Assembly: GCF_001956045.1 (NCBI RefSeq)
Contig: NZ_MRTH01000015.1
Location: 129,209 to 193,208 of the forward strand
DNA: 64,000 bases
From: Paenibacillus sp. FSL H7-0331
GTDB taxonomy: Bacteria; Bacillota; Bacilli; Paenibacillales; NBRC-103111
Direction: 5' to 3'
Shown one piece after another: positions 1 to 64,000 of this stretch (the first letter of the stretch is position 1; the number at the start of each line of letters is the position of its first letter). A program made the translations under genes and the position numbers. The notes beneath the pieces were generated by a model. It worked only from the letters and a program-made list of their open reading frames with translations. It was not told where the DNA came from and searched no databases.

Positions 1-741
1 TGTCGGATATGCCTTAGACCAGGTATGTCCCGAATCTGATGAATCGCTCCTATACATATAACCTTCACTACTTCTCAGCAGCATATGTACCATCCCAGGC
101 TGCGACTCCCAAAGCGTAGGCTGAATCACACCTCTACCCAAAAAGGATTGCTCCGAAACCGGAATATCGCTGCCTGTCACAGCTTCAATGCTGCTGTAGT
201 CCAGCTCCTGGATCCAGATATCTACGCTCCGTATCCACGTGGCTCCTTGATCTGTAGAAATGTCGACAAAAGCCTTCCAAATACCGTCCTCAGTAGATGC
301 CGGCGCCAACCATGTACCGTCCGAGAGCACAATGGGCTTATTTCGTACCGGACCTCTGCCTCCACGGTCGCCTTTTACCAGCTCAACCGGCAGTGACCAT
401 GTGTATCCGTTATCCTTGGATACGATAACTTGAGTGCTCCATTCCTTGAGAAGCTGTCCGACCTTGTAAAAAAGCACAAGCTCGCCATGATCCTTCCAAA
501 AAAAGACGGGATTCCAATGAGGAATTCCGTCAGCAGCTGCTAACTGGATGGGAAACGTCCATGTTCCCTTGTGTCTCCGCGAATACCAGATAGCAGAGTC
601 ACCCGCTCCTTCCTTGCTCCCTGCAAACCATGCCGTCAACATATCACCATCCGGGAGTATCGCCAAGCTGGATGCGTGACAGCTCTCGAATGGTGCCTGG
701 GCAGTCATAACTAATTCCTTGACCGCTTGAGTAAACATCAT
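1..741 (-). CDS. Sialidase-fold (BNR_2-type) protein, 3' end cut off by window
   Basis: The reading frame is open from the ATG at 741 to the window edge, so 247 residues are visible and the C-terminus is missing. The protein starts with CHASSLAILPDGDMLTAWFAG-like sequence, followed by WNPVFF and LVLFYKVG. This is the layout of the BNR_2 sialidase-fold family (six-bladed propeller glycosidases). Asp-box-like turns are visible (SKDNGYTW, STDQGATW). No signal peptide is seen, so a cytoplasmic role on imported substrate is likely. It lies 46 bases downstream of the RraA-like gene, at the end of a long minus-strand gene run. GAGGAGG about 13 bases upstream, or the nearer GAGGGG, could serve as ribosome-binding site. 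The fold is fairly sure; true sialidase activity is not shown. Confidence 0.8.
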   Translation of the reverse strand, partial: MMFTQAVKELVMTAQAPFESCHASSLAILPDGDMLTAWFAGSKEGAGDSAIWYSRRHKGTWTFPIQLAAADGIPHWNPVFFWKDHGELVLFYKVGQLLKEWSTQVIVSKDNGYTWSLPVELVKGDRGGRGPVRNKPIVLSDGTWLAPASTEDGIWKAFVDISTDQGATWIRSVDIWIQELDYSSIEAVTGSDIPVSEQSFLGRGVIQPTLWESQPGMVHMLLRSSEGYMYRSDSSDSGHTWSKAYPT

Positions 742-787
742 GGACCACCCCTCGCCTCCTCAAAAAGCTTGTTGTGTCGGATCGCTT

Positions 788-1531
788 CTACCACTCGCCT
801 TTTCGTCCGAATTGGGCTTGAGCTGCAGCTCCGAACTGATTTCCTGCCTTTTTCATTCCTTGCAGTAAAGCATTCATCTCGATACCTGCCGTATTGCGCC
901 CTGATGTTATAACGGTGTCACACTCATTTTTATCCATAAACCGCGTCGCGTCAAGCAGTCCGGCCTGATCCTCCTCGGGAATGACGAGAAAGCCGTGTTT
1001 GTCGGCATGAATCAACTGCCCGGGCTTGATTGTGGTACCGAAGACCTCAACTTCACAGTTCCAGCGCACAGGCCAGCTATAGGCATGACCGATACACATT
1101 TTGCTGGCAATCGCTTTGAACCCTGCATTATTCATTTCATCGAGATCGCGAATCGCTCCATCCGTAATTGTCCCGACGCAGCCGAGGGAACGGTGCATAT
1201 TCGCACCTACCTCCCCCCAATAAGAACCATACGCATACGGTTTATCCAGATCCTGAACGACCACGATTTTCGGTCCCGGAATGCTGGCTATATATTCGCG
1301 ATATTCAACCTGAGCGTTCGGATTTCTGGTCTGATGGTCGGGATTGCTCGGTTCACACACTACAGTCACCGCATATCCAACCATAACTCCCATATGAGGC
1401 ATGAAGTCTTTGGTTTCCTCCAGGTTAAAGCCCGTTCTGCGATCATGCTTAGAAATTTGTTCCCAGCCATTAAAGACTGATGGGGTATTCCAACGTTTGA
1501 GCTGCAGCAATTCGCTATGGGTTAAAGTCAT
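788..1531 (-). CDS. RraA-like / HMG aldolase-family protein
   Basis: The protein has 247 residues. The central part contains GSYWGEVGANM, then GCVGTITDGAIRDLDEM, the Gly-rich and Arg-Asp signature of the RraA/dimethylmenaquinone-methyltransferase-like fold. Characterised members with this signature are 4-hydroxy-4-methyl-2-oxoglutarate aldolases or oxaloacetate decarboxylases; others, such as RraA itself, bind RNase E. In a sugar-utilisation cluster without RNase E context, a retro-aldol or decarboxylation step on a sugar-acid derivative is the better guess. The protein is longer than classic RraA (about 160 residues), as in catabolic relatives. The ATG is preceded by GGAGGAAG at good spacing. 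It starts 14 bases after the upstream sialidase-fold gene and is probably cotranscribed with it. Confidence 0.82.
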   Translation of the reverse strand: MTLTHSELLQLKRWNTPSVFNGWEQISKHDRRTGFNLEETKDFMPHMGVMVGYAVTVVCEPSNPDHQTRNPNAQVEYREYIASIPGPKIVVVQDLDKPYAYGSYWGEVGANMHRSLGCVGTITDGAIRDLDEMNNAGFKAIASKMCIGHAYSWPVRWNCEVEVFGTTIKPGQLIHADKHGFLVIPEEDQAGLLDATRFMDKNECDTVITSGRNTAGIEMNALLQGMKKAGNQFGAAAQAQFGRKGEW

Positions 1532-1545
1532 TCTGAGCTTCCTCC

Positions 1546-2811
1546 TTAATAAATTAAATTACGAAAATCGGTAATCGTATGAAACGAGATCAGATTCACA
1601 TTATGCGCATCCTTGGCACGATGGTCCCCTGTCCGGCTGAGTACATACAAATCATTCCCGTCAATGGCCAGACTCGCATAATGGCGTGACTGCTTCTGCG
1701 AAGCACCCATCGTTACCATACCGGCAAAGCACCAATCGATGCAGTTGCGGGAAAAATGAAGCTGCAGCCGATGCCGTTCATTATTCGGTGTCCAGAACCG
1801 ATCCTCAGGGAGCTTTTCCGCGCGCGTCATGCTATCCGTTGCCTGTGTGCTAAGCAGCCAATACATCTCCGAGACATCGTCGTAAACAATGTGGAACTTC
1901 ATCTGTCCACCCGGCAAAGGCACGTAGACGATATTTTTACCGGAAGGAACCTGCTCCAGCAGGGTTGTCATACTGCCATCGTCGTTCTCCACAACCTTTG
2001 CAATGGCGGCATATCCCGTCCCACCGGTATGCGCCCTCATCCAGAGATGGAAGGTGCGTCCCTCGGGATCGTAAAAATAATGATCCGGATCTGCGATCTG
2101 CACGACATTCGTCTCCAGCCACCCGGCTGGCGCGCAATTGCGTCCGGGAGCGATCATCGTTCCCGTAATCGGTGCGGCATTATAAAAGGGAATTCCGAAA
2201 TAATCCAGTTGATCCACAGGCACTGTATCACAAAATGCCAGCTCTGATGCGAATGTCCAATTTTCCCTGATCAGCAGGTCACTGTCGATGCTCCCCCTCA
2301 TGAGAACAGGAGCAAGAATGCTGCATGGCCATATTTTCATACCGGTGAACGTCATTCTTTCCATAACCAGGTACACCTGATCCTTAACGTAAAGGACATT
2401 AGCAGGAGCCTGATGCCAAATTTCCCCCTTAGATAAAAAGCTGGTCTCACTCCACGTTTCTCCATTATCGTCAGACCGGACTATCGCAAGATCGTTGCAA
2501 TGGCCGATGACATAGACGGAATTCCCCGCTATAAAAGGTCTTGCATGCATGAATGGAAAGTCCGCACGAAACTGCCACGTTGCTCCTTTATCATCGGAGG
2601 TGAATATTTTACCGAACCATAATTGACCGTGCTCGATGACACGCTTTGGGCCCGGAAGATCGTCCATACCTGGTCCGCTCAGATCAAGCGTGGCGACCAG
2701 CCTGCCATTCGGCAAGACGGCAATGCCGGGACTGTACGTATAAATATTGTCGGGATCAGGCGATTCATACACGGTTACATAATCCTGGGCAAGCGGTTGT
2801 ATTGGCTTCAT
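1546..2811 (-). CDS. Sialidase-fold (BNR/Asp-box) protein
   Basis: This 421-residue protein has no signal peptide. It contains an N-terminal SPGIAVLPNGRLVATLD strand pair and two clear Asp boxes (TSDDKGATW, RSDDNGETW, pattern S-x-D-x-G-x-T-W), typical of sialidase-fold beta-propellers. Its SPxIxxLPxG motif is shared with the next gene upstream (SPSIVKLPDG), so the two look like diverged paralogues. I saw no clear FRIP/RIP motif of true exo-sialidases, so the substrate could be a different glycoside. The start was set at the ATG at 2811; a GTG at 2823 is also in frame, and GGAAAGG upstream could serve either. It is one of three sialidase-fold genes in one operon-like run behind a CUT1 importer. 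Confidence 0.78.
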   Translation of the reverse strand: MKPIQPLAQDYVTVYESPDPDNIYTYSPGIAVLPNGRLVATLDLSGPGMDDLPGPKRVIEHGQLWFGKIFTSDDKGATWQFRADFPFMHARPFIAGNSVYVIGHCNDLAIVRSDDNGETWSETSFLSKGEIWHQAPANVLYVKDQVYLVMERMTFTGMKIWPCSILAPVLMRGSIDSDLLIRENWTFASELAFCDTVPVDQLDYFGIPFYNAAPITGTMIAPGRNCAPAGWLETNVVQIADPDHYFYDPEGRTFHLWMRAHTGGTGYAAIAKVVENDDGSMTTLLEQVPSGKNIVYVPLPGGQMKFHIVYDDVSEMYWLLSTQATDSMTRAEKLPEDRFWTPNNERHRLQLHFSRNCIDWCFAGMVTMGASQKQSRHYASLAIDGNDLYVLSRTGDHRAKDAHNVNLISFHTITDFRNLIY

Positions 2812-2850
2812 AGCATAACGCACAACCTTTCCATATGATCGATAGTAGGT

Positions 2851-4314
2851 TTAAAGAAATGCACGAAATTTCTCAAGGGTATGAAATGTCATATAATTGG
2901 CGTTATGAAAATTGTAGGCATCATTAAGCGCGGTCCGACTTAGATAAATAATATCGTCCCCATTAAACAGCCAATCGACGTATTGGAATCCGACCTTAAG
3001 ATCATCCTCCGTCCAACCGTTATCCTGATAATTTAAAGCGTCCGTATGAACCTTCCACGATTCCAAATCGGCTGATGACACCAGAGACAATATATTGCGC
3101 TGAGATACATTAGGTAAGGTTACTCTGTTCACTAACGACCAATATCTTCCGCTGACAGGATCATAATGAACCGTGAATTTGGACATATTGCCATGAAAGT
3201 CAATGACACTGCCGAACGTCAGGTCCGCATCAGGATGTATGGTATTCACATTCAGTATAACAGCTCTTCCATAATCAGGATTGCCCTTGCCCGTATTATA
3301 ACGAAGCAGGTTGACGAGCCTTCCACCGGGAGTGATTACGATATTCCCTTCCAGCAGCGATGGTCTACCACCCTCAATGACACCCGGCCATTCATGGCTG
3401 TATGGAAGAAAAGGAGCTATCGCCCAATTGGCCGGATCCAGCAAATCCGCATCCGCTGGTGCAGAGATGACTCCGGTGGCATGACCACCGAGAGACCATG
3501 ACCCATATTCCACCGCGCTCCAAATCCGCCCCTCGTGCTCAACGATAGGCATTGGCGCTTTATGAGGTCCGCCTTCCTCCCTGCTTCCAGCTGGTATCAG
3601 CTCCGTTGGTGCAGACCAGGTTGCTCCGCCATCGTCAGAGCGGCCAATTAGCAAAGCGCCGTATTCCGTACTTGTTCCAAGCATGTACAGCGCTCCGCGA
3701 TGAAGAAACAACTTCCCCCAAAAGCACGGATAAAGATCGCACAGGAATGACCAGCTTTGACCGTCGTCCGTAGATCGAAAAATCTTGCTCAGATTTTGTC
3801 CGCCCAGCCCCCAAAAAACATCATGGGAGGCAAGTAGGGTTCCATCCGGAAGCTTTACGATGGATGGACTTGCCGGGGAACGGCCCGAGAAGTCATACGT
3901 GTAGTCATCGGGATGAATATAATTGACGACAATACCGGGCACCTCTCCGGTTCGCGCCTTTCTTGCCGGACTTTCCGCCAACTGCTCATTGGAATCCTTC
4001 TTGGTGGCACGAACGGCAACCTCGTAATCTACGGCATGATCCAGACCGCTAAGTAAAATCGAAGTGGCGTCACCCGGTAGTTGGCGAGTTTGAATTTCTG
4101 TCCGTTCTTCCCCTGCCGTCAGCTTGACCTCGTAAACAAGATCATCGGAATTGCATGATCCATCATACTGCCAATCCAACTGCAGCTGCCGGTTTCCCGG
4201 AGCAAGCCGTACTATATTTAACTCACTATATGGGGCTCCATAGCCCTTGGAAGCATAGGCGATTCCCTTGGCTGTTGAATAGCTCCACGTAGAGTTCTCT
4301 TTACGAACGTTCAT
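2851..4314 (-). CDS. Sialidase-fold protein with N-terminal Fn3-like domain
   Basis: The protein has 487 residues. Residues of roughly 30-120 form a fibronectin type III-like domain (LQLDWQYDG, then LDHAVDYEVAVRATK), and the rest is a sialidase-type propeller with Asp boxes (STDDGQSW, SDDGGATW). It lacks a signal peptide. A longer frame reaches an ATG at 4362, but its first residues would be read from a perfect hairpin at 4336-4358 and its AAGGA touches the ATG. The ATG at 4314, with AAGGGA 10 bases upstream, is the better start. It directly follows the ABC binding-protein gene and precedes its paralogue. It probably acts on an imported glycan; the activity is not deducible from sequence alone. 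Confidence 0.78.
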   Translation of the reverse strand: MNVRKENSTWSYSTAKGIAYASKGYGAPYSELNIVRLAPGNRQLQLDWQYDGSCNSDDLVYEVKLTAGEERTEIQTRQLPGDATSILLSGLDHAVDYEVAVRATKKDSNEQLAESPARKARTGEVPGIVVNYIHPDDYTYDFSGRSPASPSIVKLPDGTLLASHDVFWGLGGQNLSKIFRSTDDGQSWSFLCDLYPCFWGKLFLHRGALYMLGTSTEYGALLIGRSDDGGATWSAPTELIPAGSREEGGPHKAPMPIVEHEGRIWSAVEYGSWSLGGHATGVISAPADADLLDPANWAIAPFLPYSHEWPGVIEGGRPSLLEGNIVITPGGRLVNLLRYNTGKGNPDYGRAVILNVNTIHPDADLTFGSVIDFHGNMSKFTVHYDPVSGRYWSLVNRVTLPNVSQRNILSLVSSADLESWKVHTDALNYQDNGWTEDDLKVGFQYVDWLFNGDDIIYLSRTALNDAYNFHNANYMTFHTLEKFRAFL

Positions 4315-4335
4315 CCACCATTCATCCCTTCTTAC

Positions 4336-4358
4336 GGCGGCAGCCTTCAGCTGCCGCC
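4336..4358 (-). other. Perfect stem-loop after binding-protein gene
   Basis: A 9-bp perfect stem (GGCGGCAGC/GCTGCCGCC) with a 5-base loop lies between the binding-protein stop (4389) and the start of the next gene (4314). No T-run follows on the minus strand, so it is unlikely to be a full terminator. Such hairpins after binding-protein genes are known to protect the upstream mRNA and raise binding-protein yield relative to other operon products; that role is inferred here. Confidence 0.6.
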
Positions 4359-4388
4359 TCATTCCTTGTTATTTCTATCGGATTTGAA

Positions 4389-5777
4389 TCACTTTTTATT
4401 TTTGGAGGCATCGATGACTTTTTGCTCTTCGACCCATTTATTAATCTTTTCCTGAATATCTGCCATCTCAGCTGTCAGATCATACTTTTGACCATGATTA
4501 GCCCTCGATATCAACTCTGCCATCCAAGGACGAATAAGTGAGAACATGATCGGCGGAAACAGCACGTTTTTGGTATCCTCTACGACCGTTAGCAATTGTT
4601 TGGCATACGGATTATCCTTTTCGCTAACCCAATCGGCATTTTTCCAGGAAGGCAGATACTTATAGTTATCATAGATAGCTTTTTGTCCTTCAGCTCCTGT
4701 AATATATTTCAGCACCTGCCATGCCGCTTCCGGATTTTTCGTATCTTTGGCCATCGTATACGTTTGGGCTGTACCATAGGAGGTTTTTCCGTTCTTGTCC
4801 CGTACCCCTTTGGTCACGACATAACGATCCTGCAGCTTGTTTTTGAGGATTTCATCCGTTTTGCTGCACCATAAACAAATCGCTACATTGTTCTCGACCT
4901 TCCCCCAATTCTCAAAGCCACGTCCAATTTCATATCCGGGTGGTAGACTGGAGTTCATATCGATCAAGGTTTGCAAACTCTTTTTAATTTGCGGGTTATT
5001 GAAATTCAGTTTACTGTTCCCAAAGTTCGCCCAGTCGGTTTCGCCTAGCTGTACACCGTTCCCATCTGAGAAATAATCGAGCATCATGTGACTGCTGCTG
5101 CGCGGGTCGTAATACATGCCGTAGGTTTGTTTGCCGGTCTTGGGATTGATCCCCGTCAGCTTGGCCGCTTTTTCCAATATTTCCTGAGCGGTTGGTTTAT
5201 CACTGAGCGGTGCCACACCCCAATCATCAAAGATTTGCTTATCATACATAACCGTACTGGTATTGACGATTCCCGGTAACGCCATGACTTTACCATCGGT
5301 AGCATTCGTAAAGCGCTCTTTGTCCAGCCATAAAGAATCGTAATAATTTTGTTTCCAATTATCCCGTTTCAAGTAATCGTCCAGAGGCATCAGAAACCCT
5401 TGGTTATAAAAATCGATAGACGAATCCAGAATTAACACATCCACACTTCCACTAAGCAATAAAGATTGGAACTTCGCCTTTCTGTTATCTTGCGGAACTT
5501 CAATATATTCCACAGTCAGCTTGGGATGTTTGTCTAAAAATGGCTTCAGCATCGTTTTCATCCCTTTGACATTGCTGCCCGTTACCGGATCGATACCGTC
5601 ATCCACCGGATAACTAAAAACAGCAAACTTGACAACACCGGATAAATTATCCGCGTTTGCTGCGGGACCTGGAGCCGCACTATTGTCACCCGTCCCTCCG
5701 CCGCCGCAAGCGGTTAAAAATAAAAGCACTAAACACATTGTTAGCATCAGTGTCATTTTCCATCTATTCACTCGCAT
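4389..5777 (-). CDS. CUT1-type ABC importer substrate-binding lipoprotein
   Basis: This 462-residue precursor has a hydrophobic signal sequence ending in a lipobox (LTAC, then a Gly run), so it is a lipid-anchored extracellular binding protein of the family 1 sugar type. Typical features include an alpha/beta domain with DVLILDSSIDFYNQG, a MYDKQIFDDWGV segment and a C-terminal PEAAWQVLKYITG helix. The frame opens at 5807, but AAGGAG sits 7 bases before the ATG at 5777, which gives the lipoprotein signal directly. It lies 26 bases after the second permease gene. It presumably delivers an oligosaccharide or glycan fragment to the two permeases; no ATPase gene is nearby, so a shared MsmX-like ATPase elsewhere is likely. 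Confidence 0.92.
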   Translation of the reverse strand: MRVNRWKMTLMLTMCLVLLFLTACGGGGTGDNSAAPGPAANADNLSGVVKFAVFSYPVDDGIDPVTGSNVKGMKTMLKPFLDKHPKLTVEYIEVPQDNRKAKFQSLLLSGSVDVLILDSSIDFYNQGFLMPLDDYLKRDNWKQNYYDSLWLDKERFTNATDGKVMALPGIVNTSTVMYDKQIFDDWGVAPLSDKPTAQEILEKAAKLTGINPKTGKQTYGMYYDPRSSSHMMLDYFSDGNGVQLGETDWANFGNSKLNFNNPQIKKSLQTLIDMNSSLPPGYEIGRGFENWGKVENNVAICLWCSKTDEILKNKLQDRYVVTKGVRDKNGKTSYGTAQTYTMAKDTKNPEAAWQVLKYITGAEGQKAIYDNYKYLPSWKNADWVSEKDNPYAKQLLTVVEDTKNVLFPPIMFSLIRPWMAELISRANHGQKYDLTAEMADIQEKINKWVEEQKVIDASKNKK

Positions 5778-5803
5778 CGTATCACTCCTTATAAGTGGAT
5801 GTT

Positions 5804-6691
5804 TCATTGTTTAATACCTGAATGGGCAACACTTTGAATGATATATTTCTGGAAAAACAGGTATACCAGCAGAACAGGAATGATGGACAATACCGTGGCG
5901 GCCATATTCAGACCCGGAGGTGATTGTCCGGTTTGTGTGCGTGCATTAAGCAAAGCGATTCCAATTTGAATCGTGTACTTGGCTGGATCATTCAGCATAA
6001 TGAGCGGGAACAAAAAGCTGTTCCATACGTTCAGAAAGGTGAGAATAATCAAGGTAGCGACGATTGGCATGCATAAAGCAAAATAGATTTTAGTGAAGCA
6101 TTGGAACTCTCCCGCGCCGTCGATAATGGCAGCCTCCCTAAGTTCGCCAGGAATGCCGTCCATAAATTGCTTGGCCAAAAAGGTACCGAATATATTGGCG
6201 ATGGCCGGCAAATAAAAAGCCCAGTAGGTGTTGATGAGCTGCAGCTTCTTAAACAGCATAAACAGCGGGATTAATGTCGCTTCACTTGGAATCATCAACG
6301 TAGCCAGCACGACCAGCAGTATGATTTTGCCACCCTTGACGTTCAGCTTCGACAACGCATAACCCGCGAGCAGCGCTGAAAACGTACTAATCACAATAAC
6401 ACCAACAGCAATCATAAACGTATTTACATACAATCGCGGCATATGGGTATTGATGATGGCAATTCTAAAATTTTCGAAACTGAGGTGTTCCGGGATCAAA
6501 CGAAAGGGAAAAGGAAATTCGAAAATTGCATCCTTGTCAAAGCTAATCGAAAGCATAACAATGAAGGGAAATAGGATCATTACGCCGCCAGCGAATAGGA
6601 ACAACAGGGTCACAAGCCTTCCAAGCCTATCCACTTTTTTCCTCGATTGCAGTATCACCCCGGTTTTTGTTGCAGTGGACATCATGGTCAT
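5804..6691 (-). CDS. CUT1 ABC importer permease, MalG-like
   Basis: The 295-residue membrane protein has about six transmembrane segments. It carries the cytoplasmic EAA loop EAAIIDGAGEFQCFTKIYF...P, which docks on the ATPase, and ends with the FFQKYIIQSVAHSGIKQ tail usual for MalG-type permeases. The start was placed at the ATG at 6691 because GGAG lies 9 bases upstream, while the ATG at 6700 touches it. It is immediately followed by the binding-protein gene and preceded by the MalF-type partner (stop at 6707), so the three form one importer. Confidence 0.93.
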   Translation of the reverse strand: MTMMSTATKTGVILQSRKKVDRLGRLVTLLFLFAGGVMILFPFIVMLSISFDKDAIFEFPFPFRLIPEHLSFENFRIAIINTHMPRLYVNTFMIAVGVIVISTFSALLAGYALSKLNVKGGKIILLVVLATLMIPSEATLIPLFMLFKKLQLINTYWAFYLPAIANIFGTFLAKQFMDGIPGELREAAIIDGAGEFQCFTKIYFALCMPIVATLIILTFLNVWNSFLFPLIMLNDPAKYTIQIGIALLNARTQTGQSPPGLNMAATVLSIIPVLLVYLFFQKYIIQSVAHSGIKQ

Positions 6692-6706
6692 ATGTCTCAT
6701 CTCCGG

Positions 6707-7597
6707 TTAATCCTTATTTTGAAACGCTTTAAAGTTAAAAAGGGTAAACAGCAAAATAATAATGAAAATCACATACGATGCGGCAGCAGCCTTGCCAAAC
6801 TCATAGGTGTAGAAGCCGTATCGGTATACGTACAGCATGAGTGTAAACAACGATCCGCCCGGGTTTCCATCCGGTCCCCCAATAACGAAAACATCGCCGA
6901 ATCTTTTAAAAGCATTGATCGTACCCATGACGACCATAAAGAAAATGACGGGCTTCATTCCGGGAATCGTTATATAGAACCACTGCTGTATTCTCTTGGC
7001 ACCATCCACGCTGGCAGCCTCATACAGATCGCGCGGAATACCTTGAAGTCCTGCCAGCCAGATTAATACGGAATAACCCAACCCGTGCCACGTATCCATC
7101 AAAATGACGCTAAACTGTGCGAGTCTGGGATCTGCCATCCATCCGAGTGGAGCTACGCCAAACCAGCTTAACACCGAGTTGGCAATCCCTTTTTCCGTCG
7201 GATACAGCAGCAGCAGGAATACAATCGAGGCCGCAACCGTTGAAGTCACATTCGGTAAAAAATAAATCGCTTTGAACAGAATGCTTATCCTGCGGGCGGC
7301 GATCCCGTTAATCAATGAAGCGACAATAAAGCTCAGAGGCAATCCCATTCCAAGCCCCATGACACCCATGATTATCGTGTTACGAAGCGCACGCCAAAAG
7401 GTCTTATCGTACCAAATAAATTCATAATTGCTGAACCCTGCCCAAATCCCCCTTACCCCGTTATGGTGATACAAGCTGATACGGAAAGCCTCTCCTATCG
7501 GGTACAAGGAAAAGGTAACGACCCCCAGGATCAGAGGAAGCAAAAACAAATAGCCAACCGTATGTTTATTTACTAACATATTTCTTTTCGGGATCAT
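6707..7597 (-). CDS. CUT1 ABC importer permease, MalF-like
   Basis: The 296-residue membrane protein has six predicted transmembrane helices. Its EAA motif (EAASVDGAKRIQQWFYITIPG) is in the loop before the fifth helix. It begins the transport module, with GGGGGTGA in front of the ATG at 7597. The pair of permeases and the binding lipoprotein fit a CUT1 sugar importer whose ATPase is encoded elsewhere. It lies 98 bases downstream of the response-regulator gene; a small inverted repeat sits in that gap. Confidence 0.92.
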   Translation of the reverse strand: MIPKRNMLVNKHTVGYLFLLPLILGVVTFSLYPIGEAFRISLYHHNGVRGIWAGFSNYEFIWYDKTFWRALRNTIIMGVMGLGMGLPLSFIVASLINGIAARRISILFKAIYFLPNVTSTVAASIVFLLLLYPTEKGIANSVLSWFGVAPLGWMADPRLAQFSVILMDTWHGLGYSVLIWLAGLQGIPRDLYEAASVDGAKRIQQWFYITIPGMKPVIFFMVVMGTINAFKRFGDVFVIGGPDGNPGGSLFTLMLYVYRYGFYTYEFGKAAAASYVIFIIILLFTLFNFKAFQNKD

Positions 7598-7634
7598 TAT
7601 CGTTCACCCCCTGTATGCTCATCCCTTGCTCTTA

Positions 7635-7659
7635 TTATCCGTAATTTGCACACGGATAA
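7635..7659. other. Inverted repeat before importer genes
   Basis: TTATCCGT and ACGGATAA form perfect 8-bp arms around a 9-base spacer, in the 98-base gap between the AraC-type response regulator and the first permease gene. It could be an operator for the neighbouring regulator or an RNA stem-loop that sets the ratio of regulator to transporter transcript. No T-run follows. Confidence 0.4.
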
Positions 7660-7695
7660 ATAGGTGAAATTCCTATGATTGGTTTGTAATGTTAT

Positions 7696-9318
7696 TCAAT
7701 TGGGCTGCATTTTCCGATACTCCAACGGGGTAACACCTACCCTTTTTCTAAACACTTGTCCAAAATATTTGGCATCGGTATATCCGACTTGGCTGGAAAT
7801 ATCGAATATTTTCAAATCGGATTGCTTTAACAGCTGCTTGGCTTTGTTGATCCGAATATCGGCCAAAAAATTCAAAACCGTCTCATTGGTTCTTTCCTTG
7901 AATAAATTGGCGAAATAATTGGGTGTCAAATAGACAACGTCGGCTACGTCCTGCAAGGAGATATCCTGCGCATACTGCGACTCCATGAACGAAATTGCCT
8001 TCTGAACGATCGAAACATGACGCTGCTGCATTTTCTTTTCTATGCTATGGGCCAGATCGTTGACATAATGTAAAAGCCACATTTCAAGCTGTTCAATGGT
8101 TTTCCTTTTCTTAATCTGTTCATCCAATGCCGTGATTTCCATGATGTTACCATCTGAAAGATCCCACTCGATTAATTGGCGAAGCAGCGCGTAGACCAAC
8201 TGTAGACAAATCTTGCGTAAATGATCAGGAGTTGGGGTAAAGTCGTCGACAATAGCGCGCAAAAATTGCCTTGCATACCCAACTGCTCCGTGTACATCCC
8301 CGATCTTCAAAGCCAGGCACAATCGTTTCTCCAGGTCATACGGGTATACGGTATGTTCGACTGAAGCCTGGTATGTGACGTCACCGATGTATACGATGCT
8401 TTCTTTACCTGAATACAGACGATACTGAACAGCCTCCACCGCTTGCTTGCTGGATTCCGGTATCCATTCCGGTTCATCGTAGATGCCGCCAATTCCGATT
8501 GAAACAGACACCTTGTAATAAGTTTGGATATAATATTTTATTTTTCTTGCTATCGCTTGCAGCAGCTCCAAGTAATATTTGCTTTCCATAGGCTCCGCTC
8601 GGCTAACGATTACAATGAGCTGGTTATCGTAATTTTCGACGATCTCGGCGTATAATTGTTCCCGAAGCAGCTCTTCTACAATGTTGCGAAAAGCAAATAA
8701 TAAGAGCTGTTTATCACGAATTCGGGCACTCTGTGCTACAGCATCCTCATCATCGATTTCTACAACCAGGCATGCAAATAAATGGCTGCCGATGGAAAGA
8801 TCCAGGTAGTCACATCTGTTTCTTATATCCAATAAAGACATTTGGCCGGAAAGCAGGTAGCGCAAATACCTTTCCTTGAGCACAGGGATGCTATGCAGCA
8901 GCTGCTGCCTTAATTGTACAACGTCCTTCACCTGGCTCCTTTCTTGTTCCAGGCTTTGCTTGGCTTTTTCGATGATGGCGAATAACTCTTCAATTGTGCT
9001 CGGTTTCAACAAATAATCAAAAGCACCATTGCGAATCGCCGTCTGCACATAGGGAAAATTATCATAGCCGCTTAACAAAATCACCTTCGCATGCGGTACG
9101 ATGCAGAGCGCCTTTTCCGTTAACTCCAATCCGTTCATATGAGGCATCAACACATCGGAGATGATCAAATCCGGCTTCTGGTCCATAATCAACTCCATCG
9201 CTTCGACACCGTCTTCGGCCTCACCAACAATCTCAATTTGATGCTTGGACCAATCCATACTCATTTTCAGACCATTTCTCACGCGCTCCGAATCGTCCAC
9301 CAGAATCATTTTATACAT
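7696..9318 (-). CDS. Response regulator with AraC-type DNA-binding domain (YesN-like)
   Basis: This 540-residue protein begins with a receiver domain: MILVDDSERVRNGL acidic pair, LIISDVLMPHMNG with the phospho-acceptor Asp, and LLSGYD and LLKPS for the conserved Thr/Ser and Lys positions. A middle region of about 300 residues is followed by a C-terminal pair of AraC-type helix-turn-helix motifs (DVADVVYLTPNYFANLFK and IFDISSQVGYTDAKYFGQVF). The start was set at the ATG at 9318, preceded by AGGGGGA; longer frames add unrelated sequence from the kinase gene. It overlaps the kinase stop by 8 bases (ATGTATAA), so the two are translationally coupled. It most likely activates the adjacent importer operon on sensing its substrate. 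Confidence 0.93.
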   Translation of the reverse strand: MYKMILVDDSERVRNGLKMSMDWSKHQIEIVGEAEDGVEAMELIMDQKPDLIISDVLMPHMNGLELTEKALCIVPHAKVILLSGYDNFPYVQTAIRNGAFDYLLKPSTIEELFAIIEKAKQSLEQERSQVKDVVQLRQQLLHSIPVLKERYLRYLLSGQMSLLDIRNRCDYLDLSIGSHLFACLVVEIDDEDAVAQSARIRDKQLLLFAFRNIVEELLREQLYAEIVENYDNQLIVIVSRAEPMESKYYLELLQAIARKIKYYIQTYYKVSVSIGIGGIYDEPEWIPESSKQAVEAVQYRLYSGKESIVYIGDVTYQASVEHTVYPYDLEKRLCLALKIGDVHGAVGYARQFLRAIVDDFTPTPDHLRKICLQLVYALLRQLIEWDLSDGNIMEITALDEQIKKRKTIEQLEMWLLHYVNDLAHSIEKKMQQRHVSIVQKAISFMESQYAQDISLQDVADVVYLTPNYFANLFKERTNETVLNFLADIRINKAKQLLKQSDLKIFDISSQVGYTDAKYFGQVFRKRVGVTPLEYRKMQPN

Positions 9319-11092
9319 CGATATATCCCCCTGGAAGTATGATTTGTATGTGGGACCCTTCATCTCTTCGACTTTCGAAGTGTAAGCCATATCCTTCTCC
9401 ATAAGCCAAATGAATCCGTTCGTTAATGTTATAAATGCCATAACCTCCATCTTGCGAAGGCGGCTCGAGAAGCGCTTCAATTTGTTCCAAATCCATACCG
9501 ATTCCGTTATCGATAACTTCCAGCAGAATGAACTGGCCTTCCCTTTTGGCTACAATCTTAATCGTCCCTAGTTTATTTTTTAACGGTTTGATGCCATGCA
9601 GCAGCGCGTTTTCCACCAATGGCTGCAAAATGAGCTTAATGCACGCTTCCTCCAGTACATGAGGATCGGCTTCAATCGCATACTCAAATTTATTTTTGAA
9701 CTGCAGCTTCTGAATAGTCAGGTAGTGCTCGATCGTTTCCAATTCCTTGGCGATGGTTGTCATTTCGCTGCCTTTATTGAGAATAAGCCGGAAAAATTGA
9801 GCAAACGCCGTTGTCATTTCCGCAATTTCATCATATTCCTTTGTTTTGGTCATCCAATAAATAGAATCCATCGTGTTATACAAAATGTGCGGATTAATTT
9901 GAGATTGTAAGGCCCTCAGCTCCGCCTCTCTGATTTTCTTTTCATCATCCCGCACTTTGTGGATCAGGGTCCCGATTTCTTCCGTCATTTCATTGAAGCT
10001 CTCCGATATTTCCCCAAATTCCTCCTGCGTTCCCAGATGAACCTTGGTGTGGATGTCCCCATCCCTTACTTTTTTAATGTGACGAATTAATTTCATGAGC
10101 GGTCGGGTAATGCTGGATGAAATGAACACGGACAGTAGAATCGATAACGCCACGGTAATAAGTATAATCATCACAATCGTGCCTTTGGCTAGCTCAATAT
10201 GCTTGTAGACAATAGACTGCGGAATCATCGTAACGAGCTTCCAGCCTGTATATTGCGATGTAAAATAATGAACGGAATACATCGTTCCTTGCAGCATAAT
10301 CAGTGAGCTTCCATTGGACGAGTCGGTAATCATCCTCCATACATCAGGATCTGCCTTGGTAGAGACCTGGTCCTTGTTAACATGAGAAATAATGAATCCA
10401 TTCTCGTCAACTATATACGTAATCGCTTTCATATCCGTAAGAATGTTTTTGAAGCTGTCGAATATAAAGCTTTCCCGGACACCAATCAGCATAAGCCCCC
10501 AGTCTTTAAGGGCTAACAAGCCCAATGTTTTTCGCGCATTATAAATCACCTTGGGCCCTGAATCACGGTTGGAGAATATGTCCTTATTGGCAAACAGCCA
10601 TAAGGGCTTGCCCTTGGCCGCATACGACTGTTGATAAATGGCCGTTTGTTCAATTTCCTCTCTTGTCCGATTGGCATAGGAGGTATTCACGAATAAGTTC
10701 AGGCCGTATGGGCCAAAAAAACTTACCGATTGAATCTGTTCAGAGCGCCCCCCAAAAATACTCGGATACACAGTTTCATAAAATATTTTTTCATAATTAG
10801 CTCTGACCGAGTCGGTAGAGGCATCGGATTCCATAATGATTTGCAGCTCTTTGTTCGATACGATGTTTACATACAATTCGTCAATATCTTTGAGCTTGTA
10901 ATCGATATTTTGCATCGTTTGCTTAAGAACCTCTTGGACGGATTGACCCACTTCATTAACGATGGTTTCTTTTAAAATAAGAAAAAATATCCAGCCGATG
11001 ATAGACGTGGATATTACAATAAGTAGTACAAAGGATACGATTAATTTGGATTTAAGCCTCATATTACGAAGTGAACCTGCCATCGTTGCCAC
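9311..11092 (-). CDS. Sensor histidine kinase, YesM-like
   Basis: The 593-residue membrane kinase has a transmembrane helix near residues 16-40, an extracellular sensing domain of about 250 residues, a second helix near 290-315, a HAMP linker, the His_kinase phospho-acceptor segment QSQINPHILYNTMDSIYWM and a C-terminal HATPase (LVENALLHGI N box, DNGIGM G1 box, GGYGIYNINER G2 box). This is the LytS/YesM family pattern. The start is GTG, with AGGGGTGA just upstream. It is paired with the overlapping AraC-type regulator, and probably senses extracellular glycan or a loaded binding protein. Confidence 0.93.
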   Translation of the reverse strand: MATMAGSLRNMRLKSKLIVSFVLLIVISTSIIGWIFFLILKETIVNEVGQSVQEVLKQTMQNIDYKLKDIDELYVNIVSNKELQIIMESDASTDSVRANYEKIFYETVYPSIFGGRSEQIQSVSFFGPYGLNLFVNTSYANRTREEIEQTAIYQQSYAAKGKPLWLFANKDIFSNRDSGPKVIYNARKTLGLLALKDWGLMLIGVRESFIFDSFKNILTDMKAITYIVDENGFIISHVNKDQVSTKADPDVWRMITDSSNGSSLIMLQGTMYSVHYFTSQYTGWKLVTMIPQSIVYKHIELAKGTIVMIILITVALSILLSVFISSSITRPLMKLIRHIKKVRDGDIHTKVHLGTQEEFGEISESFNEMTEEIGTLIHKVRDDEKKIREAELRALQSQINPHILYNTMDSIYWMTKTKEYDEIAEMTTAFAQFFRLILNKGSEMTTIAKELETIEHYLTIQKLQFKNKFEYAIEADPHVLEEACIKLILQPLVENALLHGIKPLKNKLGTIKIVAKREGQFILLEVIDNGIGMDLEQIEALLEPPSQDGGYGIYNINERIHLAYGEGYGLHFESRRDEGSHIQIILPGGYIDV

Positions 11093-11121
11093 TTAAATCA
11101 CCCCTATCTGGTTTCATGCTG

Positions 11122-11874
11122 TCACAGCTTATCCTCGATATGGCTAACCACCTGCCGCAGCTTAACCGCATAATTTTCAATTGTGGAATCATCAAACCTG
11201 AGGGAGGGACCGGCAATGCTTACCCCGGCAATGACTTCCCGCTTTTTGTTGCGAATCGGCATTCCCATGCATTTAATTCCGTATTCATGCTCCATATGAT
11301 CAATAGAATATCCTCTTGCCCGAATCTGCTGCAAATCCAGTATAAGCGCTTCTTGGCTGGTTATCGTACTATCTGTAATGGCGATAAGACCCTTGTCTAT
11401 GACTGCCTTGATTCTGTCATCGGGTAAATAAGCAAGCATCGCTTTGCCAATCCCGGTACAATAAAGCGGCGCCTTAACACCCAGCATAGACCTCGTGGAA
11501 AGCTGATTTCGCGGACAGGTGGAATCCAGATAAACGACTTCATTTTCTCTTGGCGTACCCAGGTACACGGTTTCATTCGTAAAGTCCGATAGCTCCTGCA
11601 TCAATGGCAGCACGATAGTCCTGAAATCAATGTTACTATGGATTACATTACTGAACTCCAACAGCTTAAATCCAAGCCTGTATTTCCCATTCTCCTGATT
11701 TTGCTCCAGATACCCTGCCTTTAAAAAAGTATCTGCGATATTGTGAACATTACTTTTATAGAGTCCCAGCTTCTCGCTTATTTCTGTAATGCCCAGCTCA
11801 GGCGATTGTACCGTGAAGCAATCGAGAATTTTCAGCGCTTTAATTAATGATTTCACTTTTCCTTCATCTGACAA
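11122..11874 (-). CDS. IclR-family transcriptional regulator
   Basis: This 250-residue protein has an N-terminal winged helix (SLIKALKILDCF, then ITEISEKLGLYKSNVHNIADTF) and a C-terminal IclR effector-binding domain (GKAMLAYLPDD, YSIDHMEHEYGIKCMGMPI). IclR proteins usually bind short sugar acids or aromatic acids and repress or activate neighbouring catabolic genes. The start appears to be TTG at 11874, seven bases after the stop of the preceding gene. It follows the Gfo/Idh/MocA gene directly and may control the promoter at 12892-12952, which carries repeated GTTCT/AGAAC half sites. Confidence 0.9.
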   Translation of the reverse strand: MSDEGKVKSLIKALKILDCFTVQSPELGITEISEKLGLYKSNVHNIADTFLKAGYLEQNQENGKYRLGFKLLEFSNVIHSNIDFRTIVLPLMQELSDFTNETVYLGTPRENEVVYLDSTCPRNQLSTRSMLGVKAPLYCTGIGKAMLAYLPDDRIKAVIDKGLIAITDSTITSQEALILDLQQIRARGYSIDHMEHEYGIKCMGMPIRNKKREVIAGVSIAGPSLRFDDSTIENYAVKLRQVVSHIEDKL

Positions 11875-11880
11875 TTCGAT

Positions 11881-12876
11881 TCAACTCTCTTTCGTTGTAT
11901 AGCTAGGTAACCGTACGATCCGGCCCTCGGTCGCAGAATCATGTGCAGCAGAGGTCACTTCGAATGTGCGGAAAGCATCGTCATAATCAGATAAGATACG
12001 AGAAGTATCCCCCGTTCTTAATGCATGCACAAAGGCCGCATTTTCCAATACGTACGGGTCCGAGCTATTCCGGTACTCTACCGTTCGGTCACGACCGATT
12101 TCTTTCAGGCTATCCATACGAATTTCCACAACACCAGAGGTCGTGTACACATCCAAGCCTGTATGGTGACCTCTTGGAAGTATACATGTATTGGATATCG
12201 TGGCCACCATCCCATTCACCAATTTGAGTGTAACGGTGCCCACATCCGGTATATCCATCCCTTCTTGAATTTCATGTAAACGTCGTTTGCTGAAGGCTGC
12301 GTACAATTCTTCGACTTCCCCGCATAAATAACGAATAAGATCAACAATATGCGTGGTCTGTTCGTTGAATTGCCCTCCCGAGCCGTTCATTCGCCTCCAC
12401 CATGCAATCTGCGGGAAAGAACTCATAAAGTAACCGAGTGCCATACCCATCGTGCCCTCCAACAGAAGCTCGCGCGCTTTGGCTGTAGAATCGAGATAAC
12501 GCCAATTGTAGCCAACTGAAGTAATAAGACGTTTGTCAGCTGCTTGCTTCCGCAGCAGCTCCAAATTCTCGGTCAACTCGATTCCGAGCGGTTTCTCCAC
12601 AAAGAAAGGAATGCCACGATCAACCAGGTGCCTTTCAATTTCACCGTGCCCCATCGGTGGTACGCATATGTAGACAGCATCCAATATACACGTATCCAGC
12701 ATTTGTACCACACTTGTAAACGCTTTCGAATCTGGCCAGCTGCGTGCTGCCCGCTCCACATTTTCCATGTTTCTGCCGCAAAAGGCTACGACCGATACAC
12801 CCTCCATTTGTGAAAGTATACGTTGGTGCTTATCCGCATATCTACCTGTTCCTATAAAACCGATACGAAGTTTCAT
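11881..12876 (-). CDS. Gfo/Idh/MocA-family oxidoreductase
   Basis: The 331-residue protein has an N-terminal Rossmann fold (IGFIGTGRYADKH), the EKPLG motif with the conserved Lys that lies near the nicotinamide, and a C-terminal alpha/beta domain (GGQFNEQTTHIVDLIRYL, with the His typical of the active site). Members are NAD(P)-dependent sugar or inositol dehydrogenases or reductases. It is the first gene of the minus-strand run, directly behind a strong promoter with operator-like repeats, and is preceded by AAGGAGAGAG. The substrate is unknown; the setting suggests an unusual sugar released by the sialidase-fold enzymes. Confidence 0.9.
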   Translation of the reverse strand: MKLRIGFIGTGRYADKHQRILSQMEGVSVVAFCGRNMENVERAARSWPDSKAFTSVVQMLDTCILDAVYICVPPMGHGEIERHLVDRGIPFFVEKPLGIELTENLELLRKQAADKRLITSVGYNWRYLDSTAKARELLLEGTMGMALGYFMSSFPQIAWWRRMNGSGGQFNEQTTHIVDLIRYLCGEVEELYAAFSKRRLHEIQEGMDIPDVGTVTLKLVNGMVATISNTCILPRGHHTGLDVYTTSGVVEIRMDSLKEIGRDRTVEYRNSSDPYVLENAAFVHALRTGDTSRILSDYDDAFRTFEVTSAAHDSATEGRIVRLPSYTTKES

Positions 12877-12891
12877 ATCTCTCTCCTTGTC

Positions 12892-12952
12892 GTTCTATAA
12901 TAAAGAACATAGTTCTATATATAATAGTAGGCTATACTTTTGTAATTTTCAA
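12892..12952 (-). promoter_or_regulatory. Promoter with IclR-like operator repeats
   Basis: On the minus strand TTGAAA (12947-12952) and TACTAT (12924-12929) are 17 bases apart, a good sigma-A promoter for the oxidoreductase-IclR run. Immediately downstream lie three half sites: GTTCT at 12892, AGAAC at 12904 and GTTCT at 12912. The last two make the dyad AGAAC-ATA-GTTCT (12904-12916). A repressor bound there would block the transcription start. Assigning it to the IclR protein encoded in the same run is inference. Confidence 0.6.
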
Positions 12953-12974
12953 GTGAAGTTTGGATAGATCCGGA

Positions 12975-13005
12975 CAAAAAAATCCTCCTCATTTCTGAGG
13001 AAGAT
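12975..13005 (-). terminator. Rho-independent terminator after binding-protein gene
   Basis: On the minus strand a 10-bp stem (ATCTTCCTCA/TGAGGAGGAT, one mismatch) with loop GAAA is followed by seven T. It ends the transcript of the family-5 binding-protein gene (stop at 13045), just upstream of the promoter of the next run. Confidence 0.8.
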
Positions 13006-13044
13006 TCTTATTAGGAGCAGCTACTTCAATGTCTACTTTATTGT

Positions 13045-14688
13045 CTACTTTATTGTCCACTCATTAACATCATAATGCATACCGTAGATCGTCCCGCCCC
13101 GACCCGTCACCGACTTGTTCAGTGCGATCAAATTTTTCTCGGAGTATATCGTGATCAGCGGAACGTCCTCCTGTATCACATTTTGAAGCTCCTTATAAAT
13201 GGCAAACCGCTTGTCCTTGGTTGTTTCTTTCATGCCCAGCGCAAACAGCTCGTCAACACGAGGGTTATTATACCTCATATCATTCAGTGCAGCTGTTGAT
13301 TTATACGTATTACTCGGGCCGTCAGGATCGATAATCGTGCTGAAGCTGGAGATCAGCAGATCAAAATCACCCTTGACCGCGCGTTGGACAGCTGTAGCAA
13401 AATCGAAATTGACCTGCTTCACCTTCACACCGACGGCTTCCAGATTTTGTTGAATAATGTTCCCCGCCATCTCCCGCACAGCATCTCCAGTAGGAACGAT
13501 GAAATCCAGCGTTTTCGAGGAATCCCAACCCGCTTCCTTCAGGAGCTGCTTCGCTTTCTCAGGATCATAGCTGTACTTCTTGATGTCCTTGTCGTAATAA
13601 GGATGACTTACCGCATAAGGACCATTTTGCACCTCACCGATGCCTTTCATCAATTGATTAACAATCGCCTCACGGTTAATAGCGTATGCCATCGCCTGCC
13701 GAACCCGTTTATCAGGGATTTTGGTCGTATTGATTTCAATTGAGTTGTAACGGCGGGTCGGTTCCTCTGTCGTTTGTACGTGATTCATTTTTTTAATTGT
13801 TTCCCATTCCTTGGGTGGTATGTTACCTGGTCCTTGCCCGGCATTCATATCGATTTCCTGCGATTGCAGCTGAGCGACCATGTTCGCCGCAGGCATTACC
13901 TTGACAACTACCTCTTTAATTTTCGGCGCACCGCGATAATACGACGGATTCGCAGCCAACTGGACGACGCCGTTCTCAAATTTGTTAAAGGTATACGGTC
14001 CATCGGTCACATTCGGATTTTTCCAAAATGCATGACTGTTGAGCGTAGATGGATCCGCGGTTTCAAATACATGCTTAGGAATTATCGGGAAATCGCACAA
14101 ACGCTCCTTCACCATATTCGGGTCAACCGCATTGGCGGTCACCAGCTCGAAGGTTTTGTCGTCAATGACCTTGACACCGCTCAGCATGGTGACACCTTCC
14201 GGCAGTCTGCCTTTCTCGTTAAGGCCGTCCAAATAATTGATATAGGTTCGGATTGTCGTCAATGTTTTGGGATGGGCTACAAGATTAGCCGTGAATTCAA
14301 AATCCTGCGCGGTTACAGGTTTACCGTCCGACCAATTGGCATCCTTGCGCAGCTTGACTACATACGTCTTACTGTCTTTTTGCTCGAACGATTCAGCCAG
14401 CTGCAGCTTGAACTCAAGCGGTGCCGTCATCTTCAGCAAGGTATCGTACAAATAACGGTTGATGAACGTAGCCGCATTGGAACCTGAAGCATCGGTATCG
14501 ATAGGATTAAACATCGTGGGGGGATTGGTCATCCCGATCGTAATTCGATCCGGATGGCTGGAAGCGGCGCTGACAGCGCCTGAGCTTGCCGGACTTTGTG
14601 AGGCTTCCGGCTTGGGAGTGCATGCCGTTGTCAGTAAGAGCAAGCCCGCCACGCATATACAAGATACCTTTTTCATTGTCAGTCTCAC
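13045..14688 (-). CDS. ABC importer binding lipoprotein, SBP family 5 (Opp/Dpp type)
   Basis: The precursor has 547 residues, with a lipoprotein signal (LLLLTTAC) and a mature SBP_5 domain: ESFEQKDSKTYVVKLRKDANWSDG-type start split by the WSDGKPVTAQDF motif, GPYTFNKFENG, RRYNSIEINT, VRQAMAYAINRE and AKQLLKEAGWD. Family 5 proteins bind oligopeptides, nickel complexes or other nitrogen compounds. The ATG at 14694 is only one base after AGGAGG, so GTG at 14688, seven bases away, is the likely start. It follows the ureohydrolase gene in the transcript controlled by an ANTAR-type leader. The matching Opp/Dpp permeases and ATPases are in the plus-strand operon at 17567, which carries the same leader and lacks its own binding protein. 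Confidence 0.93.
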   Translation of the reverse strand: MRLTMKKVSCICVAGLLLLTTACTPKPEASQSPASSGAVSAASSHPDRITIGMTNPPTMFNPIDTDASGSNAATFINRYLYDTLLKMTAPLEFKLQLAESFEQKDSKTYVVKLRKDANWSDGKPVTAQDFEFTANLVAHPKTLTTIRTYINYLDGLNEKGRLPEGVTMLSGVKVIDDKTFELVTANAVDPNMVKERLCDFPIIPKHVFETADPSTLNSHAFWKNPNVTDGPYTFNKFENGVVQLAANPSYYRGAPKIKEVVVKVMPAANMVAQLQSQEIDMNAGQGPGNIPPKEWETIKKMNHVQTTEEPTRRYNSIEINTTKIPDKRVRQAMAYAINREAIVNQLMKGIGEVQNGPYAVSHPYYDKDIKKYSYDPEKAKQLLKEAGWDSSKTLDFIVPTGDAVREMAGNIIQQNLEAVGVKVKQVNFDFATAVQRAVKGDFDLLISSFSTIIDPDGPSNTYKSTAALNDMRYNNPRVDELFALGMKETTKDKRFAIYKELQNVIQEDVPLITIYSEKNLIALNKSVTGRGGTIYGMHYDVNEWTIK

Positions 14689-14777
14689 AGTCATGCCTCC
14701 TATCGGATAATGAATGATAAACAGGACTGGAGGTCGGGAAGCCTATGCCGCCAATCCCGCCTCCGTCAACACCCGCC

Positions 14778-15764
14778 TTAGCCGATGATTGTTGCGTCAG
14801 CTTTCTCTGCTGCTTTAAGGGCTTGCTCACGACGGTTCAGCGCAATCAGTGTAATAAACTCAAAGGCAATGTTGGCCGCATTCAGGGCAGTCACTCTCGT
14901 TAAATCACGATCAGGCAGCACCTCGACCAGATCAAAGCCGATGATGTTCAGACCGGTCAGGCCACGCAGCATTTGCTGGGCTTCATAAGTATTGAACCCT
15001 CCAACCTCCGGGGTACCTGTCCCTGGAGCAAACACTGGATCAAGAAAATCAATATCGAATGTGAGGAACACCGGATTATTGCCAACACGCTGTTTAATTT
15101 TGTTGCACAGCTCAGGAATCGACAGCTTTTTGACGTCATCGGTCGTTAGCACCTCATATCCAAGTTCACGGGAATCATCCAGACCGGTCAGCGTAAACGG
15201 CGTTCCACGCATGCCCATCTGAATAGAGGTTGAAGCATCAATGTAACCCTCTTCCGCTGCATAACGGAACATCGTGCCGTGGGAATGCTTGCGCCTTTCA
15301 TCCATGCTTTTACCGGTATCCGTATGCGAATCAAAATGCACCAGGCTGACAGGTCCGTAGGCACCGGCGGCCGCTTTCACGTGAGGATAAGAGATGGAAT
15401 GGTCGCCGCCGAGCAGTATAGGAATAATACCTTTGGCAAATATCGGTTTGAGCTGCTCCTCGATCGCCTCATAGCTCAGGTCGATATAGCCCGGAACGAT
15501 CTTGAGATCACCATAATCAATACCGGATACATATTCGGTAGTATCGATGCCCTGTGCCTGACTGATAGGCCGAAGACGCTGGGACATTTCGCGAATCGAG
15601 GAAGGGCCGAATCGGGTTCCTACAGCGTAGCTGACGCCCGTATCAAACGGAACGCCAATCACTGCGTAGTCCACGTGCTCCAAATCCTGAACATAAGGAA
15701 GATGCATAAACGTGCGAATACCTGAAAATAATGGGATACCTCTTTCGATCATTGGACGATACAA
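14778..15764 (-). CDS. Agmatinase/ureohydrolase-family enzyme
   Basis: This 328-residue enzyme shows all the binuclear-manganese motifs of the ureohydrolase family: GGDHS, HFDSHTDTG, and FDIDFLDPVFAPGTGTPEVGG. These enzymes hydrolyse guanidino groups to urea plus an amine (agmatine, guanidinobutyrate, guanidinopropionate, arginine, formiminoglutamate or guanidine). The usual HFDAH is HFDSH here. The specific substrate cannot be read from sequence. GTG at 15773 overlaps the AAGGAGTG ribosome-binding site; TTG at 15764, eight bases after AAGGAG, is the likely start. It is the first gene after leader RNA 15791-15876 and is cotranscribed with a family-5 binding protein, so it probably acts on an imported guanidino or amide compound. 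Confidence 0.9.
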   Translation of the reverse strand: MYRPMIERGIPLFSGIRTFMHLPYVQDLEHVDYAVIGVPFDTGVSYAVGTRFGPSSIREMSQRLRPISQAQGIDTTEYVSGIDYGDLKIVPGYIDLSYEAIEEQLKPIFAKGIIPILLGGDHSISYPHVKAAAGAYGPVSLVHFDSHTDTGKSMDERRKHSHGTMFRYAAEEGYIDASTSIQMGMRGTPFTLTGLDDSRELGYEVLTTDDVKKLSIPELCNKIKQRVGNNPVFLTFDIDFLDPVFAPGTGTPEVGGFNTYEAQQMLRGLTGLNIIGFDLVEVLPDRDLTRVTALNAANIAFEFITLIALNRREQALKAAEKADATIIG

Positions 15765-15790
15765 TGTAACCACTCCTTATTGAGGTTTAT

Positions 15791-15876
15791 AAAAATACAG
15801 AAAGCCGCCTTTCTCCTATTCGGAGGAAAGACGGCTTCATTGCCGGATTCACTGGTTTGGCATCATTGACAAACCG
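15791..15876 (-). promoter_or_regulatory. ANTAR-type antitermination leader (copy A) with terminator
   Basis: Minus-strand RNA. Hairpin P1 has arms GGTTTGTC (15868-15875) and GCCAAACC (15854-15861) around loop AATGAT (15862-15867). Hairpin P2 has CGGC/GCCG arms around loop AATGAA (15836-15841). Both loops have A at 1 and G at 4, the ANTAR target rule. The 3' arm of P2 is also the 5' arm of an intrinsic terminator (AAGCCGTCTTTCCTCC with GGAGAAAGGCGGCTT, then TGTATTTTT at 15791-15838). P2 and terminator are mutually exclusive. P1 keeps a T-C mismatch at the same place as in copy B, and one pair changes T-A to C-G between copies, which supports the stem. Confidence 0.85.
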
Positions 15877-15906
15877 GAATAACATATCAAGTTGTTCATG
15901 TGACAT

Positions 15907-15936
15907 ACTCTAACATGCACCTGACGAATTCGTCAA
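15907..15936 (-). promoter_or_regulatory. Promoter of leader A
   Basis: TTGACG (15931-15936) and TAGAGT (15907-15912) on the minus strand are 18 bases apart, placing the transcript start about 25 bases before hairpin P1 of the leader. The -35 overlaps a perfect 12-base palindrome, GACGAATTCGTC (15923-15934). The promoter sits right after the stop of the transglutaminase-fold gene, so the ureohydrolase transcript can start independently of the ANTAR gene. Confidence 0.5.
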
Positions 15937-15938
15937 CC

Positions 15939-16577
15939 CTATTTTTTGGGCAAGATCGATTCCGGCAAGGGCAGTGAATCCGGGAGATGCCGCTCGTACA
16001 TGCGTATGCTATGCGTATGCGCCATCAAGGTTTCGATAATGATGGGATGGGGCTCACTAAAATTAACGTCATAATCAACCTCGCCAATATCCTGCCGCAC
16101 AGGAAAAGCGAGATGTTCGGTCTCCAGGGAAAACCGGGCGTCCACGCCTGGCTTGTTCCCTCTCGCATCAAGACGAATCCACGTATCCAGCTGCCTGATA
16201 TAGACGGTATTCAACGCGTGGATACAGAACCCGGACTGTGCCGTTTCATACAACGTCAGCCGCTGATAGCTCAAGCCTGAGGGAATACCACAGGCCCTCA
16301 GCATAGCGGCAAGCAGATGGGACTTGGCGTAACAGATACCATGTTCTTCCCTCAACGTATCCGATGCGCTGATCGTCACCTGGTTCAGCTGCGCATCGTA
16401 TGAATGCTGGATCTTGTCGCGCACGAAGGTATACAGGACCTCGATGGTCCTGATCTCGTCGCTACCGACGGGAACCAGCTGATGTAAGGTTTGCTGTATA
16501 AGCGGGTGGTCATAGTCAAGCCAGATCGAGGGCTGCAGATAGCTGTCCATGGGTGCATTCATTCGGGTCAACATCAT
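15939..16577 (-). CDS. Transglutaminase-like (papain-fold) protein
   Basis: The 212-residue protein belongs to the transglutaminase-like superfamily. The catalytic Cys-His-Asp triad can be seen as HGICYAKSHLLAAMLRACGIP, CIHALN and WIRLDARGN. Bacterial members act as peptidases, amidases or crosslinking enzymes on peptides. There is no signal peptide, so it is cytosolic. It has a good ribosome-binding site (AAAGGAG) and begins 57 bases after the ANTAR regulator gene, probably in the same transcript. Its place between the regulator and the regulated ureohydrolase suggests it processes a peptide-like or amide substrate of the same pathway, or helps sense it; both are inference. Confidence 0.85.
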   Translation of the reverse strand: MMLTRMNAPMDSYLQPSIWLDYDHPLIQQTLHQLVPVGSDEIRTIEVLYTFVRDKIQHSYDAQLNQVTISASDTLREEHGICYAKSHLLAAMLRACGIPSGLSYQRLTLYETAQSGFCIHALNTVYIRQLDTWIRLDARGNKPGVDARFSLETEHLAFPVRQDIGEVDYDVNFSEPHPIIIETLMAHTHSIRMYERHLPDSLPLPESILPKK

Positions 16578-16634
16578 AGTTACAGAACTCCTTTCGGGGG
16601 TAAGAGGTACGCCGCACAGCCTGCATGATTCAGG

Positions 16635-17195
16635 TCAGCGCTCCATAAGCGGTCCGTACAAATCGACGATTGTGCTGCTGATTGCAGCCATTTTCTTGCG
16701 TTCCTTCATCGCCTTGTTACGAAGATACTTGAAAGCCTCGTCCTCGGACATCCCCGTCGTTTTTACCAGTATACCTTTAGCTCGTTCAATTAGCTTTCTT
16801 TCGTCAAGCTTTTCCTGCAGCTGTTCGATCTGCCGCTGCACCGATCTCCGGTTCTCATAGTTGTTGAGCCCGACTACAAGCGCCCACTGCAGCTCCGGGG
16901 GACTCATACTGGATGTGAGGATGCCTTCAATGTGATGGGCGGGACCCGTCATGAAGCCCGAGCTTTGGCACCACCACCATACAGGCAGCTCGAACTGCCT
17001 GGCCAATACATCCAGCCAAACATTCAGCCTCTGCTCGGTACAGCAAAGAATAATGCCGTCGGGTTCGTAAGTCTTGACAGTAAGATCCTCGGCTTCATAC
17101 ACCGATATGACATCCATACCTATAGCGTTCAGACAATCTATCATATGAGCTGCAGGCTGACAGGAGTCGGAAAAAAATACCAGCAATGATTTCAT
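16635..17195 (-). CDS. ANTAR-domain RNA-binding antiterminator with receiver-like domain
   Basis: This 186-residue protein has an N-terminal receiver-like domain (starting MKSLLVFFSDSC) in which the expected phospho-acceptor Asp after strand 3 appears to be replaced (DGIILCCTE). A coiled-coil linker (RRSVQRQIEQLQEKLDERK) leads into a C-terminal ANTAR domain (LIERAKGILVKTTGMSEDEA then KYLRNKAMKERKKM). ANTAR domains bind paired six-base-loop hairpins and prevent termination, as AmiR and NasR do. The lost Asp makes it AmiR-like, so ligand or partner control rather than phosphorylation is expected. The start was set at 17195, ten bases after AAGGTG; the ATG at 17231 lacks a ribosome-binding site. 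Two matching RNA targets lie on either side. Confidence 0.92.
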   Translation of the reverse strand: MKSLLVFFSDSCQPAAHMIDCLNAIGMDVISVYEAEDLTVKTYEPDGIILCCTEQRLNVWLDVLARQFELPVWWWCQSSGFMTGPAHHIEGILTSSMSPPELQWALVVGLNNYENRRSVQRQIEQLQEKLDERKLIERAKGILVKTTGMSEDEAFKYLRNKAMKERKKMAAISSTIVDLYGPLMER

Positions 17196-17362
17196 AAGCA
17201 GCAACACCTTCGGTATGGATTTTCTTGTCATGCCGAAAACATTTGTGTCGTGTCATAACTCATGAGCACTGAACACGAGGTGACAGAAGTATTGTATGAA
17301 TGTTATGTTATATATCATGAATCTAACTAAAAAAAGAGTCAACTGTTTTTTAAAACCGAATA

Positions 17363-17392
17363 TTGACAATAATTATTTTTTAGTGTTAATAT
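17363..17392 (+). promoter_or_regulatory. Promoter of leader B and the Opp/Dpp operon
   Basis: A perfect TTGACA (17363-17368) and TAATAT (17387-17392) are 18 bases apart, predicting a transcript start near 17399, about 32 bases before the first ANTAR hairpin. With so strong a promoter, expression of the operon would be set mainly by termination in the leader. On the opposite strand TTGACT near 17340 may serve the ANTAR gene, but its -10 is poor. Confidence 0.7.
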
Positions 17393-17430
17393 ACGTGACA
17401 TGAGATGATTTTTATCAATCGAATATATTT

Positions 17431-17514
17431 CCGGTCTGTCAATGATGCCAGTCTGGAATAGGCAATGGAGCCGTTTTTCTCTGCATAAGAGAAGGCGGCT
17501 TTCTGTGTTTTTTT
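17431..17514 (+). promoter_or_regulatory. ANTAR-type antitermination leader (copy B) with terminator
   Basis: Hairpin P1 has arms 17431-17440 and 17447-17456 around loop AATGAT (17441-17446). Hairpin P2 is GGC (17461-17463), loop AATGGA (17464-17469), GCC (17470-17472). Both loops obey A1/G4. The AGCCG of P2 also pairs with CGGCT (17496-17500) in a terminator stem that ends in seven T (17508-17514). It shares GTCAATGATGCCA, GGCAATG and GGCGGCTTTCTGT with copy A on the other strand. It sits between a strong promoter and the first gene of the ABC operon, so readthrough needs the second hairpin to form, presumably held by the ANTAR protein encoded next door. Confidence 0.87.
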
Positions 17515-17566
17515 AAAGCAATTGAATAATAACACAACGACAATAAAACCCGGAGGTATGCAAATC

Positions 17567-18571
17567 ATGAAACATGTATTGGAAGTCGACAGCCTTCGGA
17601 CTGCCTTTCGCACAGAGCATGGAGAGGTCCTATCGGTTGAAGGGGTCTCGTTTCAGGTCAAGTATGGTGAGACCGTCGCGGTTGTTGGGGAATCCGGCTG
17701 CGGCAAAAGCGTCACTTCCCTCTCCATTCTGAATCTCCTGGGCAATAACGGCTACATCAAAAGCGGTAACATTCAATTCGAGGACGTTGAGCTGACGAAG
17801 CTGACACCCGAGCAGCTGCGAAAGCTGAGGGGAAAAGACATCTCGATGATCTTCCAGGACCCAATGTCCTCACTCAATCCAGTGCTGACGATCGGCAGCC
17901 AAATGACGGAAACCATCCTCCAGCATGAGCGTGTGAGCATGCAGGAAGCCCGCGATCGTTCAATTGCGCTGCTGAATCGAGTCGGTATCGCCAGAGCTGA
18001 AGCGCTGATGAAGCAGTATCCGAATTCCTTATCTGGAGGGATGAGGCAGCGTGTCATGATCGCTATGGCATTGTCCTGCAAGCCCAAGCTGCTGATTGCC
18101 GACGAACCGACCACGGCGCTCGACGTCACGATACAGGCACAGATTCTGGCATTGATCAAGGAGCTGAAAAACGAGTTTCGCACTTCAATTGTGCTCATTA
18201 CACACGACCTGGGCGTCGTTGCCGAGATGGCCGATCGTGTACTCGTCATGTATGCCGGTCAGGTAGTGGAGGAAACCGATGTATTCACGCTGTTCGAAGC
18301 CGCGAGGCATCCATACACACAGGGATTGATGTCCTCCATTCCGCATCTCAACAGCCCCGACGACAAGCTGTCCAGCATACCGGGATCGGTACCGGCCATC
18401 CATGAAATGCCAACGGGCTGCCGCTTTCAAGCCCGTTGTGTGCTCGCTTCCGACAAATGCCGAAGACACAATCCTCCACTGTTTGAGGTAGCCGCAGGGC
18501 ACACCGTTCGCTGTTGGCTGGCCGAAGACGAGCTGACGCTTACTGCGCTGGATTCACAAGCTGTACATTAA
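17567..18571 (+). CDS. Opp/Dpp-type ABC importer ATPase, OppD/DppD-like
   Basis: The 334-residue ATPase has Walker [10 protein letters not shown] loop, signature LSGGMRQR, Walker [13 protein letters not shown] and the C-terminal oligo_HPY zone with an iron-sulfur-type Cys pattern (GCRFQARC, then C at VLASDKC and RCW). It energises uptake of the substrate bound by a family-5 binding protein. The frame opens upstream; ATG at 17567, nine bases after GGAGGT, is the best start. It is the first gene of a DFBC operon that lacks its own binding protein, the one at 13045 being the obvious partner. It is downstream of ANTAR leader B. Confidence 0.94.
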   Translation: MKHVLEVDSLRTAFRTEHGEVLSVEGVSFQVKYGETVAVVGESGCGKSVTSLSILNLLGNNGYIKSGNIQFEDVELTKLTPEQLRKLRGKDISMIFQDPMSSLNPVLTIGSQMTETILQHERVSMQEARDRSIALLNRVGIARAEALMKQYPNSLSGGMRQRVMIAMALSCKPKLLIADEPTTALDVTIQAQILALIKELKNEFRTSIVLITHDLGVVAEMADRVLVMYAGQVVEETDVFTLFEAARHPYTQGLMSSIPHLNSPDDKLSSIPGSVPAIHEMPTGCRFQARCVLASDKCRRHNPPLFEVAAGHTVRCWLAEDELTLTALDSQAVH

Positions 18572-18591
18572 TTCCAAACGGAGGGTTACCC

Positions 18592-19590
18592 ATGAGCGCT
18601 ATATTGCATAAAGCACAGGTCAGCAGCGATCCTATTCTACGCATCGAGCGTGTAAAAAAATATTATCCAATCCGTAAAGGCATCTTTTCCAAAACCGTAG
18701 GCCATGTAAAAGCCGTAGATGACATCAACCTGCTGGTGTTCCCGGGGGAAACGCTCGGCATCGTAGGCGAGTCAGGCTGCGGCAAGTCAACCCTCGGCAG
18801 AAGTATCGTCCGGCTGGAATCGCTGACGGAAGGCTCGGTCTACTATAAAGAGCAGGATGTGCACCGCATGTCCGAATCCGATATGCGCCGGGTCCGTTCA
18901 GAGCTGCAAATTATATTCCAGGACCCTTACGCTTCACTTAACCCGAGAAAACGGGTAAGCGAGCTGCTGATCAATCCTCTGCTGGTCCATGTTCAAATGA
19001 CGCCGGACGAAGCTCGCAAAAAAGCGATGGAGCTGCTCGATATCGTCGGCCTGTCGAAACATTCGTTGAATAAATTTCCCCATGAATTTTCCGGTGGTCA
19101 GCGACAGCGAATCGGCATCGCCCGGGCGATTATCCTGCAGCCGAAGCTGATTGTCTGCGATGAGCCTGTATCGGCGCTTGATGTATCTATTCAAGCACAA
19201 ATCCTGAATTTGCTGAAGTCGCTGCAAAATAATTTCCAGCTGACCTATTTGTTTATTGCCCATGGCCTTGGGGCGGTCAAATTTATGAGCGACCGCATCG
19301 CGGTGATGTACCTGGGCAAAATTGTCGAGCTGGCAAGGACAAGTGATATTTTCAACCAGCCAAAGCATCCCTATACAAAGGCGCTGCTCGATGCGTATCC
19401 CGTGCCCAACCCGCTCTTCCGCGACAAGGAACGCATCATCCTGTCGGGCGATGTGCCCAATCCCGCCGCTCCACCATCGGGCTGCAGATTTCATACCCGC
19501 TGCCCGATGGCCCAGCCGCGCTGCCGGGAGGAGCAGCCGGAGTTGCTCGGCGGACAGCATCTGGTGGCTTGTCATTACCCGCTAAGCTGA
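18592..19590 (+). CDS. Opp/Dpp-type ABC importer ATPase, OppF/DppF-like
   Basis: The 332-residue ATPase has Walker [10 protein letters not shown], signature FSGGQRQR, Walker [13 protein letters not shown] and a C-terminal oligo_HPY domain with [14 protein letters not shown]. The switch region reads [12 protein letters not shown], where most relatives have HDL, so Gly replaces the Asp after the switch His. ATG at 18592 follows GGAGGG by seven bases; the frame itself opens earlier inside the previous gene. It forms the heterodimeric motor with the OppD-like protein. Confidence 0.94.
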
Positions 19591-19614
19591 ATTTATTAAA
19601 GGAGGACACAGGCT

Positions 19615-20565
19615 ATGTTGGATTATACGATTCGGCGGCTGCTTATAGCGCTGCCTGTACTGCTGGGCGTCACGCTGTTAAATTTTTTCATTATCTATAT
19701 GGCTCCCGGAGATCCCGTGGATTTGTACGCCAACCCGGATGTGACGGAAGCGGATAAGCTGGTACGGCGTGAAGCGCTTGGTCTGGATGCCCCGCTGATC
19801 GTTCAATATGTAAAATGGCTGGGTCGTCTGTTGATCGGTGATCTTGGCACTTCGTTCAGCTCCTTTCAACCCGTGTCGCATATGATTGTGGAACGACTCG
19901 GAGCCACACTGCTGTTGATGGGGGCGGCTCTGCTAATCGCCTATCTGATTGCGATTCCGCTAGGCATCTTGAGTGCTGTCAAGCAGTATTCCTGGCTCGA
20001 TTATGTGGCCTCCACCGGATCGTTTCTCGGCGTATCCGTACCCAGCTTTTTTCTCGGATTGGGCGTCATTTATTTGTTCGGCGTTACGTTCGGCATCCTG
20101 CCAACCGGAGGCATGAATACGATCGGCCAAGAAGGTGAGATGATCGATACGCTGAAGCATTTGATACTCCCGGCCCTTACGCTCGGCACCTCGATTGCAG
20201 GAGGTATGGTGCGTTATGTAAGGGCAAGCGTGCTGGAGGTGCTGAATCAGGACTACCTCCGTACGGCGAGGGCCAAGGGTTTGCCTGAATGGAAAGTCAT
20301 TAACAAGCACACGCTCAAAAATGCGCTGATTCCGATCATTACGGTAGCAGGTCTGGACATTCCGATGCTGATCGGCGGTGCAGTCGTTACAGAAACGGTT
20401 TTTCAATGGTCGGGTATGGGCCAATTGACGATCCAGTCGATTCTGTCCCGCGATTATCCCGCCCTGATGGGCATTAATCTGGTCGCCGCCGTTTCCGTGC
20501 TGCTGTCCAACCTATGGGCCGATTTGATGTATGCCTTTGTCGATCCGCGAATCAAATACAATTAA
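19615..20565 (+). CDS. Opp/Dpp-type ABC importer permease, OppB/DppB-like
   Basis: The 316-residue membrane protein has six transmembrane helices, the N-terminal RRLLIALPVLLGVTLLNFFI helix and the APGDP motif typical of DppB/OppB. The conserved loop is YLRTARAKGLPEWKV followed by KNALIP, the EAA-type ATPase contact of this family. AAAGGAGG precedes the ATG. It ends 17 bases before the OppC-like gene. Confidence 0.94.
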   Translation: MLDYTIRRLLIALPVLLGVTLLNFFIIYMAPGDPVDLYANPDVTEADKLVRREALGLDAPLIVQYVKWLGRLLIGDLGTSFSSFQPVSHMIVERLGATLLLMGAALLIAYLIAIPLGILSAVKQYSWLDYVASTGSFLGVSVPSFFLGLGVIYLFGVTFGILPTGGMNTIGQEGEMIDTLKHLILPALTLGTSIAGGMVRYVRASVLEVLNQDYLRTARAKGLPEWKVINKHTLKNALIPIITVAGLDIPMLIGGAVVTETVFQWSGMGQLTIQSILSRDYPALMGINLVAAVSVLLSNLWADLMYAFVDPRIKYN

Positions 20566-20582
20566 GCAAAGAAGGTGCAGCT

Positions 20583-21509
20583 ATGCCCGCAGTATCATGG
20601 AGAGAACCAACAGATGAAAGAGCCATTCAAGGACTGGAACCGCTAGCCAAGCAGGATATGGATAAACAGGAAAGCTATTTCCGTTCGGTCAGCCGTCAAT
20701 TCATGAAGCATAAAATGGCGGTAGCCGGTTTGCTGGTGTTTGCGCTGCTTCTCATTATGGCGTGCTTTGCACCGCTATTAGCTCCGTATGATCCAAGTGT
20801 TATCCAGGATGAATTCAGCGCCGCGCCTTCGAGCAAATATTGGCTGGGCACCGATCAGGTAGGGCGTGATGTGCTCAGCAGACTGATTTATGCCTCACGC
20901 ATATCATTATCGATCGGTCTCGGGTCCGTCGCCATCTATGTGGCTATCGGAACCGTAGTCGGCGCCATCGCAGGCTATTATGGCGGCAAGGTGGATATGA
21001 TCATCAATCGTGTGATCGATGTGTTCATGTCGTTCCCTCATCTGATGGTTATCCTCGTCTTGGTGACGATCATCGGACCCGGACTGTCCAACATCGTCCT
21101 GGTGCTCGGTCTACTGGGGTGGCCTAGCGTTGCGAGACTTGTGCGAGGCAGTGTGCTGTCAATCAAGCAAATGGAGTTTGTAAAAGCCGCTCAGGCGCTG
21201 GGATTAAGCAAACGGCAAATCATTTTCCATGAGATATTGCCGAATGCGATGAGCCCTTTGCTCGTCAATGCCACCTTCGGCGCCGCCACGGCCATACTCT
21301 CCGAGTCGTCGCTCAGCTTTCTCGGTATGGGCGTTCAGCCGCCGACCGCCAGCTGGGGCAACATGCTGACAGCCGCCCAATCGATCACAACCTTGCAAAG
21401 CGAGCCATGGCTCTGGATTCCTGCCGGCTTGATGATTGTCTTTACCGTACTCGCTATCAATTTTGTTGGAGACGGCGTGCGTGATGCGTTGGACCCCAAA
21501 AGGAAATAA
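20583..21509 (+). CDS. Opp/Dpp-type ABC importer permease, OppC/DppC-like
   Basis: This 308-residue permease has an N-terminal cytoplasmic extension, the GTDQVGRDVLSRLIYASRIS segment (OppC_N plus first periplasmic loop), the FVKAAQALGLSKRQIIFHE loop and the C-terminal WLWIPAG/FVGDGVRDALDP ending diagnostic of DppC/OppC. The start at 20583 follows AAGGTG; the longer frame from 20514 is read out of the previous gene. It completes the transporter. Confidence 0.94.
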   Translation: MPAVSWREPTDERAIQGLEPLAKQDMDKQESYFRSVSRQFMKHKMAVAGLLVFALLLIMACFAPLLAPYDPSVIQDEFSAAPSSKYWLGTDQVGRDVLSRLIYASRISLSIGLGSVAIYVAIGTVVGAIAGYYGGKVDMIINRVIDVFMSFPHLMVILVLVTIIGPGLSNIVLVLGLLGWPSVARLVRGSVLSIKQMEFVKAAQALGLSKRQIIFHEILPNAMSPLLVNATFGAATAILSESSLSFLGMGVQPPTASWGNMLTAAQSITTLQSEPWLWIPAGLMIVFTVLAINFVGDGVRDALDPKRK

Positions 21510-21564
21510 ATAAAGCGCGCGCAAGCCATACATGCCATACAGACCGAAGGTGGAATTGCTAATT

Positions 21565-23218
<1,654 letters not shown>

Positions 23219-23259
23219 TCATTCATTATCAGCTTGTTTGGGTCAGCTTGTCCACCGTC

Positions 23260-23301
23260 AAAAAACAGGAGGACACTGCGCCCTCACGCCGTATCCTCCT
23301 G
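23260..23301 (-). terminator. Terminator after the VOC/M20 region
   Basis: On the minus strand CAGGAGGA (23294-23301) pairs with TCCTCCTG (23266-23273) and is followed by six T. It ends the transcript of the M20 gene (stop at 23347), shielding the VOC gene that follows on the same strand. Its upstream arm lies inside a triplicated repeat, so two further copies of the arm can pair with the same partner. Confidence 0.7.
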
Positions 23302-23334
23302 CCTATATCCTCCTGCCTATATCCTCCTGCCTAT
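23293..23334. repeat. Three perfect 14-bp tandem repeats
   Basis: The unit ATCCTCCTGCCTAT occurs three times without change or spacer, 12 bases after the end of the M20 gene. The first unit contains one arm of the terminator at 23260-23301. Perfect identity suggests recent slippage, so the copy number may vary between strains. Confidence 0.9.
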
Positions 23335-23346
23335 ATTCCCCTCCCC

Positions 23347-24780
23347 TTAAGCCCCTCTGACAGGACCTGGGATCAGACCGTCCGGAATCGGACATATATA
23401 ACTTCTGCCACTCAGCTGCTTCGCGTGTTCCTCCTTGGCTTGTTCCAGTACCTCGGGCTTGGACAACAGCTCAACAGCTGTCGCCGCGATCACTTTTCCT
23501 GCATGCAGCATGCCTTTGTGGCCGATCGACATCCCGACCTGACTGACCGCCTGCCAGGAATGGAGAGCCGTACCCAGCGCCATGCTGGTGATCCAGCTCT
23601 GTACAGTAGGTACGTTCCAGCTGACATCTCCCACATCGGTTGAACCCATAGCGACAGTAATTTCTTGTTTAACCTCGTACGGTTCCAGACGATCGGACAG
23701 CACCTTACCTGACAGCTCCTGCGGCAAATTGTGGTTTTTCTCAGCATCCGATAAAGTAGCACGTATTTCGCTCGCAAACTGTAGTTCCGTTTCATCAAAA
23801 ACCGGGCAGCCCAGTTGAATAAATTGTTCATGCATCACCTGTTCCAAGATCCGGTTGACAATCAGCTCAGACGAGCCGGAATCAAATATAATCTCAAGCT
23901 CGGTCCCGGTCATTAACGCCGCTCCTTTGGCGACATTGCAAATTCGCTCATATAAATCGGCCAGCTGCTCGGAACGCGGAACGCGCATTTTATACAACAC
24001 CTCGGCTTCCGACTGGACGACATTTGGCGATAAGCCGCCGGTATTCGTAATCGCATAATGAAGGCGCGCATCCGAAATAATGTGCTCGCGCAAATAATTG
24101 CAGCCAACGTTCATTAACTCGACTGCATCCAGCGCGCTTCGTCCCAAGTGTGCGTCTCCACCAGCATGGGCACTGCGCCCCTTGAACCTGTAGTAAACCT
24201 GGCAGGTAGCCAAGCTCGACGTACTCATAATATGGCTGGTTGTCCCCGGATGCCAGGTTACTGCGGCATCGACATCGGCAAACAGCCCATTTTTCACCAT
24301 GAAGCCTTTACCGCCGCCACCTTCCTCAGCAGGGCATCCATATAAGCGAACCGTGCCTGGCAGCTTATGCTTCTCTATATATTGACGCACAGCTACTGCC
24401 GCAGCCAATGCCCCACTGCCAAGCAGGTTGTGTCCGCAGCCGTGCCCATTTGCTCCACTAACGATCGGAGCTTTCCGGGACTCTCCCTTCTTCTGACTGA
24501 GCCCGGACAACGCATCGTATTCTGCGAGTACAACAATGACCGGCTTACCTTGTCCGTAGCTTCCAACGAGAGCTGTTGGAATACCACCTGCTTCACGCTG
24601 TACCGTAAAGCCCTCCTGTTCCAGCACCTCGGCAAACAATGCAGCCGACTGCCGTTCCTCATAGCGCGTTTCTGCGTATTCCCATATTTGATTACTGACC
24701 TTGATAAACAAGTCTCTCTGGTTCTCTATCGAATCCGCAATTTCTTGAACTCTGTCTGAAATATGTTGTACGTCTGTCAT
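23347..24780 (-). CDS. M20-family amidohydrolase, AbgB-like
   Basis: The 477-residue metallohydrolase has the M20 metal-binding GHGCGHN motif, the catalytic EEGGGGKGF and GRSAHAGGDAHLGRSALDA dimerisation-lid segment, and a long C-terminus (HKGMLHAGKVIA). Spacing and length match the p-aminobenzoyl-glutamate hydrolase subunit B group, whose members cleave amide bonds of N-acyl amino acids or dipeptides. It lies downstream of the ABC/MFS operon on the opposite strand and may act on an imported amide or peptide. The ATG at 24780 is directly followed by a normal N-terminus. Confidence 0.9.
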   Translation of the reverse strand: MTDVQHISDRVQEIADSIENQRDLFIKVSNQIWEYAETRYEERQSAALFAEVLEQEGFTVQREAGGIPTALVGSYGQGKPVIVVLAEYDALSGLSQKKGESRKAPIVSGANGHGCGHNLLGSGALAAAVAVRQYIEKHKLPGTVRLYGCPAEEGGGGKGFMVKNGLFADVDAAVTWHPGTTSHIMSTSSLATCQVYYRFKGRSAHAGGDAHLGRSALDAVELMNVGCNYLREHIISDARLHYAITNTGGLSPNVVQSEAEVLYKMRVPRSEQLADLYERICNVAKGAALMTGTELEIIFDSGSSELIVNRILEQVMHEQFIQLGCPVFDETELQFASEIRATLSDAEKNHNLPQELSGKVLSDRLEPYEVKQEITVAMGSTDVGDVSWNVPTVQSWITSMALGTALHSWQAVSQVGMSIGHKGMLHAGKVIAATAVELLSKPEVLEQAKEEHAKQLSGRSYICPIPDGLIPGPVRGA

Positions 24781-24821
24781 GGCCTGTCAGCTCCTATATC
24801 GTAAATCTCCCTCAGGAATTT

Positions 24822-26429
24822 TTACTTTCGGTGTTTCTTTCTGAATTCCAGAGGATTCATGTCTGTGACGCGTTTGAACATTTTTGAAAAATGGGAAAAG
24901 TTGGTGTATCCGATTGAGGTTGCAATTTCACTAACCGACTTGTCCGATTGAATGAGTAACGATTGGGCTAATTTAAAGCGCTCTTCGATCAGATAATCGA
25001 ATAAGGATGTGCCTGTCTCTTTTTTAAATATTCTCGATAAGTAATCTGGACTTAAAAATACATTCGCAGCTATGTCATCTCGGGATATATCCTTGTCCAT
25101 ATTTTCGGAAATGTAGGCCTTCACTTGATTGATGACAGTATGGGATTCCTCAATGGATTGAATAAAATCGACAGCAAGCTCAACAACTTCTTTGGACCAT
25201 TCCTGCAAATTGGAAACGGTACGTGTAACCGATGCCATTTGTTGGGTAGACAATCTTTCCGAGAATATCAAATGAGCCTGTAGTCCTTTTAATTGAAGCA
25301 CATGATAAACCATTTGGAGGAAATTATGATAAAATTCCTGCAGCATTTTGGCGCTGCCTTCAGTTTGCTTCATATCTTCAAGGTAATGATGAATATCTTC
25401 CTGCAGCGATGTTTTCGAACCTTGTTTAAGTAATTCCAGCCAGCTGCTTATATTCGGTTGTTGGATAGGGTCCTGAAGCTCGAATATTTCGTCCAAACGA
25501 TAAACCTTTCGCGCATTGGTTACATTATTTCTATCCTTTTCAATCAAGGATTGTACCGCTTTATGAATGTCGACAATATCCGTAACCTCACCAATATAGC
25601 ACGATAATTCACAATAGAAATACTCATCACAAGAACGAACATAACTCATGAGCTCTGCCTCCAGGTAGGCTGTGGATACAAGAAGCGCATGGTCCCGAGG
25701 GAGTAAGGCGACCAGATTCCTCTCCGAAATGGGTACCACACATCCCCCCTCAAGCCCATCCAAATGAAAGCTGTGCTCAGCGGCATTACGAAGCGCATAT
25801 TCCATGATCTTCTTCTCGCGTTCTGACAGCTCTTTGCTCCAGCCGCGAACGGCTATTAGAATCGGCACAAATTGATCATCGGGGAGATAAGGTATATTAC
25901 GTTTATAGATCAGCTCGCTGATCTGCTCGGGATGGGAGGATACCGTTTGATGAATCAGATCCAGCCAAAAACGCTCCACCAATAACGGATGGTGTGCAGA
26001 CCATAGCTGATAATAATGTTTTAAGGTTTCGGTAAATTTAACAGCTTCGCTATCGGATTCAATTTTTTGTATGGCTTTATGGAGCACAGCTTCGAGTTCC
26101 GTGTATCGAACCGGTTTTAACAGATAGTCAAGGCTTCCCAATTGAAGCGCCTTTTTGGCGTATTCAAAATCCGCATGGCAGGTTAAAAACAGACTCACGG
26201 TTGCCGGATAATGCTCCTTAACCCAGGTTAATAAGTCAATTCCGTTTCCCTGAGGCATTTCTATATCACAGATCATCAAACTGATGGCCTGACTTGTATA
26301 AATCTCCTTTGCTTGACGAATGTTGTAGGCTACATATACTTGAGTAACCCCAAGCTTCGCCCAATCAATTCCGGTCTCTATTCCATGTGCGGCATGAATT
26401 TCATCATCTACAATAAGCACTCCATCCAT
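24822..26429 (-). CDS. Response regulator with AraC-type DNA-binding domain (YesN-like)
   Basis: This 535-residue regulator has a receiver domain (VLIVDDEIHAAHGIE, LMICDIEMPQGNGID with the phospho-acceptor Asp, LLKPVRYTE) and a C-terminal AraC double helix-turn-helix (DDIAANVFLSPDYLSRIFK, VSEIATSIGYTNFSHFSKMF). ATG at 26429 is six bases after GGAGGG; the TTG at 26435 touches it. It is separated from its likely kinase partner (27756-29513) by an oxidoreductase gene and from that gene by 180 bases holding a hairpin. It probably activates the importer operon starting at 33956. Confidence 0.92.
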   Translation of the reverse strand: MDGVLIVDDEIHAAHGIETGIDWAKLGVTQVYVAYNIRQAKEIYTSQAISLMICDIEMPQGNGIDLLTWVKEHYPATVSLFLTCHADFEYAKKALQLGSLDYLLKPVRYTELEAVLHKAIQKIESDSEAVKFTETLKHYYQLWSAHHPLLVERFWLDLIHQTVSSHPEQISELIYKRNIPYLPDDQFVPILIAVRGWSKELSEREKKIMEYALRNAAEHSFHLDGLEGGCVVPISERNLVALLPRDHALLVSTAYLEAELMSYVRSCDEYFYCELSCYIGEVTDIVDIHKAVQSLIEKDRNNVTNARKVYRLDEIFELQDPIQQPNISSWLELLKQGSKTSLQEDIHHYLEDMKQTEGSAKMLQEFYHNFLQMVYHVLQLKGLQAHLIFSERLSTQQMASVTRTVSNLQEWSKEVVELAVDFIQSIEESHTVINQVKAYISENMDKDISRDDIAANVFLSPDYLSRIFKKETGTSLFDYLIEERFKLAQSLLIQSDKSVSEIATSIGYTNFSHFSKMFKRVTDMNPLEFRKKHRK

Positions 26430-26548
26430 GATCAACCCTCCGTCCCCAAGTACGTATTCTGACTGTATAGGATGATTATAACATTAAACCCGATGGGTAA
26501 AGGGAGCTACCCTTCGTCACAAGGAAGGTTGTCAGATTTAGCGCACAT

Positions 26549-26579
26549 AAAGTCCATGATCTCCATGACCATGGACTTT
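26549..26579 (-). other. Stem-loop between oxidoreductase and response-regulator genes
   Basis: AAAGTCCATG and CATGGACTTT form a perfect 10-bp stem around an 11-base loop. No T-run follows on the minus strand, so it may be a partial terminator or mRNA-processing signal lowering regulator expression relative to the upstream genes. Confidence 0.5.
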
Positions 26580-26615
26580 ATTCATAGGAGGACCTTACTA
26601 TCTTGCCTTCAAACC

Positions 26616-27734
26616 TTATTGATTAAGGGTAACAAATTCAGCAAAATCAATGGTTTTCCCTGTTTCGGCGGATTGATAGACAGCTTCCAGTATCTGGGTT
26701 ACTACATACGCTTGCTCTGCTTTGACCAACGGGTCCGTATCATGGATGATGCACTCCAGCCATTGCTCAGCCTCCAACACGCCGGGAGCTTCATCCTTGC
26801 CCGTAAAGTAAGCAACACTCGCGCCGGTATTCGGCGTAATTTCAACCAGCTTGCCGTACTGTGCCTTATTAAAGACAAGCTCTGTTTTTCTATTCGCCCC
26901 AACCTTCATTTCAGCTCCGCCATCAACTCCAAATAAGGAGGTCTTCGCTTCTTTGGCATCAGTCGTATTAAGCGCCCAGGAGCACTCCAGGAATACGGTC
27001 GCACCATCCTCCATTTTGATAAAAGCAAAAGCCGAATCCTCTACATCAAAGGTCGCCGGATCCCAAGGTCCGAATAAATTACCTTCGATGTTGTCCTTCA
27101 TTTTATAATATACCGAACCTGTCACCGATTGAGGCTTATAGTTGTCCATGCACCATAATGTCAAATCGAGTGCGTGGGTACCAATATCGATTAAAGCCCC
27201 ACCGCCCTGCAGCTTCTTGTCGGTAAACACACCCCATGTCGGAACAGCTTTTCTGCGAACTGCATGGGCTTTAGCCATATAGACCTCACCCAAATCTCCC
27301 TTCGAGCAAGCACGGTACAATACCTGGGACTCCTCGTTAAACCGATTTTGATAACCAATGGTCAGCTTTTTACCGGTTCTCCTCGATGCATCCAGCATTT
27401 TTTTGGCCTCGACAGAATTAATCGCCATCGGTTTTTCGCACATCACGTGCTTGCCTGATTCCAATGCATCTACAGTAATAAAGGAATGATACAAATTAGG
27501 CGTCAACACATGAACGACATCGATAGACTTGTCCTTTAGCAGCTCCTTATAGTCCGTATACACGGCAGCATCAGGAACTCCAAATTCCGCCGCTGCTGTA
27601 ATAGCTCTATCCTCCACCACATCGCAAAAGGCAACCATTTTTCCCAGATGAGGCAGTTTGGCTAGTGATGGCATATGTTTCTGATGTGCAATGGCTCCGC
27701 AGCCAATAATTCCGATTTTTAAAGGTTCATTCAT
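26616..27734 (-). CDS. Gfo/Idh/MocA-family oxidoreductase
   Basis: The 372-residue protein has the N-terminal nucleotide fold (IGIIGCGAIAHQKHM), the CEKPMA motif containing the conserved Lys, and the C-terminal domain with GGALIDIGTHALDLTLW, where the His is catalytic in relatives. Long C-terminal segments match sugar dehydrogenases. It lies between kinase and response-regulator genes in the second sugar cluster and, with the isomerase at 29622, likely handles a sugar or inositol intermediate. GAGGAG precedes the ATG. Confidence 0.92.
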   Translation of the reverse strand: MNEPLKIGIIGCGAIAHQKHMPSLAKLPHLGKMVAFCDVVEDRAITAAAEFGVPDAAVYTDYKELLKDKSIDVVHVLTPNLYHSFITVDALESGKHVMCEKPMAINSVEAKKMLDASRRTGKKLTIGYQNRFNEESQVLYRACSKGDLGEVYMAKAHAVRRKAVPTWGVFTDKKLQGGGALIDIGTHALDLTLWCMDNYKPQSVTGSVYYKMKDNIEGNLFGPWDPATFDVEDSAFAFIKMEDGATVFLECSWALNTTDAKEAKTSLFGVDGGAEMKVGANRKTELVFNKAQYGKLVEITPNTGASVAYFTGKDEAPGVLEAEQWLECIIHDTDPLVKAEQAYVVTQILEAVYQSAETGKTIDFAEFVTLNQ

Positions 27735-27755
27735 AATGTAACCACTCCTCTATAC

Positions 27756-29513
27756 TTATAAGTTTTTTTCATTATCCATCGCTTCCATCGGCAGCTGGAT
27801 TTCAACCTTCGCGCCGCTTTCGGGTCCATTCATGAACACCACGTGAGCCCGATTCGGATACAGCAGCGCAATTCTGCGTTTTACATTCCAGATCCCGACG
27901 TTCTCTCCTTTATCGTTCATCAGATCCTCATCCGATTGCAGCCGCTGAAGCACATCATCGGGAAATCCCTTGCCCGAATCCTCAATGGAAATTTTCAACA
28001 AGTCCCCTTCGGCAGATGACTCGGAGTCTATGACAATATGAATATGAATAGAATCGTCCATCGTGACCGCATGTTTAATTGTATTCTCCACAAAAGTTTG
28101 CACGATCAAGGGTGGAACCTGAATTTCCTCCAAGTCATCCTTCAGGGTCACCTCGTAATCGAGATGCTTCGGAAACCTCATTTTTTGAATGTTCAAGTAA
28201 TTGCACGTATGTCTGATTTCATCTTGTAAAGGGACAAACGTCAGGTTACTGCGGAACATGTACCGAAAGTACTCAACCAGCGATAAGGACATTTCCTGAA
28301 TCAGCTCGTACTTCTGAGCCTGAGCCAGATGATACACAATATTTAAGGAATTCAAGTAAAAATGCGGATTGATTTGCAGCTGCAAATGCTTAAGCTCCGC
28401 ACGCTGACTGCTCAATTGCTCCTCATATACATCGATTTTCAATTGTTCAATTTGAGCAACCATATCATTGAACGCTGCATTTATCACTTCAAATTCACCG
28501 GAGGATGGGTAAGGCACGATTCGGGTATCCCATTTGCCTTCCTTAAATCTCCGCATCGCCATTAATAATTTGTAGATCGGACGCAGAATGAGCTTTCTCA
28601 AAAACAACAGCAGCAGCAGCAGCATAATGACAAAGCCAAGAGGAACTATCAGCACAACCCGTTGAAAAATAGGCAGCTTCTCCATAATTCCATTTTCCGG
28701 GATCAGCACCGTCAGATAGAAGCTGCCCTTCTTGGAACGTTCTGCAACCTCCAAGTATGTGTGGTTGTTACCGGTTAGCTTGTATATTTCATCTTCGAGT
28801 GTCAGATCGATGCCATTCTGTGCAATAAACTCCTGATGATCCATTGGTTCATGGTGTTCCGTAGACAAAACTGAAATCCCGGTTTCCCCCAAATCGATCA
28901 AATTGAGCGGAATCATCATCCTTTTTACATTCACCCATGCCCCTACATATACATTGCCTATCTTGGCGACATGGCTCAGATAATGCTCTTGGTCAATTTG
29001 TTGGACACACCATTTCAGTGTACATTCTTGCTCCATTTGTGCGTTATTCTTCAGCATGGAGGTGAGAAGTATTCGAGCTTGATCCCTCTCATCAAAGCTT
29101 AATGCCAGGTTCGGTCCGATTAAAAAATCATCATTATTTTCCGAATAAACAAAGAACATATCCATCGTTTTACTGTTATTTATAGTAGTCGATATATTAT
29201 TGAACAATCGAATTCGGGCTTCCTGGTATCTTACTGAATAGTAGGCATCCGGCTGATCAAGAATGATCAAATCGGTTTCTTCAGCAACCATATTGTATAA
29301 GTACTCATCCGCTTCTCCGAGCGTACGATCGATCTGCCCCATATACAGGGTAACGAGATTCTTATTGGATTGGGCTACTTGGTCCCTGACGACCTTACCC
29401 GCATAAGAGCTGTAATAGATCATCCAGACCATCAAAGGAATGAAGATTGCAAAAAAAGCCAAACCAATTCGAAATCTCAGAGATTTAAAAAATTCCTTGT
29501 TCATAAATCCCAT
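27756..29513 (-). CDS. Sensor histidine kinase, YesM-like
   Basis: The 585-residue membrane kinase has transmembrane helices near residues 10-32 and 275-305 bracketing an extracellular sensor domain, then HAMP (LILRPIYKLLMAMRRFKEG), the His_kinase segment LQLQINPHFYLNSLNIVY and an HATPase domain (FVENTIKHAV, EDSGKGFPDD, NVGIWNVKRRI). It starts at ATG 29513 with GGAGG nine bases upstream. Its partner is the AraC-type regulator at 24822. The pair likely senses the sugar imported by the Lpl-like transporter. Confidence 0.93.
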   Translation of the reverse strand: MGFMNKEFFKSLRFRIGLAFFAIFIPLMVWMIYYSSYAGKVVRDQVAQSNKNLVTLYMGQIDRTLGEADEYLYNMVAEETDLIILDQPDAYYSVRYQEARIRLFNNISTTINNSKTMDMFFVYSENNDDFLIGPNLALSFDERDQARILLTSMLKNNAQMEQECTLKWCVQQIDQEHYLSHVAKIGNVYVGAWVNVKRMMIPLNLIDLGETGISVLSTEHHEPMDHQEFIAQNGIDLTLEDEIYKLTGNNHTYLEVAERSKKGSFYLTVLIPENGIMEKLPIFQRVVLIVPLGFVIMLLLLLLFLRKLILRPIYKLLMAMRRFKEGKWDTRIVPYPSSGEFEVINAAFNDMVAQIEQLKIDVYEEQLSSQRAELKHLQLQINPHFYLNSLNIVYHLAQAQKYELIQEMSLSLVEYFRYMFRSNLTFVPLQDEIRHTCNYLNIQKMRFPKHLDYEVTLKDDLEEIQVPPLIVQTFVENTIKHAVTMDDSIHIHIVIDSESSAEGDLLKISIEDSGKGFPDDVLQRLQSDEDLMNDKGENVGIWNVKRRIALLYPNRAHVVFMNGPESGAKVEIQLPMEAMDNEKNL

Positions 29514-29621
29514 TTCTTCTGACCTCCATGATCGTGATGTCTATAACCGATAATTATATCATGGAAGAGGTCAACCAGAATACGTTCCGGCTGACCCCTT
29601 GCGGCTTCGGATTGAGATCTC

Positions 29622-30479
29622 TTACACCGTTATTTGCTGCAGCAGTCTTTCCAGGTTGCGATAGCTGGTGGCTACCCCTTCAACCTCGTCACCAGCGGTT
29701 ACATCCTGTTCAACAAATACATACTTGGCATGTCCAAGCGATGTGGCTTCCTTTAAATAGTCCACAATAGGGAGGGTTCCCTGACCAATTTGGGTAAAAT
29801 GAGCCGGGTCCTGAGTTTTATAAAGCTCGTCTATCGTGATGCTGCTGTTAGCCCCGAATACATCAAACCAATTGACAGGCTGAGCCGCCGCAGGCAGATC
29901 CTTTTGATGCAGCATGATGCAGCGATCTCCCAGCTTGCTCATCCATTCTATCGGATCAACTCCGCCTCTAACCGCCCAATACGTATCCAGTTCAAACTTC
30001 ACCAGCTGTGGATCGGTATGCGCGAGCATAAGGTCCATAACCGTTTCACCCTCAAACACCTGAAATTCCTGAAAATGATTGTGATAATATAATTGCATAC
30101 CGCCACTCTTACATATTTCCCCATATCTATTAAATGATTCACAGAAATTCAGTACATCCCGTTTATTGGCAAAGAAAGCGATCGAACATCCGATTCCTGT
30201 GCTCCCGATTTCTTGATTAGCCGCTATGATACCTTCCCAGTCTGTCTCCTCATTCACACGGGTATGACTGCTGACAGCTTTCATGCCAAGACGATCCAAC
30301 TGCCTCCTTACCTCAGAGGGAGTAATATTCCCCCCAAGACTTAAGCCCTCATCAGTTTTACGAATGACCATTTCCAGATTGGTGTAGCCGATCTGCGCCA
30401 GCTTTTCCAAGGTCCCGATATAATCACGTTGTAACGCATCCTTCACCGAAAATAACTGTAATCCGATTGATATTGTCAT
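29622..30479 (-). CDS. Sugar phosphate isomerase/epimerase-family TIM-barrel protein
   Basis: The 285-residue protein is an AP-endonuclease-2-like TIM barrel of the IolE/IolI type: GLQLFSVKDALQRDY at the start, LYYHNHFQEF with metal-binding His, and KFELDTYWAVRGG. Members isomerise or epimerise sugars and inositols. ATG at 30479 is five bases after GGAGG. It follows the binding-protein gene by 21 bases and precedes the kinase gene. Together with the oxidoreductase at 26616 it suggests uptake and rearrangement of an inositol-like or keto-sugar substrate. Confidence 0.9.
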   Translation of the reverse strand: MTISIGLQLFSVKDALQRDYIGTLEKLAQIGYTNLEMVIRKTDEGLSLGGNITPSEVRRQLDRLGMKAVSSHTRVNEETDWEGIIAANQEIGSTGIGCSIAFFANKRDVLNFCESFNRYGEICKSGGMQLYYHNHFQEFQVFEGETVMDLMLAHTDPQLVKFELDTYWAVRGGVDPIEWMSKLGDRCIMLHQKDLPAAAQPVNWFDVFGANSSITIDELYKTQDPAHFTQIGQGTLPIVDYLKEATSLGHAKYVFVEQDVTAGDEVEGVATSYRNLERLLQQITV

Positions 30480-30500
30480 AATAGCCTCCATTTTTGATTC

Positions 30501-32045
30501 TTATTTTGTTTGTGCCCATGCATCCAATTGCTTTTGCTTTTCTGCAATAATTTTGTCTTGACCGGCCGACTTCAATTTGGCAATAAACTGCGGAAGCTCT
30601 GTTTTCGGATCAATGGTTCCAGTTTCCAGGCCAGATTTGTATTGGTTAAATACGCTGGTAACCGCTGCTACTTCGGTTTTTACCGGAGTTGCATCAAAGG
30701 TGAAACCAAGGGCCGGCGATTTGATAGCTGTTTTATTAAACTTATCGGTTTGCTGATAAATGTCTTCCGGATCGCCGGTAAACACATAAGATTTGAATTG
30801 ATCACCGAACAACCAGCCTTGATTGACGCCATAAGGTACACTGGTCGAATTGATTCCTTGAGGATAATCGATCACGTTGGCAGATTTTTTCACGTAATCT
30901 CTTCCTTCAATCCCCCAGGCCATCAGGTTAATAATATCCTTGTCTGAGAACATCAGGTTCAGGAACATCATCGCTCTCGCTGGATCCTTGGAATTGTTGG
31001 CGATCGACCACATGAATCGTGTAATCTGGTTGGTATTGGAAACAGCCTCGGAAACTTTGAGTTCAACCATCTCTTTACCCGTTACCCGGGAAGCTTGCAT
31101 CGCATATCCTGGCTTGGATGTCGTTAAGAAGGAGAAGGCACGGTCCGCTTTGATCAGATCGGAACCATTGTCCTTGGATGTTGCGGCATCCTTGAGTACA
31201 TATCCTTTTTCATACCATCTTCTGACGGTGTCCAGCATTCCTGCATATTTCGGTGATTCAAACATATTGACAACCTTCAGATTCTTGTTTTCATAATCCA
31301 GAACGCCCATATAATCCCCGAGCACATCAAAATCCTTATTGGCAATAATATTGACTGGTGTCACCGAGCTAGTGTAAAGAACCAAAGGTGTAATACTCGG
31401 CTCCTTGTCCTTGATCGTTTGAAACACACTATCCAGGTCGTTATAGGAAGTCAGCTTGCTTAAATCTATCTTGTATTTATCAACAAGATCCTTTCTCATC
31501 GTAAGCGATCGGTCTGCCGCCAAATCTCTGTTGCTCGTAATTCCGTATAATTTCCCGTTAACCTTGGCAGCATTGAGGAATGCAGGATCCAACGTTTTCG
31601 TAATATCCTGACCATATTTGGTAAGCAAATCATCCATGGCAACAAGACGTCCCTGCGTCACATGTGTGCTGTAGGTTCCTCCCACCCCACTGACCAATAA
31701 ATCAAGCTTTTCATTGGACGCGACCATCAGGTTGGTCTGCTGTGCATAGGAGCCATAGCTGATCGGAACAAATTTAACCGTGGCATTGATTTTCTTTTTT
31801 GTGATTTCGTTCACGGCTTTTTCCACTTCAGGAATGCCTTGTGTCTGCGAGTTCGTTGTGAAGAAAGCCATCGTGATTTCATACGGAGCCAAATTAGCTG
31901 CGGAACCGGCTTCTTGTTGGTTACTGCCTACCGGCGCTCCCGTATCTCCTGCCTGCTTAGCGCCGGAAGAACATCCTGCCAATAACGATGTGAATACGAG
32001 AACAGCTGCAGTAAATAATTGCAATGACCTTGCTCTTTTTTTCAT
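30501..32045 (-). CDS. CUT1-type binding lipoprotein, LplA-like
   Basis: The 514-residue lipoprotein has the signal and lipobox (LLAGC) and a long extracellular domain (YEITMAFFTTNSQTQGIPEV start, KLDLLVSGVGG, YVKKSANVIDYPQGI). This matches the LplA/YtcQ group that works with LplB/LplC permeases, common in Paenibacillus for complex or modified sugars. CAGGAGGG precedes the ATG. The ATPase is not encoded nearby. Confidence 0.93.
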   Translation of the reverse strand: MKKRARSLQLFTAAVLVFTSLLAGCSSGAKQAGDTGAPVGSNQQEAGSAANLAPYEITMAFFTTNSQTQGIPEVEKAVNEITKKKINATVKFVPISYGSYAQQTNLMVASNEKLDLLVSGVGGTYSTHVTQGRLVAMDDLLTKYGQDITKTLDPAFLNAAKVNGKLYGITSNRDLAADRSLTMRKDLVDKYKIDLSKLTSYNDLDSVFQTIKDKEPSITPLVLYTSSVTPVNIIANKDFDVLGDYMGVLDYENKNLKVVNMFESPKYAGMLDTVRRWYEKGYVLKDAATSKDNGSDLIKADRAFSFLTTSKPGYAMQASRVTGKEMVELKVSEAVSNTNQITRFMWSIANNSKDPARAMMFLNLMFSDKDIINLMAWGIEGRDYVKKSANVIDYPQGINSTSVPYGVNQGWLFGDQFKSYVFTGDPEDIYQQTDKFNKTAIKSPALGFTFDATPVKTEVAAVTSVFNQYKSGLETGTIDPKTELPQFIAKLKSAGQDKIIAEKQKQLDAWAQTK

Positions 32046-32091
32046 ACTAACCCTCCTGTTTTTTTATATGATATGGCAATGGCGGCGTAGC

Positions 32092-32979
32092 CTAACCCTT
32101 CACCGCACCTACCGTAAGCCCCTTGACAAAAAATTTCTGGAAAAACGGATACGTAATCAATATCGGAATAACCCCAATGACTGCCATCGCCATACGTACG
32201 CCTTCTTTGGGGAGAGCAGAGAGCATTTGTCCTTGATTGCCACCCAGATCGGCGGTGCTCAAAAATTGAATATCGAGCAATATTTTATTAAGCAAATACT
32301 GCAGACTGAACAGCTTGCTGTCTGTAATAAAGATCAGGCTGTTAAACCAGTCGTTCCAGTAATGAATAATTTGAAATAAACCAATGGTAGCCAAAATCGG
32401 GAGAGACAACGGCATGACGATTTGGTAAAAAATTCTGAATTCGCCCGCACCATCAATGTAAGCTGATTCGATGATCGCTACAGGAATGGAATTCATGAAA
32501 AAGGTTCTAGCCAGCAGCACATAAAATCCATTGAGTAACAAGTAAGGGATGATTAAAGCAAAAATCGTATTTTTCAAATCAAACACCTGTGTATACATGT
32601 AGTAGGTCGATACGAGCCCACCATTGAATAGCATTGTGAAAAATACGTAAAACGCTAGCACCTTGCGGTAAGGCAAATCTCTTCTCGATAACGGATAAGC
32701 GAGCAAGGAGATAATGATCAGGCTGATAATCGTGCCAATGACCGTTACCGAAATGGAGATCCCATACGCACGCAGAATGGTGCTGGCATCGTGAAACAAA
32801 TATTCGTATGCAGCAAAGCTGATTTTATTAGGAAAGAAAGAATAACCGGTTCGGATAATTTCATTCTCGTCCGTAATTGACGAGGTGACCAACAGCAGGA
32901 ACGGAAGCAGACTTAAAGCGGTTATGACAACAAACAGAAGATGAATAATGAATTGATACAAGTTTTCCTTTTGCTTCAT
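32092..32979 (-). CDS. CUT1 ABC permease, LplC-like
   Basis: The 295-residue protein has six transmembrane helices with the EAA-type loop IESAYIDGAGEFRIFYQIVMPL and the C-terminal FFQKFFVKGLTVGAVKG typical of LplC/YtcP. The ATG is preceded by AAAGGGAG, 14 bases after the LplB-like gene. It forms the channel with that protein. Confidence 0.93.
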   Translation of the reverse strand: MKQKENLYQFIIHLLFVVITALSLLPFLLLVTSSITDENEIIRTGYSFFPNKISFAAYEYLFHDASTILRAYGISISVTVIGTIISLIIISLLAYPLSRRDLPYRKVLAFYVFFTMLFNGGLVSTYYMYTQVFDLKNTIFALIIPYLLLNGFYVLLARTFFMNSIPVAIIESAYIDGAGEFRIFYQIVMPLSLPILATIGLFQIIHYWNDWFNSLIFITDSKLFSLQYLLNKILLDIQFLSTADLGGNQGQMLSALPKEGVRMAMAVIGVIPILITYPFFQKFFVKGLTVGAVKG

Positions 32980-32993
32980 CTGAATAGCTCCCT

Positions 32994-33956
32994 TTAAAAT
33001 AACGCGTTATCGCTATTGATTTTTCTCACAATATAATTGGACAAGATCACTAATGCAAATCCGACTACGGATTGATATACGCCGGCTGCGGAAGACATCC
33101 CGATATCCCCAAGCGTCAGCAAGGCCCGATATACATAAGTATCAATGGTGTTGGTCACAGAGCTCAGAGCGCCTGCATCCAGCGGAACCTGATAGAACAA
33201 TCCAAAATCGGAGTAAAAAATGCGGCCGATTGCAAACAACGTCATGATCGTAATGACAGGTGTAATGAGTGGAAGTGTAATGCTTCGGATTTGCTGCCAG
33301 CGGGATGCCCCATCCACTGTCGCTGCTTCATAATATTCTTTATCGATGCCGACGATTGCCGCCAGAAAAATAACACATAAATGACCGGCACCTTTCCAGA
33401 CACTTACTATTGTTAAAATATAGGGCCAATATTGGGTCTCGCCATACCAGCTGATTTCCTTGATGCCCAGCATCGGCAATATTTGCTTGTTCATCATTCC
33501 GGAATCGCCGCTAAGTAGAGCAAATACGAGATAGCCGATGATGACGGTAGATATCAGATACGGCAAGAGTACAGCGCTTTGATAGAATCGTGACAAGAAG
33601 CGATTTTTCAGCTCATTCAATAAAATAGCTAACGCCACTGCCGCGATCAGATTCATAATGATGAAAGATATATTGTATAATAACGTGTTTCTGGTAATGA
33701 TATACGCATCTGTCGTTTTAAAAAGAAACTCGAAGTTTTTAAAGCCAATCCAATCGCTGTTTAATATCCCCTTCGTAAAATTAATATCCTTGAAGGCGAT
33801 AACAATCCCCAGCATGGGCAAGTAGTTGTTGATGAATAAGTAAAGAAGACCTGGCACCATCATAATAAATAGTACACTATATCGCCTTAATTTCTTCCAT
33901 GTCCTTGCATATGAAGGGTTCAAAGCATTTTGTTGGACAGTTTCTGCTTGTTCCAT
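32994..33956 (-). CDS. CUT1 ABC permease, LplB-like
   Basis: The 320-residue protein has a cytoplasmic N-terminus (RTWKKLRRYS), six transmembrane helices and the EAA-type loop YYEAATVDGASRWQQIRSITL. It is the first gene of the second sugar operon. GGGAGAGG precedes the ATG. The 230 bases upstream contain a perfect 17-bp palindrome and are presumably where the AraC-type regulator acts. Confidence 0.93.
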   Translation of the reverse strand: MEQAETVQQNALNPSYARTWKKLRRYSVLFIMMVPGLLYLFINNYLPMLGIVIAFKDINFTKGILNSDWIGFKNFEFLFKTTDAYIITRNTLLYNISFIIMNLIAAVALAILLNELKNRFLSRFYQSAVLLPYLISTVIIGYLVFALLSGDSGMMNKQILPMLGIKEISWYGETQYWPYILTIVSVWKGAGHLCVIFLAAIVGIDKEYYEAATVDGASRWQQIRSITLPLITPVITIMTLFAIGRIFYSDFGLFYQVPLDAGALSSVTNTIDTYVYRALLTLGDIGMSSAAGVYQSVVGFALVILSNYIVRKINSDNALF

Positions 33957-34094
33957 ATCGTTTCCTCTCCCTTGTCTCTAGCGCTTTCTTTATATAGAGA
34001 ATTATAAGATAATGAAACAGCTTTCCCTACCCCAATTCCGACGTTAAATAACGTTTTTACGACTTAATAAGACCAAACAACACCTTTCAATTAA

Positions 34095-34111
34095 ATAGTA
34101 ATTATTACTAT
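34095..34111. promoter_or_regulatory. Perfect 17-bp palindrome upstream of the LplB-like gene
   Basis: ATAGTAAT-T-ATTACTAT is a perfect dyad about 140 bases before the first gene of the minus-strand importer operon. It is a plausible operator for the operon, whose -10-like TATAAT lies near 34005 without a good -35, as expected of activator-dependent promoters. Confidence 0.4.
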
Positions 34112-34136
34112 AAGAGTCCAGTATACCCTATGATGA

Positions 34137-34178
34137 CGTTAAAACCCGCCGAATGAATCCATCCAGCGGGTTTTAACG
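34137..34178 (-). terminator. Terminator-like hairpin after asd
   Basis: A 13-bp perfect stem (CGTTAAAACCCGC/GCGGGTTTTAACG) with a 16-base loop lies nine bases after the asd stop. The 3' arm contains TTTT but no longer T-run follows. It probably separates asd from the importer operon. Confidence 0.6.
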
Positions 34179-34186
34179 TTTATCTA

Positions 34187-35254
34187 CTATAAGATACCTT
34201 GCTCAAGCATCGATTCAGCAAGCAGTACGGCGCCTTTGCCCGCACCCATCTTGGTGTTATGTGAAACGAGCACGTATTTAACCCCGCCCAATACAGGATC
34301 TTCCTCTAGTCGTCCCAGGCTGGTAGTCATGCCATCCCCGATTTCCCTGTCCAGCCTTGGTTGTGGCCTGTAAGGGTCCTCATACACATGAATCATATTG
34401 TTCGGAGCCGAATGCAATTTTCTGTTTTTATACGGATTGTAGCCTTGTATCGCTGCCCTGACTTCTGCGATATCCGCTTTCTTGTCCAATCCTACAAAAA
34501 CGGCTTCCGTATGCCCATCAAGTACATTCACTCTTGTACACAAACAGTTAACATTTATTTTCGCTTGTTCTATGGAAGTTTTATTGAATTCACCCAATAT
34601 TTTCAATAATTCAATTCTTACTTTTCCTTCTTCATTCGGAATATAAGGAATAATATTATCCAGAATATCCAGCGTTCTTACTCCGGGACTTCTTCCCGCT
34701 CCACTCACGGCCTGCATCGAAACCATTAGCACATTATTAATGCCAAAATGCTGCTGCAAAGGTTTAAGTGTTATGGCAAGTCCTGTAACCGTACAATTAG
34801 GCACAGGGAGTACAAAACCTTTCCACCCCCGCTGCATACGTTGTATCTGAACTAATTGTGCGTGATCATCATTAACTCCTGTGATCAAAAGCGGTGTATC
34901 TTCAAAATAACGAAATGCAGAAGCTGTTGAAAACGTAGGGGTGGTTTGAGCAAACCACGGCTCAAGCTCTTTTGCCAAATCTGACTCTACAGCTGTAAAG
35001 ATCACATCCAGCTTTTCAGGTGAAAAGTCTTTTGAAGAAACGACAGGAATACCTTTCATATCTTCAGGTATGGGTAAGCTCTGTGTCCACCTTGAACTGC
35101 CATTGGCTTCAATCAGGGCTTTTTCATAATTGTCTGCATTGCGTGAGATAACCATCTGGACGACCTCAAAATTCGGATGTTCTGTAAGCGCCAGAACAAA
35201 TTGCTGCCCTGCCATTCCTGTTGCTCCTACGATTGCGGCTTTTAATCGACTCAT
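34187..35254 (-). CDS. asd: Aspartate-semialdehyde dehydrogenase
   Basis: The 355-residue enzyme makes L-aspartate-4-semialdehyde from aspartyl phosphate, feeding lysine, threonine and methionine synthesis and diaminopimelate for the cell wall. It has an N-terminal NADP site (IVGATGMAGQQFV), the catalytic Cys in PNCTVTG and the substrate-binding region VSMQAVSGAGRSPGVRTLD. The pattern and length resemble the archaeal/fungal-type enzymes rather than the short bacterial type. ATG at 35254 was chosen because AGAAGGGA fits it; the ATG at 35263 touches that site. A T-box leader lies directly upstream. Confidence 0.94.
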   Translation of the reverse strand: MSRLKAAIVGATGMAGQQFVLALTEHPNFEVVQMVISRNADNYEKALIEANGSSRWTQSLPIPEDMKGIPVVSSKDFSPEKLDVIFTAVESDLAKELEPWFAQTTPTFSTASAFRYFEDTPLLITGVNDDHAQLVQIQRMQRGWKGFVLPVPNCTVTGLAITLKPLQQHFGINNVLMVSMQAVSGAGRSPGVRTLDILDNIIPYIPNEEGKVRIELLKILGEFNKTSIEQAKINVNCLCTRVNVLDGHTEAVFVGLDKKADIAEVRAAIQGYNPYKNRKLHSAPNNMIHVYEDPYRPQPRLDREIGDGMTTSLGRLEEDPVLGGVKYVLVSHNTKMGAGKGAVLLAESMLEQGIL

Positions 35255-35316
35255 AACCAGCATCCCTTCTGATTGGATAGTACATACAATTCAATTACAG
35301 ATAGTTACGTGCAAAC

Positions 35317-35610
35317 AAAAAAATCCCACCCCCAAGACTTATAGTCTTGGGGACGAGATTTGTTAAATTCGTCGTGGTACCACCCCAGATTTGCTGATAC
35401 GTCGCCGTAGCAGCCTCTTCAAGTACGGCATTACATAGAATGCTTATACTCTAGCTCTATAACAGGAGCTCCTGTCACACCATCCCTTTTGTCCGGTTCC
35501 GATGTGCAGCTCAGAGGCTTTCTTCAATAAATCATTTTTTACTCCCTTTCAGCTACCGGAGCTCTCTGTGAAAAAATCAATTTATTTACTTTTCTCTTCA
35601 TCGCATTTGA
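35317..35610 (-). promoter_or_regulatory. T-box riboswitch leader of asd, probable lysine specifier
   Basis: On the minus strand the T-box element GGGGTGGTACCACG (near 35371-35386) precedes a terminator with a 10-bp stem (CCCCAAGACT/AGTCTTGGGG, 35330-35352) and seven T (35317-35323). Upstream is a Stem I region with AGTA, AGAGAG and GCTGAAAG landmarks. Folding AATAAAT with ATTTATT puts AGTA opposite GAAGAAAGC; the triplet after GAA-G is AAA (35519-35521), a lysine codon, with AAG overlapping it. T-box identity is secure; specificity is by hand fold. Uncharged tRNA would stabilise the antiterminator and switch asd on. Confidence 0.85.
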
Positions 35611-35665
35611 ATATTAGGCTTATGATAGCAAATACTGACCGAATTGTAAATCTAAAAGTATCCCA

Positions 35666-36187
35666 TCAAGATTTCTTAACGAACTGACCTTGGATAGTTT
35701 GCGGATTCACCAACAGGTTGTAGATCGGGCACACCCGTTCAACGGCTTCGCGCAGCGCCTGAATCGTTTCATCAGTTTCAGTTGAACCCAAAGTAACCGT
35801 ATAAGCGATATTGTGCGGGTACACGGGAATCTCTTCATAACCAGGCTTGCCGGCAAGCGGATGCAATTCCCCCGTTACTTCAACCTCCAGTGTTTCCAGT
35901 GAAACACCGCGAATCGATGCCTGGATTAGTGTTATATGCGTCAGGCAGCTGCCCAGCACGCCAAGCTGCAGCTCCGGTGAGCTGGGTCCGAGATTATATC
36001 CGGCAAAGTCGTCCGGGCTATCGCTAATAATTTGAAAATCCCGGATTCTGATTTCACGGACACCGCTTCTACCGGCCGCACGCACCTTGGCCCGGTGAAC
36101 AATGACCTCGGTGTTGTGTTCCGCCTGTGCAGCTCTGGCCTCTACCGCCGCTTTTTTTTGAACCAAATACTCGTTAAGTGTTGTCAT
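35666..36187 (-). CDS. OsmC-family protein
   Basis: The 173-residue protein has the two conserved Cys regions of OsmC/Ohr proteins: LGVLGSCLTHITLIQASIRG and VERVCPIYNLLVNPQT. OsmC proteins are thiol peroxidases of organic or lipid hydroperoxides; some act on sulfur metabolites. It is the last gene of the second Opp/Dpp operon, 27 bases after the OppF-like gene, which ties it to the organosulfur island. AAAAGGAG precedes the ATG. Confidence 0.88.
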   Translation of the reverse strand: MTTLNEYLVQKKAAVEARAAQAEHNTEVIVHRAKVRAAGRSGVREIRIRDFQIISDSPDDFAGYNLGPSSPELQLGVLGSCLTHITLIQASIRGVSLETLEVEVTGELHPLAGKPGYEEIPVYPHNIAYTVTLGSTETDETIQALREAVERVCPIYNLLVNPQTIQGQFVKKS

Positions 36188-36214
36188 ATCAGGTTTGCTC
36201 CTTTTTATATCATA

Positions 36215-37246
36215 TTATTTCGTTATTTCAGCCTGCAAATGACAGGCAGACCTGTGATTGGGTGCTACCTCACGCAGTATGGGCATTTCCTGCCTGCACA
36301 CATCCATGACGAACGGACAACGCGTATGAAACACGCAGCCCGATGGAGGATGCAGCGGTGAAGGCAGATCACCTTTTAGTATAATCCGCTCCCTTTTGAC
36401 TGTCGGATCAGCGATCGGCACCGCCGACAATAATGCCCTCGTATACGGATGCTGCGGATTGAGAAACAGACTATCGGTCTCGGCCTCTTCCACGAGCTTG
36501 CCGAGATACATCACACCGATCCGATCCGATATGTGCCGGACCACGCTAATATCATGAGCAATGAACAGATAGGTGAGTCCGAGCTCCCCCTGGAGCTTCC
36601 TGAGCAGATTAATAATTTGCGACTGGATAATCACGTCAAGGGCAGATACGGGTTCATCGCATATGACGATCTTCGGATTCAGGATCAACACCCGAGCCAG
36701 TCCGATTCGCTGTCGCTGCCCGCCCGACAGCTCATGCGGATAACGGTAATAGTATTCAGGCTGCAGCCCGACCTTGTCCAAAATCTCAAATATCCGCTGC
36801 TCACGCTCCTGGCGTGAACCAATACCATGAATCACGAGCGATTCCTCAAGAATACTGCCGATTCGTTTACGCGGGTTCAATGACGTATAAGGGTCCTGAA
36901 ATACCATTTGCAGCTGCTGACGCAGCGGGCGCAAGGCGCGGTTGGACAAGCTCAGGATATCGGTTCCGCGGAATCGCACCTCGCCCGATGTAACGTCGTT
37001 AAGACGAAGCAGCGACTTGCCAAGAGTACTTTTCCCGCAGCCCGACTCACCGACAAGACCGTAGGTTTCCCCCTCCCATAAGTGGAAGGAGACATCATCC
37101 ACCGCCTTGACCACATTTTTGTTCAATCCAAACGAAGCGCCAGCCTTATAATATTTCTTCAGGTGCCTGATTTCCAGCAGTGGCTGCTGGTCAAGAGGTG
37201 CCGTTCTAATGGGTTCCTGATGAGGATGAGGCTCAATCCCCGGCAT
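36215..37246 (-). CDS. Opp/Dpp-type ABC importer ATPase, OppF-like
   Basis: The 343-residue ATPase has Walker [10 protein letters not shown], signature LSGGQRQR, Walker [13 protein letters not shown], switch FIAHDISVVRHISD, and the C-terminal oligo_HPY Cys pattern (CVFHTRCPFVMDVC). ATG at 37246 overlaps the OppD-like gene by 14 bases and is preceded by GGGAGG; a much longer frame upstream runs antiparallel to no domain and was not used. It pairs with the OppD-like protein at 37233. Confidence 0.94.
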   Translation of the reverse strand: MPGIEPHPHQEPIRTAPLDQQPLLEIRHLKKYYKAGASFGLNKNVVKAVDDVSFHLWEGETYGLVGESGCGKSTLGKSLLRLNDVTSGEVRFRGTDILSLSNRALRPLRQQLQMVFQDPYTSLNPRKRIGSILEESLVIHGIGSRQEREQRIFEILDKVGLQPEYYYRYPHELSGGQRQRIGLARVLILNPKIVICDEPVSALDVIIQSQIINLLRKLQGELGLTYLFIAHDISVVRHISDRIGVMYLGKLVEEAETDSLFLNPQHPYTRALLSAVPIADPTVKRERIILKGDLPSPLHPPSGCVFHTRCPFVMDVCRQEMPILREVAPNHRSACHLQAEITK

Positions 37247-38282
37247 AATGAGTAACCTCCCGAGCTGCGTCTTCAGCCGTAATGCTGTCCAGTAATTCTC
37301 CCGAAAACTGCCCGGCATACCAGCAGCGCGCGGCATGATTGTCGTCCGTACGCATATATGGCGGCTCCTCTTTGCGGCAGCGTTCGTCTGCATACTGGCA
37401 TCTGCCTGCGAAGCGGCACCCTGCAGGGATATGATGCAGCGATGGTACATTTCCTTCGACCACATGCAGCTCCTCCAAGCGGTCACCATTCAGACGCGGG
37501 ATCGATTTTATCAAGCTGATAGTGTACGGATGCAGCGGCCTCGTGAACAGCTCCATCACACCGGCTTCCTCGACAATTTGTCCAAGATACATCACGATGA
37601 CACGACTGCACATTTCCGCGACGACACCAAGATCGTGGGTGATGAGCATGACGCTCATGCCGAACTCACGGTTTAGTTCGGTCAGCAAATCCAGAATTTG
37701 TGCCTGGATGGTCACGTCGAGTGCGGTAGTGGGTTCATCCGCTATAAGCAGCTGAGGTCTGCAGGCAAGCGCAATAGCTATCATGATTCGCTGCCTCATT
37801 CCACCTGAAAGCTGATGGGGATAGTCGTCAATTCGCTGCTCAGGAGCGGAAATACCAGTCAGCTTGAGCAGCTCAAGCGTTTTTTGCCGCGCCTCCCTAC
37901 GGGAGATTTTTTGATGGAGCAGCAGCGTCTCGGCGATTTGGTCACCAATCGTAAACACCGGATTCAAGGAGCTGAGTGGGTCCTGGAAAATCATTGAAAT
38001 ATCATTGCCCCGGATCGCCTGCATTCTTGCATTTGATGCCTGCAGCAAATTCTCCCCTTGATACAGCACCTCACCCTCGTAGCGTACCGTCCTTTTTTCA
38101 TCAAATAACCGGAGAACCGACTGTGAGGTAACGCTTTTGCCGCAGCCGGATTCACCTACGATCCCGATGAATTCGCCTGAATCGATATGAAAGCTGATCC
38201 CGTCCACTGCGGTAACCTGTCCTTTTTCCGTATGAAAGTGGGTTTTCAATTCCTTGATTTCCAACAAATGCGCTTGTTTCAA
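37233..38282 (-). CDS. Opp/Dpp-type ABC importer ATPase, OppD-like
   Basis: The 349-residue ATPase has Walker A GESGCGKS, signature LSGGMRQR, Walker [13 protein letters not shown] and an oligo_HPY C-terminus ([14 protein letters not shown]). A GTG at 38294 lies inside the best ribosome-binding match AAAGGGGTGA, so TTG at 38282, seven bases later, is the likely start. It follows the OppC-like gene by about 36 bases. Confidence 0.93.
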
Positions 38283-38318
38283 AGGAAGCCTCACCCCTTT
38301 GTATAAATAGTTATGACT

Positions 38319-39233
38319 TTATTTCTTAGCTGTCGTGTGCGGGTCCAGAAAATCTCTCAAGCCGTCACCAAACAAGTTAAAAGCTAGCGCCAATACGAGG
38401 ATCGCTGCACCCGGGAAGGCCGTCATCCACCATGAGTTAAAAATATACATTTTGCCGTCAATCAGCATGTTGCCCAAACTCGGTGTAGGCAAAGGCACGC
38501 CTGCGCCAAGGAAGCTGAGCGCCGCCTCCACGATGATCGCTTCAACAAATATAAAAGAGGCCTGCACGATCAGATTCGAAATGGAGTTGAGCGCAATATG
38601 CCCCCACAGGATTCGCGTTGACGACGCGCCTAAGGCTTTCATCGCCTCGATGTAGGTTTGCTCCCGAATAATGAGAGCAGTCGAACGGATAACTCGCGCT
38701 ACATGCGGCGTAATAACAGCAATCAGACAGATGACCAGATTACGGATGCTCGGTCCAAGCATCGCCATAATCGCAAGCGCAAGCAGGATACCGGGAAACG
38801 CCATCAAGCCGTCGGAAATTCTCATGAACAGATGATCCAGCGTCCGGTAATAGCTCGCATACAAGCCAATGATCAAGCCTAGAATCGAAGAGCCAATGGA
38901 AACCGCGAATCCGACCTCCGCCGAAATTTTCACCCCATACACAACTCTGCTCCATACATCACGGCCAAAATTATCAGTCCCGAACAGGTGCTCAGCATTG
39001 GGCTTCTGAAATCGACTTGCCACATCAATCAAATAGGGATCATGTGTGGCGAACAATTCAGGAAATAAGGAGAGCACAATAATGATCAACAGGATCACAC
39101 TGCCTGCAACGACTCCTGTGTTCGTAATAAATCTTCGGAAAATTCGCCTGCGCTGCTCTTTGCCAAGCTCCGGTGCTACCGACGGTGCCGTATAGCTGCC
39201 GATTGCATGGCTTTTTGCGTTATCTGCTGCCAT
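38319..39233 (-). CDS. Opp/Dpp-type ABC importer permease, OppC-like
   Basis: The 304-residue permease contains GTDNFGRDVWSRVVYGVKIS, the EAMKALGASSTRILWGHI ATPase-contact loop and the LFGDGLRDFLDP end. ATG at 39233 is seven bases after AAGGAG; a TTG at 39239 is too close. It works with the OppB-like partner encoded 17 bases upstream. Confidence 0.94.
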   Translation of the reverse strand: MAADNAKSHAIGSYTAPSVAPELGKEQRRRIFRRFITNTGVVAGSVILLIIIVLSLFPELFATHDPYLIDVASRFQKPNAEHLFGTDNFGRDVWSRVVYGVKISAEVGFAVSIGSSILGLIIGLYASYYRTLDHLFMRISDGLMAFPGILLALAIMAMLGPSIRNLVICLIAVITPHVARVIRSTALIIREQTYIEAMKALGASSTRILWGHIALNSISNLIVQASFIFVEAIIVEAALSFLGAGVPLPTPSLGNMLIDGKMYIFNSWWMTAFPGAAILVLALAFNLFGDGLRDFLDPHTTAKK

Positions 39234-39250
39234 AACCAAGCTCCTTTATG

Positions 39251-40198
39251 CTAACGGTTCAGTCTTATTCTTGGGTCAATCACTGCATATAGCAAATCAA
39301 CCAGCAAATTAATCATGACGGTCAGGAACGCCACGAACAGGACCGCTCCCTGAATGACTGCATAATCCCGCCGCTGTACCGAATTAACCAGCAGCTGTCC
39401 GAGTCCGGGAATATTGAAGATCGTTTCCGTGACCGTCGCTCCCGCAATCAGCGAACCAAACGATTGGCCGATAATCGTTAGAATAGGAATAAATGCATTC
39501 CGCAGCGCATGCTTGTAAATCACTGAACGTTCCTTTACCCCCTTGGAGCGGGCTGTTTTAATAAAACCTGCATTCAAAATCTCCAGCATGGACGATCGGG
39601 TAATACGTGCCAGAAAAGCTGAATGCACAACGCCAAGCGCAACGGCCGGCAAAATCAAATGACGCAGATGCTCCCACAGCCCCGCGCTTAAAGGCTTGTA
39701 GCCTGCGACAGGAAGCCATTTGAGTTCAACGGAAAAAATAAGCATCAAAAACAAGCTCAATAAAAATCCCGGTACCGTAATGCCGAACAAGGAAAACGCC
39801 GTGACTGTTTTATCGGCGGCCGAGCCATGACGCACAGCTGCAAATATACCTACCGGAATAGCAATAATGACCGCAATGATTTCCGCAAGAATCGCCAGCG
39901 ATAGCGTCGGCCCCAGCCGCTCGATGATCGTTTCCGTCACCGACTTCTTCATAAAGTAAGAATTGCCGAGATTACCGTGAAGCACATCGGACATCCAGTG
40001 TACATACTGCAGGTATAAGGGCGTGTTCAGCCCCATTTGCTCGCGCAGCTGTTCAACAATTTCCGGACTGGCTCCATCCCCGAGCATAACGGATGCGGGA
40101 TCTCCGGGAATCAGATAAATAATGAAAAACACGACAATCGATAAAATGAACAAGACGGGAAACAGGTGCAAAATTCGTTTGAGCAAATAAATCGCCAA
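39251..40198 (-). CDS. Opp/Dpp-type ABC importer permease, OppB-like
   Basis: This 315-residue permease has the N-terminal YLLKRILHLFPVLFILSIVV helix, IPGDPA motif, FIKTARSKGVKERSVIYKHA loop and LLYAVIDPRIRL end. The start is TTG at 40198, seven bases after AGGAG. It follows the binding-protein gene by 25 bases. Confidence 0.94.
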   Translation of the reverse strand: MAIYLLKRILHLFPVLFILSIVVFFIIYLIPGDPASVMLGDGASPEIVEQLREQMGLNTPLYLQYVHWMSDVLHGNLGNSYFMKKSVTETIIERLGPTLSLAILAEIIAVIIAIPVGIFAAVRHGSAADKTVTAFSLFGITVPGFLLSLFLMLIFSVELKWLPVAGYKPLSAGLWEHLRHLILPAVALGVVHSAFLARITRSSMLEILNAGFIKTARSKGVKERSVIYKHALRNAFIPILTIIGQSFGSLIAGATVTETIFNIPGLGQLLVNSVQRRDYAVIQGAVLFVAFLTVMINLLVDLLYAVIDPRIRLNR

Positions 40199-40223
40199 TA
40201 CGCTTCTCCTCTTTCATCGCCGA

Positions 40224-41813
40224 TTATTTAAGAACTTTCGTGTTCCACAAAATTGGACCTTCAAAATATTTGTAGCCCGTAACATTTTTACGAACTGCCT
40301 TATAGGTAGCGAAATCGCCGATCTTAATGGCCGCCAGGTACTCATATTCGTAAGCCTGGAGCGCATCAGCCGCTTTCCGTTTGTCTTCCTTAGTCAAAGC
40401 GGTCGTCGTCGCTTTAACCAGATTTTGCAGCTTCTCATCTTCAGGCCAGCCGTACGTTTTTCCAAGATAAAGCAGCTGGGACGGACTGGATTGCAATGCG
40501 AATGATCCTACATAAATATCCCAGGTGCTCGGATCACTTCTTTTACTGATCATCGTAGTAAAGTCGTACACCTCAAGCTTCGATTTCACACCGATTTTTT
40601 CAAGCTGATCCTTGACCAGCACGGTAGGGTTATAAAATACGCCACCCGAATCGCGAGTTGTCAGGAGCTTCAGCTCTTCACCGTTATAGCCTGCTTCCTT
40701 CAGCAGCTGCTTGGCCTTCTCGGGATTTTTCTGATTGTATTTCTCCTTGCCCGCCTCGCTGTACCAGTCCGTACTATCCTTGTTGATCAAGCTTGGATTC
40801 AGTTGAATCAGGTTCGGATCGGAGGTAGAGCCGACAAGAATTTTTTCCACGTCCAGAGCGGCGGCAATGGCTTCACGGAACTTCAGATTGGAGGTAATTG
40901 GCGCCTTTTTATTGAACACGACATTGTAGTCGGAAGACAAAACCTTTTGCACCTCTACATCCGGAAGGCTTTTCACCTGATTCAGGTTATCTACCGTAAT
41001 ATCGGCGAAGTTATAGTTGCCTGCCAAGAAGCTTGAGAACATCGTCGAAGTATCGGGAACGAGATCAAAGTATATATCCTTAATAAACGCTTCTTTCTTG
41101 CCCGTTACCCCGTCCGCCGGCTTATCCACCGATTTATAATCATCGAACTTGGCGACGTGCACATACTGATCCTGCTTATATTCAACAAACTTGTAAGGTC
41201 CGGTGCCGATGAATTCCTTGACACCTTTCGCATCCGCTCCTGCAATAACCTCCTTGGGCATAATAGCAGCAAACTGCAGATAGCTGGCCAGCTGAGACGG
41301 GATGTCATTGCTTGGCTGATTAAGATTCAGGACAACGGTGTATTCGTCCTTCGCTTCGAAATTCGAGGCCCCTATCGACGTTTTGGCACGGGCCGTAATT
41401 TCTTTCCAACGATTCAGCGAGGCTACCACATCCTCAGCCTTCATTTCCTTGCCGTTGTGGAACTTTACGCCCTTGCGCAGCGGAAACGTGTACGTTTTAC
41501 CTTCATTGCTAATATCAACCGATTCAGCGAGTACCGGAATTGCTTCATACTTCGTATTGAAGGCGACCAGCTGCTCATAAATGTGTCTGTCGATATTGGC
41601 CACGCCGCCCGTAGGAACCAGATGCGGATCTAACGAGGCGAAGGTGAGCGAGAGCGGGTACCTGACTTCACTTACAGTTGCGACCTCTTTCGTATCCTTG
41701 TCGCCAGTGCTTGCGGTTCCGGTTGCAGCCGAGTCGGTTTTGGAGCATGCGCTTGTAACCAGTAAGGCTGATAATAATAAAGTAATAATTGTAAGCTTGC
41801 GATGTGTTTTCAT
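40224..41813 (-). CDS. ABC importer binding lipoprotein, SBP family 5
   Basis: The 529-residue precursor has a lipoprotein signal (LLVTSAC) and an SBP_5 domain (YTFPLRKGVKFHNGKEMKAE, GTGPYKFVEYKQD, LKFREAIAAALDVEKI, AKQLLKEAGYNGEE). It is the first gene of an ABCDF operon ending in an OsmC gene. ATG at 41813 follows GGGGGAG; an ATG at 41837 lacks a site. Given its neighbours it may bind cysteine-containing peptides, glutathione-like or S-substituted cysteine compounds; this is inference. The promoter at 41940-42006 carries a LysR-type operator. Confidence 0.93.
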   Translation of the reverse strand: MKTHRKLTIITLLLSALLVTSACSKTDSAATGTASTGDKDTKEVATVSEVRYPLSLTFASLDPHLVPTGGVANIDRHIYEQLVAFNTKYEAIPVLAESVDISNEGKTYTFPLRKGVKFHNGKEMKAEDVVASLNRWKEITARAKTSIGASNFEAKDEYTVVLNLNQPSNDIPSQLASYLQFAAIMPKEVIAGADAKGVKEFIGTGPYKFVEYKQDQYVHVAKFDDYKSVDKPADGVTGKKEAFIKDIYFDLVPDTSTMFSSFLAGNYNFADITVDNLNQVKSLPDVEVQKVLSSDYNVVFNKKAPITSNLKFREAIAAALDVEKILVGSTSDPNLIQLNPSLINKDSTDWYSEAGKEKYNQKNPEKAKQLLKEAGYNGEELKLLTTRDSGGVFYNPTVLVKDQLEKIGVKSKLEVYDFTTMISKRSDPSTWDIYVGSFALQSSPSQLLYLGKTYGWPEDEKLQNLVKATTTALTKEDKRKAADALQAYEYEYLAAIKIGDFATYKAVRKNVTGYKYFEGPILWNTKVLK

Positions 41814-41939
41814 GTGCTGTTCTCCCCCTTGAAGCATAATAGTGTAGTTTCGCGTAAAATAAAGCCTTGTTTGCCGAATTGTTTTTCTTCGTTCACAATT
41901 CCCTGTAATCCGCTTGTTTTAATTATGTTTATATTTGAT

Positions 41940-42006
41940 ATAATAAAGCAGAATCGTCATTATGTATAATTGAAAAAAATAAACGAATAGTTTAGAAAAC
42001 GTAAAT
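41940..42006 (-). promoter_or_regulatory. LysR-controlled promoter of the Opp/Dpp operon (module A)
   Basis: On the minus strand TATTAT (41940-41945) is the -10 and TATACA (41963-41968) the weak -35, 17 bases apart. An imperfect dyad (GTTTA...TAAAT, 41990-42006) lies 27 bases farther upstream. The same elements with identical spacing occur at 44639-44705. A weak -35 plus an upstream dyad is typical of LysR-activated promoters, and the LysR gene begins 25 bases away in the opposite direction. Confidence 0.7.
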
Positions 42007-42030
42007 TTACTTGATAACGGAGGTAGCAGC

Positions 42031-42954
42031 ATGGAAATACGTATGATTCGAACGTTCCAGATGATCGTCAAGCTTGGCAGCTTTCAAAAAGCCGCTGAGG
42101 CATTGCAGTACTCGCAGCCGACGGTAACCATGCATATTAAAAAGCTGGAGGAAGAGCTGGAGGTCGAGCTTTTGGTTCGAGCCAAAACGATCAAGATGAC
42201 GGAAGCAGGACGCATTTTCTATGAACGGGCCGACAAAATGCTTAAGGAGTACGAATATTTGTGCGATGCCATTACCGATTTTCGGCATGGTGAAGCAGGA
42301 CTTGTGCGCATCGGCGGCTCCGAGCCTTGGGTAAGCGAGTTTATGCCCACGCTGCTGCCCGAGTTCGTCAAGCTGTATCCGAAGGTGCAGATCAGTATTA
42401 TGAGTGGAACGAGCAACAAGCTCAGCGAAATGCTTGCGAACGATCTGATCGATTTTGCCGTATGCACCGAGCCCGAGGCCAATTTGCAAATTCAGTTCAA
42501 ACCGCTTCTGAAAGAACCGATGGCACTGTTGATTCCGCAGACCCACCATTTGTCCAACAAGAAAGAAATCACAGTCAAGGAATTGAAAAACGAGAAGTTT
42601 TTGATGACGATGGGCAACTGCCCGATACGTATTAAAGTTGAATCCATCATATCCGAAAAAATCGATGAGCTGCACAAAAGCATCGAGGTCGCCAACATCT
42701 CCTCGCTCAAATACTACGTGCAGGCTAATCTCGGTATTGCACTGGCACCGATAGTAGCGATTTATCCGGAAATTCCGGGAACTCTGCTCAAGCCAATCGT
42801 TGATCTTCACGAAGGGTTTCAAATCGGAATATTGAGAAGGCGATACGATCCCCCGCAAGGAACAGCTGTCATCCGTTTTATGGAGGAAGTCGAGCAGTTT
42901 CTCATCTCTCGCCATAAAGTGGCTCATTCGAGTATGATTTACCGAATGGCCTGA
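42031..42954 (+). CDS. LysR-family transcriptional regulator
   Basis: The 307-residue regulator has the N-terminal winged helix (MIRTFQMIVKLGSFQKAAEA, SQPTVTMHIKKLEEEL) and a two-lobed effector domain (LVRIGGSEPWVSEFMP, VANISSLKYYVQANLGIALAP). It is divergent from the Opp/Dpp operon, with GGAGG seven bases before the ATG. Its place between two promoters that carry the same operator module suggests it activates both and responds to sulfur status, as the CysL/YtlI-type LysR proteins of Bacillus do. Confidence 0.92.
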   Translation: MEIRMIRTFQMIVKLGSFQKAAEALQYSQPTVTMHIKKLEEELEVELLVRAKTIKMTEAGRIFYERADKMLKEYEYLCDAITDFRHGEAGLVRIGGSEPWVSEFMPTLLPEFVKLYPKVQISIMSGTSNKLSEMLANDLIDFAVCTEPEANLQIQFKPLLKEPMALLIPQTHHLSNKKEITVKELKNEKFLMTMGNCPIRIKVESIISEKIDELHKSIEVANISSLKYYVQANLGIALAPIVAIYPEIPGTLLKPIVDLHEGFQIGILRRRYDPPQGTAVIRFMEEVEQFLISRHKVAHSSMIYRMA

Positions 42955-42973
42955 GACTAATTTGGGACAAAAC

Positions 42974-43012
42974 GAAAGACTGTTCCATCATAGCCTGACG
43001 GGACAGTCTTTC
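42974..43012. terminator. Bidirectional terminator between LysR and glutaredoxin-like genes
   Basis: GAAAGACTGTTCC and GGGACAGTCTTTC form a 13-bp stem with one wobble, between the convergent ends at 42954 and 43064. TTTT follows on the minus strand (GTTTTG). It serves both convergent transcripts. Confidence 0.65.
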
Positions 43013-43063
43013 TGCTTGACTTCAGGCCGTATGGCAGCCTTAAAATCGTAATATGAACCGGCG

Positions 43064-43336
43064 TTATGAGCTGGATGATTTCGAGGCTTCCAGCACTTCA
43101 GCCAGGCGCGTTAAATCGGCACCAAACACGGCTTGATATTGGCCGTCGCCACCAATTTCCGTTACAGGGATACGGCGAATATTGTACTTGGCTTCGAGCA
43201 CATCCCTTAGGATATCATGTCCTTCCACATCGATGGACTCATACTCGTATTGGTTTGCTTTCAAATAATTCCTGACCTGATCGCAATAAGGACATTCCTG
43301 CTTGCTCCATAAAACGATTTTTGGCTGTGTTGACAT
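43064..43336 (-). CDS. Glutaredoxin-like thiol-disulfide protein
   Basis: The 90-residue protein is a thioredoxin fold with a CPYC active site (SKQECPYCDQV) and the cis-Pro loop RRIPVTEIGG. It resembles the small glutaredoxin-like YtnI encoded in the B. subtilis sulfur-compound operon. It is cotranscribed after the M20 deacylase gene and likely reduces a disulfide or mixed-disulfide intermediate, or serves a monooxygenase. CAGGAGG precedes the ATG. Confidence 0.9.
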   Translation of the reverse strand: MSTQPKIVLWSKQECPYCDQVRNYLKANQYEYESIDVEGHDILRDVLEAKYNIRRIPVTEIGGDGQYQAVFGADLTRLAEVLEASKSSSS

Positions 43337-43384
43337 ATTTAATTGCCTCCTGTACCCAATGTTGTAATGTTATTAAAAAATAAA

Positions 43385-44575
43385 TTATTCAGACCAATCC
43401 AGCAGCTTATCAGCAGTCCGCAGAAATACCTGCACACCCATAGCCAAGGCATCCTCGTCTACAGTGAATCTTGGGTGGTGGTGAGGGTAGACGATGCCTT
43501 TGTCTTTATTCTCGGCCCCGATATTGAAGAACACGCCCGGCGTTACCTGCTGGTAAGCAGAGAAATCCTCCCCTCCCATGCTGGGCGGAATATGCACAAC
43601 GGCTTCCCGCCCAAATAAATCAACGGCTGCCTGTTCGACAACACGCGTAATTTCCTGCTCGTTCAGCACTGGACTATAGCCATATTCATACTCCAGCACG
43701 TATTCGGCTCCATGCGCTTCGGTAATCCCACGTAGAATCCTGTGAAAATGCTTGGGAGCCGCACTGCGTATATGGGGATCGAAGCTCCGTACCGTACCTC
43801 CGAGCTTGACCGTCCCCGGAATTACATTATTGGCTGAGCCACCGATAAATTGCGTTACGGATACGACAAGCTGCTCCATAGGATCAATATTGCGGGAAAC
43901 GATATGCTGCAGGTTGATAACGGCCTGGGCTCCGATGATAATCGGATCGACCGTCAAATGAGGAGCAGCCGCATGTCCGCCTTTTCCGCGAATTGTGATG
44001 GTGAAATTATCGGGTGAAGCCATCATCGCTCCATAGGCGATACCGATCCGGCCCAGCGCAAGCTTGGAGCTGAGATGGCTGCCGACAACGAAGTCCACCC
44101 CTTCCATCACTCCCGCATCCACCATTTCCTGCGCTCCGCCAGGCGGCATTTCTTCAGCATGCTGAAATATGAATCGGATTTCTCCACTCAGCTGCTCTCG
44201 TCTCGAAGTCAGTAGCTTGGCTACGCCCAGTACCATAGCCGTATGACCGTCATGGCCACAGGCATGCATGACACCTGGAACGGCGGATGCGAATTCCAGC
44301 TCATTCTCCTCCTGGATCGGCAGCGCGTCCATATCAGCGCGAATTGCCAGCACCTTGCCGGGACGCGGCCCGATCAGCCTCGCCAGTACGCTGGTTGGTG
44401 TCGGACGGCTGATTTCAAGTCCGCCAAAACCTCGAAGTGTTTCCTCAACGAATTCCGCCGTCTTGAATTCCTGAAACGAGAGCTCCGGATTCCGGTGCAA
44501 ATGCCGCCGCCATTCAATCACCTGTGCCTTGAAAGCCTCAGGCAGCTCATAGCCCGTTTGCAAAGTCGTACTCAT
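43385..44575 (-). CDS. M20D-family N-acyl-amino-acid amidohydrolase
   Basis: The 396-residue enzyme has HRNPELSFQE, the metal motif MHACGHDGHTAM, the catalytic QHAEEMPPGGA, the GKGGHAAAPH lid segment and a C-terminal His ligand (MGGEDFSAY). These are the M20D features of HipO/YxeP/SndA. Related enzymes in B. subtilis remove N-acetyl groups from S-substituted cysteines. It is the first gene of a two-gene operon with the glutaredoxin-like gene. The promoter at 44639-44705 carries the LysR operator module. Confidence 0.92.
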   Translation of the reverse strand: MSTTLQTGYELPEAFKAQVIEWRRHLHRNPELSFQEFKTAEFVEETLRGFGGLEISRPTPTSVLARLIGPRPGKVLAIRADMDALPIQEENELEFASAVPGVMHACGHDGHTAMVLGVAKLLTSRREQLSGEIRFIFQHAEEMPPGGAQEMVDAGVMEGVDFVVGSHLSSKLALGRIGIAYGAMMASPDNFTITIRGKGGHAAAPHLTVDPIIIGAQAVINLQHIVSRNIDPMEQLVVSVTQFIGGSANNVIPGTVKLGGTVRSFDPHIRSAAPKHFHRILRGITEAHGAEYVLEYEYGYSPVLNEQEITRVVEQAAVDLFGREAVVHIPPSMGGEDFSAYQQVTPGVFFNIGAENKDKGIVYPHHHPRFTVDEDALAMGVQVFLRTADKLLDWSE

Positions 44576-44638
44576 CGCTGCTAACCCCCTTATCCCACAT
44601 CATCGATGTGAATCTGCTTTCTGGTTTTGCATAACGCA

Positions 44639-44705
44639 ATAATAATTCATCCAATCCGATATGTATAATTGGAAAAACTAATCGTTCTGTTTATAAAATA
44701 TAAAC
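44639..44705 (-). promoter_or_regulatory. LysR-controlled promoter of the M20/glutaredoxin operon (module B)
   Basis: TATTAT (44639-44644), TATACA (44662-44667) and a perfect dyad GTTTATA-AAA-TATAAAC (44689-44705, with a T-N11-A core) repeat module A in the same order and spacing on the minus strand. About 37 of 49 positions between the -35 and the dyad agree with module A. The transcript would start near 44632, about 57 bases before the M20 ATG. Confidence 0.72.
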
Positions 44706-44782
44706 TGACCGATTATCCATACTTTTAACAGAAACCTTCAGTCAATTTATAATTACTAAATTCGCTGTTTGCTTTTTTCAAT

Positions 44783-44811
44783 TTTACAAATCATGACCTA
44801 TGTTTTATGCT
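44783..44811 (+). promoter_or_regulatory. Likely promoter of the monooxygenase operon
   Basis: TTTACA (44783-44788) and TATGCT (44806-44811) are 17 bases apart and give a leader of about 65 bases before the ATG at 44884. It is divergent from module B, whose dyad lies about 90 bases upstream of this -35, so the LysR protein could influence both directions. The rest of the 308-base gap 44576-44883 shows no gene. Confidence 0.5.
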
Positions 44812-44883
44812 TTTCATACGATATTATTTATTATTCCAATCGGTTAACTCTATTTAAATACAATGGATAAAGGTGGAATCCCC

Positions 44884-46251
44884 ATGAAGCAAATTCATCT
44901 CGGCGTTTTTGAAGTCAACGGCATCAATCATTTGACCCAAGGCATCTGGGCACATCCCAATCAAAATCGGGTGAACTACAAGGACATCAACTACTGGATC
45001 GAGATTGCGCAAATTTTGGAACGAGGTAAATTTGATTTTATGTTTTTCGCCGATTCGTATGGCTATCCGAAGCAGAAAGAGGAGCTGGCATTCCGCGAAG
45101 CTTCCGGCTCCCCCTCGAACGATCCCATGCTGATCATCCCGGCTTTGGCTGTTTCTACCCAGCATATTGCGTTTACGATGACGACCTCGACAACCTATGA
45201 GGCGCCTTATGCCAATGCACGCCGCTTCTCTACGCTTGATCATGTAACCAAAGGAAGAATTGGCTGGAATGTGGTAACGACCAGCAGTAAAGCGGCTGCC
45301 GATTTGTTCGGACGTGATGTATTTGTTCCCCATGATGAACGGTATGATATCGCCGATGAATATCTGGAGCTGAGCTATAAGCTGTGGGAAGGCAGCTGGG
45401 ACGATGATGCTGTACGTATGGACAGGGAAAACCGCGTCTACACCGACCCTGCCAAGGTTCACAAAATCGTCCACGACGGCAAATATTTCAAATTGACCGG
45501 CTATCACGGCACAGAGCCGTCAGTACAGCGTACCCCGGTCTTATTTCAGGCTGGTAGCTCCGCCCGCGGACGAGCCTTTGCGGCCCGGCACGCCGAGGGT
45601 GTTTTCCTTAAAGCACCGACAACACAGGTGCTGCGCGATCAAGTCAAGGATATCCGCAATATTGCCCAATCGTACGGCAGAGATCCAAGCTTCATTAAAG
45701 TGTTTACCGGACTCTCAGCGATCGTCGGCCGTACGGAGGAAGAAGCGCAGCGCAAATATAAGGAATACGAGCATTACAAAAGCAAGGAAGCGACTCTGCT
45801 CAGCTACCAGAGCGTAACGGGGATCGATTTGACGCAGTTGGACCCGCAGTCATTTTTTGAAAATATCCACACCGAGCAGGGACAAACCCATACCGATCGC
45901 TTTACCAAGCACAGCCAAAGCCGCAAAACGGTTCAGGATGTGATCGACGATTTTTCTACCAAAGGATTTCGCGGGCTGACGGTCATCGGCACACCGGATA
46001 AAATAGCCGACCAAATCGAGCGTTGGGTGGAAGAAACCGATGTTGACGGGTTCAATCTGGAGCCTTATATACTGCCTGACTCTTATCTCGACTTCGTCGA
46101 TTTAGTTGTGCCTATTTTGCAGGAAAGAGGAATTTTCAAAAAGGATTACGCACCGGGCACGTTCCGTGAGCGTTTGTTTGGCCAGGGCGTAGCCAAGCTG
46201 CCTCATCATCATCCAGGCGCGGTCTATCGTGACGCCAGCCGCTTGAGCTAA
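44884..46251 (+). CDS. NtaA/SnaA/DszA-family FMN-dependent monooxygenase
   Basis: The 455-residue luciferase-like flavoenzyme has GIWAHPNQ, FDFMFFADSYGY, TKGRIGWNVVTTS, the GSSARGRAFAARHAEGVF segment and a C-terminal substrate domain (NLEPYILPDSYLDFVDLVVP). The family uses reduced FMN and oxygen to open C-S or C-N bonds, for example DszA on sulfones, NtaA on nitrilotriacetate and YxeK-type on S-substituted cysteines. ATG at 44884 follows AAGGTGG. Next to a DszC-like flavoprotein and an N-acyl hydrolase, release of sulfur from an organic compound is the best guess. A separate flavin reductase gene is not seen. Confidence 0.92.
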   Translation: MKQIHLGVFEVNGINHLTQGIWAHPNQNRVNYKDINYWIEIAQILERGKFDFMFFADSYGYPKQKEELAFREASGSPSNDPMLIIPALAVSTQHIAFTMTTSTTYEAPYANARRFSTLDHVTKGRIGWNVVTTSSKAAADLFGRDVFVPHDERYDIADEYLELSYKLWEGSWDDDAVRMDRENRVYTDPAKVHKIVHDGKYFKLTGYHGTEPSVQRTPVLFQAGSSARGRAFAARHAEGVFLKAPTTQVLRDQVKDIRNIAQSYGRDPSFIKVFTGLSAIVGRTEEEAQRKYKEYEHYKSKEATLLSYQSVTGIDLTQLDPQSFFENIHTEQGQTHTDRFTKHSQSRKTVQDVIDDFSTKGFRGLTVIGTPDKIADQIERWVEETDVDGFNLEPYILPDSYLDFVDLVVPILQERGIFKKDYAPGTFRERLFGQGVAKLPHHHPGAVYRDASRLS

Positions 46252-46298
46252 CGCTGTCGGGTCGATAAAATCAATGAATGTACCCGGAGGGAAGTCAC

Positions 46299-47546
46299 AT
46301 GTTCAGCTTTGATGATCACGCCAGCCGTGTCGAACAATTCGAATATACGAACGAGCAGTACGATCTCGTTCAGCGAATACGCAGAATCGGGCGCACACAG
46401 ATTGGACCCGCAGCACGACAAACCGATCGCGACGGAACTTTTCCGACTGTTGGTATCAACGCACTTAGGCAAGCTGGTTTAACAGGCTTGTGTGTACCCA
46501 AATCCTCAGGCGGTTCAGGGGCAGGCGTATACGGTGACACCTTGATGCTCGCGCTCGCATTAATGGAAATCGCTTCCTGGTGCTCATCGACCTCGCAGGT
46601 GTTTACACTTCATCATACGGGTGTGCAGCTCGTTCATGCCATGGGCAATGAGGCGCAGCAGAGATACTTTTTCCAGGAGGCGTTGGATGGCCATTTGTTT
46701 GCCAGCTTCGGCAGTGAGGCAGGACCGAACCGCTTTCAGCTTGACAGCACGCTTCGACAAGCCGAAGGCAGCAGTGGCTATCGACTCACCGGCAGCAAGC
46801 AGTTCGCCACCTCGTCTACCGGCTCCAAATGGGCATTTTGGCGCTCGGTGTCCGGGGATGTGGAAGGCACCCAGGATGACCGTTATGTGATGCCCATTGT
46901 TCGGTTGTCCGCTCCCGGCGTTACGATCACCGATGATTGGAACGGGATCGGACAACGAGGTACCGGCAGCGGTCATGTGACGGCAGACAACGTATGGATT
47001 CCGAACGAGCATTTATTCGGGAAGCCCGGCAGCTACCAGGAATGCGCCGATTATTTCGCGGCCCAGTTCCAGATCAACTTCGCAGCCCAGTTCGTCGGCA
47101 TGGCTCAGGGCGCTTATCGTGACGCGCTGAATTACGTTAAAGAACGCGCTCGTCCTTGGGGCGGGCATGCGCATGCTTCTGAAGATCCTTATATTCAGCT
47201 GCGCGTAGCCGATATGGCGACCAAGCTCGCCTCTGCACAGCAATCGGTCATTCGCGCCGCTCGGTTGCTGCAGGCATATATGACGTATCCCGACCTGCGC
47301 AGCAGCATTCATATTGCCGCTTCCCATGCCAAGATTACAGCAACCGAGGTCTCGCTAGATGTAACGAATTCTATTTTTCAGGTTATGGGAGCTTCCTCGG
47401 CAACGCAAAAGTATGGTTTTGATCTTTATTACCGCAACGCCAGAACGCTAACCCTGCATGATCCGGTCGATCGCAGACGGGAAGCTGTAGGCAAATACGA
47501 GCTGGGCTTGGCAGAGCCGGTCCCCCTTCCAGGCAAAAATCGCTAA
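46299..47546 (+). CDS. DszC/SfnC-type acyl-CoA-dehydrogenase-fold flavoprotein
   Basis: The 415-residue protein has the acyl-CoA dehydrogenase fold (LTGLCVPKSSGGSGAGVYGD, SEAGPNRFQLD, LTGSKQFATSS, TITDDWNGIGQRGTGSGHV, VMGASSATQKYGFDLYYRNA). The relatives with this SGSG-type motif include DszC and SfnC, oxygenases acting on thioethers, sulfoxides or sulfonates rather than acyl-CoA. It follows the NtaA-type monooxygenase by 47 bases with GGAGGG before its ATG. The pair parallels the DszC-DszA logic of stepwise oxidation then cleavage. Confidence 0.88.
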   Translation: MFSFDDHASRVEQFEYTNEQYDLVQRIRRIGRTQIGPAARQTDRDGTFPTVGINALRQAGLTGLCVPKSSGGSGAGVYGDTLMLALALMEIASWCSSTSQVFTLHHTGVQLVHAMGNEAQQRYFFQEALDGHLFASFGSEAGPNRFQLDSTLRQAEGSSGYRLTGSKQFATSSTGSKWAFWRSVSGDVEGTQDDRYVMPIVRLSAPGVTITDDWNGIGQRGTGSGHVTADNVWIPNEHLFGKPGSYQECADYFAAQFQINFAAQFVGMAQGAYRDALNYVKERARPWGGHAHASEDPYIQLRVADMATKLASAQQSVIRAARLLQAYMTYPDLRSSIHIAASHAKITATEVSLDVTNSIFQVMGASSATQKYGFDLYYRNARTLTLHDPVDRRREAVGKYELGLAEPVPLPGKNR

Positions 47547-47550
47547 TATA

Positions 47551-47589
47551 CAAAAAAGTTACCCTCATTCTTCGGAATTGAGGGTAACT
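47551..47589. terminator. Bidirectional terminator
   Basis: AGTTACCCTCA/TGAGGGTAACT is a perfect 11-bp stem with an 11-base loop. On the minus strand it is followed by six T and ends the MFS transcript (stop at 47620); on the plus strand it follows the flavoprotein stop by ten bases. Confidence 0.8.
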
Positions 47590-47619
47590 GGCATTTACTT
47601 TATTTATCGGGAAAAGTAA

Positions 47620-48774
47620 CTAGGTGCTTGTGTGACCTTCAGTTTTACGGCTGGTGATAAGCAGTTGTACTCCGATCATCGCAACAATAATTACAAGCAT
47701 GGCGAGAAGGGCGGCCATATAGCTTCCACTGCTGTCATAAATCACTCCAATTAATAATGGACCCATCGCACCTATAATGTACCCGCCACACTGAGACATC
47801 GCCGACCATGCCCCAGCTTCCTCCGGGGTATCCGTCTCGACAATCGGCAGCATAAGGGCTAATGGAAATAATCCTCCTGCTCCAATTCCGAGGAATATTA
47901 CAGCTGGCAGCATTGGCAGATGGAGTACTAACATAACAATCCCTACCAGCTCAGACACACTGCAAAAGATTAGAAAAAATCTTCGTTTACCCGTTCTGGA
48001 TACTAAAAAGGGAATCGTTAATGATACAGGAATTTGAATAATGGTAAAAATCGTAAGGAGCATAGCCGAGCTTGCCGGGCCGTACCCAAAGCTATGTGCA
48101 ATCGGTGAAATCCATGCCGTAAGAGAATAAAATATGCTTGCCATTAATCCAAAAAATATCGTTAACAGAATAGCTCCTTTATTACGGATAGGAAGCTTGG
48201 AACGTACGAAGCTTTCTTTATTAGCTCTATTTCGAAGAAAAACCGACCACACGATTACTGCAAGAACGCCTAAAATTGCCCAGCATGACAAGGTCAACGT
48301 TAAGCTGTGATGACTTCGATTGTATATAGGAATAGAAAATGCAGAAGCCAATGCGGCCCCTACGGTCATGGATGCGGAATAAATACTTACAATACCGGGC
48401 TTTGTGGGGAAATACTTTTTAATAAATCCGGACAGCAGAGGTCCTGCCAAGCTGATCCCGATTCCGCCAACTAGAGCACTTACAACCAATATAAAGACTG
48501 AGCTAACTACGCCCCGCAAAGCGGTTGCCCCAGTAATTAGTATTAATGCAATAAAAATGGTACGTTCAAGACCTACTCGATCACGTAGCGCTGTTGCCGC
48601 AGGTGCAAAAATCCCCATGCATAACACAGGGAATGTAGTAAGCAGACTTGCTGTTAGTCCACTCATTCCCAGATCACTTTGCATAGTACCAATTAAAGGA
48701 GCAACAGATGTAATAATCGGTCTTAGATTTAAAGCTGCGATAAATATGGCTAACAATAAATAATAATTTTTCAT
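47620..48774 (-). CDS. MFS transporter, CynX/NimT-like
   Basis: The 384-residue membrane protein has twelve predicted helices. Its start YYLLLAIFIAALNLRPIITS and the VGGIGISLAGPLLSGFIKKYFP and GLFPLALMLPIVETDTP segments are characteristic of the CynX/YycB/NimT branch (anion or nitroimidazole-type transporters). ATG at 48774 was chosen over 48813 because GGAGGGAGG lies eight bases before it. It is divergent from a LysR gene, a common arrangement in which the regulator controls the transporter. The substrate is unknown. Confidence 0.88.
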   Translation of the reverse strand: MKNYYLLLAIFIAALNLRPIITSVAPLIGTMQSDLGMSGLTASLLTTFPVLCMGIFAPAATALRDRVGLERTIFIALILITGATALRGVVSSVFILVVSALVGGIGISLAGPLLSGFIKKYFPTKPGIVSIYSASMTVGAALASAFSIPIYNRSHHSLTLTLSCWAILGVLAVIVWSVFLRNRANKESFVRSKLPIRNKGAILLTIFFGLMASIFYSLTAWISPIAHSFGYGPASSAMLLTIFTIIQIPVSLTIPFLVSRTGKRRFFLIFCSVSELVGIVMLVLHLPMLPAVIFLGIGAGGLFPLALMLPIVETDTPEEAGAWSAMSQCGGYIIGAMGPLLIGVIYDSSGSYMAALLAMLVIIVAMIGVQLLITSRKTEGHTST

Positions 48775-48866
48775 ATGCTCTGCCTCCCTCCTTCTTAGCT
48801 GTGTAACATTCATTCAAGTATATCGACTCAAATATCATTGTTCAATCCTATAATTTATATTATTAT

Positions 48867-48883
48867 GATAGTAAAAAACTATC
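48867..48883. promoter_or_regulatory. LysR-type operator between divergent genes
   Basis: GATAGT-AAAAA-ACTATC is a perfect 17-bp dyad with a T-N11-A core, 19 bases before the LysR start and about 90 bases from the MFS start. It is the likely binding site of the adjacent LysR protein for autoregulation and control of the transporter. Confidence 0.6.
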
Positions 48884-48901
48884 GATAAAAGGAGTCGTTG
48901 C

Positions 48902-49795
48902 ATGGACTCTCGAAATATACAATACTTTATGGCCGTATTTGAGCATCTTCATTTCACAAAGGCTGCCGAAAAGCTTGGAATCTCACAGCCTACATTAAGT
49001 CAGCAAATTCGCATACTTGAAGCGGAATTAGGAACACCGCTTTTTGATCGCATCGGTAAAAAGGTTGTCGCAACTGAAGCCGGCAACCTCCTGCGGTTGT
49101 ATGGAGTGAAGATGCTCCAAGCCGAACAGGATGCCAAAGATGCTATCAAAGAACTCCTGTCTGGCGAACGAGGAACCATTCGGCTAGCCGTGCTGCCCTC
49201 TGATTTGGATTTTCAGCTTGTTCCACTGTTCGTTCAATTTAAGATGAAATATCCTGACATCCAGCTGCAAGTTTTCTCTACTATACATGTACAAGAAGAA
49301 GTGCTTAACCATAAAGTCGATATCGGTATTGGAATACAAGGTCCACCTGATAAAAGATTAATACAAGTTCCGCTTAGATCAGAGCCCTATTATCTATACG
49401 CTAATTCAGCAAGCGAGCTCGCTAGCAAGAAGGAGATCACGCTGCAAGAACTGGAGCAGCATTCATTAGTTATGTATCCGAAAGGCTTTCTGGGTCGTGA
49501 TTTGGTTGATAAGGTTTGCATAATTGAGGGGATTGAATTAGCTACAGTTATGGAGACCAGTTCAGCCATTTCACTGTTACAATTAGTTTCTGCTGGTGTA
49601 GGCGCTACTATACAGCCTAAAGAATTGCTTAAACAGCATCCAGAACGCACCGATATTGTAGCTATACCATTTACAGGACCAACGCCTGTACGTCATCTGG
49701 AGCTCATCTACTGTACGGATCGATTTATTAGCAGCTCTCATCGACTATTAACGGATGGGCTTATTGACTTCTTTGATGGAAAAAATAGTACATAA
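48902..49795 (+). CDS. LysR-family transcriptional regulator
   Basis: The 297-residue regulator has the winged helix (NIQYFMAVFEHLHFTKAAEK, SQPTLSQQIRILEAEL) and effector domain (GTIRLAVLPSDLDFQLVPLF, SSAISLLQLVSAGVGATI), close to the CynR/GltC type. ATG at 48902 is preceded by AAAGGAG. It is divergent from the CynX-like transporter and probably controls it. Confidence 0.92.
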   Translation: MDSRNIQYFMAVFEHLHFTKAAEKLGISQPTLSQQIRILEAELGTPLFDRIGKKVVATEAGNLLRLYGVKMLQAEQDAKDAIKELLSGERGTIRLAVLPSDLDFQLVPLFVQFKMKYPDIQLQVFSTIHVQEEVLNHKVDIGIGIQGPPDKRLIQVPLRSEPYYLYANSASELASKKEITLQELEQHSLVMYPKGFLGRDLVDKVCIIEGIELATVMETSSAISLLQLVSAGVGATIQPKELLKQHPERTDIVAIPFTGPTPVRHLELIYCTDRFISSSHRLLTDGLIDFFDGKNST

Positions 49796-49822
49796 ACTAC
49801 GATCAACCACTTACGTAACAAT

Positions 49823-49868
49823 AAAAAACCCTTCCCAAGGTGACGTGTGTCAACGACCTGGGAAGGGA
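49823..49868 (-). terminator. Terminator after the NHL/SLH gene
   Basis: On the minus strand CCCTTCCCAGGT pairs with ACCTTGGGAAGGG and is followed by six T, 15 bases after the stop at 49884. Confidence 0.85.
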
Positions 49869-49883
49869 TGTGAGTTATGTCGC

Positions 49884-52800
49884 TTAATCAATCAGTCCCG
49901 ATTTTTGCAGCAGCTTCTTCACCATAATGGCTACTTCTCCTCGGGTGACGTTGCTCTTAGGCGCAAGTTCAGAGGCAGTCCGGCCTTGCACTATTGCGGT
50001 CTTCAAGCATGCCGCGATGCTCTCCCGAGCATACTCCGCCGCTACGTTGCCATCCGCATAATTCGCAAACAGGGCCAGTGTCTGTTCACTAGTCATTGCA
50101 GGTGTCAGTCCGGTCAGCTTCATCCCCCGGGCAATGATGGTCATTGCCTGTTCCCGGGTAATCTTGGCCAGCGGCGCGAAGTTTGTTGAGCTATAGCCGT
50201 CGATTAATCCGTATTCCTGCGCTGTTCCGATATACCCGGCATACCATTCCGATTGCGCCACATCGGTAAAATCGGTCTTACTGCTTCCCGGGGCCAATCC
50301 CAGAGCGCGCACCATGATGGCGGCAAATTCGGCCCTGGTGATGTCCCGGTCCGGTTGGAACGTTTCCTCTGTCACGCCATTGATGACCATCCGTGAACCC
50401 ATATCGTTAACGGCCTCTCCGGACCAGTGATTCACTGCGTCGGAAAACTTCAGCGAATGCCGTACCGCAGTGTAAAGGCTGTTGGTCATGCTGTTGATGG
50501 CTGCGTAGTTACGGCCCTCTTTCACCATCATACGGGTAGGCACAGGATAGGACGAACCGTCCGAATTCACCACTACGCCGGTCGTGATTTGGCTCGGGCT
50601 CACGCCGTCCGGAATGGCGATGGCACGCTCCACATAACTGTTAAAACGATGAATAACGACGTTCTTGCCGTTATAGGAGACTGTCACCGTGAACTCGACG
50701 GGAGCAACCATGACAGTAAACCCTGCTTCTCTTCCTGAATCCGCCACAAGACTTGCTGCCGCTGCATCTGCTTTGGCAATTTCCACCTGTACGGTTAGCT
50801 CGCCCAAGTCCGCGCCGGCTCCCAATTGAGCCGCTGCTTCCTTGACGGGCAAATCGCCAGCTTTGAACTTGTACGAGGCTGACGGAGTGATGAATTCCAG
50901 CGCCGCAGACTCGTCCTCCAACTTCTTCAGCATATCTCCGGTCAGCTTGCCGACGATGACGTCCGAATCAACTGTAATCGGAATCGTGATGACGACGCCA
51001 GCCTCTTCGATCTGCAGCTTCTGCTCAAGCCAGGCTTGATCGATTGTAATCGTGCTCACCGTTCGGTTGCCTACCTTCACTGTGTCGATAGTACCAATTT
51101 TCTCCTCTTTACCGTTTATGGTAATTGTGTATTCATTTGGTTTCGACCCGGTTGTTGGAGTTGGCGCAGCGCCATTTTTTTTGCTTCCTCCGTTGCTCCC
51201 GTTGTTCCCGGATCCGCCGGCTTGGATGACAACCAAGCTTACATTGGCTGTTGCAGTGCCATACGTGCTATAGGTGCCATAGGTGCCGTAGGTGACGGTA
51301 ATCACAGACGTGTGCGTGCCTATTCCCAATCCCGGCGCAGGCTGTAGCATCCAGCTGGTGATGCTGCCTCCCGCTGTTACGGTACTGCCACTGCCTCCAA
51401 CGGTGAATTTACTTGTGTCGCTGGAGTAAACAGCGGTGATCACCGCGTCGCCCGTTCCGCTGTTGACGATGGTCAGTGCTCCAGCTTCCGGCTGCGCATA
51501 CCCGACTCTGACTTCACTGAAGGTTGGCGCGGCTACGTGTAACACAGAATTCGCAACCGGAGCAGGCGTCCACTTCGCATACAATGTTATATCGCCGATT
51601 CCGCTTATCGTATCCGCAGCAAAGTTCCACGCATTGATGCTGTCCGCTTCCTTGTACCATCCGCCAAACGTATAGCCCGGCCGCGTCGGTGTTGTAGGTG
51701 CAGTGATCGTTTCTCCAGTCTTTGCTTGAATCGATGCTACCCCGCCGCCCCCCTGACTGTCAAAGGTTACTGTGTAGGTATTCGGCGTCCACTTCGCGTA
51801 CAACGTCAAATCCCGGCTCGACTTATCCGAAGTAAAGTTCCACTCCGTCTTGTATGCCGCTTCCTTGTACCATCCACTTAAGGTATATCCCTGCCGTGTC
51901 GGTGCTGTCGGTGCTGTAACCTTGTCCCCCACAATGATACGGCTGATCGGTGCTACATCGCCGCCTCCTTGACTGTCGAAAGTTAACGTATAGGTATCCG
52001 GCGGCGTCACCTTCCGGATGCGGTTATTATTCGTATCGGCTATATAGAGATTGCCACTGCTGTCCAACACCAACCCGCCAGGTTTATTGAAAAAAGAGAG
52101 CGCGGCAGAGCCGTTGTTTCCAACGGAATAATCCCCCATATACCCAGTACCCGCGCCCGCTACATGGTCGATCTGCCCCGCCGTATTTACTATCCGGATT
52201 TGATGATTATACTTATCGGCTATATACACATTGCCGCTGCTGTCCACCGCTACATCACTAGGACCCTTTAAATCCGCAGACTTCGCATCCATTTTCTTCC
52301 CATTCCAATTGTATCCGCTGGTTCCGGTGCCTGCGATCGTAGTAATCTTGCCGCTCGCATCGACCTTCCGAATGCGGTTATTATCCGAGTCAGCTATATA
52401 CACATTGCCGCTGCCGTCCACCGCCACTCCTCTTGGAAAGGTCAACCTCGCAGACGTCGCTGGCCCGTTGTCTCCGCTATATCCCGGATACCCGGAGCCC
52501 GCTATCGTGCTGATCTGCCCGCTGGCGTCTACTTTCCGGATACTGTGATTATATGAATCGGCTATATACACATTACCGCTGCCATACACCGCTATTCCAA
52601 CCGGTAAGCTCAGCTGGGCAGAAGTTGCCCCGCCGTTGTCACCGCCATATCCCGGTGTGCCGTTACCCGCTATCGAGTCGATCCTCCCGCTTGGATCAAC
52701 TTTCCGAATGCGGTTATTTTCCGTATCGGCTATGTATACATTGCCGCTGCTGTCTACCGCTATTCCGCCCGGACTATCCAACTGGGCGGATACCGCCGCA

Positions 52801-55625
52801 CCGTTGTCTCCGCTGTATCCCGCCGCACCGGTTCCCGCTATAGTGGTAATCGTTCCGCTTGGATCAACTTTCCGGATGCGATGATTATTCGTATCGGCTA
52901 TGTAGATATTGCCGCTGCCGTCTATCGCCGCTTTACCGGGATAATTCAATTGGGCAGAAGCAGCTGCACCATTGTCCCCGCTGAATCCGTTGTCGCCTGT
53001 GCCCGCTATCACACCACCGATTTTATACTCCGAAGGTCTCCACTTCGCATACAGTACGATAAATCCATTAACCGTATCTGTGGCAAAGTTCCATTCATTG
53101 GTGCAAGCCGCGTCCTTACACCACCCGTCAAAAATATCTTCAAACCGTGCTCTAGGTGCTGTCGGCGCCGTGATCGTAGCTCCCGCGATTGCAAAGTCGT
53201 ACGGCTCTACCGTACCGCCTCCCTGACTGTCAAAGGTCACAGCAAATGTTTCTACAGGCGGCGTCATCTTCCGGATTCGGTAATTGCCGCTATCCGCTAT
53301 ATACACATTGCCACTGTCATCCACCACAACTCCGTAAGGATCACTAAGCTTAGCGGACGAAGCCGGCCCGTTGTCTCCACTCAATGCCTTATCGCCGGTG
53401 CCTGCGATCGTGTCAATCTTCCCGCTCGCATCTATCATCCGAATGCGGTTGTTGCCACTATCGGCTATATACACATTACCGCTTGCGTCAGCCGCCACTC
53501 CAATGGGTGCTTTCAGCTTGGCTAACGTCGCCAGCCCCTTATCTCCGCTGTATCCACCAGTGAGTCCGCCAGTGCCCGCTATCGTGCTGATCTGCCCGCT
53601 CTTATTCACCTTACGGATGCTATGATTACCCAGATCAGCTATATACACATTGCCGCTGCTGTCCAACGCCACTCCATAAGGAAGTCTCAACTCGGCAGAT
53701 GTCGCCGGTCCGTTGTCCCCGCTATATCCAAATTGGGAGCTCCCCGCTATTGTCGTAATCTTCCCACTCGTATCAATCTTCCGAATACGGTTGTTAAGCG
53801 TATCGGCTATATACACATTGCCGCTGCTGTCTGCCGCCACTCCGTGGGGCTGATTCAGTTGGGCAGTCGTTCCCGCAACATTGTCCTTATTGTATCCTCC
53901 CGTACCGGTACCCGCGATCGTGCTGATCTTTCCACTAGCATCCACTTTACGGATGCGGTGGTTATCACGATCAGCTATATAGACATTGCCACTGCTGTCT
54001 ACAGCCACTCCTTTAGGATAATTCAATTGGGCCGATGTCGCGGCACCACCATCCCCACTGTACCCACTTACTCCGGTACCGGCTATCGTGCTGATCTGCC
54101 CGCTTGCATCAATCTTCCGGACGCGGTGATCCCCAGTATCCACGATATAGAAATTGCCGCTGCTATCTAACGCCATTCCAAACGGGCTTCTGAGCTTGGC
54201 GGACACTGCCGCACCACCATCCCCACTGTATCCAAACTCGGTGCCTGCGAACGTGTCGATTTTTCTCATAATGACACTCGTCCTCACCGTCCACTTCGCA
54301 TACAAAGTGATGTCCCCTGTCACCTTATCCGCGGCAAAATCCCACGCATTCGTGAAAGTCGCCTCCTTGTACCACCCGCCAAAAATATAGCCTGTCCTTG
54401 TCGGCTCTGTCGGCGCTGTGATTGCCGTTCCCGTTCTTAAATTGTTGATTGGCATTACTGTGCCGCTTCCCTGACTGTCAAAAGTCACCGTGTAGATGGA
54501 CACTATGGATGGCGTCAGCTTCCGAATACGGTGATTATCACGATCAGCAACATAAACATTGCCACTGCTATCCACCGTCAGTCCGCCAGGGTACTTCAGC
54601 TGGGCAGACGTCGCCTCACCGTTATCACCGCTGTATCCGGCAGTGCCGTTGCCCGCAATCGTATCGATCTGCCCGCTTGGATCTATCTTCCGGATACTAT
54701 GATTAGATCTGTCAGTTATATAGACACTACCGCTGCTGTCCAACGCTACTCCTCTGGGCATGTTCAACTCGGCAGACGTCGCCACCCCCTTGTCACCGCT
54801 GTATCCGGCAGTGTTGGTACCCGCTATCGTGGTGATCTTCCCGCTCGCATCTACCTTTCGGATGCGGTGATTATTCATATCGGCTATATAGACATTGCCG
54901 CCGCTGTCCACTGCCACTCCGACGGGACCATTCAACTGAGCAGACGTCGCCGCGCCGTTATCCCCGCTGTATCCTGCGGTTCCGACACCCGCTATCGTGC
55001 TGATCTTGCCGCTCGTATTGATCTTCCGGATTCGGTGATTGCCATAATCAGCTATGTAGACATTGCCGCTGCCGTCCACTGCTATTCCGCTTGGATCTTT
55101 CAACAGTGCAGACGTCGCCGTAGCGTTATCTCCACCGTATCCGGCAGTACCGGTACCCGCTATCGTGGTGATCTTCCCGCTCGCATCTACCTTTCGGATG
55201 CGGTGATTGCCACTATCGGCTATATAGACATTGCCGCTGCCGTCTGTCGCAATTCCACCAGGATTTCTGAAACTGGCAGACGTCGCCGCACCGTTGTCCC
55301 CACTGTATCCTGCAACTCCGTTGCCCGCGAGCAAGGTGATCTGTCCGCTTGCGTCAATCTGTCGGATGCGGTGATTCTCCGTGTCGGCTATATAGAAATT
55401 GCCGCTGCCATACACCGCTACTCCAACCGGATTCTTGAGCAAGGCAGCCGCTGCCGGACCGTTGTCACCACTGTATCCGCCAGTGCCGGTGCCTGCTATC
55501 GTATCGATTGTATAGATAGTTTTTTGCGCAGCCGCCCTCGCCGTCCCGTCGAAACCAGGCATCATACCGATAAATAGAACGACAATTAATAACAAAGCTA
55601 TACTTCTCTTATATATCCTATTCAT
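49884..55625 (-). CDS. Giant secreted NHL-repeat / InlB-repeat / SLH surface protein
   Basis: The 1913-residue precursor has a signal peptide ending TARAAA. I count three blocks of six NHL repeats, each with an IAGTGxxGYSGDNGxA turn, followed by a VAVDSSGNVYIADxxNHRIRK-type strand set. The blocks are separated by InlB/Listeria-Bacteroides repeats (TVTFDSQGGG, then GYxxxGWYKEA, ITLYAKW): one after block 1, one after block 2, two after block 3. A spacer domain, a Gly/Asn/Ser-rich linker, a further beta-rich region and three SLH domains follow (FSDAVNHWSGEAVNDM, FTDVAQSEWYAGYIG, and a third at the C-terminus). SLH domains anchor it to pyruvylated cell-wall polymer. It probably displays three six-bladed propellers for glycan or protein binding. 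GGGAGG precedes the ATG. Confidence 0.92.
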   Translation of the reverse strand: MNRIYKRSIALLLIVVLFIGMMPGFDGTARAAAQKTIYTIDTIAGTGTGGYSGDNGPAAAALLKNPVGVAVYGSGNFYIADTENHRIRQIDASGQITLLAGNGVAGYSGDNGAATSASFRNPGGIATDGSGNVYIADSGNHRIRKVDASGKITTIAGTGTAGYGGDNATATSALLKDPSGIAVDGSGNVYIADYGNHRIRKINTSGKISTIAGVGTAGYSGDNGAATSAQLNGPVGVAVDSGGNVYIADMNNHRIRKVDASGKITTIAGTNTAGYSGDKGVATSAELNMPRGVALDSSGSVYITDRSNHSIRKIDPSGQIDTIAGNGTAGYSGDNGEATSAQLKYPGGLTVDSSGNVYVADRDNHRIRKLTPSIVSIYTVTFDSQGSGTVMPINNLRTGTAITAPTEPTRTGYIFGGWYKEATFTNAWDFAADKVTGDITLYAKWTVRTSVIMRKIDTFAGTEFGYSGDGGAAVSAKLRSPFGMALDSSGNFYIVDTGDHRVRKIDASGQISTIAGTGVSGYSGDGGAATSAQLNYPKGVAVDSSGNVYIADRDNHRIRKVDASGKISTIAGTGTGGYNKDNVAGTTAQLNQPHGVAADSSGNVYIADTLNNRIRKIDTSGKITTIAGSSQFGYSGDNGPATSAELRLPYGVALDSSGNVYIADLGNHSIRKVNKSGQISTIAGTGGLTGGYSGDKGLATLAKLKAPIGVAADASGNVYIADSGNNRIRMIDASGKIDTIAGTGDKALSGDNGPASSAKLSDPYGVVVDDSGNVYIADSGNYRIRKMTPPVETFAVTFDSQGGGTVEPYDFAIAGATITAPTAPRARFEDIFDGWCKDAACTNEWNFATDTVNGFIVLYAKWRPSEYKIGGVIAGTGDNGFSGDNGAAASAQLNYPGKAAIDGSGNIYIADTNNHRIRKVDPSGTITTIAGTGAAGYSGDNGAAVSAQLDSPGGIAVDSSGNVYIADTENNRIRKVDPSGRIDSIAGNGTPGYGGDNGGATSAQLSLPVGIAVYGSGNVYIADSYNHSIRKVDASGQISTIAGSGYPGYSGDNGPATSARLTFPRGVAVDGSGNVYIADSDNNRIRKVDASGKITTIAGTGTSGYNWNGKKMDAKSADLKGPSDVAVDSSGNVYIADKYNHQIRIVNTAGQIDHVAGAGTGYMGDYSVGNNGSAALSFFNKPGGLVLDSSGNLYIADTNNNRIRKVTPPDTYTLTFDSQGGGDVAPISRIIVGDKVTAPTAPTRQGYTLSGWYKEAAYKTEWNFTSDKSSRDLTLYAKWTPNTYTVTFDSQGGGGVASIQAKTGETITAPTTPTRPGYTFGGWYKEADSINAWNFAADTISGIGDITLYAKWTPAPVANSVLHVAAPTFSEVRVGYAQPEAGALTIVNSGTGDAVITAVYSSDTSKFTVGGSGSTVTAGGSITSWMLQPAPGLGIGTHTSVITVTYGTYGTYSTYGTATANVSLVVIQAGGSGNNGSNGGSKKNGAAPTPTTGSKPNEYTITINGKEEKIGTIDTVKVGNRTVSTITIDQAWLEQKLQIEEAGVVITIPITVDSDVIVGKLTGDMLKKLEDESAALEFITPSASYKFKAGDLPVKEAAAQLGAGADLGELTVQVEIAKADAAAASLVADSGREAGFTVMVAPVEFTVTVSYNGKNVVIHRFNSYVERAIAIPDGVSPSQITTGVVVNSDGSSYPVPTRMMVKEGRNYAAINSMTNSLYTAVRHSLKFSDAVNHWSGEAVNDMGSRMVINGVTEETFQPDRDITRAEFAAIMVRALGLAPGSSKTDFTDVAQSEWYAGYIGTAQEYGLIDGYSSTNFAPLAKITREQAMTIIARGMKLTGLTPAMTSEQTLALFANYADGNVAAEYARESIAACLKTAIVQGRTASELAPKSNVTRGEVAIMVKKLLQKSGLID

Positions 55626-56061
55626 TTACTGCTGCCTCCCGAAAATTTATCTATTTTCCTTTCGTCAACCTTGCCGGTCAGGATTCTCCTGTAGGCACAC
55701 TGTGAATTACGTTTGTCATCTCTTGTCTAATTCTTTTCCAGTTCCAACTTACGAATCTCAACACATTCTTCAACTCCTTCTTGATTTATTGGCTATTCCC
55801 AAGCTTCATCCTATACTGCAACCTTGCAACCGGTAACGGATGCATCCTCCTGCACGGAAGCCAACTAGACTACCCATTCCTCAGCTTGATTAGGGGTCAC
55901 TATCAACTGTTTATTATAAAGAAGCTGTCTCCCAAAATTCTCACAAATGTCGAATTCGGTCGAAAAAGAAGGCGCGGTCCATAGCCAGGTATCCCATGTA
56001 GCACTTATTATTATTTGGACAAAAATAAGGGGCAATCTGATCCGATGCGGAACGAATTAAA
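55626..56061. other. Non-coding gap upstream of the NHL/SLH gene
   Basis: This stretch of about 435 bases contains no convincing gene; short open frames have no ribosome-binding site or family features. It should include the promoter of the NHL/SLH gene on the minus strand, but I could not find a good -35/-10 pair. Confidence 0.5.
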
Positions 56062-56109
56062 GCAAAACAAAAAGGCCTGAGCCCGGAAAATTCCGGAATC
56101 AGACCTTTT
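56062..56109 (-). terminator. Terminator after the small 56185 gene
   Basis: On the minus strand AAAAGGTCTGA and TCAGGCCTTTT (one wobble) enclose an inner TTCCGG/CCGGAA stem and are followed by a T-rich tract (TTTTTGTTTT). It lies about 75 bases after the stop of the small protein gene, which supports that gene being real and expressed. Confidence 0.7.
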
Positions 56110-56184
56110 AGTTGCCTAATGTAATAAAGCGTTTACCTTTGTAGAATCACTTCACTATTAGAGAAGGGCGCTTTCGTTTTAATA

Positions 56185-56403
56185 TCATGTAGGGTGCGGA
56201 TAGCAGGACGGAAAAGGATGAATATCCTGAACCTGTGCAAAAGTATAGTGCATGGTTGCAAATTGGGAGTGGTACATATATTGAAGTACAAATATTTGGC
56301 CATTATGCATTCCGCATAAAATGCCGGAAACCCCTTGGCCGGTCGCCAAGGAAACACCTACCGGCCGGCCAATCAAAGACATGGCTTTCTGCTGCCAGGG
56401 CAC
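56185..56403 (-). CDS. Small conserved-looking protein, function unknown
   Basis: The 72-residue protein reads IGRPVGVSLATGQGVSGILCG then QIFVLQYMYHSQFATMHYTF and DIHPFPSC. The alternation of Gly and beta-branched residues suggests a small SH3-like or Sm-like barrel. From memory, similar small proteins occur in Bacillus and Paenibacillus, but no function is known to me. GTG at 56403 is seven bases after GGAGGG; ATG at 56382 is a second choice. It is followed by its own terminator. Another frame on the same strand (56133-56357) is a shadow. Confidence 0.6.
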   Translation of the reverse strand: MPWQQKAMSLIGRPVGVSLATGQGVSGILCGMHNGQIFVLQYMYHSQFATMHYTFAQVQDIHPFPSCYPHPT

Positions 56404-56483
56404 TGGTGATCCCTCCTCGAATCAGCATATGAGAAATCCGCCCTGAGTGTTACCGGTGTCTTGTGAATATAAAGTCTTAAATG

Positions 56484-57779
56484 TCAATTCGAACTATCCT
56501 GCCCATTCATGCTCCCGACTCCGTGACGCGCTAGCACTTCCTTTACGTCTTCGCTGCCCGACGCTTGGTTGGGCAAGGGAGCGCCGGCTTGAATGAGTTG
56601 CTCCGCCACTGCCGAATAATCCCCAGCCAGATCTCGAAAGTGAACGGATCCCCACATGCAGCTGTCCAATGCGTTGCCACCGTAACCGTGGGTTAGATGA
56701 GCGGATGCGCCGTACGTAAGCAGCAACTGTACCACTTCATCGTTTCCTCGCATAGCCGCGTTATGAAGCGCCGTAAAATCCTTGTCATCGCGGCGGGAAT
56801 CGGCAGGGAACCCGGCTTCGAGCATCGTACGAACAGCTTGAACCTCATTGTTCCATGCGGCATCGGCAATTAAGCTTAGATCCTCGGGCGAGAGCGACTG
56901 TATCAGATTTGAATCCTGCTCAAGCAGAGTTTGCACAGCCGCCGGATCGGCCTGCATGCAGGCAAGTAGCAGACGCTGATTTGAAGGACTATGCTTCGAG
57001 ATCAGATCCACAATCTCGGGATGATTGCTGCGCGCCGCAAGATAGAACGGTCGCGTATTTGCGCCTATTTTGTACGTGTAGATATGTCCCCCGTTCGAAT
57101 CGCCGGACGTGAAACTACCCCGTCCGACTTGAGCTTGAAGGCACTCGGGGTCAGCATGAATGAAAGAGCGGACCAGCTCCGGATCTCCGATATTGATCGC
57201 TATAAAAATATCCGCTGCCGAGCCACGCTCAATGAGAAACCTGCATTTTGCCGTGTTATCGATCGCCCATTGAGCTGGTGTGCTGCCATGATCGATATCG
57301 CGCCTATCGATATCGGCGCCGTGAGCGAGCAGAAAATCAATGATTTCAGGTTCAGTTGCAAAATGAAGCGGAACCTGCCCATCGGGTCCGCGCTGATTGA
57401 CAGCGGCGGGATTCATCTCGACCATTTCTTTCACAGTATCCAACATGCCCAGCGCTGCGGCCGCGTGTATATCAACGGGAGCTCCTCGTTCAATCAAATA
57501 TCTGGAAAGCTCATGATGGTCATGATGCAAAACCCCGAATCCTCCAGCCCACCAGCTGCTTTTTGCATGCAAATCAGCGCCGTACGCAAGCAATATGTCC
57601 ACGGCTTCGCGGTTCCCGTTTGCCGCTGCGGCGACGATCGCTGGCGTATCGAAGGCAAACCACGGCTCGTTAATTTGTTTGACGAGAAAGGGATGCTCGT
57701 TTAGGCATCGACTCGTCGCGACCGTATCATTGCTCATGACCGCCTGTTTGAACTGTTCAACGACCATCTGCTCGTTCAT
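56484..57779 (-). CDS. Ankyrin-repeat protein
   Basis: The 431-residue protein is built of ankyrin repeats, for example TPAIVAAAANGNREAVDILL, VPLHFATEPEIIDFLLAHGADI and FTALHNAAMRGNDEVVQLLL, with a less regular middle part. There is no signal peptide, so it is a cytosolic protein-binding scaffold of unknown partner. ATG at 57779 has GGAGG eight bases upstream. It follows the HAD gene by 49 bases on the same strand. Confidence 0.88.
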   Translation of the reverse strand: MNEQMVVEQFKQAVMSNDTVATSRCLNEHPFLVKQINEPWFAFDTPAIVAAAANGNREAVDILLAYGADLHAKSSWWAGGFGVLHHDHHELSRYLIERGAPVDIHAAAALGMLDTVKEMVEMNPAAVNQRGPDGQVPLHFATEPEIIDFLLAHGADIDRRDIDHGSTPAQWAIDNTAKCRFLIERGSAADIFIAINIGDPELVRSFIHADPECLQAQVGRGSFTSGDSNGGHIYTYKIGANTRPFYLAARSNHPEIVDLISKHSPSNQRLLLACMQADPAAVQTLLEQDSNLIQSLSPEDLSLIADAAWNNEVQAVRTMLEAGFPADSRRDDKDFTALHNAAMRGNDEVVQLLLTYGASAHLTHGYGGNALDSCMWGSVHFRDLAGDYSAVAEQLIQAGAPLPNQASGSEDVKEVLARHGVGSMNGQDSSN

Positions 57780-57828
57780 GTCTTTAGCCTCCAATCAACT
57801 TTCGTATAGGCTCCCCTGCACCGCCTAT

Positions 57829-58452
57829 CTATATGATCTTAAGTAGGTCTTGTGGTTTAACAAACTTATATGTTGCAGGGATATGCTCATGATTCTTGCA
57901 TCCCCATAAAGCTAAACCAAAATCAATGCCAGCATCGCGAGCACATTCATAATCATAAATGGTGTCTCCAATATAAATTGAAGCCTCGTGATTAGCGTTT
58001 GAAATCTCTAAAAATTTTAGTAATGGATCTGGATTAGGCTTATGTTTTGCAGTATCATCTGCACAAACAACATGTGGTAAATATTTCATCAGATCAAATG
58101 GGACAAAATCGTTTTGTAGTTCAATCTTTGTTTTTGAAGTCACAATCCCTTGTTGTATACCTATATTACCTAGCGAGTTCATTAAATCAATAATACCATC
58201 GAATATAGTAACTGTATGAAAGAAGTCCTTCATGAAATAATTCCATCTCTCATTTGCTTCATCAATATCAGTAATTCCGAGTTGTGGTAATGCAATAGCA
58301 CCTGGGATTCCTAGAACAAATTTGAGTTCTGATTGGTCAATATCTTTGTTATAATCTATGCTTAACAATTTCTGAAGCGAAGCTAAGACCGCTTTTTCAG
58401 TGTCAATCAAAGTACCATCAACATCAAATATTACAGTGTTATATTCAGGCAT
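57829..58452 (-). CDS. HAD-superfamily phosphatase
   Basis: The 207-residue protein has HAD motif I DVDGTLIDTE, motif II around GIVTSKT, motif III lysine and motif IV IGDTIYDYECA. The helical cap between motifs I and II marks subfamily IA, as in phosphoglycolate phosphatase and beta-phosphoglucomutase. ATG at 58452 follows GAGGAG. It lies 43 bases after a DeoR-type regulator gene, so a sugar phosphate is a likely substrate. Confidence 0.9.
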   Translation of the reverse strand: MPEYNTVIFDVDGTLIDTEKAVLASLQKLLSIDYNKDIDQSELKFVLGIPGAIALPQLGITDIDEANERWNYFMKDFFHTVTIFDGIIDLMNSLGNIGIQQGIVTSKTKIELQNDFVPFDLMKYLPHVVCADDTAKHKPNPDPLLKFLEISNANHEASIYIGDTIYDYECARDAGIDFGLALWGCKNHEHIPATYKFVKPQDLLKII

Positions 58453-58495
58453 TACCAACACTCCTCTTCATTTACTTTTAGAAACCAAAACTGAT

Positions 58496-59260
58496 CTATT
58501 CTTTGTTCACGACTTTAATCTCTATGCCATTTTTCGAAATAACTTTATTAAGATTATCTGGTAGCGTTTTGTCCGTAATTATTGTATGAATTGAATTATA
58601 TGGCAGCCCTTTATATTTATGATGTTTATTAAACTTCGTGTAATCAGCTAATAAAATGACGTGATTCGCATTCTTTATTAACTCTCGCTTAAAGTAAATA
58701 TCTTCTTCAAAACCATAATAAATGCCATCTTCTGTAATTCCAGCAGTTCCAATGAACACTTTATTAAAGTTAAAGTCACTTAACTTTTCAATAGCAGAGT
58801 AGCCAGAAACATGTCGTGATGATTTGTTCACTATACCGCCTAAAATATGAATGGTTGCTTTATCTGATTGGACTAGTTCGTACACACAATCAATCGAATT
58901 AGTAACAACTGTAACTTCTTTTGATTCCAAATATTGAGGTATAAAGTTTACCGTCGTAGAAATGTCCAAATATACCAAATCCGAGTCATTTATCATATTT
59001 GCAGCAGCTTGACCAAGTAAATTTTTTGAAAATGGCTCGATTTGAAGTCGTTCCTGATAATCCTCAATTTGCTTATGAAAAGAGGGTATTGCAATTCCAC
59101 CGTATGTCCTGGTTACTAAATTTTGATTAGTCAGATTTACAATATCTCGTCTGGCTGTATCCCGAGAAACGTTGAACTTCTCACATATTTGTTTAATATT
59201 AATCGTTTTATGCAGTTCTAAATAATTTAAGATACTTATTAATCGTTCCTCTTGATTCAT
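58496..59260 (-). CDS. DeoR-family transcriptional regulator
   Basis: The 254-residue regulator has an N-terminal helix-turn-helix (RLISILNYLELHKTINIKQI, CEKFNVSRDTARRDIVNL) and a DeoRC sugar-phosphate sensing domain (YLDISTTVNFIPQYL, FIGTAGITEDGIYYGFEED). Such proteins repress sugar catabolic genes until a phosphosugar binds. ATG at 59260 is preceded by AAGGAGGG. A long inverted repeat lies 25 bases upstream. It probably controls the HAD gene with which it is cotranscribed. Confidence 0.92.
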   Translation of the reverse strand: MNQEERLISILNYLELHKTINIKQICEKFNVSRDTARRDIVNLTNQNLVTRTYGGIAIPSFHKQIEDYQERLQIEPFSKNLLGQAAANMINDSDLVYLDISTTVNFIPQYLESKEVTVVTNSIDCVYELVQSDKATIHILGGIVNKSSRHVSGYSAIEKLSDFNFNKVFIGTAGITEDGIYYGFEEDIYFKRELIKNANHVILLADYTKFNKHHKYKGLPYNSIHTIITDKTLPDNLNKVISKNGIEIKVVNKE

Positions 59261-59284
59261 AAATTCCCTCCTTAACATAAATAT

Positions 59285-59330
59285 AAGTTAGTCTAAGCGA
59301 TAACTCAACAATTATCACTTAAACTAACTT
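59285..59330 (-). promoter_or_regulatory. Long inverted repeat before the DeoR gene
   Basis: Two 19-base arms (59285-59303 and 59312-59330) with an 8-base loop differ at two positions only. On the minus-strand RNA both differences are G-U pairs, so the transcript can form an unbroken 19-bp helix. It lies between the DJ-1 gene stop and the DeoR start. It could be the DeoR operator, an RNA stem at the end of the DJ-1 message, or both. Confidence 0.55.
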
Positions 59331-59375
59331 AATTTGTGATGACTTTTTTATTCTTATAACAATATTGGTGGGAAT

Positions 59376-60023
59376 TTAATTTCTGATGGATGAATTGCTC
59401 TCTTGCAGCGTCTCCATCATGGTATAAAAATATTTACTGTCGCCAGTATTGAAGTAGTTATACCACGCTTCTAACGTTTCATTTTTAAATAGATCCAGCA
59501 GCGCAATAACCTCACGCGCTAATAGAAGTCCGCCGGCAGCACCGGTTGTGATAAGATTGCCGTCTGCAACGATCTTCTCGTCTTTATAACAGGCAGCGCC
59601 TTTGTATGTGGGGCAGAACAGAGTCAAATACTCCAGACTGTTGCTCGTGTGTTGACGATCATCCAATAAACCGGAATTGGCAAGTGCGGTGGTCGCTCCG
59701 CATATTGCTGCAACATTGCCGCCGACGTCCAGCAGTTGTTTTGCCTTTTCGACAACTGGCGCATGTTCGGGATCATTCCAATTGTCTGCCCCCGGCAAGA
59801 GCAATATCGCGGATGTTTCATGCGTGATCTCATCTACCGTCAGATCCGGTAGGATCGTCATGCCGCCCTTTGTCGTGATCGGACGTTTGGAAGCCCCAAC
59901 CATTTTGACAGGAATACGGCTCCCTCGACTCTTGAAATATTGACCCGAGTTGAGCTCTGCAATTACAAAGCCAAGCTCCCAATCCGCCATCGTATCTAGC
60001 ACATAAGCATAAGCGTATTTCAT
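59376..60023 (-). CDS. DJ-1/PfpI-family protein
   Basis: The 215-residue protein has the class I glutamine-amidotransferase-like fold with nucleophile Cys in AAICGATTALANSGLLDD and the YVLDTMADWELGFVIAEL start seen in YoaZ-type DJ-1 relatives. Members are chaperones, glyoxalase III or peptidases in stress response. The gene is divergent from a truncated helix-turn-helix regulator at 60216, suggesting it once had its own control gene. GGAGG precedes the ATG. Confidence 0.9.
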   Translation of the reverse strand: MKYAYAYVLDTMADWELGFVIAELNSGQYFKSRGSRIPVKMVGASKRPITTKGGMTILPDLTVDEITHETSAILLLPGADNWNDPEHAPVVEKAKQLLDVGGNVAAICGATTALANSGLLDDRQHTSNSLEYLTLFCPTYKGAACYKDEKIVADGNLITTGAAGGLLLAREVIALLDLFKNETLEAWYNYFNTGDSKYFYTMMETLQESNSSIRN

Positions 60024-60215
60024 GTGCTCCTCCTTGATTATCTATATTTTCTTCACTTGAAAGGATCGTTCGTTTCCATATGCCGTCGACTTGACCGTTG
60101 ATTAGTACCGCTCTCCTTTCCTACAGCTAATGGTAAACGTATAATGTTGACAACAGTATGTCAGTAATATAATAATGAGCAATAATACGAAATGGACTAA
60201 CGGGCGGGGATACAC

Positions 60216-60419
60216 ATGAAATTGGAGCAATTGATCTCCATAATCTACAAGCTGTTGAATCACGAAGTTTTGTCTGCCTCCGTGCTGGCTGAAGAGTTTC
60301 AAGTTTCCCAAAGAACCATCTATCGGGATATCGATCTTCACCTCCGAGAAGTCAATTGTCTGTCCCTGCTTATTCTTAATAACAATAAACAGCCGTGCTT
60401 TGGAAAGCTTCGAAAGTAA
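60216..60419 (+). pseudogene. Truncated HTH regulator (YafY/HTH_11 type)
   Basis: The 67-residue frame holds a normal helix-turn-helix (QLISIIYKLLNHEVLSASVL, AEEFQVSQRTIYRDID), after which the sequence changes to unrelated residues and stops. The expected effector-binding or WYL domain of such regulators is missing, and none is found downstream before a terminator at 60438. It is read as the 5' remnant of a regulator divergent from the DJ-1 gene. It could still bind DNA as a short protein. Confidence 0.6.
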
Positions 60420-60437
60420 CCGTCCCAAACAATACAT

Positions 60438-60486
60438 AAAGCCACCTCTAAATCCATAATGATCCTGGGATTGGAGGCGGCTTTTT
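60438..60486 (+). terminator. Terminator after the truncated regulator
   Basis: AAAGCCACCTC-AAATCC pairs with GGATT-GGAGGCGGCTTT across a short loop and ends in five T, 18 bases after the stop of the HTH remnant. Confidence 0.75.
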
Positions 60487-60670
60487 ATACTTTAATACGT
60501 TGTTTGATTAGGGCTAGAAAAAGCTTAAAACATTGGCCTGGTACCACTCGAACATGCGCCGATCTTTCTCTTTACTCAATCAAAGCATATAGAAGGTTCC
60601 TATGTCTCGACAATCTCGGGAATTGCTTCTCTACCCGTAACTCTTTGTTTTAGAAGTTTTCTCGGCAAAT
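60487..60670 (-). other. Gap with possible 3' gene fragment
   Basis: On the minus strand 60514-60579 reads a 21-residue tail with KDRRMFEWYQANVLSFF before a stop. It has amphipathic protein-like composition but no start or upstream frame. It may be the decayed end of a gene. Nothing else is recognised here. Confidence 0.25.
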
Positions 60671-61372
60671 TTATTGAAATAATTGAGGGTACAAAGAAGA
60701 AATTTCTCCAGATAGTCCCTCTTTCACTTTTTTACTTACATCATCAGCAATAATTTCATATAGATCTAACTCAACTCCATCTATTGCGATTTTCGCAATA
60801 TCCCTTGGATCTGCCTTCGGTGCTTTGACGTTGGCTGTCATGTCCGTATCCATGAAAGCAACGTGAAGTCCCGCAACTCTAATATTATTTGAGGCTAAAC
60901 TTAAACGTAATGCATTCGTCATTCCCCACTCGGCTGATTTAGCAGCAGAATAAGCTCCTTCATTGCCAATACTGAACCAAGATAATACAGATAAAATGTT
61001 TAGTATCGTCCCCCCTCCATTTTTTTCAATTATCGGTGCGAAGGCACGAATCATAGATAATGTGCCAAAAACATGCGTGTTGAATTCCAAGTTAATATCG
61101 TCAAACTTACCCGTCAAAAGGTCAGCTCCTGTTGATGTACCGGCATTATTGATCAGAAGGGTTACATCGCCAGCGGCGGCTGCAGCAGCGGCCACAGATT
61201 CGGGATCTGTAATATCGAGTTGAAGCGGCATAGCACCTGGCAAATCAATTGAAGCTGGATTCCTCGCTCCAGCATATACTTTAGCTCCTCTTTTAAGAAG
61301 CTCCTGGGCCAAATTCTTGCCAAGACCTCGGTTAGAACCACTGATAATTGCAACTTGTTTAGAAATATCCAT
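60671..61372 (-). CDS. Short-chain dehydrogenase/reductase
   Basis: The 233-residue enzyme has the nucleotide motif SGSNRGLGK (Ser replaces the usual Thr of TGxxxGxG), NNAG, catalytic Ser in LSVLSW and the YSAAK active-site pair. It is a classical SDR oxidoreductase using NAD(P)H; the substrate is unknown. ATG at 61372 follows AAGGAG. A 24-bp palindrome lies 86 bases upstream, and a decayed SDR start and a MarR gene lie beyond it. Confidence 0.92.
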   Translation of the reverse strand: MDISKQVAIISGSNRGLGKNLAQELLKRGAKVYAGARNPASIDLPGAMPLQLDITDPESVAAAAAAAGDVTLLINNAGTSTGADLLTGKFDDINLEFNTHVFGTLSMIRAFAPIIEKNGGGTILNILSVLSWFSIGNEGAYSAAKSAEWGMTNALRLSLASNNIRVAGLHVAFMDTDMTANVKAPKADPRDIAKIAIDGVELDLYEIIADDVSKKVKEGLSGEISSLYPQLFQ

Positions 61373-61457
61373 GTCACTACTCCTTTTTTGTTTGTTCTTT
61401 AGTGTACTCAATTATTGCTTTTTATCGTCACCAGCTTATTCAATCTTGTCTCGATCC

Positions 61458-61481
61458 TTTTGAGAACTATCGTTCTCAAAA
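61458..61481. promoter_or_regulatory. Perfect 24-bp palindrome upstream of the SDR gene
   Basis: TTTTGAGAAC-TATC-GTTCTCAAAA has two perfect 10-base arms. It is not followed by a T-run in either useful direction, so an operator is more likely than a terminator. Size and symmetry suit a TetR-type repressor, but no TetR gene is in the window. Confidence 0.6.
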
Positions 61482-61494
61482 AGTTAAAAAAAAA

Positions 61495-61560
61495 TTAAGT
61501 TAATTTAAAACGAAAAAATCCAGTACTAACAGCATTCTTCCCTTCTAGTAATTTTGTCAT
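61495..61560 (-). pseudogene. Truncated SDR gene start
   Basis: A 21-residue frame, MTKLLEGKNAVSTGF then a stop, looks like the N-terminus of a short-chain dehydrogenase (the LxGKxAxVTG strand). It has a proper ribosome-binding site (GAGGGAG, nine bases before the ATG), but the sequence after the first strand is lost. It lies between the intact SDR gene and the MarR gene and may mark recombination between tandem SDR genes. Confidence 0.45.
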
Positions 61561-61655
61561 GAGTTGATACTCCCTCGAATTGAATTTTGAATGATGCTAG
61601 ATCCCCCTGCTACAGCGAATGATTACAATGGCAATGTTATCCCAGCTGAATCAAC

Positions 61656-61670
61656 ATGTGTATATGCACA
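61656..61670. promoter_or_regulatory. Second copy of the MarR-type operator
   Basis: ATGTGTATATGCACA is identical to the 15-mer inside the marR promoter (62141-62155). It is a near-perfect dyad, TGTG-y-ATAT-r-CACA. It lies about 95 bases upstream of the truncated SDR start, so the MarR protein likely once controlled that gene and may still influence the SDR transcript. Confidence 0.6.
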
Positions 61671-61701
61671 GTTTGAAGTAAATAAATCATCGGGAGACGT
61701 T

Positions 61702-62127
61702 TCACAGTGCTCCCGTGATCCTCAACAAGTCGTTTCGAAGAGCGCGTGCGTGCTCATAACCAATTTCAGTTTCATATTCATGTTGCGCTGCTTCCCATAA
61801 AGGCATTGCTTCTTCGATTTTGAGGCATCCGCTTGGCGACAGAGAGAGCAAGTGCCGACGCGGCTCGTTGAGATGACGAGTGGTCAATACATAACCTTGA
61901 ATTTGCAAAGGCTTCAGGGCGCGCACTAAAGTTGTGCGATCCATCAGCAGCATCTCGGCCAGCTCATTCATTGTCAGTTCCTGATGGCGCTCAATGAAGT
62001 TTAGTATCGCTAATTGAGTCGAAGTTATTCCAGACGGTTCAAGATGACGTTCATACAGTTTTGTTACGTACCGGGTCATTTGCCGCGCGACTAAACAGTG
62101 ACAGGATAAAGGTCCAAGATCATTCAT
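61702..62127 (-). CDS. MarR-family transcriptional regulator
   Basis: The 141-residue regulator has the MarR winged helix (ITSTQLAILNFIERHQELTM, NELAEMLLMDRTTLVRAL), wing residues LNEPRRHLLSLS, and C-terminal dimer helices. A GTG at 62154 lengthens the frame, but it overlaps the promoter and operator, so ATG at 62127 is preferred. Neither start has a ribosome-binding site, and the ATG sits six bases after a TATATT -10, so the message may be leaderless. It probably represses itself and the adjacent SDR region in response to a phenolic or electrophilic compound. Confidence 0.88.
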   Translation of the reverse strand: MNDLGPLSCHCLVARQMTRYVTKLYERHLEPSGITSTQLAILNFIERHQELTMNELAEMLLMDRTTLVRALKPLQIQGYVLTTRHLNEPRRHLLSLSPSGCLKIEEAMPLWEAAQHEYETEIGYEHARALRNDLLRITGAL

Positions 62128-62133
62128 GTATTC

Positions 62134-62162
62134 AATATATATGTGTATATGCACAAAAGCAA
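62134..62162 (-). promoter_or_regulatory. marR promoter with operator in the spacer
   Basis: TTGCTT (62157-62162), a 17-base spacer and TATATT (62134-62139) form a minus-strand promoter. The 15-base dyad at 62141-62155 fills the spacer, an ideal position for repression. Transcription would start at or within a base or two of the ATG at 62127. Confidence 0.6.
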
Positions 62163-62443
62163 GCTTTTTTTATGACACACAATTTTTTGCTCTAATAATA
62201 AGCTCCCTTCATAGTTTATTTACATTTTCCTGAAAAATAAATAAAGTTGTTTAATGGAGGTGATGCGGATTTAATGGATTATTCATTTTGTTGAAATAAA
62301 GTTACTTAATGAACGATTAAAAATTTACATTTGTAACAAGCTTCGTACTTTTTCCATTAATAGAAAAACTGTTTGGTTATCTGTCATCCAAACAATTTGT
62401 ATGGTTCCATCGGTTATTTGTCACCTGATCGATTTGAAGATAT
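62163..62443. other. Intergenic gap, nothing recognised
   Basis: About 280 AT-rich bases between the marR promoter and a small minus-strand frame. A good ribosome-binding match, GGAGGTGAT near 62256, is followed only by tiny frames. I see no gene or RNA here. Confidence 0.4.
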
Positions 62444-62548
62444 TTATTTCACGTAAAAAACTACGTTTCCCGTCCCTTCGAACGTCACTTCATACATCCC
62501 TTTTTGCAATAGGGAAATTGGACGCCCTGAGTGTAAGGTTTCTAACAT
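62444..62548 (-). other. Small 34-residue frame, possible gene remnant
   Basis: The minus-strand frame begins ATG and encodes MLETLHSGRPISLLQKG then MYEVTFEGTGNVVFYVK and a stop. The second half looks like two beta strands and has coding-like composition. But it starts in the T-run of the upstream gene's terminator and lacks a ribosome-binding site. An internal ATG also lacks a good one. It may be the 3' end of a decayed gene. Confidence 0.3.
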
Positions 62549-62549
62549 C

Positions 62550-62576
62550 AAAAAAAGAGAGCTTCTAAAGCTCTCT
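62550..62576 (-). terminator. Terminator overlapping a stop codon
   Basis: AGAGAGCTT/AAGCTCTCT is a perfect 9-bp stem with a 3-base loop followed by seven T on the minus strand. The stop codon of the membrane protein (62575-62577) is part of the stem. Confidence 0.85.
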
Positions 62577-63354
62577 ATAGGCTGGCTGCATCATCCCTTG
62601 AGTGGGCTGATCCTTGGTACTCATAATATTGCGACTGAACCGGCGCATGTATTTGTGCTTCCACTGGCACTGGCGGCTGCTGATATGGCTCATCCACATA
62701 CATGATTCTGCGCTGAATTTGCATGAGCCCATTCACAACGCGAAGCGCGATCCAGAAAAGTACAAGGCCAACGCCTACGTACAGCATATATTGCTGATTG
62801 TAGGTCCAATCTATATGAAAATAACTGAACAAGCTATTCTCTAAAATATCAAGCTGCATTTCATTCATCAAAATGATATGCACGACTGGAAGAGCAATAA
62901 GTCCTAGTCCTAGTGAAATCACCGTTACCATAATAACAAAAAAGACAATGCCTGTTACAAATTTTAGTAATACGAGCAGCAGATTTCGAATGAATAGTCC
63001 ACTGTCAAAACCTCTCACCATTCGCATCAACCAGTTCTGCCCAGCCTCAGACTGTTGATTGTAGGTATACGAAACAGGAGGAGTCGGTAAACCTAAAATT
63101 TGTCTAATCATGCTTTGTTCAAAATTCACAATCCCATTCAACAGCTTAGCTACTCCAAAAAACAGCGGTATTCCGATAAATATTGGAGTTAAACCGATTG
63201 ATAGTGCAAGTCCCGTTATCGCTACTGTAAAATAGATAATCCCTAACGGGAGAGACAGCAATAAATAGAGGATCGTTGCATAGGTTTTTGGATTAAAAAG
63301 CACCCAACTCACTTTACCTGTTGGCGCTTTTGCAGTCGCTTCTATTGTTTTCAT
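62575..63354 (-). CDS. Putative sensor-domain membrane protein
   Basis: The 259-residue protein has two pairs of long hydrophobic helices (ILYLLLSLPLGIIYFTVAIT, GLTPIFIGIPLFFGVAKLL; LLLVLLKFVTGIVFFVIMVT, GLGLIALPVVHIILMN), plus a fifth near residue 210 and a Pro/Gln-rich tail. This is the arrangement of the 'putative sensor' domain that often precedes histidine kinases in Actinobacteria and Firmicutes; here it stands alone. ATG at 63354 has AGGAAG nine bases upstream. No kinase is adjacent. Role unknown. Confidence 0.75.
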   Translation of the reverse strand: MKTIEATAKAPTGKVSWVLFNPKTYATILYLLLSLPLGIIYFTVAITGLALSIGLTPIFIGIPLFFGVAKLLNGIVNFEQSMIRQILGLPTPPVSYTYNQQSEAGQNWLMRMVRGFDSGLFIRNLLLVLLKFVTGIVFFVIMVTVISLGLGLIALPVVHIILMNEMQLDILENSLFSYFHIDWTYNQQYMLYVGVGLVLFWIALRVVNGLMQIQRRIMYVDEPYQQPPVPVEAQIHAPVQSQYYEYQGSAHSRDDAASL

Positions 63355-63498
63355 ATTCAAACACTTCCTTTGGCTTCATAAGTCACGCTCTAAGTTATAA
63401 ATCCATTATATCCGTCTTATTTGCCTGACATAACCGTCTTAGGGAGGGTCTGAACCTAGGCTTTAGACTAGGACTGCTCCTGTTCAGATAAAATGTGT

Positions 63499-63529
63499 AA
63501 AAAAAGAACCTCCTCTTTAGGAAGTTCTT
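63499..63529 (-). terminator. Terminator after the window-edge gene
   Basis: On the minus strand AAGAACTTCCT pairs with AGGAGGTTCTT (one mismatch), followed by seven T. It ends the transcript of the partial gene at 63621-64000. Confidence 0.8.
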
Positions 63530-63620
63530 GGCATAGGACCTAATTGTCAACTCTATCTATTCCTGAACGCTAGTAACTTTACCTGAGACATCGAAATAAA
63601 CGAAATCGTACTTAAATTCC

Positions 63621-64000
63621 CTATTTCCTTTGTAAATCCACTGCTCGATATAGCTTTACATTTTCATGACGAATAGCTGATTTAATACTTTCAGACCAAT
63701 TATAATCACCTAAAGGATCGCTCGTCAAAAAGGTATCTTCAATTGATTTCATTGAAGCAAAAGTGACTGTATACTCTTTATCATTATTAACTAAGGTAAC
63801 AGTTGACCCATTATAACTTATTATAGTTTGTTCATTAAATTTTTCTTCCATCAAAGCATTACCAATCGGTCTATACTTATTCCATAATGTTGGATTACTC
63901 TTCCAAAACGCCTCTGCATCAGCATCTATATAAGTTGAACTAAAATTGTTCAGGAAGTTGGTTGGTTTCCAAGCGAAGACATAGACGATCAATAATCGTC
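63621..64000 (-). CDS. Hypothetical protein, 5' end outside the window
   Basis: The frame is open from the window edge to the stop at 63621, giving about 125 residues. The first possible start inside the window is a TTG at 63992 without visible ribosome-binding site, so the gene probably begins farther out. It contains YVFAWKPTNFLNNFSSTYID, AFWKSNPTLWNKYRP and YNGSTVTLVNNDKEYTVTFA. I do not recognise a family. The lack of charged catalytic motifs and the beta-rich middle suggest an extracytoplasmic or structural protein, but this is weak. Confidence 0.5.
   Translation of the reverse strand, partial: RLLIVYVFAWKPTNFLNNFSSTYIDADAEAFWKSNPTLWNKYRPIGNALMEEKFNEQTIISYNGSTVTLVNNDKEYTVTFASMKSIEDTFLTSDPLGDYNWSESIKSAIRHENVKLYRAVDLQRK

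Follow-up and report, generated by a model that had tools for sequence, protein, structure and literature searches.

In Paenibacillus sp. FSL H7-0331, a ureohydrolase gene and the operon of an Opp-type importer are each preceded by a leader with two hexaloop hairpins and an intrinsic terminator, and the gene of an ANTAR regulator lies in the same cluster. The best explanation of this arrangement, to which a probability of about 0.85 is assigned, is an inducible, GlnR-gated nitrogen-scavenging module controlled through ANTAR antitermination by the neighbouring regulator. The prediction that this protein antiterminates both transcripts is well supported by its domain, the match of its modelled fold, the anatomy of the motifs, the conservation of leaders and genes in two further species and the lack there of any further match to a leader model at E<=0.1. 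The ureohydrolase/Opp locus is thereby well supported as a new example of a known ANTAR mechanism, and it gives the Paenibacillaceae a predicted ANTAR regulon in which two leaders serve a ureohydrolase and an Opp importer, likely with a second, GlnR-dependent layer at initiation.

Gene content and the ANTAR regulator

On the minus strand of the window (the whole 64 kb stretch of DNA that was analysed), the module comprises the ANTAR regulator gene (16635..17195, 186 aa), the gene of a transglutaminase-like accessory protein (15939..16577, Pfam Transglut_core), that of a ureohydrolase of the arginase family (14778..15764, Pfam Arginase) and that of a family 5 solute-binding protein (13045..14694, Pfam SBP_bac_5), called by eye as lipoprotein-type. 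Reading of the sequence places the likely start of the ureohydrolase at TTG 15764, with AAGGAG at 15778-15773; the listed open reading frame starts at GTG 15773. The plus strand carries the genes of an OppD-type (17567..18571) and an OppF-type ATPase (18592..19590; both Pfam ABC_tran and oligo_HPY), an OppB/DppB-type permease (19615..20565, Pfam BPD_transp_1), an OppC/DppC-type permease (20583..21509; Pfam BPD_transp_1 and OppC_N, NCBIfam Opp4C above cut-off) and an MFS transporter (21565..22815, Pfam MFS_1). The relatives are of two types: type I, which comprises this locus and those of P. piri (G095) and P. ginsengihumi (G069), and type II, with 12 more distant loci. The MFS gene is the conserved last member of the operon: OppC precedes it in every relative read, 2 of type I and 12 of type II. 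Of the 12 type II genomes, 6 have a transglutaminase-like homologue near the module, and none was present in the stretches read of P. piri and P. ginsengihumi. Two divergent leaders had been described in the sequence-only reading as flanking the ANTAR gene. Leader B is indeed divergent, but leader A lies on the same strand as that gene, with the transglutaminase-like gene in between.

The regulator is built from an AmiR-like pseudo-receiver domain, a long helix and an ANTAR domain (PF03861, 72 bits versus a gathering score of 27.3, residues 124-177). Its AlphaFold model (pLDDT 87.4) has AmiR (1qo0) and EutV (6ww6/6wsh) as top fold matches over the whole length and, in an alignment mapped by eye, 7 of the 11 RNA-contact residues of EutV are identical, the others being K147R, Y164F, N173K and R177K. 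The receiver is devoid of the phospho-acceptor Asp, a Cys (LCCTE), as placed by eye, taking the position of the Asp found in the type II rows (LDVPA). Judged from this, the protein would not be a phosphorylated response regulator of the EutV type. Neither an AmiC-like sensor nor a kinase was found among the annotated genes of the module; the window also encodes two histidine kinases (9311-11092 and 27756-29513), both outside the module.

As regards the enzyme, it probably releases urea from a guanidino compound. Its substrate is left undecided by an NCBIfam agmatinase score of 192.8 (cut-off 174.3), by guanidinobutyrase 3nio as the closest solved structure by sequence, and by the precedent of GdmH, which was formerly labelled agmatinase and is described as having turned out to be a guanidinase. 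The locus points to an uncharacterised guanidino-compound pathway.

Leaders, promoters and the proposed control

Sequence and folding place both leaders where they had been claimed, leader A at 15876-15791 on the minus strand and leader B at 17431-17514 on the plus strand. Leader A consists of hairpin P1 (15852..15877, loop AATGAT), hairpin P2, the predicted antiterminator (15832..15846, loop AATGAA), and an intrinsic terminator with its U tract (15789..15837, stem 15837-15802), which overlaps the 3' arm of P2. The same elements are found in leader B at 17431..17456 (P1, loop AATGAT), 17460..17472 (P2, loop AATGGA) and 17468..17514 (terminator and U tract, stem 17468-17503), and in both leaders, as had been proposed, the 3' arm of P2 is part of the 5' arm of the terminator. 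The terminator part amounts to -23.9 kcal/mol in leader A and -18.2 kcal/mol in leader B, P2 alone to -6.2 and -4.2 kcal/mol, respectively, and in all 6 type I leaders a structure forced to form P2 is less stable by 8.6 to 13.8 kcal/mol. A simple terminator scan flags neither of the two terminators; their U-run begins some bases past the perfect stem.

The A1 and G4 reported for the four hexaloops of the window were confirmed, and recur in all 12 loops of the 6 type I leaders; RNAfold predicts an A1-T6 pair within the P1 loop of each window leader, which turns these two loops into tetraloops. The kept T-C mismatch, adjoining the closing C-G pair, was likewise found in 6/6 type I leaders. The change of a stem pair from T-A to C-G is present, but the next P1 pair is T-T in leader B. 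The search definition of PMC3369931 asks for at least three pairs per stem. P1 has at least seven, with the T-C beside the closing pair, and the contiguous pairs of P2 number four, or three in leader B, where A-G follows. Leaders A and B are similar in sequence and may derive from one duplication.

An untuned motif scan of the 64 kb window gave exactly 2 matches, namely leaders A and B, and 60 dinucleotide shuffles gave on average 0.03 matches under the strict setting, never more than 1, and 0.2 under the loose setting; the 15 other classes of loop positions 1 and 4 had zero matches in the window at the strict setting. A mismatch-tolerant hairpin search detects both leaders, whereas one demanding three unbroken loop-side pairs misses both, because P1 has the T-C mismatch at its second pair. 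Covariation across the 6 type I leaders is not significant, a single pair being changed on both sides, which 311 of 500 shuffles also reach. The comparison with Rfam that had been proposed as a check yielded no ANTAR-type match, either in the window at the gathering threshold or in 15000-18000 at E<=10, and Rfam may hold no ANTAR-target family. The matches obtained instead were a T-box at 35346-35610 and an IRES match judged to be chance.

The promoter claimed for each leader corresponds, by consensus match only, to a promoter-like site, TTGACG-18-TAGAGT at leader A (15907..15936, minus strand) and TTGACA-18-TAATAT at leader B (17363..17392, plus strand). Over the second hexamer of each lies a perfect GlnR/TnrA box of the pattern TGTNAN7TNACA, TGTTAGAGTATGTCACA at 15899..15915 on the minus strand and TGTTAATATACGTGACA at 17384..17400 on the plus strand, and perfect boxes are present in P. 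piri and P. ginsengihumi too. Moreover, a GlnR-like box with one mismatch (17301..17317, plus strand) is located on the second hexamer of a promoter-like site (17342-17314, minus strand) that would serve the ANTAR gene, in a block which is conserved in the three species and whose role we infer. In the 28 leader regions compared (the 6 type I leaders plus 12 UREO1 and 10 UREO2 leaders of type II loci), 23 promoter regions carry a perfect box, with 0.37 expected; 6 of these 23 rely solely on a box ending in TTGACA, which the promoter supplies anyway, so that 17 of 28 remain. Given this enrichment, it is probable that nitrogen status gates initiation, while the ANTAR protein would gate elongation.

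Two controls would be stacked on each transcript of a module that would scavenge nitrogen inducibly by means of an Opp-type importer and a ureohydrolase. With plentiful nitrogen, the GlnR boxes at both leader promoters and at the promoter-like site of the regulator would keep initiation low. RNA polymerase that has nonetheless started would by default end at the leader terminator. The ANTAR protein would be activated by the substrate, or by another ligand of its phosphorylation-incompetent pseudo-receiver, and in its active form would bind the emerging P1 and P2 hexaloops and hold P2; as the 3' arm of P2 is shared with the terminator, transcription would then read on. In this way, the two leaders probably restrict production of enzyme and importer to the presence of the substrate, and this logic of nitrogen status plus substrate is testable with two reporters.

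Relatives and alternative readings

The leaders, the ANTAR gene and the operon order are conserved in P. piri and P. ginsengihumi. The solute-binding protein is present in 14 of 392 genomes, and the same 14 carry this regulator or its second type. In a tree of 48 regulators, from which one row of 102 aa was dropped, type I and type II form one clade each with full support; the relationship between type I, type II and the nitrate-type regulators is unsure, with long branches of 3.45 and 2.76, and for this reason a single origin of the ureohydrolase-linked regulators is not claimed. A leader model was searched in 103 genomes, scoring 42 first-look candidates per genome under stricter Infernal filters, settings by which weak further targets can be lost. 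Matches at E<=0.1 were obtained in 23 genomes, of which 9 belong to type I or type II; in the remaining 14 there were 16 matches (E 0.001 to 0.1), with about 10 expected if the rough E-values were right. In both P. piri and P. ginsengihumi the model matches only the two leader sites at E<=0.1.

According to the sequence-only reading, relatives that lost the A1/G4 loops while keeping the genes would speak against the proposal. No such loss is seen in the two nearest orthologues, but the type II loci show it in part, all 12 retaining the genes and many loops deviating. A4 replaces G4 in the P2 of 9/12 UREO1 leaders, and a good A1/G4 hexaloop in P1 is limited to 2/12 UREO1 and 0/10 UREO2 leaders. 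In the importer leaders of type II, A1/G4 is confined to the second hairpin (10/10); the P1 stem survives, its best loops having four to eight bases and no conserved letters. A P2 pattern without the requirement for A at position 1 returned identical loops in 28/28 regions; the B region of P. ginsengihumi has an additional, unrelated match to this pattern. A tentative suggestion is that the type II importer leaders could be single-hexaloop antiterminators, and that types I and II could form a natural series of loop-code drift on one gene set, where initiation would almost always be gated by GlnR. If so, the rule that antitermination needs both hexaloops would not be general; in PMC8934654, single hexaloops are proposed to be bound where the time limit of transcription does not apply. 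In any case, types I and II present naturally occurring loop-code variants in front of a single conserved set of genes, and comparing them bears on why a second hexaloop is required if, as it seems, a protein dimer holds just one at a time.

In P. piri there is another ANTAR gene as well, next to one of NarK-like type, which makes cross-talk possible. Such ANTAR genes adjoin NarK-like transporter genes in many Paenibacillaceae, and the leaders of the latter likewise have A1/G4 hexaloops, as would suit a nitrate-type paralogue acting as the main regulator of these ANTAR antiterminators, the neighbouring gene being one of two readers. This is improbable, since each of the three type I species has its leaders, regulator and genes clustered together, and P. 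ginsengihumi has a single match to the regulator at E<=1e-15. Somewhat less probable still are protein-free attenuators or unrecognised riboswitches, with P1 as ligand aptamer, P2 and terminator as expression platform and an ANTAR gene having other targets. The P1 stem retained without a good A1/G4 hexaloop in type II importer leaders would agree with such devices, and a guanidine-hydrolysing ureohydrolase is reported elsewhere in a riboswitch-controlled operon (PMC12186494). Nevertheless, P1 and P2 are tiny and bear the ANTAR loop signature in 6/6 type I leaders, no riboswitch family of Rfam matches the leader region, and the ANTAR gene co-occurs in 14/14 genomes. That the hairpins are plain terminators of neighbouring genes, alike in their loops through a duplicated terminator, would fit the similarity of leaders A and B but is hardly credible, as each leader is bounded on one side by a promoter-like site of its own, with a GlnR box, and on the other by a start codon, and points into the gene, and P1, superfluous for a terminator, is as conserved as P2 across the three species.

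Comparison with known systems

The proposed antitermination by the neighbouring ANTAR protein has its closest precedents in AmiR/AmiC of Pseudomonas aeruginosa, with the same pseudo-receiver and ANTAR design (1qo0 being a top whole-length fold match) and the same dual-hairpin leader ahead of amiE, in an operon for an ammonia-releasing enzyme, as described in PMC3369931. The present module differs in having no AmiC homologue among its annotated genes, and in its two leaders, divergent operons, ureohydrolase with Opp importer, and GlnR boxes. The eut leaders of Enterococcus faecalis, read by EutV, share the two A1/G4 hexaloops and the overlap of P2 with the terminator (as given in PMC3369931 and PMC8934654), in line with the 7/11 RNA-contact residues in common; EutV is described as phosphorylated by EutW on the receiver Asp, whereas here the alignment gives Cys and the annotated module genes include no kinase. 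Dual hexaloop leaders, an adjacent regulator gene and a nitrogen-source operon also go together in NasR/NasT nitrate antitermination and around the nitrate-type ANTAR genes found in Paenibacillaceae. The nitrate-type regulators are about 30-37% identical, all four that were read having a WWC motif; NarK-like, nitrate or nitrite reductase genes lie downstream, in place of the ureohydrolase found here.

The pairing with a ureohydrolase and importer had been regarded as not previously described. A literature search for ANTAR with ureohydrolase found no paper, an earlier mention in the supplementary tables of PMC3369931 being possible, but a link to agmatinase is in print, since in Streptomyces the mRNA of an agmatinase, likewise an agmatinase-type ureohydrolase, carries a predicted ANTAR-target RNA (PMC8164766). 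That case is an actinobacterial prediction, for which the part of the source consulted describes neither a neighbouring regulator nor an importer or a GlnR box. Finally, the two-site GlnR control of the Paenibacillus polymyxa nif promoter uses boxes of the same TGTNAN7TNACA type at a nitrogen operon (as described in PMC6191146), while here each perfect box of the window sits over the second hexamer of its promoter, with the proposed antitermination coming next.

The leader pair and its closest relatives

The two leaders of the sequence-only reading exist as described there, being recovered by reading the sequence, by hairpin scan and by folding. On the minus strand, leader A consists of a promoter-like site (15936-15907), a first hairpin, P1 (15877-15852), a second hairpin, P2 (15846-15832), and a terminator stem (15837-15802), 3' of which lies the ribosome site AAGGAG of the ureohydrolase gene (15778-15773). 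Leader B, on the plus strand, is composed of a promoter-like site matching the consensus (17363-17392), P1 (17431-17456), P2 (17460-17472) and a terminator stem (17468-17503), followed by oppD. The claim that all four loops carry A at position 1 and G at position 4 (A1/G4) also held. In an untuned scan at the strict setting, the dual-hexaloop motif was matched twice in the 64 kb, namely at leaders A and B, and other classes of loop defined by positions 1 and 4 gave zero matches in the window; shuffling the window left a mean of 0.03 motif matches (60 shuffles, strict setting). The two-leader motif is not explained by chance.

Both leaders and the same gene order are kept in P. piri (locus L001) and P. 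ginsengihumi (L002), which together with the window locus constitute type I; neither species has the transglutaminase gene that separates the regulator from leader A in the window. The 1.5 kb around the leaders recur without a change in L037 of G095 for P. piri and in L038 of G069 for P. ginsengihumi. In a large protein search, the window regulator family comprised six members at no less than 66% identity, including one that shares 99% identity with the query. In the intergenic alignment, promoter, GlnR box, P1, P2 and terminator each stand out as a conserved island, and a further conserved block lies upstream, around TGTTATATATCATG. A covariance model built from the six type I leaders found two matches per genome (E<=0.1) in P. 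piri and P. ginsengihumi, all at the module locus, among the 42 prefiltered candidates scored in each genome under strict filters, so that weaker targets may have been missed. A1/G4 occurs in P1 and in P2 of all six leaders, with a loop-to-loop spacing of 23-26 bases; the terminator is present in each minimum-energy fold, and forcing P2 carries a penalty of 8.6-13.8 kcal/mol. Two results go the other way: in the P1 loops of leaders A and B, RNAfold forms an A1-T6 closing pair, and neither leader terminator was flagged by a simple terminator scan. Taken as a whole, ANTAR antitermination of both leaders is given a probability of about 0.85.

Module genes, regulator and GlnR boxes

The minus-strand part of the module contains the ANTAR gene (16635-17195), a transglutaminase-like gene, leader A, the ureohydrolase and a family 5 binding protein, and the plus-strand part leader B, OppD, OppF, OppB, OppC and an MFS gene. 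The ureohydrolase probably starts at TTG 15764 rather than at GTG 15773, judging from the M-Y-R-P beginning found in the distant type II relatives. Read by eye, the protein retains GGDHS, DSHTD and DIDFLDP, which we take to be the metal-binding motifs of the family, and its nearest solved structures by sequence are a guanidinobutyrase and a guanidinopropionase. In P. ginsengihumi, the genes for UAAP2 (urea amidolyase-associated protein), urea carboxylase and allophanate hydrolase adjoin the module (L038 232-6249), which is consistent with urea as the ureohydrolase product, enzymes of the urea carboxylase type being described, in the part of the literature consulted, as acting on urea or guanidine. 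None of these three genes was seen in the annotated portion of the window.

Beyond the MFS gene, an M20 amidohydrolase gene lies on the opposite strand (23347-24780), without a match near the module in related loci. The window also contains a T-box leader (35346-35610, minus; Rfam RF00230, 114 bits) with a semialdehyde dehydrogenase-type gene behind it (34187-35263) and, upstream, an OsmC-like gene and a second Opp-type set that includes a binding protein of family 5. Elsewhere in the window, apart from the module, two genes encode histidine kinases (9311-11092 and 27756-29513); each adjoins an AraC-type response regulator gene, the one at 7696-9480 being named by eye.

The AlphaFold model of the regulator (pLDDT 87.4, pTM 0.69, 16 sequences) matches AmiR and EutV over its full length. 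Since the receiver of the window protein has Cys at the expected Asp position, phosphorylation is unlikely as its activator; release from a partner, as in AmiR, or direct ligand binding would be more likely. The residues WWC (74-76), invariant in the regulator alignment and also found in four nitrate-type paralogues, might, as a guess, form a sensing site. According to the sections of PMC8934654 consulted, single changes of E160 or Y164 in EutV lower affinity 55- to 60-fold; both residues are retained, by eye, in the type II rows of the alignment, and P0014, P0015 and P0017 carry K for R142 and D for K147.

A second control layer by GlnR is likely. Of the 28 leader promoter regions, 23 contain a perfect match to the GlnR/TnrA consensus, TGTNAN7TNACA in the consulted part of PMC9948412 (mean 0.37 and maximum 3 in 300 rounds of dinucleotide shuffling of the same regions). 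In six of the 23, the sole perfect box ends in TTGACA, a run which the promoter supplies anyway, leaving 17/28; moreover, the regions are related, so that 23 boxes are not 23 separate events. The five regions lacking a perfect box are leaders of first ureohydrolase genes in one genus (g35). Perfect boxes lie on the second hexamer of the promoter-like sites of leader A (15899-15915) and of leader B (17384-17400), and a box with one mismatch lies on the same hexamer of a promoter-like site of the regulator gene. The nif genes of P. polymyxa have a repressing downstream box and an activating upstream box (PMC6191146, in the excerpt consulted); from box position, repression at nitrogen excess is predicted.

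Distant relatives and drift of the loop code

The type I regulator, the type II regulator and the binding protein were each searched for in 392 genomes of the order, apparently one common set. The second regulator type (27-32% identity to the window regulator in the alignment) was found in 12 genomes (E<=1e-30), in all of them surrounded by two ureohydrolase genes, a binding protein, OppDFBC and MFS, and located between or beside the ureohydrolase genes. These ureohydrolases share 66.7 to 72.2% identity with that of the window, apart from one partial match (61.5%). In G098, the first ureohydrolase (67.8%) and a transglutaminase-like gene (46.5%) lie some 19 kb from the regulator, and the leader of that distant ureohydrolase scores 73 bits with the leader covariance model. 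The binding protein (E<=1e-150) is present in 14 genomes, exactly those with a type I (2) or type II (12) regulator; the hypergeometric value of 5e-26 is naive, ignoring kinship, and the 14 genomes belong to three genera.

The loop code drifts among these relatives, and this drift is informative. In the type II leaders of the first ureohydrolase (UREO1), P2 has A1 in 12/12, by a pattern not requiring it, and position 4 is G in three and A in the remaining nine; a P1 hexaloop with A1/G4 was found in two (G075 and G098). The UREO1 leaders L077-L081, which represent five genomes within a single genus, lack both a GlnR box and a good A1/G4 P1, and their P2 loop is AATAGA, with A4. Ten of the 12 genomes have leaders at the importer operon (UREO2); the exceptions are G064 and G076, in which no UREO2-type leader stands between the first ureohydrolase gene and the second one following it. 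UREO2 P2 carries A1/G4 in 10/10 (AAAGAG in eight, AAAGGG and AATGGG in one each), and a good A1/G4 P1 hexaloop was found in 0/10, a weak alternative in G100 (score 4.0) being left out of the count. The UREO2 P1 stem varies with pairing retained (aatcatc/gatgatt versus aaaccatc/gatggttt), and its loop has no conserved letters.

For the paralogous nitrate-type regulators, a simple pattern located a leader in 21 of 23 NarK-like gene regions. Counting the leader nearest to the gene in each region, P2 has G4 in 21/21 and A1 in 19/21, and P1 has A1/G4 in 13/21, so that G4 of P2 is strict and P1 looser. In seven of the 23 regions (L062, L063, L067, L070, L073, L074 and L075), a single NarK-like gene is preceded by two leader-like patterns in tandem, as if by serial attenuators. 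Regarding neighbours, the L021 transporter, a cut piece, reaches 257 bits with NarK TIGR00886, below the cut-off of 312; NirB is encoded in both L061 and L048, and L061 also has a NasC-like protein, which scores 926 bits against a cut-off of 1100. The co-located gene, here termed TrpD-like, scores below the trpD cut-off and belongs to glycosyl transferase family 3. In its proposed mechanism the leader pair of the module is ordinary; it is well conserved, and its gene context is new.
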